Positions 1 to 64,000 of a stretch of DNA of 64,000 nucleotides are shown here, in pieces. A model generated the notes under the pieces. It did no database searches. It saw only the letters and a list, made by a program, of their open reading frames with translations, and was not told the DNA's origin. Position 1 is the stretch's first letter. Each line of letters starts with the position of its first letter. The position numbers were made by a program, and so were the translations under genes. The DNA is from Bordetella sp. LUAb4 (GTDB taxonomy: Bacteria; Pseudomonadota; Gammaproteobacteria; Burkholderiales; Burkholderiaceae_B): NCBI RefSeq assembly GCF_021325795.1, contig NZ_JAHPZX010000004.1:558001-622000 (forward strand), in the 5' to 3' direction.

Positions 1-30112
<30,112 letters not shown>

Positions 30113-30113
<1 letters not shown>

Positions 30114-33100
30114 TAGTGTGCTCCTACCTCTTGCGTCAATCCATGGCCGGTTGCCGTCTCGGTGCCCTCGCGCAGGAACGCCCCTAGCTCGCGAAAGGTA
30201 CGGTGCGTGAAGATCGCCGCCGGCATGATGTGCCTCTCCAACCGCGCGCCCAGCTCCGCCGCATAGCGGATCGCGGCGATGGAGTCGCCGCCGCATTCGA
30301 AGAAGTCATCGTCGAGCGACAGGCCAGGGGCTTCCAACAGGCTCTCTGCCACCTCCACCAGCAAGCGGGCCAAGGCGTCGTTGGGCGGCACGTGCCGGCT
30401 GTCACCGGATGGTGCCGACACACGCTGCGCAAGCTGACGCTGATCGACCTTGCCATTAGGCAGCCGTGGAATGACACCGATGCATTCCACCCATGCCGGC
30501 ACCATATGGTCCGGCAGGCCGCGCGACAGCTCCGCGCGCAGGAACTTGCCGGTCAGATACCCCTGGGCGTCGTCGTCGGCGACCACGAATGCCGCAAGCC
30601 GTGCTGGCGTGCCATCGGTCACCGCCGCAATCACGATGGCCTGTGATACGCCGGGCATACGCCGCAGCACCGCGGCGATTTCTTCCGGTTCGACCCGATA
30701 GCCCCGTATCTTCACCTGCGTGTCCATCCGCCCGCACAGGACCAGCCCACCTTGCGGCAGGTAGCACCCGAGGTCTCCCGTGCGATAGCAGCGCGGAGCG
30801 CCTTCGCCGGTGCGCTCCACGAACCCGCCGCTATCGTTGGTCAGATAGCCTCGGGCGAGCTGCCGGCCGGTGACGTAGAGTTCGCCGACTTCGCCGGCGG
30901 CGGCGAGTCCGCCGCGGCGATTGACGAGGAAGGCCTGGCAATTGTCCATGGCCCGCGTCAGGGGCGACGGCCCGCGGTCCGCCCCCTGGGCCGTACGCTC
31001 GAATGCGTGGAACAGAACGCCGATGGTCGTCTCGGTGGGACCGTAATGGTTGTAGATCCTCACGTCGCCGTCCAACGCCCTCAGCTTGCCGACCATGCCG
31101 TCAGGGATAGGCTCGCCGCCCAGGATGACCGTGCCCAAGGCCAAGGGCGCGCTTTGGGTAAGCAGCGCGTCCAGATGCGAGGGCACGATCTTCAGGCAAT
31201 CGATCTGTTTCTCGCGCAAGAAATGTTGAAACGCCATGGCTGACACGCTCTCTTCAGCGTCGGCAACGGCCAGCGTCGCCCCGTGATAAAACGCGCCGAA
31301 CAAAGCGGTATTGCCCAGATCGGCAGCCACCGTGGCGGTCCATCCATAGACACGGCACGGCTGCAATGCCAGACCGGCGCTGACTGCGCCTGTATAGGCC
31401 ATGATCTGCCTGTGCTCGACCACCACACCCTTGGGCGTGCCGGTGGATCCCGACGTGAACATCACATACGCCGCGTCGTGCCCGGCTACCGATTGGCGCG
31501 ACGGTTGCCGCGACGCTTGGGGCGGCACTTGGGGCGCCGGCGCTAGGAGCAAGTCCTTCAGATTCACGCACGGACCCGGCCATGCGCCGCCCAAACGCCC
31601 ACCCAGCGCGGCTTCGGCCAGGACCAGCCTGGCCTGGCTCTGCGCCAGGATCTGCACGATCCGATCGAGCGGCCATCCGCCGTCCAGCGGTACGTAAGCC
31701 GCGCCCGCACGCAGCACACCCATCAGGCCGGCCACCAGCTCGGGGCTGCGGGGCGCCAGCAGCGCCACTCTGTCCCCGGCACCAACGCCGCTGGCGGCAA
31801 GGCCGTCCGCCACGCGGTCGACCTGCGCGTTCAACTCGGCATAGGTCAGTGAGGTGTCCCTGTACCGTAACGCCACGCGGTGGGGCGCGATCCGGCTCCA
31901 GTGAGCGATCCAGGCGTCGATTCCCCCTTCGACTTCGTCCGTGGCATTGCCGGTCAGCCGGCGGGCCCGCAGGGTGGCGTTGTCCTCCAGCGCCAGGTCG
32001 CCGATGGCGCCGTCACGCTGTTGAGCGAGACCGTCCAGCAATTGGGCGTACTGAGCGGCGAGTGTTTGTATCCAGCTGTCGCCAGCCGACGCCGGCACGT
32101 AGTGAAACTCCAGTTTGGCCGCGCCGCTCGCCTCGATAACGACGCTACCGAGCAAGTCCAACCCATGAAGGCGATAGGCAGCGGGGATGGATGCGGCGCA
32201 CGTCGGCGCCGCGGGATGGGCCGCCACGGGTGACGGCTGCCCCACCACGGGCACGCTCACCACGGAGAACCCCACGCCGCAACCCAAGGCGCTGACGGTC
32301 GCCGGCGCCTCGATCTGTTCAGCCCAGGCCCGATGCGCCTGCAGGACGGCATCGAATCGTCTTGCCACGTCATCCACCTTGTCATCGGGCGTGGCGTCGC
32401 CCAGCACCGGCATGATCCGCTCGAACGCGCCAACCGCGTCTCGCAGCACGTCATAGTCCTGGCGACCGTCGTGGAGCCACGCATACGCCAGCCGATATTC
32501 GCCGGAAAGACGTGCCAACAGCACATACCAGGCGACATGCAGCAAGGCGTCCACCGCAACGCCGGCGCGCTCGGCGCTGTCGCCCAGCGCGGCCATGATC
32601 CGCGCGTCGATGCTGTGATGATGCGATGAATATGCCGCGCATCCACCCTGGCCGACATCCTGTCGGGAACCGGCGGGCGGACGCAGGAAGGGGGCATCGA
32701 CCCGATGGGGATGCGGTCCTATCGCGTCCTGGCAAGCCTGCCAGTACTGCTGCCCCGCGGTCCGGACGGGTTCTTCCGCGAGGGTGGCGCGCCAATCGAG
32801 GAAATCCACATAGGGCAGCGCTTCGTCGGCAGCCTCGCCAGCATTCAGGCCGGGGCCCGCTTCGTAACGCAGCAAGGCCTGCTGGACGTAGCGGTACAGA
32901 CCTATCCGGTCGCACACCAGCGCGCATGCCGAGACGGTGATGCGCCTGACACCACCCTGGGCGCGCTCGAGCACGACGCGCAGCAGCGGGCCAGTCATCG
33001 GGCCAGTCATCGGACCAGCCCCAAGGTCGCCCGGCGCCGAATCCGGCGCTTGCGAAACGCCGTCGTCGGCTACCTGACGGACATCGATATCGACACGGGG

Positions 33101-33319
33101 CTGGGTGCCCGTGCTTATTTCCAGCGTAAGCGGATCGAAGATGGCGCTGAACGCCTCATGGCGGTGCGCGACATCATGGCAGGCAAGAGCCAGCCGGGCC
33201 GCGTCCAGCGGACGCCCGAGCACGAAGCTGGCACCGACGCAGGGCAAGGGCATGTCGCCGCCATCCCACAGCAGCGCCTGGGCCGGCGCGAGCCGGGCAG
33301 ACAAGGTATTCATGGTCAT
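30113..33319 (-). CDS. NRPS gene C: degenerate C - A(Asp) - T
   Basis: A 1068-residue protein. Residues 1-460 form a condensation-family fold whose active-site segment near residue 135 reads CALVCDR where HHxxxDG is expected: both His are lost and only Asp remains. Residues 465-960 are an A domain (FTSGSTGTPKG, YNHYGPTETT, KVDQRQL) with pocket D235 L236 T239 K278 I299 G301 H322 I330 G331, a clear aspartate code. Residues 975-1045 are a carrier (CGGDSIAAI). The gene sits between the oxygenase end of gene B and gene D, overlapping by four and one bases. The protein most likely supplies Asp-S-carrier for condensation by the last C domain of gene B and for beta-hydroxylation. The dead C-like domain may be an interface that docks the oxygenase. 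The A domain sequence is clearly unlike the other A domains here. Confidence 0.95.
30114..30133 (-). promoter_or_regulatory. Ribosome binding site of gene D
   Basis: TAGGAG lies 7 bases before the ATG at 30113-30111; stop and start share one base as TAATG. This is the best Shine-Dalgarno match in the window and fixes the gene D start. The frame is open for a further 61 codons upstream, but that stretch has no NRPS similarity. Confidence 0.8.
30200..31925 (-). other. A(Asp)-T didomain of gene C
   Basis: The pocket code DLTKIGHIG was read from AADLGNT, CLKIVPS, TVILGGE and NHYGPTETTIG. This matches known aspartate-activating domains. The carrier has FECGGDSIAAIRYA. There is no E or TE domain. 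Confidence 0.88.
31930..33319 (-). other. Inactive condensation-like domain of gene C
   Basis: The C-family pattern is recognisable (FVLGRPLDAARLALACHDVAHRHEAF near residue 30; the donor-side half has LLHVAWYVLLARLSG). The catalytic histidines are replaced (CALVCDR). The loop usually ending in PFDL is replaced by a PMTGPMTGP direct repeat. It cannot catalyse condensation by the normal His mechanism, so a structural or docking role is more likely. Confidence 0.8.
32988..33011 (+). repeat. Twelve-base tandem duplication (gggccagtcatc x2)
   Basis: Two perfect copies followed by a partial third. They encode PMTGPMTGP in the degenerate C-like domain of gene C, where PFDL and the residues before it lie in active C domains. 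Confidence 0.9.
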
Positions 33320-36300
33320 CGAGCTTCCCCCAAGGCCAGGGACGGCAGGAACGGGGCGCGGTCCACCATCTCTCCCAATGCCACGACGATCTTGCGCGGT
33401 TCCTGGTAAGGATCGCGGCCATGGGCGGTCAGCATGTTGTCCAGCAGGACGACATCGCCACGCTCCCAGGCAAAGCGCACCGCATGCTCGTCATAGAGCT
33501 TGCCGATCAACGCGAGCACGTCCTCCTCGATTTCACTGCCGTCCCCATACGTCACGTTGCGCGGCAGCCGTTCACGGCCGACCAGCTGCAATAGCGATGC
33601 GCGCAAGCCGGCTTCCAGGAAGAAGGGATGATGCAACTGGATCTGGTTGAAGAAAGACGCCTGCCCCGTGACGGGGTGCCGGATGATCGCCGGCGCGCGC
33701 GTGCTCACCTGCAGTTCGCCGGTGGCGAGCCAGCGGCACTCGTCGCCGCGCGCCCGGCACAGGGACTCGACTTGGTCCTTGTCGTCGGTCTTGAAGAAAT
33801 CCTGCCACGCCACGTCCAGCATGTCCGTGAACGTACGGATATAGGTGAGGCCCGTTTGTTCGAGCCGCTGCGCCAGCGGCGCGGGCAGGCGGTCGAACAG
33901 TTTGCGGCAGTCGACGATGGGCGTCGCCCCGCCCACCTTGGACGGCAACTCGCAGAAAAACAATTGCTTGCGGGGCCATGTGGCCAGGTGCGAGCTTTCG
34001 TTGTGGAACAGGATCATCTGCTTTTCAGGATAAGGCGTCGAACGGTAAGCGCGCTTGCCGCCCTCCTTCTTGGGCAGGTCGCCATAATCCCCGTACAACT
34101 CCCCTGCCACGACACCCGCGAAGTCCTCGAAGGCGCGCGTGCCATCCAGTCCCAATCCCCGCAACAAGACGCTGCCGTGCTCGTTCAACAGGTCCTCGAT
34201 CATGGATCGATGCCGCGTGGCCCATTGCGCCCCGTCTTGCGGCGCGGCGTGCAAGGCGATGACGGCGGGAAAGCCACGCTGGATATCGAAACCGTCCGGC
34301 ACGGATGCAGGTCCTGGCTGGATCCGCGGGTCCGGTGCCGCGGGCGCGCGCGCCGGCTTGCGGTCCCGCATGCGCGCGGCCAGGCTGGCGTTCCTGGAAT
34401 TCCTGATGAGATTTGCGTCCATTTCAAGCTCCGGTTGTCTGGGCAAGACGATCTGCGACAGCGGCTGGTCCGGCGCGGCCAGAACCCGTCCCAGCACTGC
34501 CAGCCATTTTTCCAACATGTCTTGCACGGTGGCGCGCATGAACAGGCTGGTGGCGTACACCAGTTCCGCTTCCCATGCCTGGCCTTTCTGCGCGATGAAC
34601 AGCGCGAGATCAAATTTGGAATGCCGGTGGGGCAGGTCGATCGGGGCATGGCGGGCCCCGGGAATTTCGAAATTCAGCTCAGGCAGGTTCTGCAGCACGA
34701 ACAGGACTTGCACCAGAGGGTTGGCGCTCTCGTGTCGCTTCACGCCAGCCACCTCCACGATTTCGTCCAGGGGCAGCAGTTGATGCGCCATGGCGCTGAG
34801 CACGGATGCGCGGGATTGCTCCAGGAAGCTGTCCAGGGTCATTGTGCTTTCGTCATCGCCGTAGCCTGAGCGTACGGGCAGCACGCTGACGAAGAAGCCG
34901 AAGATGTCTTCCAGACGCGGATCGACGCGGCCATGCAGGTCGGTTCCGATGACCAGGTCCCGTTTGCCCGTCCACGCGTGCAGGAAGATCTGAAAGCTTG
35001 CGAGCAGGACGAAATACGGGGTGGTCTTGCGGCTCGCGGCATAAGCCGAAAGCCGCGTCATGGCCTGCGGATCGATGGCCAGCTTTACGGAATCGCCGGC
35101 GGAATCCGGTGTGACGCCACGCGGCCTGTCGGGCCGCAAGGACGACACGGCGGGTGAGTCGGCCAGATAGCCTTGCCAGAACTGCCGCAGTTGCGTGCCT
35201 TGAGCGCACGCCAGCAAGCCCTGATGCCAGGCGGCATAGTCCGCGTATTGCAAAGGCAAGGCAGGCAGGACCGCATTCTCCGCGGCCAGGCTGCGGCGGT
35301 AGGCGCCGACGAAATCGTTGATGAGCAGGTTGACGGACCACCCATCGGAAACGATGTGGTGCATGCAGAAAGCCAGGATGTGCCGGGTGTCGGTGATCTG
35401 GACGTGCAATACCCGGATGAGGCAATCCCGTTCCAGGTCGAACGGACGCTGCACATAGTCTTCGAGGTATTCGCAGGCCTTTTCATCGGGGGTGGTGACG
35501 TCACCGACTGCACGGATTCCTTCACCGGCATCGTCACTGGCAATCTCACCGGCGTCGATGGCAACGAAATCCAGGCGCGCTTCGGAATGCGTATCCAGCA
35601 GCATGCGCGGTTCCCTGCCGACGAGCCCATAACTGGAACGCAGGACCTCATGCCTGGCAAAGACCGAGGCCACGGCGGCTTGCAGCGCTTCCCTATCCAA
35701 TTCGCCATGCAGGTTCAACGCGCCATGCACGTTGTACGCCGCCGAGGAAGCGCCACTGATCTTTTCCGCGATCCAGATCCTGCGTTGGGCGGGCGACAGG
35801 CGCATAGACCCGGCACGCGTAACCGGTGACAGCGATCTAGTCAGCTCGCGTGCCGACGATATCGCCTGCCCGACGTGGCCATCCCCGGCGCCGCGCTGAC
35901 GTGCGAACTCGCACGTGGCCTCGATACTTCCCAAGGAGAAGAATTCGGCGAGGGATATCTCGATGCGAGCATCTTGACGCATACGAGACACGGTTTTCAA
36001 TGCAGAGATGGAGTCGCCGCCCAGCTCGAAGAAATTGTCTTGACGCCCGATCCGGCCGACGCCCAGCACGTCCTGCCAGATCCGCGCCAGCGCTTGTTCG
36101 GCTTCGCCTTGCGGCGCTTCGTAAACTTGTGCGGCGAATTCCGGCGCCGGCAGGGCCTTGCGGTCCACCTTGCCGTTGGGCGTCAGGGGTAGCGCGTCCA
36201 GCACCACGATCGCGGACGGCACCATGTAGTCCGGCAATACGGCGCTCAGTCGGGTCCGCAGCTGGAGGCTATCCAGCGCCTGGCCCGCTGCGCCTGCATC

Positions 36301-39300
36301 CTGGTCAGCCGCGCCCGCTTCCTGGTCAGGCGCGCCGGTGACATAGGCCACCAGCCGGGAGCCGGACGGTCCGTCCTGCGCCGTGACCACCGCTTCCCGC
36401 ACGCCCGCCTGCGCCTGCAACCGCGCCTCCACCTCGCCCAGCTCGATGCGGTAGCCACGAATCTTGACCTGGTGGTCTATGCGGCCCAGATACTCTAGCT
36501 GGCCCTCGCCATTCCAGCGCGCCAGATCGCCTGTGCGGTACAGCCTGCCGCCCGCTACGCTGAACGGATCCGGCACGAAGCGCTCCGCCGTCAAGGCGGC
36601 CCGGTCAAGGTAGCCGCGCGCCAGCGACGATCCCCCCAGATACAGTTCCCCCACCACGCCCATCGGCAGCAGGTCGACCTGCCCGTCCACCACATAGGCG
36701 CTGCGCTCGCCGACCGGACGGCCTATCGGAACGTAGGCGCTGTCGATCTCGGTCTCGCCACCGGCTTGCCACGTGGTCGGCGATATCACCGTCTCCGCCG
36801 GCCCATACACATTGTGCAGGTGTTGGGGCCGCCACGCCGCGCGCACCGCATCGAAGCAGTCGCGCGACCACGCCTCGCCACCCACGATGCACAGACGCAT
36901 GCGCAAACCGGCATCGCGCGTTTCTTGCGCCAGGGTCTGGGCATACGCCGGCGGCAGATACAAGACGTTGATCTGGTGGCGGATGGCCTCCTGCACCAGG
37001 CGCTCGCCCGACCACACCTGGTCATCGCGCAGCACCACCGCCGCGCCGCTCAGCAGCGGGATCAGCCATTGTTCCTGCGCCGCGTCAAAGCTGAGCGATG
37101 CGAACTGCAGCAGCCTGTCGTCAGGCGCGAGCTGATACCGTGCGCCGATGGCTGCGCAATGCTTGGCCAGCGCCTCGTGGGCGACCGCCACCCCTTTGGG
37201 TTTGCCGGTCGAGCCGGACGTGTAGATCACGTAGGCCAGATTCTCGCCATGCAGCGCGACATCGGGATTGCTCGCTGGCTCACCAGACAGATCTTCCGCG
37301 TCCAGCACCAAGGTTCTGACGCCCTCCAATGAGGGCAGCGACCGTGCCACCGATGACTGTGTCAGCACCAGCGCCAGGCCGCTATCGGCCATCATGTGCG
37401 CCAGGCGTTCCGTTGGATACGCGGGGTCCAGCGGCACATACGCGCCACCCGCCTTCAGCACGGCCAGCAGTCCGACCACCAGGTCGATCGATCGCTCCAG
37501 CGCCACGCCCACCTTCGCTTCCGGCCCTACGCCCAGCTTGTGCAGGCGATGCGCCAGGCGATTGGCCTGCGCGTTCAGGTCCGCATAGCTCAGTTGCTGG
37601 TTGCCGTAAATCAGCGCCACCGAATCCGGCGTGCGCAACGCCTGAGCCTCGATCCGGCCATGCACCGGGTCCAGGCCGGCATAAGCCAGCTCCGCCTGGC
37701 CCAATGCCAGCAGCCGCGCACGCTCCGAATCGTCCAATACGGACAGCTCGCCCACCACGCTGTTCGGACCGCAATCCGCCACGTCCTCGATCAGGCGCGA
37801 CAGCTGCTTCAGCAGCGCCTCGACCACGTGCGGCGCGAAGGCCTGCCCCTGGTATGCGGCGTGCAGCGAGATGTCGGCGGCCTCCAGCACCGCCAACGTC
37901 AGCGGATAATTGGTTTGCTCGCGCGACTGCACGGCTTCGAACGACAGCCCCTGCGGGGCCCCTTGCCTGAGCGCTTCCGCCACCGGATAGTTCTCGTACA
38001 CCAGCAGCGTGTCGAACAAGCCCGGGCCACCCGCGCCGGCCCAGCGTTGTATCTCGTTCAGCGGCGTATGTTCGTGGTCCCGGGCAGACAGCGCCTGCTC
38101 CTGCACTCGTCGTAACCACGCGCCCACCCCTTCTTCGGCCCGAATATCCGTCACAACGGGGATCGTGTTGATGAACAAGCCCACCGCATGTTCGATCCCC
38201 GCCAATTGCGCCGGCCTTCCCGACACCGTCGAACCGAACACTACCGTGCCCTGCCCCGTATACCGTGACAGCAACAAAGACCATGCCGCCTGTACGACAG
38301 TGTTCACCGTCACGCGCTGGCTCCGTGCGAACACCGACAGTCGGTCCGCCACGGACGCGGCCAACACGTGCTCGCAGTCGAGGTAACCCGTACCTGCCAC
38401 GGGTCGTGCAAGCATGCCCGCCAATAGCGTGGGCCCCTCCAGCCGCGCCACTTGCTCGCGCCAGTACGACGCATTGGCGCGCGTGTCCTGCCTGGCCAGC
38501 CAGCCGATATAGTCCCGGTACCGGCCTGCCGGCGCGGCGACGGTAAGTCCCGAGTACGTCCGCAACACCTCGCCCAGGACCTGCGACACACTCCAGCCGT
38601 CCATCAACAAGTGGTGGTTCGTCCAGAGCAGATGATGACGCCCCGCGCCCAAGCGCACCAGCACCAGACGCATCAGCGGCGGCGCTGCCAGATCGAAGCC
38701 GCGCTGCAATTCGGCGGCCGCCAATTGCGTCAATCGCCGGCGATGATCCTGGGTGTTCTCACTGCTCCAATCCCGTATCTCGAAGGGCAAGCTTGCCGTG
38801 CGCGCGACCCATTGCAGCAAGGCCTCGCCGTGCTGCAGGAATCCGGTGCGCAGTACGTCGTGGCGCGCCACCGCGGCCTCCCAAGCCTGGCGGAAGCGCG
38901 CCTCGTCCAATCCCGTGATATCCAGCCGCAGCTGGTTCAGATAGGCGTGGCCGTTTTGCTCGTACGAGGCGTGGAACAACATGCCGGACTGCAAGGGCGA
39001 CAGCGGGTACAGGTCCGCCAGGCGATCGGCCGGCAACCCCAAGCCATCGAGCCGCGCCTGATCCAGCCTGGCCAGCGGGAAGTCCGACGGCGTCACGCGC
39101 TGAACGCCGCTGGTGCAGTGTGTGATCACGGCAGTCAGCTCGTCACGCATGGACTCGACGAAACGCTCGATGGTGGCCGGGGTGAAATGCGCCTTGGCGT
39201 AGGTCACCGTCAACGACAGTCTGCCGCCGTAGACCTGGCCGTTGATGGCCAGCAGGTGGTCACCATCCGCCTGTTCGTCCTGCGATGCCCCGATAGGCTC

Positions 39301-42300
39301 CGGGGCCGGCCGCCACCGCGCCGCGCCATCGAAACTTTGGTCGAGTTGCCCCAGGTAGTTGAAGACCACGGCGGACGGCTCAACCTGCTCGGCGGTAGCG
39401 GTGCCCATATAGCGCAACACCCCGTAGCCCAGCCCCTTGCCGGGGATCGCCCGCAGCGACTCCTTTACCTGACATATCGCTGCGCCAACCGCATCCGCCC
39501 CCGTCAGCACCACCGGATAGATGGTCGTGAACCAACCCACCGTCCGGCTCAGATCCAGCGCCTCGAACACGTCCTCGCGCCCATGGCCTTCAAGGTCGAT
39601 GCGGATACGCGCCCGGCCCGTCCAGGCGCATAGAGACCGGCCCAGCGCGGCCAACAGCAAGTCATTGATCTGCGTGCGGTACGCCGACGGCGCCTCCTGT
39701 AACAGCCGCCGCGTCAGCTCGCGCTCCAGGGTGAGCGTCACCGATGCCATGCCCTCGCCACCCGGGCCCTGGTGACTCGTGGCCGAGTCGTCTCGCGGCA
39801 AGGAGCCGTCGACAGCGGCGGTTTCCCGCCATGCATCCGACTCCGTGCGCAACGTTGCACTGCCCGCGTACTCGCGCAGCTGGCGTCCCCATTGCTGATA
39901 GGAACTGGTCTTCTCAGGCAGCACCACGGGAGCACCCGAGAGGACCTGCCCATAAGCCGTCTGCAGATCCTCCAGCAGGATGCGCCACGACACACCGTCC
40001 ACGACAAGGTGGTGGATCGCCAGCAGCAGGCGCGACGTGCCGTCGGCCACCTCGATGGACAGCGCGCGCAGAAGTGGACCTTGCGCCAGATCCAGGCTGC
40101 GTTGAGCCTGATCGCATAGCGCTTCGATCTCCGTGGCGTTCCCGGCCTGGCGTACCCACAGAATCCGTCTGGCGTCCTCTACCGCGTCATAGTGCTGGAC
40201 CCACTGACCGGCGTCGTCGAGCGTGAAGCGCAGGCGCAGTGCATCGTGATGCATCACCACGGCCTGTAGCGCCTGCGTCAATGCCTGCGTTTCCAGCGGG
40301 CCGCTGCTTTGCAGCAGCATCGCCTGGTTCCAATGGTGACGGTTCGGTACCGGCTGCTCGAAGAACCGTGCCTGGATCGGCAGCAGCGGTACGACGCCGG
40401 TATCGATGTTCGCACCCAGGCGCAAGGGCTGCTGCTCGCGCTGCGCCACCGCGGCCAGTTCACCCACTGTCTGGCGCTCGAACACCTGGCGAGGCTGCAC
40501 CGTCCAGCCCGCCTGCCGTGCTCTTGCCACGATCTGCAGGCTCAGGATCGAGTCGCCGCCGAGTTCAAAGAAATTGTCCTGGCGGCCAACCCGCTCCACG
40601 CCCAATACGTCTTGCCAGATCCGCGCCAGTGCTTGTTCGGCTTCGCCCTGTGGCGCTTCGTAGCCCTGCGAGGCGAACTCCGGCGCCGGCAGGGCCTTGC
40701 GATCCACCTTGCCGTTGGGTGTCAGCGGGAGCACCGCCAACACCACGATCGCCGACGGCACCATGTAATCCGGCAGCACCGCAGCCAACTGGGTCCGCAG
40801 GCGCTGGCCGTCCAAGGCCACGTCGGCGTTGGCGTTGGCGTTGGCGTTGGCGTTGGCGGTGACGTAGCCCACCAGACGGGCGCCAGTGGGACCGTCCTGA
40901 GCGGTGACTACCGCTTCCCTCACGCCGGCCTGCGCTTGCAGCTGCGACTCCACTTCGCCCAGCTCGATGCGGAAGCCGCGGATCTTCACCTGGTGGTCGA
41001 TCCGGCCCAGGTACTCCAACTGGCCTTGTTCATTCCAGCGGGCCAGGTCGCCTGTGCGATACAGCCTGCCGCCTTCTTCGCCATAGGGGTCCGGCACGAA
41101 GCGCTGGGCCGTCAGGTCAAAGCGGTTCAAGTAGCCCCGCGCCAACCCGGCGCCGGCCACATGCAACTCGCCCGCCACGCCCGGCGCCGCCAGGTTTCCT
41201 TCGCCATCGAGTACGTATAGTCCCAGGTCCGGTATCGCCCGGCCTACCGGGCTGCGTTCGCCCGCCACATCGGCGGCCAGGATCGGACGATACGTCACAT
41301 GCACCGTCGTCTCGGTGATGCCGTACATATTCACCAACCGTGGCTGCGTGTCGCCGTAATGGGCGATCCACGGCTCCAGCGTCCGCGGGTCCAGGGCTTC
41401 ACCACCGAAGATCACCGCCCGCAACGACAACCCGCCGTCGTACACACCGGGCACTTGCATCAGTTGCCGGAATGCCGAGGGCGTCTGGTTCAACACCGTC
41501 ACGCCCTCACGGCGCAACAGCGACAGGAATTCTTGCGGCGAACGGCTCACCAGATACGGCACGACGACCAGCTTGCCGCCATGGCACAGCGCGCCAAACA
41601 CTTCCCATACCGAGAAGTCGAAGGCGTAGGAATGGAACAAGGTCCAGACGTCCGCCTGGCCAAAGCCGAACCAACCCTCCGTACCCGTCAATAGCCGCGC
41701 CACGTTGCGATGCGTCAGCTGCGTGCCCTTGGGCCGGCCCGTCGAGCCCGACGTATAGATCACGTAGGCCAGGTTCTCGTCGTGCAGCACGACATCAGGG
41801 TTATCGCACGGTTCGCCGGACAGATCGTCCGTGTCCAGCACCAGAGTCTGCACCTGTTCCGTCAGCGGCAGCGATTCCAGTACGGACGATTGGGTCAGCA
41901 CCAGCGCCAGCCCGCTGTCGGCCATCATGTAGGCCAACCGGTCCGCCGGATACGACGGGTCCAGCGGCACATACGCAGCGCCCGCCTTGAGGACGCCGAG
42001 GAGCGCCACCACCAGATCGAGCGACCGTTCCAAGGCCACACCGACCTTCACTTCCGGCCCCACGCCCTGCTTCCGCAAACGATGCGCCACGCGGTTCGCC
42101 AGCGCGTTCAGTTCGCCGTAGCTCAACCGCGCGTCGTCGCACGTCAGCGCAATCGCATCGGGTCGGCGCGCGGCTTGCGCCTCGATCCGGCGATGCACCG
42201 GCTGCAATTGCGCGTAAGTGTCTTCCGGCTGACCCAGCGCCAGCAGCGCGGATTGCTCGGGCCCCGCCAATACGGACAACTCGCCCACCACGCTATCCGA

Positions 42301-45300
42301 GCTGGAGGTCACCACGTCCTCGATCAACCGCGACCAGTGCGTCATCAACCTGACGATGGCATCGGGGGCAAAAGCCTGTCCCTGGTACGCCGCCTGTATC
42401 GTCAACGCCTCCGCCTCGAGCACCGCCAACGTCAAGGGATAGTGGGTTTCCTCGCGCGACTGCACGGCCTCGAACGCCAAGCCCCCTGGCGCCCCTTGCC
42501 TGAGGGCCTCCGACACCGGATAGTTCTCGTACACCATGAGCGTATCGAACAAGCCCAGGCCACCCATGCCCGCCCAGCGCTGTATGTCGTTCAACGGCGT
42601 ATGCTCATGGTCCCGTGCGGCCAGTGCCTGCTCTTGCGCCCGCCGTAGCCACGAACCTAGCTGCTCCGCGGGACGAATGTCCATCACCACGGGCACCGTG
42701 TTGATGAACAAGCCCACCGCCTGCTCGATTCCCGCCAACTGCGCCGGCCTGCCCGACACCGTCGAACCGAACACCACCGTACCCTGTCCGGTGTAGCGCG
42801 ACAGCAGCAAGGACCACGTCGCCTGCATCAAGGTGTTGACGGTGACACGATGGCGGCGCGCGAACGACGTCATCGGTTCACGCACGCTTGCAGGCAACAC
42901 GTGTTCATACTTTCGGTAAGCCGTTCCATCGCCCGAAGACGTCGCCGGGCCGGCCAATAGCGTGGGCCCGTCCAGCCGTGCGACCTGCTTGCGCCAGTAG
43001 GCTTCATTGGCTTGCCCGTCCTGCCGCGCCAACCATGCGATGTAGTCGCGGTAGTGTCCTGCCAGCCCCCCCATGGGCTCGCCCCTGTAGGCGCGCAGCA
43101 CGTCGCCCATCAGCTGCGCCACGCTCCAACCGTCCATCAACAGGTGGTGGTGCGTCCAGATCAAGTGATGGCGGCCCCGGCCCAGCCGCAACAGCACCAG
43201 CCGCATCAGCGGCGGATTGGCCAGATCAAAGCCCCTTTGCAGCTCATCGGACGCCACTTGCGTCGCCCTGCGCTGTTGTGCCTCCGCGCTTTCACTTTCG
43301 CAATCCAGCACTTCAAGAGGCACGGTCAGCGTGCGCGCCACCCACTGCAAGGCCTCGCCCTGCTGCACAAAGCCCGTACGCAGCACTTCATGGCGGGCCA
43401 CGACGGCTTGCCACGCGCGGCGGAACGGGTCTTCATCCAAACCCGTGACATCCACCCTCAACTGATTCAGGTACGCATGGCCGCTTTGCTCATACAAGGC
43501 ATGGAAAAGCATCCCCGACTGCAAGGGCGACAGCGGGTACAAATCATCGAGCAGATCCTGCGGCACCGGCAACGCCGACCGTTGATCCGCGGTCAAGCCC
43601 GATAGCGCGAAACGGCTAATGCGGGTGGGCTGCAGTTCCCCCTTGTCATATCGGCTTGCCACCGCGGCCAGTTGCGCCAGTACCTGGCGCTCGAACACCT
43701 GGCGCGGCTGTATCTTCCAACCGGCTTCTCGCGCACGCGCCACGATCTGCAGGCTCAGGATCGAGTCACCGCCCAGTTCGAAGAAATTGCCCTGGCGGCT
43801 TATTTGATCGACGCCCAGCACGTCCTGCCAGATTTGCGCCAGCGCCTGCTCGGCCTCCCCCTGGGGCGCCTCAAAGCCTTGCGACGCGAATTCCGGCGCC
43901 GGCAGGGCCTTGCGGTCCACCTTGCCGTTGGGCGTCAGGGGTAGCGCGTCCAGCACCACGATCGCGGACGGCACCATGTAGTCCGGCAGCACGGTGCTCA
44001 GTCGGGTCCGCAGCTGGAGGCTATCCAGCGCCTGGCCCGCTGCGCCTGCATCCTGGTCAGCTGCGCCCGCTTCCTGCTCAGCCTCGTCCGCATCCCGGTC
44101 AGCCGCGCCGGTGACATAGGCCACCAGCCGGGCGCCGGACGGTCCGTGCTGCGCCATGACCACCGCTTCCCGCACGCCCGCCTGCGCCTGCAACCGCGCC
44201 TCCACCTCGCCCAGCTCGATGCGGTAGCCACGAATCTTGACCTGATGGTCTATGCGGCCCAGATATTCGAGCTGGCCCTCGCCATTCCAGCGCGCCAGAT
44301 CGCCTGTGCGGTACAGCCTGCCGCCCGCTACGCTGAACGGATCCGGCACGAAGCGCTCCGCCGTCAAGGCGGCCCGGTCAAGGTAGCCGCGCGCCAGCGA
44401 CGATCCCCCCAGGTACAGTTCCCCCACCACGCCCATCGGCAGCAGGTCGACCTGCCCGTCCACCACATAGGCGCTGCGCTCGCCGACCGGGCGGCCTATC
44501 GGCACGTAGGCGCTGTCGATCTCGGTCTCGCCATCGGCCTCCCACGTGGTCGGCGATATCACCGTCTCCGCCGGCCCATACACGTTGTGCAGGTGTTGGG
44601 GCCGCCACGCCGCGCGCACCGCATCGAAGCAGTCGCGCGACCACGCCTCGCCACCCACGATGCACAGACGCATGCGCAAACCGGCATCGCGCGTTTCTTG
44701 CGCCAGGGTCTGGGCATAGGCCGGCGGCAGATACAAGACGTTGATCTGGTGGCGAATGACCTCCTGCACCAGGCGCTCGCCCGACCACACCTGGTCATCG
44801 CGCAGCACCACCGCCGCGCCGCTCAGCAGCGGGATCAGCCATTGTTCCTGCGCCGCGTCAAAGCTGAGCGATGCGAACTGCAGCAGCCTGTCGTCAGGCG
44901 CGAGCTGATACCGTGCGCCGATGGCTGCGCAATGCTTGGCCAGCGCCTCGTGCGCGACTGCCACCCCTTTGGGTTTGCCCGTCGAGCCGGACGTGTAGAT
45001 CACGTAGGCCAGATTCTCGCCATGCAGCGCAATGTCGGGATTGCTCGCTGGCTCACCAGACAGATCTTCCGCGTCCAGCAACAAGGTCCTGACGCCCTCC
45101 AATGAGGGCAGCGACCGTGCCACCGATGATTGCGTCAGCACCAGCGCCAGGCCGCTATCGGCCATCATGTGCGCCAGGCGTTCCGTTGGATACGCGGGGT
45201 CCAGCGGCACATACGCGCCACCCGCCTTCAGCACGCCCAGCAGTCCCACCACCAGGTCGACCGACCGCTCCAGCGCCACGCCCACCTTCGCTTCCGGTCC

Positions 45301-48300
45301 TACACCCAGCTTGTGCAGGCGATGCGCCAGGCGATTGGCCTGCGCGTTCAGGTCCGCATGGCTCAGTTGTGCGCCGCCGTGGACCAGCGCTATCGCGGCG
45401 GGCATGCCAGCGGCTCGTGTCTCGATTTGCCGATGAACCGCTTGCAGACCCGGATAGGCTTCTTCCGTGCCCCCCAAGCCCAGCAGGGTCGAGCATTCGA
45501 CGCCATCCAGCAGGGACAATTCGCCGACGACACTATCCGGACCGAACGCAGCAACGTTGGCGATCAGCCGCGACAACTGCTCCATCAAGGTCACCACCGC
45601 CTGCGCCGCGAAGGCTTGCGCCTGGTAGGTGGCATGTATCGTCAATCCGCCCGCTTCGACCACTGCCAACGTCAGTGGATAGTTCGTTTCCTCGCGCGAC
45701 TGCACGGCCTCAAAGGACAAGCCTTGCTGCCCCCCTTGCTTCAGGGCATCCGCCACCGGGTAGTTCTCGTACACCAGTAGCGTGTCGAACAAACCCTGGC
45801 CGCCCACCGCGGCCCAGCGCTGGATGTCGTTCAGCGGCGTGTGCTCGTGGTCCCTGGCGGACAGCGCGTGGGCCTGCACCCGCCGTAGCCACGCGCCCAC
45901 CTGTTCCTGGGGACGAATGTCCATCACCATGGGAATGGTATTGATGAACAAGCCCACCGCGTGCTCGATCCCCGCCAGCTGCGCCGGTCTGCCCGACACC
46001 GTCGAACCGAAGGCCACCGTACCCTGGCCCGTGTGGCGCGACAGCAGCAGGGACCACGCCGCTTGCACGACCGTGTTCACCGTCACGTGTTGGCTGCGCG
46101 CGAACGACGACAATGTCCCGTTCAAGGATGCGGCGAACACGTGTTCGTATTTGCGGTAACCCGCTACGTCCACGGAACGTACCGCTGTGCCGGCCAATAG
46201 CGTAGGTCCTTCCAGCCGCGCGACCTGGGTACGCCAGTACGCTTCGTTGGCGTGCACGTCCTGCCTGGCCAGCCACGCGATGTAATCGCTGTAGTGCCCG
46301 GCGGTCCCATCCAATGGCTCGCCGGCGTAAGCGCGCAGCACTTCGCCCATGACCTGCGACACGCTCCAGCCATCCATCAGCAGGTGATGGTGGGTCCAGA
46401 TGACGTGATGGCGGCCGTGACCCACCCGCAGCAGCGCCAGCCGCATCAATGGTGGATCGAGCAGGTCGAAACCCTGTTCCAGCTGCGCGGCGGCGCAGTC
46501 ATCCAGAGCGGCGCGCGGATCCGCCTGCTGCCCTGGGTCCAGCACCTCAAAGGGCAAGGTCACCGTCCGCGCGACCCATTGCAGCAAGGCGTCGCCCTGC
46601 TGCAGGAACCCCGTGCGCAGCACTTCATGGCGCGCGACCACGGTTTCCCACGCCTGACGGAAGCGGCCTTCATCCAGGCCCGTGACATCCACCCGCAGCT
46701 GGTTCAGATACGCGTGGCCGTTTTGCTCGTACAAGGCATGGAACATGATGCCCGCCTGCATGGGCGACAGCGGATACACATCCTCGAGCAGCGCATGCGG
46801 TACCGGCAGCGCCAACCGTTGATCCGCGGTCAAGCCGGACAAGGCGTAACGGCCGATGCGGCTGCCCTGCAGTTCCGCCTTATCGTAGCGGCCTGCCGCC
46901 GCCGCCAACTGTGCGAGCAACTGGCGTTCGAATACCTGGCGCGGTTGCAGCTTCCAGCCGGCGTCCCTGGCGCGCGCGACGATCTGCAGGCTCAGGATCG
47001 AGTCCCCGCCCAGTTCGAAGAAATTGTCCTGGCGGCCGATGCGCGCCACGCCCAGCACGTCTTGCCAGATCCGCGCCAGTGCCAGCTCGGCTTCGCCCTG
47101 CGGGGCTTCATAACCTTGCGATACGAATTCCGGCGCAGGCAAGGCCTTGCGGTCGACTTTCCCGTTCGGTGTCAGCGGTAGCGCGTCCAGCGTCACGAAC
47201 GCCGAGGGCACCATGTATTCCGGCAGCGTGGCGGTCAAGTGTGCACGCAACGCTTGTACGTCCAACACGCTTTCCGCGTCGGCCGTCAAATAGGCCACCA
47301 GGCGCGATCCCGCGGGCCCTTCCTGCGCGGTGACCACGGCATCCCGCAAGCCGGCTTGGGCCTGCAACCGCGCCTCGATTTCTCCCAACTCGATGCGCAA
47401 GCCGCGGATCTTGACCTGGTGATCGAGGCGACCCCGATATTCCAGCTGGCCTTCGTCGTTCCAGCGCGCCAGGTCGCCCGTGCGATACAGCCTGCCGCCC
47501 TCTTCGCTATACGGATCCGGCACGAAGCGTTCGGCCGTCAACGCCGGGCGCTTCTCGTAGCCGCGCCCCAAGCCCGCTCCCCCCAGGTACAGTTCCGCCG
47601 CGACCGCTTGCGGGGCCAGCGTCATGGTGTCGCTCAATACGTAGGTCCGCACATTGGCTATTGGCCGGCCGATGGGCACGACCTCGTCGCCTGCGCGGCA
47701 CGTCCAGTGCGTCACGTCGATTGCGGCTTCCGTCGGGCCGTACAGGTTGTACAGGCCCACTCCCGGCAACCTCTGCAACACCGCATCTTGGAGCGCCGCC
47801 GGCAAGGCCTCGCCGCTGCACACGATACGCTTCAGCCCCGCGCAAGTCCGCGCCGTGTCTTCGGCCACGAAGGCCTGCAGCATGGGGGGCACGAAGTGCA
47901 GCGTGGTCACGCCATGGCGCTGGATCAAGCGCACCAACGCCTCCGGATCCCGATGCGCCCCCGGCTCGGCCACCGCCAATGTGGCGCCGACCATCAAGGG
48001 CCAGAAGAATTCCCACACCGACACGTCGAAGCTGAACGGCGTCTTCTGCAACACCGTATCCCTTGCATCCAGCCCGTACGCCTGTTGCATCCACGCCAGG
48101 CGGTTCGACAGCCCGCCATGACGATTACCCGCCCCCTTGGGCCGGCCCGTCGAGCCGGACGTGTAGATCACATAGGCCAGGTTCTCGCCATGCACTGGAA
48201 CGTCGGGGTTGGACGTCGATTCACCGGACAGATCTTCACGATCCAATGCCAATGCCGCCACGCCCGCGGGAAGTTGCAAGGAGGCTTGCACTGAAGACTG

Positions 48301-51300
48301 CGTCAACACCAGCGCCGAGCCGCTGTCCGCCATCATGTACGCCAGCCGATCCGGCGGATACGACGGATCCAGCGGCACGTATGCACCACCCGCCTTCAAC
48401 ACCCCCAACAGCGCCACAACCAGTTCCACCGACCGTTCCAGCGCGACGCCTACCTTTACATCCGGACCGACGCCCAGCTTGCGCAGACGATGCGCCAGGC
48501 GGTTCGCTCGCGCGTTCAACTCGGCATAACTCACATGGCCTTCGCCGAAGGCGGCCGCCCTGGCATGACTCACGCGATGTTCGCCAAAGGCGACGGCGAT
48601 TGCCTCGGGTGTGCGTTCCACCTGTGCTTCGATGGCCCGATGAACCGGATCCAGATGTCCGTAGGGGTCGTCCGTCCTGCTCAGCGCCAACAGGGCCGAT
48701 CGCTCCCGCTCGCCCAATACGGACAGGTCACCCAGCGGCAGGTCGCTGCGCGCGACCAGCGCTTCGAGTACGGTCACGTACCGAGCGCCCAGCCTGTGCA
48801 TGGTCCTTGGCTCGAACAGCTCCCGCGCATAGGCAAAGTTCGCCTGCAGCGTGCCGTCTTCATTCTCGGCGGTGTTCAGCATCAGATCGAACTGCGCCGT
48901 ACGCTCGCCCAGTGCGTAGCTCTCGACCGCCAGGCCCGGCAAGCCCCTGATCGTCACTTCGTCCGTACGCTGGTGGTTGTGCATCACCTGGAACAAGGGC
49001 GTATGGTCCAGGCTGCGCTGCGGCTGCAACGCTTCAACCAGCACGTCGAAGGGCAAGGCCTGGTGGGCCTGTGCACCCGCCATACCGCGCTTGACCGACG
49101 CCAGCACCGCGGCCAGCGCCATCCGTCCTGTGAACTGCGTACGGATCACCAGCGTGTTGACGAAGAAACCGATCACGCCTTGGGTCTGCGCCAGGTCACG
49201 GTTCGCATTCGCGATCCCCACCCGGATGTCCGCCTGCCCCGTGTACCGGTGCAGCAATACCTGCAGCCCTGCCAATAGCACCATGAATGGGGTGGCGCCA
49301 TGCGTCTGCGCCAGTTTGCGAATGTTCCGCGATAGCTCGGCCGGCAGTGGCACCGCGGTCTGCGCCTCGGTGTAGGCGCTCAGTGACTGCCTGGAATGAT
49401 CGTAAGGCAGCGCCAATACCGGATGATCCGCGCCCAGGTACTGTCGCCAATAGACCAGTTGACGCGCCTGCTCGCCCGCCTCCAGCCAGCGGCGCTGCCA
49501 CAACGCGTAATCGGCATATTGGACAGGCAGGGGCGGCAGCTCCAAGCGGCTTGCCCGATACGCCTGGACGAACTCCGCGAGCAACACTTGGATCGACCAG
49601 CCATCGGACACGATATGGTGCATCGATACCAGCAATACGTGCTCGCCCGCGGAGAGTTTGGCTACCGCTACCCGCAATAAGGGCCCTGCTTGCAGATCGA
49701 AGGGGCGACGGCCGAATTCCCCGGCCAGCGCGCGCAAGCGCTGCTCGGCGTTCGCGCCGCGATCACTATCGGTATCGGTATCGGTATCGGTATCGGTATC
49801 GGTATCGGTATCGGTATCGGTATCGGTATTTGCCTCCGCGCCGACGGCGACATCGGCGCGCGCCGACAGGTCGATCGTCGCATACTCGTACGGCAGCGAC
49901 CCGTGAATGATCTGTACCGCCGTGCCGTCGGCCTGCTGCGTAAACGTCGTGCGCAGCGACTCATGACGCGCCACCAGCGTCTCGAAGGCCGCCCGCACGG
50001 CGTTCGCGTCCAGCTCGCCCTGCAAACGCAAACCGCCGGCGATGTGGTAAGCACTACCCTCCGGTTGCAGATTCCACAGGAACCACAATCGCTGCTGCGC
50101 ATGAGACAGCGGCAGTCCGTTCCGTTGCGATTCTTCGATGACGGGGATGGCCGCTACGGCCGCTCGGCCATCCAAAGCCGCGGCCAATGCCTGCAAGGTC
50201 TGATGCTCGAACACCTGCCGCACGTCGACCGGTAGGCCGGACCGTTGCGCCGCCGACACCACCTTCAAGCTGAGAATGGAATCGCCGCCGAGTTCGAAGA
50301 AATTGTCCTGGCGGCCAACGCGCTCCACGCCCAATACGTCTTGCCAGATCCGCGCCAGTGCTTGTTCGGCTTCGCCCTGTGGCGCTTCGTAGCCCTGCGA
50401 GGCGAACTCTGGCGCTGGCAAGGCCTTGCGATCCACCTTGCCATTGGGCGTCAGCGGTAGCACCGCCAACACCACGATCGCCGACGGCACCATGTAATCC
50501 GGCAGGACGGCACCCAGCTGGGCCCGCAGTTGCTGGCCGTCCAGCACCTGGTCGGTTTCGGCAGGAGCGCCGCCCGCTCCAGCGATAACGTCACCGGCTT
50601 GGGCGTTCTCGCCGCCGGCTTCAGCAAGGAGATAGCCGGCTTTGGCAGTGACGTAGCCCACCAGCCGCAAACCGGACGGAGCCTCTTGTGCCGTGACCAC
50701 CGCTTCCCTCACGCCGGCCTGCGCTTGCAGCTGCGACTCCACTTCGCCCAGCTCGATGCGAAAGCCGCGGATCTTCACCTGGTGGTCGATCCGGCCCAGG
50801 TACTCCAACTGGCCTTGTTCATTCCAGCGGGCCAGGTCGCCTGTGCGGTACAGCCTGCCGCCTTCTTCGCCATAGGGGTCCGGCACGAAGCGCTGGGCCG
50901 TCAAGTCAAAACGGTTCAGGTAGCCGCGCGCCAACCCGGCACCGGCCACATGCAACTCGCCCGCCACGCCCGGCGCCGCCAGGTTTCCTTCGCCATCGAG
51001 TACGTATAGTCCCAGGTCCGGTATCGCCCGGCCTACGGGGCTGCGTTCGCCCGCCACATCCGCGGCCAGGATCGGACGGTACGTCACATGCACCGTCGTC
51101 TCGGTGATGCCGTACATATTCACCAACCGTGGCTGCGTGTCGCCGTAATGGGCGATCCACGGCTCCAGCGTCCGCGGGTCCAGGGCTTCGCCACCGAAGA
51201 TCACCGCCCGCAACGACAACCCGCCGTCGTACACACCGGGCACTTGCATCAGTTGCCGGAATGCCGAGGGCGTCTGGTTCAACACCGTCACGCCCTCACG

Positions 51301-54300
51301 GCGCAACAGCGACAGGAATTCTTGCGGCGACCGGCTCACCAGATACGGCACGACGACCAGCTTGCCGCCATGGCACAGCGCGCCAAACACTTCCCATACC
51401 GAGAAGTCGAAGGCGTAGGAATGGAACAAGGTCCAGACGTCCGCCGGGCCAAAACCGAACCAGCCCTCCGTACCCGCCAATAACCGCGCCACGTTGCGAT
51501 GCGTCAGCTGCGTGCCCTTGGGCCGGCCCGTCGAGCCCGACGTATAGATCACGTAGGCCAGGTTTTCGTCGTGCAGCACGACATCGGGGTTATCGCGCGG
51601 TTCGCCGGACAGATCGTCCGTGTCCAGCACCAGGGTCTGCACCTCTTCCGTCAGCGGCAGCGATTCCAGTACGGACGATTGGGTCAGCACCAGCGCCAGC
51701 CCGCTGTCGGCCATCATGTAGGCCAACCGGTCCGCCGGATACGACGGGTCCAGCGGCACATACGCCGCGCCCGCCTTGAGGACGCCGAGGAGCGCCACCA
51801 CCAGATCGAGCGACCGTTCCAAGGCCACACCGACCTTCACTTCCGGACCCACGCCCTGCTTCCGCAAACGATGCGCCACGCGGTTCGCCAGCGCGTTCAG
51901 TTCGCCGTAGCTCAACCGCGCGTCGTCGCACGTCAGCGCGATCGCATCGGGTCGGCGCGCGGCCTGCGCCTCGATCCGGCGATGCACGGGCTGCGCGCTA
52001 TGCCAGCATTCAGTGGCGCTGCCCCATTCGATCAGCCGGCTCGCGTCATCCTGGGCGGGCAATACAGTCTCGCCAATCGTGGCTTCCGGTCGATCGGCAA
52101 AGGCGCGCAAGGCGCGTAGCCAATCCTGAACGATGCGGCCAGCGACCGCGTCATCGATGCGTCCGTCTGCGTACGTGAGCATCGCCTGTGAACCTTGGTC
52201 CGCCTCTTCACGCACATCCAGCGCAAGATCGAACTGCGGCATGATGGGCGCGACGGGATGCGCCAGGCAACGCCAGCCGGGCACACGATTCAACGCCCGC
52301 AAATCGGTGCGCAGGTGATTGAAAACCACCTGGAACAAGGGATTGCGGCTGGCATCCCGGCCCGGATGCAGTGCCTCGACGATCAGGTCCAGCGGCGTGG
52401 CCGCGTGGCGGCGGGCATCCAGCAAGGTCCGGAATACGCTGCTGAGCGTGTCACGCAACGAGGTCGCGCCACTTAGGCGCATCCTGACAGCGTGGGTGTC
52501 GATCAGGAACCCGACAGGCCCTTCGCGTCCGTCCAGACCGCCACGCGACATCGGCACACCGATGCTGATGTCGGTGTTGCCGGAATTCAAGCGCAACGCC
52601 AGATAGAAGCTGGCCAGCAGCACCGTGGCCGGGGTGACCGCCGCTTCGCGTGCGGCGCGGTGCACGCCAGCCAGCAGCGCCGGATCCAGGTCCAATGCGA
52701 TGCTATGTGCCCGCGCGCCATGCGCTCGCGCGATCGTTCCTGTCCCGTCTTTGGCGCGTCCGCTGAAATCCACTGTCCGCGGCGCGTCGCCAAGCTGCTG
52801 CTTCCAATAAGCGATTCCTGCTGTCAGGCCAGGATCTGCTTGCGTGACGCCATTCGCGAGCGCCACCGGCGCATCAGGCAGCGCAGGGACATCAGGCAGC
52901 GTAGGCGCGACATTGGCCAGGCCGGCACGATAGCAATGCGACAACTCATCCACCAGCAGCTGCATGGACCGGCCATCTGCGATGATGTGATGCAGTACCA
53001 GCAGGAATACGTGCTGGCCCGCGCCGAGATCGAACAAGGCGGCGCGCCATAGCGGCGGCCGGGTCAAGTCGAAAGGCTCGCTAATCACGGACGCAATGCG
53101 CTCGTCCAGCGTGGCCTGGCCGTTGGCAACGGGGCTACTGTCGCTGTTGTTGCTGTTGCTGTTGCCGGTCGCAGCCTCACTCAGGTCCACCCGGCGCCAA
53201 GGCAGTTCGACGCTATCCACTACCGCCTGCGACGGGCCTTCTTCGCCGTCGATGAACACCGTACGCAGCGCTGCGTGGCGCGCTGCTAGATACGTCAGAC
53301 TACTGCGCAGCAGGTCCTCATCGACAGCCCCTTCGATCCGTACCGCGGCCGGAACATGGTAAGCGCAGCTGTCCGCATCCACCTTCCACAAAAACCACTG
53401 TTGGCGTTGGCCCGGCGTCAGCGCGACGGGGCCGACGGGGCTGGCTGGGTCGGCGCCACCCACAGTACCAACGGAGCCGCCGGAGGCGACGGGGCCAGCT
53501 GGCACCGCAGCGCCAGGCGCTTCAGCCCCCGGCGTGGCAGTGGCCCTCTGGCGAACCATGGCCTCGATGCGCGACGCTGCCTGGTCCAGCACGGGCGCCT
53601 CGAAAAGATCGGCCGGACCATAGTCGACATCCCATAACTGGCGCACACGCACCGCCAGCTGTACGCCTTGCAGGGAACTTCCGCCCAGACCGAAGAAGTT
53701 GGCCTGCGCCCCCCGCAGCGGCGTGCCGAGAACCTCCGCCCACACTTCGGCCAGCCGGCGCTGCGTGTCGTTGCGCCAGCGATCCGCGAACGCCGGCGCC
53801 GCGCCAGCTTCGGCGGCGGTGGCGATACCGATGGCGATGGCGGTGGCTTCGGCCGCGCCAGCACCAGCGTCAGCCTCGACACCACCCACATCGAACTTAC
53901 CGCCGGCATACACCGCATAACTGTCCAGCGTGCATTCCAGATACCCCCGCTTGACCGCGCCGCGTTGCAGTTTCCCGCTCGACGTCTTGGGCATCGCGCC
54001 CGGATTCAACAAGACGGCGGCGGCCACCGGCTCTCCATGGGCGACGCTGACGATCTCATTGAGCATCGCCACGATGGCCTGCGGGCTGGCCAGCTTCTGA
54101 CTGCGGTACGCAATCTCCAGCGCCAGGCCGATTCCCTCGCGGCCCTCCGTCTCCACCGCGAATGCGGCAACCCTACCCTTGCGAGCCAGGTCGAACTCCG
54201 CTTCGACGGCTTGTTCGACATCCTGCGGATAGATGTTCTGGCCCCGTACGATGATCAGGTCCTTGAGACGTCCGGCCACGTACAACTGACCCGCGTGCAC

Positions 54301-55587
54301 GAACCCCAAGTCGCCCGTGCGCAGCCAGCGCCCCGTGTCCTGCTCGACGAAACTGTGCGCTGTCGCCTGCGGATTGCGCCAATACCCCGCGGCAACGCTA
54401 GGCCCGGAAAACCATATCTCGCCCAAGCGCCCGTCAACGCACGCCTCTCCGGATGCCGCATCGACGATACGCAGCGCGTGTCCGGCCGCGACCTCGCCGC
54501 ACGCGACCTGGCGCGGGGCATCGACCTGCTCGATTGCGCGACCGCCCGCAATCGCGGCGCTGTCGAAGCCCGGCGCCGTCACACCGCCGCCCGCCGCGAC
54601 GCCCGTCACCAGCAACGTAGCCTCTGCCAACCCATAGCAGGGGTAGACCGCCCCGGCAGCGAACCCCGCCCCCCCGAAACGGTCCGTGAACGCCGCCAGG
54701 GTGTCATAACGCACCGGCTCGGATCCGGAAAACGCCAGCCTCCAGCTCGACAGATCCAGCTGGCGCAAAGCGCCGTCGCTGACCCGATCCACGCACAGGC
54801 GGTAGGCGAAATCCGGGCCGCCCGATATGGTCGCGCGGTGGCGGCTGATCGCTTCCAGCCAGCGCACGGGACTTTCCAGGAAGAACCTCGGTGACATGAG
54901 CACCAGGGGAATGCCGCGGTAGAACGGCTGCATCAGCGTGCCGATCAGCCCCATATCGTGGTACAGCGGCAACCAGCTGGCGAACACGTCGCCGGCGCCC
55001 ACTTCCAAGCGTTCCTGGATGGCGCTTTCGTTGGCCATCAGGTTGCCGTGCGTCACCATCACGCCCTTGGGGTCGGAGGTGGACCCGGACGTATACTGCA
55101 GAAAAGCCAGATCTTCCAGGTTGGCGCGCACGGGCGTATAGCTGTCCGCCGCGGGCAACGCGTCGACAGCCACCACGGCGGCGTCCGGCGCGATCTCGCG
55201 CCATTGCGCCTGCCGGTCGCGCATCAGCGCGGCCGAAGTCAGTACGCAGCAGGCACCGGCATCCGCGGCGATGATACGCAGCCGGTTCAGCTGCGCGTCC
55301 TTGCCGGATTCCGGCGGGAAAGCGGGCACCGCGACGACCCCCGCATACAGGCAGCCAAAGAACCCCGCCACGTAGTCGATACCGCTGTCGAGCAGGAGCA
55401 TGGCGCGCTCCCCTGGCTGCGCGACCTGCGCCAAGGCCTGCGCCACGGCGAGCGCGCGCTGGTGCACTTGCGCGTAGGTATACGCGTGGTCGCCCGCGCC
55501 GTCGACGCAAACCAGGGCAAGCTTGGCGGCCTGCGTGGCGGCCGCCTGGACCAGGCGCGTCGCCATGGTGTCCACTGTCTTAAGCAT
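33316..55587 (-). CDS. NRPS gene B: FAAL-ACP, five modules, C, TauD-type oxygenase
   Basis: A 7423-residue (about 0.8 MDa) lipo-initiating synthetase. Approximate order by residue: FAAL 1-560, ACP 595-680, C-A(Thr)-T 720-1800, C-A(Ser)-T 1823-2905, C-A(X1)-T 2930-3980, C-A(Thr)-T-E 4010-5500, C-A(X1)-T 5510-6565, C 6590-7055, TauD/TfdA-like dioxygenase 7090-7423. It should activate a fatty acid, pass it to Thr, and build acyl-Thr-Ser-X1-D-Thr-X1. All C and E domains keep HHxxxDG. The start at 55587 is chosen because the upstream in-frame extension has no NRPS similarity and overlaps the gene A TE, while 55587 has a GGAG site. The stop overlaps the gene C start by four bases (ATGA). Two A-domain pairs are near-duplicates, and simple repeats encode loops in two C domains and one A domain. 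Confidence 0.97.
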   Translation of the reverse strand: MLKTVDTMATRLVQAAATQAAKLALVCVDGAGDHAYTYAQVHQRALAVAQALAQVAQPGERAMLLLDSGIDYVAGFFGCLYAGVVAVPAFPPESGKDAQLNRLRIIAADAGACCVLTSAALMRDRQAQWREIAPDAAVVAVDALPAADSYTPVRANLEDLAFLQYTSGSTSDPKGVMVTHGNLMANESAIQERLEVGAGDVFASWLPLYHDMGLIGTLMQPFYRGIPLVLMSPRFFLESPVRWLEAISRHRATISGGPDFAYRLCVDRVSDGALRQLDLSSWRLAFSGSEPVRYDTLAAFTDRFGGAGFAAGAVYPCYGLAEATLLVTGVAAGGGVTAPGFDSAAIAGGRAIEQVDAPRQVACGEVAAGHALRIVDAASGEACVDGRLGEIWFSGPSVAAGYWRNPQATAHSFVEQDTGRWLRTGDLGFVHAGQLYVAGRLKDLIIVRGQNIYPQDVEQAVEAEFDLARKGRVAAFAVETEGREGIGLALEIAYRSQKLASPQAIVAMLNEIVSVAHGEPVAAAVLLNPGAMPKTSSGKLQRGAVKRGYLECTLDSYAVYAGGKFDVGGVEADAGAGAAEATAIAIGIATAAEAGAAPAFADRWRNDTQRRLAEVWAEVLGTPLRGAQANFFGLGGSSLQGVQLAVRVRQLWDVDYGPADLFEAPVLDQAASRIEAMVRQRATATPGAEAPGAAVPAGPVASGGSVGTVGGADPASPVGPVALTPGQRQQWFLWKVDADSCAYHVPAAVRIEGAVDEDLLRSSLTYLAARHAALRTVFIDGEEGPSQAVVDSVELPWRRVDLSEAATGNSNSNNSDSSPVANGQATLDERIASVISEPFDLTRPPLWRAALFDLGAGQHVFLLVLHHIIADGRSMQLLVDELSHCYRAGLANVAPTLPDVPALPDAPVALANGVTQADPGLTAGIAYWKQQLGDAPRTVDFSGRAKDGTGTIARAHGARAHSIALDLDPALLAGVHRAAREAAVTPATVLLASFYLALRLNSGNTDISIGVPMSRGGLDGREGPVGFLIDTHAVRMRLSGATSLRDTLSSVFRTLLDARRHAATPLDLIVEALHPGRDASRNPLFQVVFNHLRTDLRALNRVPGWRCLAHPVAPIMPQFDLALDVREEADQGSQAMLTYADGRIDDAVAGRIVQDWLRALRAFADRPEATIGETVLPAQDDASRLIEWGSATECWHSAQPVHRRIEAQAARRPDAIALTCDDARLSYGELNALANRVAHRLRKQGVGPEVKVGVALERSLDLVVALLGVLKAGAAYVPLDPSYPADRLAYMMADSGLALVLTQSSVLESLPLTEEVQTLVLDTDDLSGEPRDNPDVVLHDENLAYVIYTSGSTGRPKGTQLTHRNVARLLAGTEGWFGFGPADVWTLFHSYAFDFSVWEVFGALCHGGKLVVVPYLVSRSPQEFLSLLRREGVTVLNQTPSAFRQLMQVPGVYDGGLSLRAVIFGGEALDPRTLEPWIAHYGDTQPRLVNMYGITETTVHVTYRPILAADVAGERSPVGRAIPDLGLYVLDGEGNLAAPGVAGELHVAGAGLARGYLNRFDLTAQRFVPDPYGEEGGRLYRTGDLARWNEQGQLEYLGRIDHQVKIRGFRIELGEVESQLQAQAGVREAVVTAQEAPSGLRLVGYVTAKAGYLLAEAGGENAQAGDVIAGAGGAPAETDQVLDGQQLRAQLGAVLPDYMVPSAIVVLAVLPLTPNGKVDRKALPAPEFASQGYEAPQGEAEQALARIWQDVLGVERVGRQDNFFELGGDSILSLKVVSAAQRSGLPVDVRQVFEHQTLQALAAALDGRAAVAAIPVIEESQRNGLPLSHAQQRLWFLWNLQPEGSAYHIAGGLRLQGELDANAVRAAFETLVARHESLRTTFTQQADGTAVQIIHGSLPYEYATIDLSARADVAVGAEANTDTDTDTDTDTDTDTDTDTDSDRGANAEQRLRALAGEFGRRPFDLQAGPLLRVAVAKLSAGEHVLLVSMHHIVSDGWSIQVLLAEFVQAYRASRLELPPLPVQYADYALWQRRWLEAGEQARQLVYWRQYLGADHPVLALPYDHSRQSLSAYTEAQTAVPLPAELSRNIRKLAQTHGATPFMVLLAGLQVLLHRYTGQADIRVGIANANRDLAQTQGVIGFFVNTLVIRTQFTGRMALAAVLASVKRGMAGAQAHQALPFDVLVEALQPQRSLDHTPLFQVMHNHQRTDEVTIRGLPGLAVESYALGERTAQFDLMLNTAENEDGTLQANFAYARELFEPRTMHRLGARYVTVLEALVARSDLPLGDLSVLGERERSALLALSRTDDPYGHLDPVHRAIEAQVERTPEAIAVAFGEHRVSHARAAAFGEGHVSYAELNARANRLAHRLRKLGVGPDVKVGVALERSVELVVALLGVLKAGGAYVPLDPSYPPDRLAYMMADSGSALVLTQSSVQASLQLPAGVAALALDREDLSGESTSNPDVPVHGENLAYVIYTSGSTGRPKGAGNRHGGLSNRLAWMQQAYGLDARDTVLQKTPFSFDVSVWEFFWPLMVGATLAVAEPGAHRDPEALVRLIQRHGVTTLHFVPPMLQAFVAEDTARTCAGLKRIVCSGEALPAALQDAVLQRLPGVGLYNLYGPTEAAIDVTHWTCRAGDEVVPIGRPIANVRTYVLSDTMTLAPQAVAAELYLGGAGLGRGYEKRPALTAERFVPDPYSEEGGRLYRTGDLARWNDEGQLEYRGRLDHQVKIRGLRIELGEIEARLQAQAGLRDAVVTAQEGPAGSRLVAYLTADAESVLDVQALRAHLTATLPEYMVPSAFVTLDALPLTPNGKVDRKALPAPEFVSQGYEAPQGEAELALARIWQDVLGVARIGRQDNFFELGGDSILSLQIVARARDAGWKLQPRQVFERQLLAQLAAAAGRYDKAELQGSRIGRYALSGLTADQRLALPVPHALLEDVYPLSPMQAGIMFHALYEQNGHAYLNQLRVDVTGLDEGRFRQAWETVVARHEVLRTGFLQQGDALLQWVARTVTLPFEVLDPGQQADPRAALDDCAAAQLEQGFDLLDPPLMRLALLRVGHGRHHVIWTHHHLLMDGWSVSQVMGEVLRAYAGEPLDGTAGHYSDYIAWLARQDVHANEAYWRTQVARLEGPTLLAGTAVRSVDVAGYRKYEHVFAASLNGTLSSFARSQHVTVNTVVQAAWSLLLSRHTGQGTVAFGSTVSGRPAQLAGIEHAVGLFINTIPMVMDIRPQEQVGAWLRRVQAHALSARDHEHTPLNDIQRWAAVGGQGLFDTLLVYENYPVADALKQGGQQGLSFEAVQSREETNYPLTLAVVEAGGLTIHATYQAQAFAAQAVVTLMEQLSRLIANVAAFGPDSVVGELSLLDGVECSTLLGLGGTEEAYPGLQAVHRQIETRAAGMPAAIALVHGGAQLSHADLNAQANRLAHRLHKLGVGPEAKVGVALERSVDLVVGLLGVLKAGGAYVPLDPAYPTERLAHMMADSGLALVLTQSSVARSLPSLEGVRTLLLDAEDLSGEPASNPDIALHGENLAYVIYTSGSTGKPKGVAVAHEALAKHCAAIGARYQLAPDDRLLQFASLSFDAAQEQWLIPLLSGAAVVLRDDQVWSGERLVQEVIRHQINVLYLPPAYAQTLAQETRDAGLRMRLCIVGGEAWSRDCFDAVRAAWRPQHLHNVYGPAETVISPTTWEADGETEIDSAYVPIGRPVGERSAYVVDGQVDLLPMGVVGELYLGGSSLARGYLDRAALTAERFVPDPFSVAGGRLYRTGDLARWNGEGQLEYLGRIDHQVKIRGYRIELGEVEARLQAQAGVREAVVMAQHGPSGARLVAYVTGAADRDADEAEQEAGAADQDAGAAGQALDSLQLRTRLSTVLPDYMVPSAIVVLDALPLTPNGKVDRKALPAPEFASQGFEAPQGEAEQALAQIWQDVLGVDQISRQGNFFELGGDSILSLQIVARAREAGWKIQPRQVFERQVLAQLAAVASRYDKGELQPTRISRFALSGLTADQRSALPVPQDLLDDLYPLSPLQSGMLFHALYEQSGHAYLNQLRVDVTGLDEDPFRRAWQAVVARHEVLRTGFVQQGEALQWVARTLTVPLEVLDCESESAEAQQRRATQVASDELQRGFDLANPPLMRLVLLRLGRGRHHLIWTHHHLLMDGWSVAQLMGDVLRAYRGEPMGGLAGHYRDYIAWLARQDGQANEAYWRKQVARLDGPTLLAGPATSSGDGTAYRKYEHVLPASVREPMTSFARRHRVTVNTLMQATWSLLLSRYTGQGTVVFGSTVSGRPAQLAGIEQAVGLFINTVPVVMDIRPAEQLGSWLRRAQEQALAARDHEHTPLNDIQRWAGMGGLGLFDTLMVYENYPVSEALRQGAPGGLAFEAVQSREETHYPLTLAVLEAEALTIQAAYQGQAFAPDAIVRLMTHWSRLIEDVVTSSSDSVVGELSVLAGPEQSALLALGQPEDTYAQLQPVHRRIEAQAARRPDAIALTCDDARLSYGELNALANRVAHRLRKQGVGPEVKVGVALERSLDLVVALLGVLKAGAAYVPLDPSYPADRLAYMMADSGLALVLTQSSVLESLPLTEQVQTLVLDTDDLSGEPCDNPDVVLHDENLAYVIYTSGSTGRPKGTQLTHRNVARLLTGTEGWFGFGQADVWTLFHSYAFDFSVWEVFGALCHGGKLVVVPYLVSRSPQEFLSLLRREGVTVLNQTPSAFRQLMQVPGVYDGGLSLRAVIFGGEALDPRTLEPWIAHYGDTQPRLVNMYGITETTVHVTYRPILAADVAGERSPVGRAIPDLGLYVLDGEGNLAAPGVAGELHVAGAGLARGYLNRFDLTAQRFVPDPYGEEGGRLYRTGDLARWNEQGQLEYLGRIDHQVKIRGFRIELGEVESQLQAQAGVREAVVTAQDGPTGARLVGYVTANANANANANADVALDGQRLRTQLAAVLPDYMVPSAIVVLAVLPLTPNGKVDRKALPAPEFASQGYEAPQGEAEQALARIWQDVLGVERVGRQDNFFELGGDSILSLQIVARARQAGWTVQPRQVFERQTVGELAAVAQREQQPLRLGANIDTGVVPLLPIQARFFEQPVPNRHHWNQAMLLQSSGPLETQALTQALQAVVMHHDALRLRFTLDDAGQWVQHYDAVEDARRILWVRQAGNATEIEALCDQAQRSLDLAQGPLLRALSIEVADGTSRLLLAIHHLVVDGVSWRILLEDLQTAYGQVLSGAPVVLPEKTSSYQQWGRQLREYAGSATLRTESDAWRETAAVDGSLPRDDSATSHQGPGGEGMASVTLTLERELTRRLLQEAPSAYRTQINDLLLAALGRSLCAWTGRARIRIDLEGHGREDVFEALDLSRTVGWFTTIYPVVLTGADAVGAAICQVKESLRAIPGKGLGYGVLRYMGTATAEQVEPSAVVFNYLGQLDQSFDGAARWRPAPEPIGASQDEQADGDHLLAINGQVYGGRLSLTVTYAKAHFTPATIERFVESMRDELTAVITHCTSGVQRVTPSDFPLARLDQARLDGLGLPADRLADLYPLSPLQSGMLFHASYEQNGHAYLNQLRLDITGLDEARFRQAWEAAVARHDVLRTGFLQHGEALLQWVARTASLPFEIRDWSSENTQDHRRRLTQLAAAELQRGFDLAAPPLMRLVLVRLGAGRHHLLWTNHHLLMDGWSVSQVLGEVLRTYSGLTVAAPAGRYRDYIGWLARQDTRANASYWREQVARLEGPTLLAGMLARPVAGTGYLDCEHVLAASVADRLSVFARSQRVTVNTVVQAAWSLLLSRYTGQGTVVFGSTVSGRPAQLAGIEHAVGLFINTIPVVTDIRAEEGVGAWLRRVQEQALSARDHEHTPLNEIQRWAGAGGPGLFDTLLVYENYPVAEALRQGAPQGLSFEAVQSREQTNYPLTLAVLEAADISLHAAYQGQAFAPHVVEALLKQLSRLIEDVADCGPNSVVGELSVLDDSERARLLALGQAELAYAGLDPVHGRIEAQALRTPDSVALIYGNQQLSYADLNAQANRLAHRLHKLGVGPEAKVGVALERSIDLVVGLLAVLKAGGAYVPLDPAYPTERLAHMMADSGLALVLTQSSVARSLPSLEGVRTLVLDAEDLSGEPASNPDVALHGENLAYVIYTSGSTGKPKGVAVAHEALAKHCAAIGARYQLAPDDRLLQFASLSFDAAQEQWLIPLLSGAAVVLRDDQVWSGERLVQEAIRHQINVLYLPPAYAQTLAQETRDAGLRMRLCIVGGEAWSRDCFDAVRAAWRPQHLHNVYGPAETVISPTTWQAGGETEIDSAYVPIGRPVGERSAYVVDGQVDLLPMGVVGELYLGGSSLARGYLDRAALTAERFVPDPFSVAGGRLYRTGDLARWNGEGQLEYLGRIDHQVKIRGYRIELGEVEARLQAQAGVREAVVTAQDGPSGSRLVAYVTGAPDQEAGAADQDAGAAGQALDSLQLRTRLSAVLPDYMVPSAIVVLDALPLTPNGKVDRKALPAPEFAAQVYEAPQGEAEQALARIWQDVLGVGRIGRQDNFFELGGDSISALKTVSRMRQDARIEISLAEFFSLGSIEATCEFARQRGAGDGHVGQAISSARELTRSLSPVTRAGSMRLSPAQRRIWIAEKISGASSAAYNVHGALNLHGELDREALQAAVASVFARHEVLRSSYGLVGREPRMLLDTHSEARLDFVAIDAGEIASDDAGEGIRAVGDVTTPDEKACEYLEDYVQRPFDLERDCLIRVLHVQITDTRHILAFCMHHIVSDGWSVNLLINDFVGAYRRSLAAENAVLPALPLQYADYAAWHQGLLACAQGTQLRQFWQGYLADSPAVSSLRPDRPRGVTPDSAGDSVKLAIDPQAMTRLSAYAASRKTTPYFVLLASFQIFLHAWTGKRDLVIGTDLHGRVDPRLEDIFGFFVSVLPVRSGYGDDESTMTLDSFLEQSRASVLSAMAHQLLPLDEIVEVAGVKRHESANPLVQVLFVLQNLPELNFEIPGARHAPIDLPHRHSKFDLALFIAQKGQAWEAELVYATSLFMRATVQDMLEKWLAVLGRVLAAPDQPLSQIVLPRQPELEMDANLIRNSRNASLAARMRDRKPARAPAAPDPRIQPGPASVPDGFDIQRGFPAVIALHAAPQDGAQWATRHRSMIEDLLNEHGSVLLRGLGLDGTRAFEDFAGVVAGELYGDYGDLPKKEGGKRAYRSTPYPEKQMILFHNESSHLATWPRKQLFFCELPSKVGGATPIVDCRKLFDRLPAPLAQRLEQTGLTYIRTFTDMLDVAWQDFFKTDDKDQVESLCRARGDECRWLATGELQVSTRAPAIIRHPVTGQASFFNQIQLHHPFFLEAGLRASLLQLVGRERLPRNVTYGDGSEIEEDVLALIGKLYDEHAVRFAWERGDVVLLDNMLTAHGRDPYQEPRKIVVALGEMVDRAPFLPSLALGEAR
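33319..34320 (-). other. TauD/TfdA-family Fe(II)/2-oxoglutarate dioxygenase domain (candidate Asp beta-hydroxylase)
   Basis: A C-terminal domain of about 330 residues. The iron-binding triad is visible as H7195-N-E7197 (bases 34005-33997, FHNESSH) and distal H7389 (bases 33423-33421, TAHGRDPY). The HxE form and the RDPYQEPRKIVVAL ending resemble SyrP-type enzymes. SyrP-type enzymes hydroxylate carrier-bound Asp at the beta carbon in syringomycin and several siderophores. The very next gene loads Asp, which supports the same role here. Its activity is inferred. Confidence 0.85.
33320..33335 (-). promoter_or_regulatory. Ribosome binding site of gene C
   Basis: The purine run GGGGGAAG ends a few bases before the ATG at 33319-33317, which overlaps the gene B stop as ATGA. 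A second in-frame ATG lies two codons on (33313), but the first has the better spacing. Confidence 0.65.
34430..35830 (-). other. Lone C domain before the oxygenase (catalytically intact)
   Basis: About 465 residues starting RLSPAQRRIWIAEK, with an intact HHIVSDGWS near 35350. No A domain follows in this protein. The natural reading is that it condenses the peptidyl chain of module 5 with the Asp carried by gene C, so the Asp module is split between two proteins. Alternatively it is a C-family interface domain that partners the oxygenase. Confidence 0.8.
35895..39060 (-). other. Gene B module 5: C-A(X1, likely basic)-T
   Basis: The C domain follows the E domain of module 4 and is of the D-accepting type (YPLSPLQSGMLFH, HHLLMDG). 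The A pocket reads DAEYIGVIS as in module 3. The carrier differs from the others in this line: GGDSISALKTVSRMRQ, with a short acidic helix region, consistent with its special neighbour, the lone C domain. Confidence 0.8.
36133..37596. repeat. Copy 1 of a near-identical X1 A-domain tract (gene B module 5)
   Basis: Matches 43885-45369 (offset 7773 after the variable loop). The loop itself differs by about 20 bases between copies. Confidence 0.9.
40561..42203. repeat. Copy 1 of a near-identical Thr A-domain tract (gene B module 4)
   Basis: Matches 50290-51992. The offset is 9729 before the variable loop and 9789 after it, so the only sizeable indel is that loop. Both copies encode the Thr code DFWNIGMVH. 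Confidence 0.9.
40825..40854 (+). repeat. Hexanucleotide tandem repeat (ggcgtt x5) encoding (Asn-Ala)5
   Basis: Five perfect units in the A domain of gene B module 4, in the loop between the RGFRIELGE and LPDYMVP motifs. The near-identical A domain of module 1 has an unrelated 35-residue loop at the same place. Confidence 0.96.
43640..46800 (-). other. Gene B module 3: C-A(X1, likely basic)-T
   Basis: The C domain is of the YPLSPMQAGIMFH type that usually follows an E domain, although module 2 has none. It keeps HHLLMDG. The A pocket reads D A E Y I G V I S. Glu at 239 with Ile299-Gly301 resembles A domains for basic amino acids as I recall them from pyoverdine synthetases; the exact residue is not assigned. 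The A domain is nearly identical to that of module 5. Confidence 0.8.
43885..45369. repeat. Copy 2 of the near-identical X1 A-domain tract (gene B module 3)
   Basis: Partner of 36133-37596. The carrier beyond the tract (GGDSILSLQIV here, GGDSISALKTV in module 5) is not shared. Confidence 0.9.
46870..50130 (-). other. Gene B module 2: C-A(Ser)-T
   Basis: The C domain starts with PLSHAQQRLWFLW and has HHIVSDG. The A pocket D235 V236 W239 H278 V299 S301 L322 I330 D331 is the classical serine code DVWHVSLID. The C domain contains the (Thr-Asp)n insertion encoded at 49767-49830. There is no E domain after the carrier. Confidence 0.9.
49767..49830 (+). repeat. Hexanucleotide tandem repeat (ggtatc, about 10 units) encoding (Thr-Asp)n
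   Basis: Ten ggtatc units run from 49771 to 49830 (the last ends in t), preceded by a partial unit. On the coding strand they read ACC GAT, giving Asn-Thr followed by alternating Asp-Thr. The repeat lies in the C domain of gene B module 2, between the VDLS-like and PFDL segments. Six-base units keep the frame. Confidence 0.97.
50290..51992. repeat. Copy 2 of the near-identical Thr A-domain tract (gene B module 1)
   Basis: Partner of 40561-42203. The match ends abruptly at the end of the C-A linker; the C domains upstream are of different types (starter versus D-accepting). Confidence 0.9.
53139..53168 (+). repeat. Short tgttgc-type repeat encoding an Asn/Ser loop
   Basis: Imperfect repeat encoding GNSNSNNSDSS in the first C domain of gene B. 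It lies at the same structural position, just before PFDL, as the (Thr-Asp)n repeat in the next module. Confidence 0.8.
53540..53810 (-). other. Acyl carrier protein (ACP) after the FAAL
   Basis: Carrier domain with the phosphopantetheine motif GLGGSSLQG near 53685. It is flanked by Ala/Gly/Pro-rich linkers on both sides (about 53890-53810 and 53540-53430). GGSS instead of GGDS is common in acyl carriers next to FAAL domains. It should hold the fatty acyl chain for the first C domain. Confidence 0.92.
53900..55587 (-). other. Fatty acyl-AMP ligase (FAAL) loading domain
   Basis: The first 560 residues form an adenylate-forming enzyme of the FAAL/CAL type rather than an amino-acid A domain. 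Signs are VPAFPPESGKDAQLNRL near residue 90, YTSGSTSDPKG near 165, the LPLYHDMGLIG motif near 210, and the C-terminal KTSSGKLQRGA. The family makes acyl-adenylates from free fatty acids and transfers them to an adjacent ACP, giving the peptide a lipid N-terminus. Chain length cannot be read from the sequence. Confidence 0.95.
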
Positions 55588-56384
55588 GCAAGCCACTCCG
55601 CAGCGAAGACAGCGCCCCGTGAACGCTGTCGAGGAAAGCGGGATGCCGAATGATCCCGGCGTGATCGGTATGGATGGTCTGTACCAGCGTCGCCTCACCT
55701 GCCGACACGCTCCGCCAGCGAGCCAGATATCCGTCGACCGGCGCGGCATTGCCATTGGCGAACCACAGTGACAGCGGCGCACGCTGGCCACCGGCATGGC
55801 CGCTGGTTTCCACGACGGCGAAATGCTTGCCGACCCGGATCGCCTGCTCGAGCACGTAACGGCCCGCCTCGCCGCCTGGCACGACGGCTTGCCAGCGCTC
55901 CGCGTCTTCCTGCATGGTCCGCAGCAACGCGTCGATCTCGTCTTCCCTTACCGCGCGAGGATCGGCATCGACCGCATCGACAGCCCGTCCGCTGACGGCC
56001 CGCGCGATCTCTTCCATAGCCTGCGCGTCACGCGGCGAGGCGTCCACCAGGCCGAGGAAAGCCACTTCCTCCCCCATGGCTTCCAGCACGAAGGCCATCT
56101 CCCGGGCAATCCAGCCGCCGCTGGACCAACCCAGCAAGTGGTAAGGGCCGTGAGGCTGCACCTGGCGCAGGCGCCGCACATAGTCTTGCGCCGTCTCGAC
56201 CAGGCTCGCCGGCCACCATTGCGCCTCGGTGTAGAGCGGCGATTGAATGCCGTAGACCGTGGCCACGCCTTCGAGGCGCCTGGCCAGGGCGCGGTACTCC
56301 GCCACCAGGCCATAACCGGGGTGAACCGCGAATAGCGTCAGGCGGCCGCCCGGCGCATTGAGCGGGAATAGATTGGACGGAATG
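55580..56384 (-). other. Type I thioesterase (TE) release domain of gene A
   Basis: Alpha/beta-hydrolase domain of about 250 residues at the C-terminus. It carries the nucleophile motif GWSSGG near 56125, a following VDASP that supplies the likely Asp, and HTDHAGII near 55670 that supplies the likely His. These are the expected Ser-Asp-His triad elements of NRPS thioesterases. Hydrolysis versus cyclisation cannot be told from the sequence. Confidence 0.93.
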
Positions 56385-59300
56385 CCAGGCGACTGCGCAT
56401 CCAGGTGCGCCGCCAGCGCCGCCACCGTCGGCTGGACGAACAGGCTTTCCAGCGAAAACGCGGCGATGCCATGGCGGCTCGCCAGCGAAGCGACGGTCAA
56501 GGCCTTGAGCGAATCGCCGCCGGACTGGAAGAAATCGTCCCGTGTACCGATGTCATCGCGCTGCAGAACCTCACGCCAGATGGAAAGGAGCTGAGCTTCC
56601 ATCTGGGTCGCGGGTCCGGTGCCGTGCCGCGCGCGACCGGTCTGCTCGGGATCGGGCAGCGCCTTGCGATCGATCTTGCCGCTAGGCAGCGCCGGCAGCT
56701 CCATCAGCTTCACGATGATGGCCGGCACCATGTATGCCGGCAGCACGGCAGTCAGAGCCCCGCGCACGGCATCCGCTTGCGCCTCGCCGACGATGTACCC
56801 GACCAGGCGCGGGTCGGATGCCGCCCCCCGCAACTCGGCGGCCGCCGCGCGCACGCCAGGCTGCGCGCGCAGGGCCATTTCCACCTCGCCCAGCTCGATA
56901 CGGAATCCGCGCAACTTCACTTGCTGGTCGATACGGCCGAGGAACTCGATCGTGCCGTCCTCCTGCCGCCGGCACAGGTCCCCCGTCCGGTACAGGCGTC
57001 CGCCGGCGCCGTCAAAGGGATCCGGTACGAAGCGCTCGGCGGTCAGCCCCGGCCGCTCGACATAGCCCCGCGCCACCGTGGCGCCACCCATGCACAGTTC
57101 GCCCAGTCCACCCACCGGCGCTTCGTTGCCATAGGGATCCACCACGAAGGCCGTGCGCGACGGGAACGGCGCGCCTATCGGCGAGGCCACATGGTGGATG
57201 TCCACGGGCGTCGTCTCCCGGTACATGCAGGCCACCGTGGTTTCGGTGGGACCATAAAGATTGTCGAGCCGGATATGGGACAGCGGCCCTGACTGCCACT
57301 GAGCCAAGGCATCTCCCGGCAGGGCTTCACCACCAACCGTGATCTGCCGCAGCGCCAGGCGGGCAGGATCGGCGGGTTCGCGCAGCCAGCGCTGCCAGTA
57401 AGCGGTAGGAATGCGCGCGAAGGTGACGCCATACTCGACGAGATGCCTGTTGATGCTGTCGAAATCCCAGGGACGCGGACCGCGCATGACCACCTCGCCG
57501 CCCTGCAGCAGCGCGGGCAGCATTTCATGCAGGGCCACATCGAAGGCCAGCGTGGACGACTGCAATTGCCGGTCCGCGTCGGTGATGCGGTAGGTCGCCA
57601 GGAAGTCGTTCAGGTGATGGCTGAGCGCACCGTGGCTGATCGCCACGCCCTTCGGTTTGCCGGTAGAGCCCGAGGTGTAGATGACATACGCGAGTTGCTC
57701 CGGGTGCACGGCGATGTCGATTGGCGCGGCGGATTCGTCGTCCACGTCGTCGACCGCAACCGTGCCGTGTTCGGCCACCAGGCCGTTGCCGTTGCCATCC
57801 GCGACGATCCAACCTATGCCCGCGTCGTCCACCATCCCCTGCAAGCGCGCTTGGGGCAGCTCCGGATCCAGTGGCACGAAAGCCGCACCCGACTTCATCA
57901 CGCCGAGCACCGCTGCGATCACCGCGGGCGAGCGCGCCAGGTGGATGCCCACGCGCAGGTCGGGCCCTACGCCCCGCTTCTGCAGACGCCGCGCGATCCG
58001 GTTGGACCAGGCATCCAGCTGCGCATAGCTCAAGGACTGGCCGTCGCACACGACCGCGCGTCGACTTCCCGCCACAAGCGCACGTACGGCGAAGCGCGCG
58101 GCCACGGCCTGGAACGGGTGCAACGTCAGCTCGGCGGGTCGCGCAGGCACGGGCAATGCCAGATCCCCGACAAACTGCACGTCTGGCCGTGCCAGCTGGC
58201 TCAACATGCTTTTGTAATCGTCAAGCAGACGGGAAGCCTGTTCGTCGGAAATCCGGGACCGGTCCCACTTCCACCTGATCGACACCGCCGCATTCGGCAC
58301 CACGGCGATGGCCAGGGGATAGTGCGTCTTCTCCACCGCGACGACGGCGTCGATGCCGACGTCATAATCGCCCTCACGAATTTTCTCGTCGACCGGATAG
58401 CTTTCAAAAACAAGCAATGAATCGAACAAAGCCTGCGACGAACGTCCCAGCCACTGCTGCACATCCGCCAGCGAGGCGTGTTCATACTGCCGCAGCTGGC
58501 TGTTATGGTCTTGCAAAGCCGCCAACCACGCCCCTAGAGGCGCATCGGCCGGCACGCCGAACCAGATCGGCATCGTATTGATGAACAGCCCCAGCATCCT
58601 GTCGGCCCCGGGCAGATCGGCGGGCCGGCCGGATACCGTAATACCGAAGGCGACCTCACGGCGGTTACCGTGGCGTGCCAGCACGGCGGCCCAGGCGGCC
58701 TGCATGACGGTATTCAGGGTGACCTTGTGCTTCTTCGCCACCTCACGCAGCGCATCGCTGGCCTCGACTCCCAGGCTTTCCTCGACCTTGACGGTGCCAG
58801 TGGCCGCGGACGCCAGCCGTCCATCGGCAAGCAGAAGCGCCGGATCTTCATGGGCACGCGCCACGCCTAGCCACCACTCACGCGCATCAGGCTGCTGCTG
58901 CTGCCAGGCGATGTAGTCCCGGTAGCGTGGCGCGCTGGGCAGCGCCGCGCTTTCTCCCCGGCACAGCGCGCCATAGATATGCATGACTTCGCCCATGAGC
59001 TGTCCGACACTCCAGCCGTCCAACAGCGCATGGTGATCCGTCCACACCAGGTCATGCCCACCGTCGGGCCGCAAGAACAGCGCGCAGCGCAGCAGGGGCG
59101 CACGGTGAATGTCAAAGCCACGCGCCACGTCGTCCTGCATCCACGCGCGCAGGTTTTCCTCGTACCGCGCCAGCACCAGCGCCGACCAGTCCTGCTCGAC
59201 GTAAGGTAGCGCCACCGACCGATGCACCACCTGCAATGCCTGTCCGCCTTGCCCCAGATCGAAATGCGTGCGCAGCACAGGGTGGCGTGCCACCGCCGCC

Positions 59301-62300
59301 TCCCACGCCGCGCGCAACCGCGCTCGTTGCAAGCGGCCGCGCAAGGTCAGCCGCTTCTGATTCACATAGACGCCTGCGCCGGCCTGCAGCAGGCTGTGGA
59401 ACAGCATGCCCTGCTGCACCGGTGTGGCCGGATAGATGTCCTCCACGTCGGCCAGGTCCAGATCCAGGCGTTGCAGTTGCGCCTGCGTCAACCCTGCCAA
59501 GGGAAAATCCGCCGCCGTCGCGCCTGCCGGTGCCTGCGCGCAGTGTTGGATGAGTACCCGCAGCCGCTGAACGAACGTGTCGGCCAAGGCCTTCGTCCGG
59601 CCGGCGTCCAGTACATCCCCACGGAAGTCCCACCGCAACGACAGGCGCCCGGCGGCGATCATGCCGTTGATGTCCAACGCCATGTCCGAGACCAGACCCG
59701 GCGCTTGCGACGCCCCGCCCGATTCACTGGCGAAGCGGAAACGGCCCTCCGGCGCCAGGCTCTGATCGAACTGGCCCAGATAGTTGAAGCCGACCAGCGG
59801 CCGTGGCAGATCAGCCAGCTGCTGCGCCAGCAGCCCGAAATGCATGCCGCGCGCCGGTACCGCGCGCAACTGCTCCTTGACCGCGATGATGGCGTCTCGT
59901 GGATTCTCTCGAACGCTCAAGCACAGCGGATACTGCGTGGTGAACCAGCCTACCGTGCGGCTCGTATCCAGGTCGTCCTGCTGCCCCAAGGGTTCACGTC
60001 CATGTCCTTCCAGCGCTACCAGCAGGCCGTCCCCCGTGCTCCAGCCGTCCAGCGTCTGCGCCAACGCCGCCAGCAGCAGCACTTCCACGCCAGCGCGATA
60101 GGCCCGCGGCGCCTCGCGCAGCAATTGCCGCGTCTCGGCCTCGTCCAGCGCCACCACCAGCGAGCCGCCCTCATCCAGCCGCCCCACCTCGGGCACGCGT
60201 CGCTGCGAGCTGGCGCCCGCCAGGGCGTCGCGCCACCATTGCGTCTCGGCCTGCACGGCTTCGCTCTGCCCATGGGCCAGCAGCCGCTGCACCCAGACGC
60301 TCCATGGCGTGTTCGGCGGCAAGCGCAAGGGTTGGCCAGCCGCCGCCTGTTCGTAGCCCTGCTGCAGTTCCTCCAGCAGCACCCGCCACGACACGCCGTC
60401 GACCGCCAAATGATGGATCGCCAACAACAGGCGGGCCTGGCCGTCCAGGATGAAATAGCCCGCCCGCAGCAGCGGCCCGTGTTCGATATCCAGCCCCGCC
60501 TGCAGCGCTGTGCCCATGCTTGCAAGCGCGCACTGCCAGTCATCCCGTTGGCGCAGATCGTGCACCGCCAGCACCCGCGCCGTCTCGGCGGCGGCCACGC
60601 GTTGGCGCCATTGGCCTGATCGGCCTGCTGAATCGCGTACGAAGCGCAGACGCAGGGCATCGTGTGCGGCCACCAAGGCAGCGAGCGCATGTTCCAGCGC
60701 GGTGATCTCCAGGCCCTGCGGCATGGCGAGCAACACCGACTGGTTCCAATGCGACAGCCCTTGCGGGAACCGCTCGAAGAACGTGCGCTGGATAGGCGTC
60801 AATTCGAGCGTTTCGGTTATTTCCTCGTAGCCGCTTTCCTCCGCCACATCCTGTGCGACGCGCGCCAACCCGGCAACGGTAGGATGTTCGAACAACTGGC
60901 GCGGTGTCAGCTTGAGCCCGGCGTGGCGCGCGCGTGCCACCATCTGCAAGCTCAGGATCGAATCACCGCCCTGCTCGAAGAAGTCATCGGCAACACCCAG
61001 GTCGTCACGCCGCAGCACCTCGTTCCAGACTTTCAGCAGCGTGGCTTCCCGGGGCGAACGGGGCGCAAGCGCTTCCCGCTGCCGGATGCCGCCAGGCTCG
61101 GGTAAAGCCTTGCGGTCCACTTTGCCGCTGGGCAAGAGCGGCAGCCGATCCAGGCAGACATATACCGAAGGCGCCATGTGGCTGGGCAGACGGGCCGCCA
61201 CGCCTTCGCGCATGGCACCCTCTTGCGCCGCGCCAGTGATATAGGCCACAAGGCGTTTTCTGTCCGCCTCGCCGCGCAGTTCCACCACCGCTTCGCGCAC
61301 GCCCGGCACCGCGCGCAGGACGGCCTCGATCTCTCCCAGTTCTATGCGGAATCCGCGCAGCTTGACCTGCTGGTCCATGCGCCCAAGAAAGTCGATATCG
61401 CCATCTTCGCGCTGACGGCACAAATCGCCGGTCCGGTACATGCGCGCGCCATCTTCGCGGAAAGGATCCGGGATGAACTTTTCGGCGGTCAAGGCGGGGC
61501 GGTCCAGATAACCGCGCGCAACCGTGTCGCCGCCCACGCATAATTCGCCCAAGCCGCCGATCGGTGCTTCATTGGCGTCGCCATCCATCACGTAGGCGCT
61601 GCGCGAGGGATAGGGCTGACCAATGGAAACGATAGGCTGGTTCGCGTCAGCCGGCGCCGTGCGCCGGTACATGCAAGCCACCGTGGTTTCCGTGGGGCCG
61701 TACAGATTGTCCAGGCGCACATGCGCCAAGGCGCTCTGCTGCCAGCGCTGCAATGCATCGCCGGGCAAGCCCTCTCCCCCAACCGTGATCTGCCGTAGCG
61801 CCGCCAGCGTGTCGGCCCGCGGCAGGTCGCGCAGCCATTGCTGCCAGTATGCCGTGGGGATGCGGGCGAAGGTCACCTGCTGGTCGGCCAGGCAGCGGCT
61901 GGTTTCTTCCAAGGTCCAAAGCCGGTTGCCGCGCATCTCGACCTGCCCACCCTGCATCAGCGCCGGCAGCATTTCATGCAAGGCCACGTCGAAGTTGATG
62001 GTCGAGGACTGGAACTGCTTGTCCGCGTCGGTGATGCCATATGTGGCGATGAAATCATCCAGGTGCAGGCTCAGCGCACCCTGGGTGATGGCCACGCCCT
62101 TGGGCATCCCTGTCGATCCCGAGGTATAGATGACGTAAGCCAACTGATCCGGCAGCACGGCGACCTCCGGCGGCAAGGCGGACTCGCCGTCCACGTCCGT
62201 CACCAGCGTGATATGCCGTATTCCCGACGGCCCCACCAGGCCGGCCACGCACTGCATTGCACCCTCGTCTCCGACCACGTGCTCGATGCCGGCATCGGCC

Positions 62301-64000
62301 ACCATGTAGGCAAGCCGATCCGCGGGATAGTCAGGATCGAGAGGAACGAAAGCCGCGCCGGACTTCAGGATCCCCAGCAAGGCCGCCGGCAATGCCGCCG
62401 CGCGGCGCACGCACAGGCCGACGCGCGCCTCGCGCCGCACGCCGACACGCACCAGGCGCTGAGCGATGCGATTGGCCCATTCATCGAGTTCGCCGTATGT
62501 CAGGCGCTCGCCTTCACAATGGACCGCGGGCGCGTCAGGCTGCGCCTGCGCGCGCCTGCCGATGCGCGTCGCGACGGGATCGAAGGGATACGTCGTGCGC
62601 GCGGCATGGATGGCATCGGGAACGCCAAGCCGAATCTCGCCCAAGGCCAGGGTGCCGCGCGCAGCAGCGATCTGGCTCAGCAATTCGACGTAGTGATCGA
62701 ACATGCGCTGCACCACGGGCTTGTCGAACACGTCGCAGGAATAGTTGAACGCCAGCGACAGCACGGAGGCGTCGAAGGCCTGCAATACCAGATCGAAGCG
62801 CGACGACTCCAGACCTGCATCCAGGCCGCTTACCGTCAGCTCAGGCAGCGTCAGCGAGCTTCGGTCAGCCACGCCGTAACTGAACATGGCCTGGAACAGC
62901 GGCGAGTGGCTGAAGCTGCGGGTCGGCTGCAAGGCTTCGACCAACTGGGCGAAAGGCAGATCCTGGTGCTCATGCGCTTCCAGCACGCGGGCCCGTATTT
63001 GCGCGACCAGGTCTTCGAAACCCGGCAATCCCTCTACTTCACCGCGGATGACCAGCGTATTGACGAAGAATCCGATAAGCGCTTCCGTATCCACGCGATC
63101 GCGACCCGCGACCGGGATGCCGACCCGTATATCCTTCTGGTTGCCATACCTTGTCAGCAACAGCATGTAGGCCGCCAGCAGCACGACGAACAGCGTGGTG
63201 TCGTACTTCCTGGCGACCTGCCGCAGCCCTTGGTCGACGTCGCGGTCCAGCACACCATGCACCCTGCCGCCCTCGGCGCTGCGCAGGCCGGTACGCCGGC
63301 GCGTATAGGGCAGCTCCAGCACCGGATGCTCGTGGCCCAGGCGCCGGGTCCAGTAATCCAGCTGCCGCGTAAGCGAGCCGTCGTCCAACCATTCACGCTG
63401 CCAACGCGCATAGTCCCCGTATTGGATGGCCAGCGGCACCCCATATGACGCGGCCACGTTCGCCGGCGCGCCGGCGCCACCCTCGTACGCCGTCGTCACA
63501 TAGGCATGGACGAACTCTTTCTTCAACAGGTCCATGGACCAGCCGTCGGAGACGATGTGATGCACGCAGAAGTGCAGCACGTATTCGTCCGGCGCCAGAC
63601 GGAACAACGCGACTTGCAGCAAAGGCCCCTGGCGCAGGTCGAAAGGCTGGCGCGCCAGCGCCAACAGCTGGCGCCGCAGTTCCTGTTCACGAACCTCGTC
63701 TTCCAGTCCCGACAGATCGTGCTCCTGCCAGCCGTAGCCGGCATCCCCGACGATCTGCCACGCAATGCCGTCCACCTCTTCGAACCGCTTGCGCAAGGCC
63801 TCGTGCCTGAGCGAAATCCGCTGCAGTGCCTGCCGCACCGCCGCCACGTTCAACTTGCCGGCCAGTTTCACCGCGCCGGAAATGTTGTACGCCGCGCTGG
63901 CAGGATCCAGGCGCCACATGAACCAGAGCCGCTCTTGCGCGTGCGACAACGGAAAACGCGAGTCGCGATCCGGGAAGCGTGCGATGGGAAACTGGATGGG
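55580..64000 (-). CDS. NRPS gene A, 3' part: C-A-T-E, C-A-T, TE (5' end outside window)
   Basis: This is the C-terminal 2806 residues of an NRPS; the frame is open to the window edge, so the true start lies beyond 64000. Domain order: C (intact HHIVSDG near 63550), A (about 62630-61100), T (GGDS near 60960), E (HHLAVDG near 60400), C (HHALLDG near 59025), A (about 58100-56650), T (GGDS near 56510) and a thioesterase (GWSSGG near 56125). It should activate two amino acids, epimerise the first and release the product by hydrolysis or cyclisation. Both A domains give the same nine-residue code, DVHATGLVA, which I cannot match to a substrate. The stop TAA at 55582-55580 lies inside the first codons of gene B. 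A TE-ending protein coded before the lipid-loading gene means that it either acts last in a non-collinear line or belongs to a second product. Confidence 0.96.
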   Translation of the reverse strand, partial: PIQFPIARFPDRDSRFPLSHAQERLWFMWRLDPASAAYNISGAVKLAGKLNVAAVRQALQRISLRHEALRKRFEEVDGIAWQIVGDAGYGWQEHDLSGLEDEVREQELRRQLLALARQPFDLRQGPLLQVALFRLAPDEYVLHFCVHHIVSDGWSMDLLKKEFVHAYVTTAYEGGAGAPANVAASYGVPLAIQYGDYARWQREWLDDGSLTRQLDYWTRRLGHEHPVLELPYTRRRTGLRSAEGGRVHGVLDRDVDQGLRQVARKYDTTLFVVLLAAYMLLLTRYGNQKDIRVGIPVAGRDRVDTEALIGFFVNTLVIRGEVEGLPGFEDLVAQIRARVLEAHEHQDLPFAQLVEALQPTRSFSHSPLFQAMFSYGVADRSSLTLPELTVSGLDAGLESSRFDLVLQAFDASVLSLAFNYSCDVFDKPVVQRMFDHYVELLSQIAAARGTLALGEIRLGVPDAIHAARTTYPFDPVATRIGRRAQAQPDAPAVHCEGERLTYGELDEWANRIAQRLVRVGVRREARVGLCVRRAAALPAALLGILKSGAAFVPLDPDYPADRLAYMVADAGIEHVVGDEGAMQCVAGLVGPSGIRHITLVTDVDGESALPPEVAVLPDQLAYVIYTSGSTGMPKGVAITQGALSLHLDDFIATYGITDADKQFQSSTINFDVALHEMLPALMQGGQVEMRGNRLWTLEETSRCLADQQVTFARIPTAYWQQWLRDLPRADTLAALRQITVGGEGLPGDALQRWQQSALAHVRLDNLYGPTETTVACMYRRTAPADANQPIVSIGQPYPSRSAYVMDGDANEAPIGGLGELCVGGDTVARGYLDRPALTAEKFIPDPFREDGARMYRTGDLCRQREDGDIDFLGRMDQQVKLRGFRIELGEIEAVLRAVPGVREAVVELRGEADRKRLVAYITGAAQEGAMREGVAARLPSHMAPSVYVCLDRLPLLPSGKVDRKALPEPGGIRQREALAPRSPREATLLKVWNEVLRRDDLGVADDFFEQGGDSILSLQMVARARHAGLKLTPRQLFEHPTVAGLARVAQDVAEESGYEEITETLELTPIQRTFFERFPQGLSHWNQSVLLAMPQGLEITALEHALAALVAAHDALRLRFVRDSAGRSGQWRQRVAAAETARVLAVHDLRQRDDWQCALASMGTALQAGLDIEHGPLLRAGYFILDGQARLLLAIHHLAVDGVSWRVLLEELQQGYEQAAAGQPLRLPPNTPWSVWVQRLLAHGQSEAVQAETQWWRDALAGASSQRRVPEVGRLDEGGSLVVALDEAETRQLLREAPRAYRAGVEVLLLAALAQTLDGWSTGDGLLVALEGHGREPLGQQDDLDTSRTVGWFTTQYPLCLSVRENPRDAIIAVKEQLRAVPARGMHFGLLAQQLADLPRPLVGFNYLGQFDQSLAPEGRFRFASESGGASQAPGLVSDMALDINGMIAAGRLSLRWDFRGDVLDAGRTKALADTFVQRLRVLIQHCAQAPAGATAADFPLAGLTQAQLQRLDLDLADVEDIYPATPVQQGMLFHSLLQAGAGVYVNQKRLTLRGRLQRARLRAAWEAAVARHPVLRTHFDLGQGGQALQVVHRSVALPYVEQDWSALVLARYEENLRAWMQDDVARGFDIHRAPLLRCALFLRPDGGHDLVWTDHHALLDGWSVGQLMGEVMHIYGALCRGESAALPSAPRYRDYIAWQQQQPDAREWWLGVARAHEDPALLLADGRLASAATGTVKVEESLGVEASDALREVAKKHKVTLNTVMQAAWAAVLARHGNRREVAFGITVSGRPADLPGADRMLGLFINTMPIWFGVPADAPLGAWLAALQDHNSQLRQYEHASLADVQQWLGRSSQALFDSLLVFESYPVDEKIREGDYDVGIDAVVAVEKTHYPLAIAVVPNAAVSIRWKWDRSRISDEQASRLLDDYKSMLSQLARPDVQFVGDLALPVPARPAELTLHPFQAVAARFAVRALVAGSRRAVVCDGQSLSYAQLDAWSNRIARRLQKRGVGPDLRVGIHLARSPAVIAAVLGVMKSGAAFVPLDPELPQARLQGMVDDAGIGWIVADGNGNGLVAEHGTVAVDDVDDESAAPIDIAVHPEQLAYVIYTSGSTGKPKGVAISHGALSHHLNDFLATYRITDADRQLQSSTLAFDVALHEMLPALLQGGEVVMRGPRPWDFDSINRHLVEYGVTFARIPTAYWQRWLREPADPARLALRQITVGGEALPGDALAQWQSGPLSHIRLDNLYGPTETTVACMYRETTPVDIHHVASPIGAPFPSRTAFVVDPYGNEAPVGGLGELCMGGATVARGYVERPGLTAERFVPDPFDGAGGRLYRTGDLCRRQEDGTIEFLGRIDQQVKLRGFRIELGEVEMALRAQPGVRAAAAELRGAASDPRLVGYIVGEAQADAVRGALTAVLPAYMVPAIIVKLMELPALPSGKIDRKALPDPEQTGRARHGTGPATQMEAQLLSIWREVLQRDDIGTRDDFFQSGGDSLKALTVASLASRHGIAAFSLESLFVQPTVAALAAHLDAQSPGIPSNLFPLNAPGGRLTLFAVHPGYGLVAEYRALARRLEGVATVYGIQSPLYTEAQWWPASLVETAQDYVRRLRQVQPHGPYHLLGWSSGGWIAREMAFVLEAMGEEVAFLGLVDASPRDAQAMEEIARAVSGRAVDAVDADPRAVREDEIDALLRTMQEDAERWQAVVPGGEAGRYVLEQAIRVGKHFAVVETSGHAGGQRAPLSLWFANGNAAPVDGYLARWRSVSAGEATLVQTIHTDHAGIIRHPAFLDSVHGALSSLRSGLHA
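55588..55602 (-). promoter_or_regulatory. Ribosome binding site of gene B inside the gene A end
   Basis: GGAG lies 8 bases before the ATG at 55587-55585. The start overlaps the gene A stop as ATGCTTAA (8-base overlap), a layout that favours translational coupling. A second in-frame ATG seven codons later (55566) has no comparable purine-rich site, so 55587 is preferred. Confidence 0.7.
56385..59489 (-). other. Gene A module 2: C-A(unknown X3)-T
   Basis: The C domain begins with the YPATPVQQGMLFH motif typical of C domains that follow an E domain, and has HHALLDG. Its A domain has the same pocket code (DVHATGLVA) as module 1, so the two modules should insert the same amino acid, D then L. The carrier motif is GGDSLKAL. 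It feeds the thioesterase directly. Confidence 0.83.
59490..64000 (-). other. Gene A module 1: C-A(unknown X3)-T-E
   Basis: The C domain starts with the usual PLSHAQERLWF motif at about 63955 and has HHIVSDG. The A domain pocket reads D235 V236 H239 A278 T299 G301 L322 V330 A331. The carrier has GGDSILSL near 60960. The E domain follows, with HHLAVDGVSW and a near-canonical EGHGRE motif near 60010, so the residue should leave as the D isomer. The substrate is not assigned. Confidence 0.85.

Follow-up and report, generated by a model that had tools for sequence, protein, structure and literature searches.

A probable aspartate β-hydroxylation cassette of a known siderophore kind, split over two proteins of a long assembly line in Bordetella sp. 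LUAb4

Introduction

Fused siderophore aspartate hydroxylases, as reportedly described by Reitz et al. in 2019, form the C-terminal domain of an NRPS protein, and an interface domain of the condensation (C) superfamily stands before the Asp-selecting adenylation (A) domain. In the potashchelin paper (PMC7100376), the order is FAAL-ACP-C-TauD-C-A(Asp)-PCP, with PtcB carrying the C-TauD fusion and PtcC to PtcF the extension modules; the second C domain is called simply C there, and taiwachelin is named as alike in this region. Siderophore hydroxylase classes are named in PMC12971057, and a review places Asp hydroxylation after adenylation, on the carrier. The X domain of glycopeptide synthetases is another C-family domain, turned into a platform for recruiting oxidases (PMC8949500). 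β-Hydroxyaspartate (β-OH-Asp) is also reported in the graminine-containing megapolibactins and tistrellabactins.

Here we analyzed a 64,000-nucleotide stretch of the genome of Bordetella sp. LUAb4 (the window), in which a first-pass annotation had picked out an aspartate module divided between two proteins.

Layout of the cluster and of the aspartate module

Genes A to E all lie on the minus strand and hold 19 A domains in total (Table 1). Gene A, whose thioesterase scored 87.8 bits (Pfam Thioesterase), probably encodes the final protein of the assembly line. The two X2 modules have the A code DIEFIGAVA. Our reading of DAEYIGVIS as Gln-like rests on likeness to two published D-Gln codes. The stop codon of gene C and the ATG of gene D have one base in common (TAATG, 30115-30111).

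Table 1. Positions in the window of the genes and cassette features.
Feature	Position	Strand	Details
Gene E	1..11299	minus	extends 11.1 kb past window; six modules: Ser-E, Ser, Gly, Ser, Ser-E, Ser
Gene D	11283..30113	minus	start codon 30113; five modules: Ser, Ser-E, X2, Ser-E, X2
Gene C	30113-33319	minus	1068 aa; C-like/interface, A, carrier
Gene C carrier (T)	30173..30364	minus	PP-binding 42.3 bits; GGDSI
Gene C A domain	30449..31900	minus	AMP-binding 254.9 bits; code DLTKIGHIG, read as Asp from motif landmarks
Interface-type (C-like, catalytically dead) domain	31970..33319	minus	gene C, about residues 1-450
CALVCDR in place of HHxxxDG	32906..32926	minus	gene C residues 132-138, from alignments
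ATGA overlap	33316..33319	minus	gene C ATG (33319-33317) over gene B TGA (33318-33316)
TauD-type Fe(II)/2-oxoglutarate oxygenase	33382..34227	minus	gene B C-terminus; Pfam TauD 144.3 bits, residues 592-873
Gene B last C domain	34432..35808	minus	HHIVSDG intact; directly upstream of oxygenase
Gene B	33316-55797	minus	ORF; start about 55587, inferred from similar N-terminus in G064
Gene B modules			FAAL-T, five C-A-T (Thr, Ser, Gln-like, Thr with E, Gln-like), C-TauD at end; domain parse
Gene A	55580..64000	minus	start 64120, outside window; two graminine-code modules (E in first), thioesterase last

The first-pass annotation had gene B ending in an intact C domain and a TauD-type oxygenase, and gene C overlapping it by four bases and encoding a C-like domain without either catalytic His, an Asp-code A domain and a carrier. 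All of these features were recovered. In the last 894 residues of gene B (window 33316-36000, minus strand), Pfam Condensation scored 299.5 bits over residues 65-523, and Condensation and TauD were the only Pfam families found at E 0.01. In the C-like domain of gene C the motif retains its Asp and neither catalytic His is present; Pfam Condensation scored 24.5 bits here, below its gathering score of 30.6. The A code differs from the published OH-Asp code DLTKVGHVGK by I/V changes only over the nine positions read. As in the IBH_Asp class of hydroxylases, an NRPS protein ends in a fused TauD-family domain, and the adjacent A domain is predicted from its code to select L-Asp.

We saw no difference of kind from the fused IBH_Asp enzymes with an interface domain that Reitz et al. 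are said to have described. Domain order, protein split and siderophore setting are also those of potashchelin PtcB/PtcC and of taiwachelin. In those lines the residue made by the cassette directly follows the fatty acid, whereas here it would be the sixth of 19 by the inferred order.

Phylogeny of the C and interface domains

We built two trees, one of 92 of 275 domains after near-copies were thinned, and a second, more careful one of 54 domains from which the window's E domains were left out. The references in both were homologues from our survey and the cluster's own domains, not characterized ones. In the first tree the C-like domain of gene C clustered with 28 other interface domains, apart from LCL and DCL (SH-aLRT 100, 29 rows), and the last C domain of gene B fell into a separate clade of C domains that stand before TauD oxygenases (SH-aLRT 99). 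The second tree gave 100/100 for the interface clade (11 rows) and 100/97 for the pre-TauD C clade. Among these homologue references, the interface domains are thus separated as a clade from C domains of the LCL, DCL and starter types and from E domains. Scores agreed with this placement: the gene C domain reached 208.1 bits with an interface-type model and 81.8 with a C-domain model, and the remaining 25 C/E domains of the cluster had the opposite preference.

Placement of both C domains in a phylogeny had been named beforehand as the test of whether the gene C domain is of interface type or an ordinary LCL domain, and trees and scores alike (SH-aLRT 100; 208 vs 82 bits) uphold the interface assignment. 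The weak Condensation match could be expected of an ordinary LCL domain that had recently lost its histidines, with the gene C module a broken duplicate, but the domain's clade and HMM scores say otherwise, and HHxxxD is likewise absent from the homologous domains of all the parsed loci (0 of 76). We find this explanation scarcely credible and reject it on the trees and HMM scores.

The gene C domain has a C-superfamily fold without HHxxxDG and precedes an Asp A domain. Its model shows the whole C fold (TMq 0.78, pLDDT 83.8), so "dead" is a fair word for its catalysis only; the predicted fold is that of a complete C domain. It also matches the fold of an X domain (4tx2; TMq 0.70). The likeness here is one of fold: X domains recruit P450s, whereas the proposed partner in the window is a TauD-type oxygenase.

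The pre-TauD C domains fall into one clade even though their upstream donors vary between amino acid modules, polyketide modules and loaders of fatty acids. Because the clade holds regardless of donor, this suggests a C domain that may be specialized to take β-OH-Asp from another protein's carrier across an intervening domain.

The oxygenase

The oxygenase has the motif HNESSH, and H106, E108, H300 and R309 are invariant in a 30-row alignment; we take these four residues to have the roles usual in the family. The AF2 model has a pLDDT of 85.2, and the closest solved fold is 1y0z. In a profile search of its family (E <= 1e-90) the window oxygenase scored 558 bits, eight matches in long open frames (1483-3080 aa) scored 592-638 bits and nine matches in short frames (342-483 aa) scored 305-324 bits, with a profile that was made from the window row plus mostly fused enzymes and hence leans towards the fused class. 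In trees of 46 oxygenases and of 35-38 rows, with near-copies thinned, its sister was the free-standing enzyme of G064 (494 bits; SH-aLRT 94 and 96), and three further stand-alone enzymes lay near it. As a whole, the window oxygenase appears to group with the fused Asp hydroxylases and not with the stand-alone class, in trees that hold no named reference enzymes.

Could this enzyme instead hydroxylate free Asp before loading, with the A domain selecting β-OH-Asp? We give this little credence. Of the 76 parsed cassettes, 68 share this A code (exact DLTK[IV]GH[IV]G; four gave no code and four were misread by our script), the review places hydroxylation after adenylation, on the carrier, and fusion at a module boundary would best suit a carrier-bound substrate.

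Recurrence among relatives

Relatives were found through two short peptide patterns and the best 80 of 233 were examined, so rarer arrangements may be under-sampled. The suggestion that the exact arrangement may be new fell at this point: an interface-A protein follows the oxygenase in 76 of these best 80 (73 parsed, 3 by eye), and the arrangement is printed for potashchelin (PMC7100376). Interface domains partnering siderophore Asp hydroxylases had been named as described in the first-pass annotation; antiSMASH 8 (PMC12230676) includes interface-domain profiles. The split arrangement is widespread and ordinary for β-hydroxyaspartate siderophores, and earlier descriptions of it exist for bacterial assembly lines that make iron scavengers.

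With three plasmid loci added, the oxygenase followed by interface, A and carrier domains was parsed in 76 loci. The plasmids, from Janthinobacterium (L004), Variovorax (L005) and Azospirillum oryzae (L006), have C-TauD and then interface-A-T as in the window; their oxygenases are 55-58% identical to the window's, while their interface domains differ more (27-30% identical). Seven of the 83 loci gave no parsed pair: L065, L071 and L072 have a stand-alone oxygenase with no A gene seen directly after it, L074 and L083 have a visible interface domain in a broken frame, L079 is intact and was missed by the motif parse, and L062 is taken up below. A full C domain was not found in the oxygenase's own frame in six of the 76 (L010, L015, L059, L066, L069, L089); the L010 oxygenase is free-standing and L015 begins at a contig end. 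A single-sequence search with the interface domain (E 1e-10, 121 genomes) found G071 besides Bordetella sp. LUAb4. Since the same order recurs in many Pseudomonadota and the frame is open, chance or a frame artefact was dismissed.

Relatives without the interface domain

Two relatives keep the cassette without the interface domain: L062, from Nitrospirillum, has a fused C-TauD followed by A-T, and G064/L103 have C, a free oxygenase and A-T. The domain is therefore not strictly required everywhere, and there appear to have been two or more losses of it (L062; G064). Docking by the interface domain, which we infer, would not be universal among relatives.

The domain in gene C might thus be a passive, decaying relic nearing loss, with the oxygenase recruited by the neighboring C domain or carrier. 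The sister of the window oxygenase is, after all, the free-standing enzyme of G064, a relative in which the interface domain is missing from the A(Asp)-T protein, and L062, in another lineage, lacks one although the sister of its oxygenase, L006, does carry it. The window domain also has the longest branch in its clade (1.97 and 2.24 changes per column in the two trees), shares no more than 30% identity with any of 76 other interface domains, and, among 30 columns with >90% conservation in relatives, deviates at six, including the G and R of a GYRG-type stretch. However, 24 of the 30 are retained, including all 11 that are 100% conserved (among them D137, W176, W193, W264, D284, R286, G297, P304 and E334), the reading frame stays open throughout the domain and the fold model is complete. 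On balance we consider a relic unlikely and keep the reading as an interface domain.

Siderophore setting

The cluster has as neighbors a TonB siderophore receptor, Fur, a cyclic peptide exporter, PepSY_TM, a thioesterase and a PPTase; with a TonB receptor, Fur and graminine-type genes so close, we rejected a non-siderophore lipopeptide. Encoded nearby are an SznF-like protein (SznF match E 1.3e-34; 53% identical to a Tistrella homologue) and a YqcI_YcgG protein, the latter being presumably linked to GrbE. By these two matches, putative GrbD and GrbE homologues lie near the cluster. GrbD/SznF-like and YqcI_YcgG genes and the graminine A code are common to the window cluster and those of gramibactin, megapolibactin and tistrellabactin. 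A GrbD-like search covering 399 genomes sampled from the order had Bordetella sp. LUAb4 as its sole reported hit; the G064 homologue, 67% identical, was absent from that result, so G064 was presumably not among the genomes sampled.

For both A domains of gene A, the best match was the third such domain in the Tistrella line (60 and 57%), which is the graminine domain, with code DVHRTGLVAK (PMC10391617). Both fit the landmarks of that code over nine positions, the fourth of which was settled only after we had seen the published code. Given two graminine codes and flanking graminine-type and iron-uptake genes, the product is probably a gramibactin-type siderophore in which β-OH-Asp serves as third iron ligand.

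Tistrellabactin uses a stand-alone hydroxylase, whereas the window has a fused cassette. The window line also differs from those of the graminine siderophores in its 19 A domains. A syntenic relative has nine modules, and the line probably grew to 19 by recent module duplication.

Discussion

We are highly confident that the module is a siderophore Asp β-hydroxylation cassette of the known kind that pairs a fused hydroxylase with an interface domain. The first-pass annotation had proposed that the intact C domain makes the bond and that the inactive one docks the oxygenase; by analogy this is supported, as it matches the known scheme for fused siderophore Asp hydroxylases, with docking as a putative step. 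The A domain of gene C, given its code, would load L-Asp onto its own carrier. The gene B oxygenase would then reach over the protein boundary and hydroxylate the carrier-bound Asp, while the dead C-like domain would hold oxygenase and Asp-S-carrier together; both steps have precedent in the literature. With its intact motif and separate clade, the last C domain of gene B would couple the chain made so far to the β-OH-Asp amine. By class the residue is probably L-threo, on which papers disagree: L-threo is expected from a fused domain in the potashchelin paper (PMC7100376) and, contrary to it, erythro in the variochelin paper. Codes and neighbors suggest that β-OH-Asp and the two gene A graminines would give a long acylated siderophore three bidentate iron ligands.

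Knowing the arrangement to be ordinary guards against rediscovery. The less ordinary point is the setting, an unusually long assembly line. A tentative idea, which we hold as possible but somewhat doubtful, is that the conserved heart of the cassette is the dedicated C domain with the oxygenase, the interface domain being auxiliary, here set in a gramibactin-type line enlarged to 19 modules. The relatives form a natural series: fused with an interface domain (the window, L006), free with one (L010), fused without (L062) and free without (G064). Pairs such as L006 and L062 would make the job proposed for the interface domain directly testable. From the setting one would expect a siderophore of 19 residues, two of them graminine and one β-OH-Asp.

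Architecture and distribution of the split aspartate module

Gene B ends in a condensation (C) domain with the motif HHIVSDG (Pfam, 299.5 bits) and a TauD oxygenase domain (144.3 bits), with 21 residues between the end of the latter and the stop codon. Gene C overlaps it at ATGA and begins with a Condensation match of 24.5 bits, below the Pfam gathering score of 30.6, followed by an A domain (254.9 bits) and a carrier (42.3 bits). In alignments, CALVCDR occupies the place of HHxxxDG, so that both histidines are missing and the aspartate is retained. Motif landmarks gave the A domain code DLTKIGHIG, an Asp code; the tistrellabactin paper lists DLTKVGHVGK as a code for hydroxyaspartate (PMC10391617). 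The first-pass annotation had read these features as one Asp module split over two proteins with a four-base overlap, an intact C domain and oxygenase on one side and a C-like domain lacking both histidines, A(Asp) and T on the other, and the domain matches, CALVCDR and ATGA bear this out. Since the gene C stop and the gene D start share one base (TAATG), translation of genes B, C and D appears to be coupled.

Table. Features of the NRPS locus (L007 and L009 are stretches flanking the window)
Feature	Location	Strand	Details
Gene B	33316-55797; real start ~55587	minus	open reading frame
Gene C	30113-33319	minus	1068 aa
Gene D	11283-30113	minus	
YqcI_YcgG protein	L009:198-1055	minus	beside NRPS genes
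SznF-like protein	L009:1153-2598	minus	beside NRPS genes
PvdQ-like/HemS frame	L007:773-4234	minus	1153 codons
A-core pair	gene B residues 1415 and 4678	minus	98% identical
A-core pair	gene B residues 3598 and 6189	minus	92-93% identical
A-core pair	gene D residues 3263 and 5879	minus	94% identical; code DIEFIGAVA (X2)
A-core pair	gene E residues 4371 and 7005	minus	93% identical

In a plasmid search with gene C, Janthinobacterium, Variovorax and Azospirillum also showed a module split in this way. Scanning genome contigs with the oxygenase alignment yielded 233 relatives, and our counts rest on the best 80 of these. The oxygenase was followed directly by an interface-A-T protein in 73 of the 80, and an interface domain was also present in 3 more (L079, intact but missed by the motif, and L074 and L083, with broken frames). 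One (L062) has an A-T protein without the domain, and in three the oxygenase stands alone, an A gene not being seen directly behind it. Together with the plasmid loci, these counts make oxygenase then interface-A-T a standard order among the relatives sampled. The split arrangement, which had been thought possibly new, is already known (parsed in 73 of the best 80 of 233 relatives, plus 3), and antiSMASH now has interface-domain profiles, as PMC12230676 states.

Parsing gave 76 pairs, 73 from the genome loci and 3 from plasmids. The start-stop distance was -4 in 48 of the 76, and all but two fell in the range -8 to +11 (74 of 76). HHxxxD was absent from the interface domain in all 76, with another residue at the second (catalytic) His place in 75 and at the first in 68. 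The exact code DLTK[IV]GH[IV]G was found in 68 pairs; the other eight comprise four without a reading and four misreads starting DLT. For 70 of the 76, a C domain was found in the same frame as the oxygenase.

The gene C C-like domain groups with interface domains

Interface domains were reportedly introduced by Reitz et al. 2019. In a 92-row tree, 29 interface domains including the window's formed one group (SH-aLRT 100), and 21 C domains preceding fused oxygenases formed a second (SH-aLRT 99). Both reappeared in a careful 54-row tree (bootstrap/SH-aLRT 100/100 for 11 interface rows and 100/97 for 13 pre-oxygenase C rows). Because the branch leading to the window's domain is long (1.97 and 2.24 in the two trees), we added profile scoring with two models built without window sequences, from 48 interface rows and 83 C-type rows. 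The window domain scored 208.1 bits on the interface model versus 81.8 on the C model, and the remaining 25 C/E domains of the cluster scored the opposite way, each by more than 190 bits. Trees and scores therefore place it in the interface clade rather than with ordinary LCL domains. It keeps 24 of the 30 columns that are more than 90% conserved in relatives, including all 11 fully conserved, and departs at 6.

AlphaFold2 predicted a complete C-domain fold (pLDDT 83.8, pTM 0.88), whose top Foldseek match was the Txo2 C-A protein 6p1j (TMq 0.78); an X domain (4tx2) likewise matches (TMq 0.70). The mechanism first proposed, in which the intact C domain would make the bond and the inactive one would dock the oxygenase, agrees with the literature and with this placement. 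One review states that TauD domains always adjoin Asp A domains and act after adenylation (PMC8949500), and hydroxylase classes are named in PMC12971057. Among the matches listed in the open-licence literature, none was seen to test the interface domain structurally or biochemically.

The oxygenase and the C domain preceding it

H106, E108, H300 and R309, which we take to be the metal and 2-oxoglutarate ligands of the family, are invariant in the 30-row oxygenase alignment. The model (pLDDT 85.2) has 1y0z as its nearest fold (TMq 0.77). On the A4 profile the window oxygenase scored 558 bits; in the same family, eight long-open-frame matches, of which G071 was examined, scored 592-638, and nine short-frame matches 305-324. 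Its nearest sister is a free-standing enzyme of G064, a same-family genome (SH-aLRT 94 and 96; 494 bits on A4), and three stand-alone Pseudomonas enzymes fall within the same nine-member group of the tree (support 96).

The C domains preceding oxygenases group together despite differing upstream neighbours: among 70, these are a C-A-T module (41), an A domain near the frame start (3), PKS (2), a recognised FAAL (2) or unclassified (22), and the 13 rows of the careful tree include one FAAL and two PKS cases. This shared grouping suggests that the C domain is specialised. The window's pairs weakly with that of G064 (61, in a small C-domain-only tree).

Assembly line and graminine genes

The operon (NRPS genes at G000:C15:546899-622120, lying in the window together with L007 and L009) encodes 19 A domains, with one Asp cassette and two graminine-code modules. 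From the FAAL and thioesterase positions, the protein order is probably B-C-D-E-A, and the product is probably acyl-Thr-Ser-Gln?-D-Thr-Gln?-(OH)Asp-Ser-D-Ser-X2-D-Ser-X2-D-Ser-Ser-Gly-Ser-D-Ser-Ser-D-Gra-Gra. For each of the two A domains of gene A, the best match is A domain three in the Tistrella line (60 and 57%), given in PMC10391617 as the graminine domain, with code DVHRTGLVAK. The adjoining SznF-like protein (E 1.3e-34; 53% identical to the Tistrella homologue) and the YqcI_YcgG protein are a probable graminine-forming pair. Nearby genes encode a TonB siderophore receptor, Fur, an exporter, a PepSY_TM protein, a thioesterase and a PPTase. A separate frame in L007 is a putative fusion of a PvdQ-like penicillin amidase (494 bits, versus an NCBIfam cut-off of 950) with HemS/ChuX-type haem-utilisation domains. 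Gramibactin is described in PMC7898861 as hexadentate, a count that two graminines and beta-hydroxyaspartate would equal here.

The syntenic G064 line has 9 A domains versus 19. Its SznF-like and YqcI-like proteins are 67% and 76% identical to those in L009, and its gene order is similar, the remaining genes being judged by position and N-termini alone. Four A-domain pairs in the window line are 92-98% identical, versus at most 80% to G064, so the extra modules look like later duplications, although gene conversion would produce near-identical modules that look alike.

Natural variants of the module

In G064 (L103, G064:C22:79000-98000), three genes share the work: one for a protein that ends in the C domain, one for the oxygenase, in its own frame of 350 codons, and one for an A(Asp)-T protein in which no interface domain was found. 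In Nitrospirillum (L062:10966-12756), a fused C-TauD overlaps an A(Asp)-T protein that also lacks it; its oxygenase is sister (support 99) to that of Azospirillum L006, which has the domain. No interface-type domain was found elsewhere in the 97 kb of G064 or the 21 kb of L062 analysed, and one could have been relocated beyond these stretches. At L010:6743-11046, a free oxygenase gene directly precedes an interface-A-T gene, and no NRPS frame was found upstream in the available flanking DNA. These variants argue against the interface domain being strictly required. They are also the most valuable side result of the analysis, and the natural series of interface-less relatives, together with the 19-module setting, accounts for most of the interest of the case.
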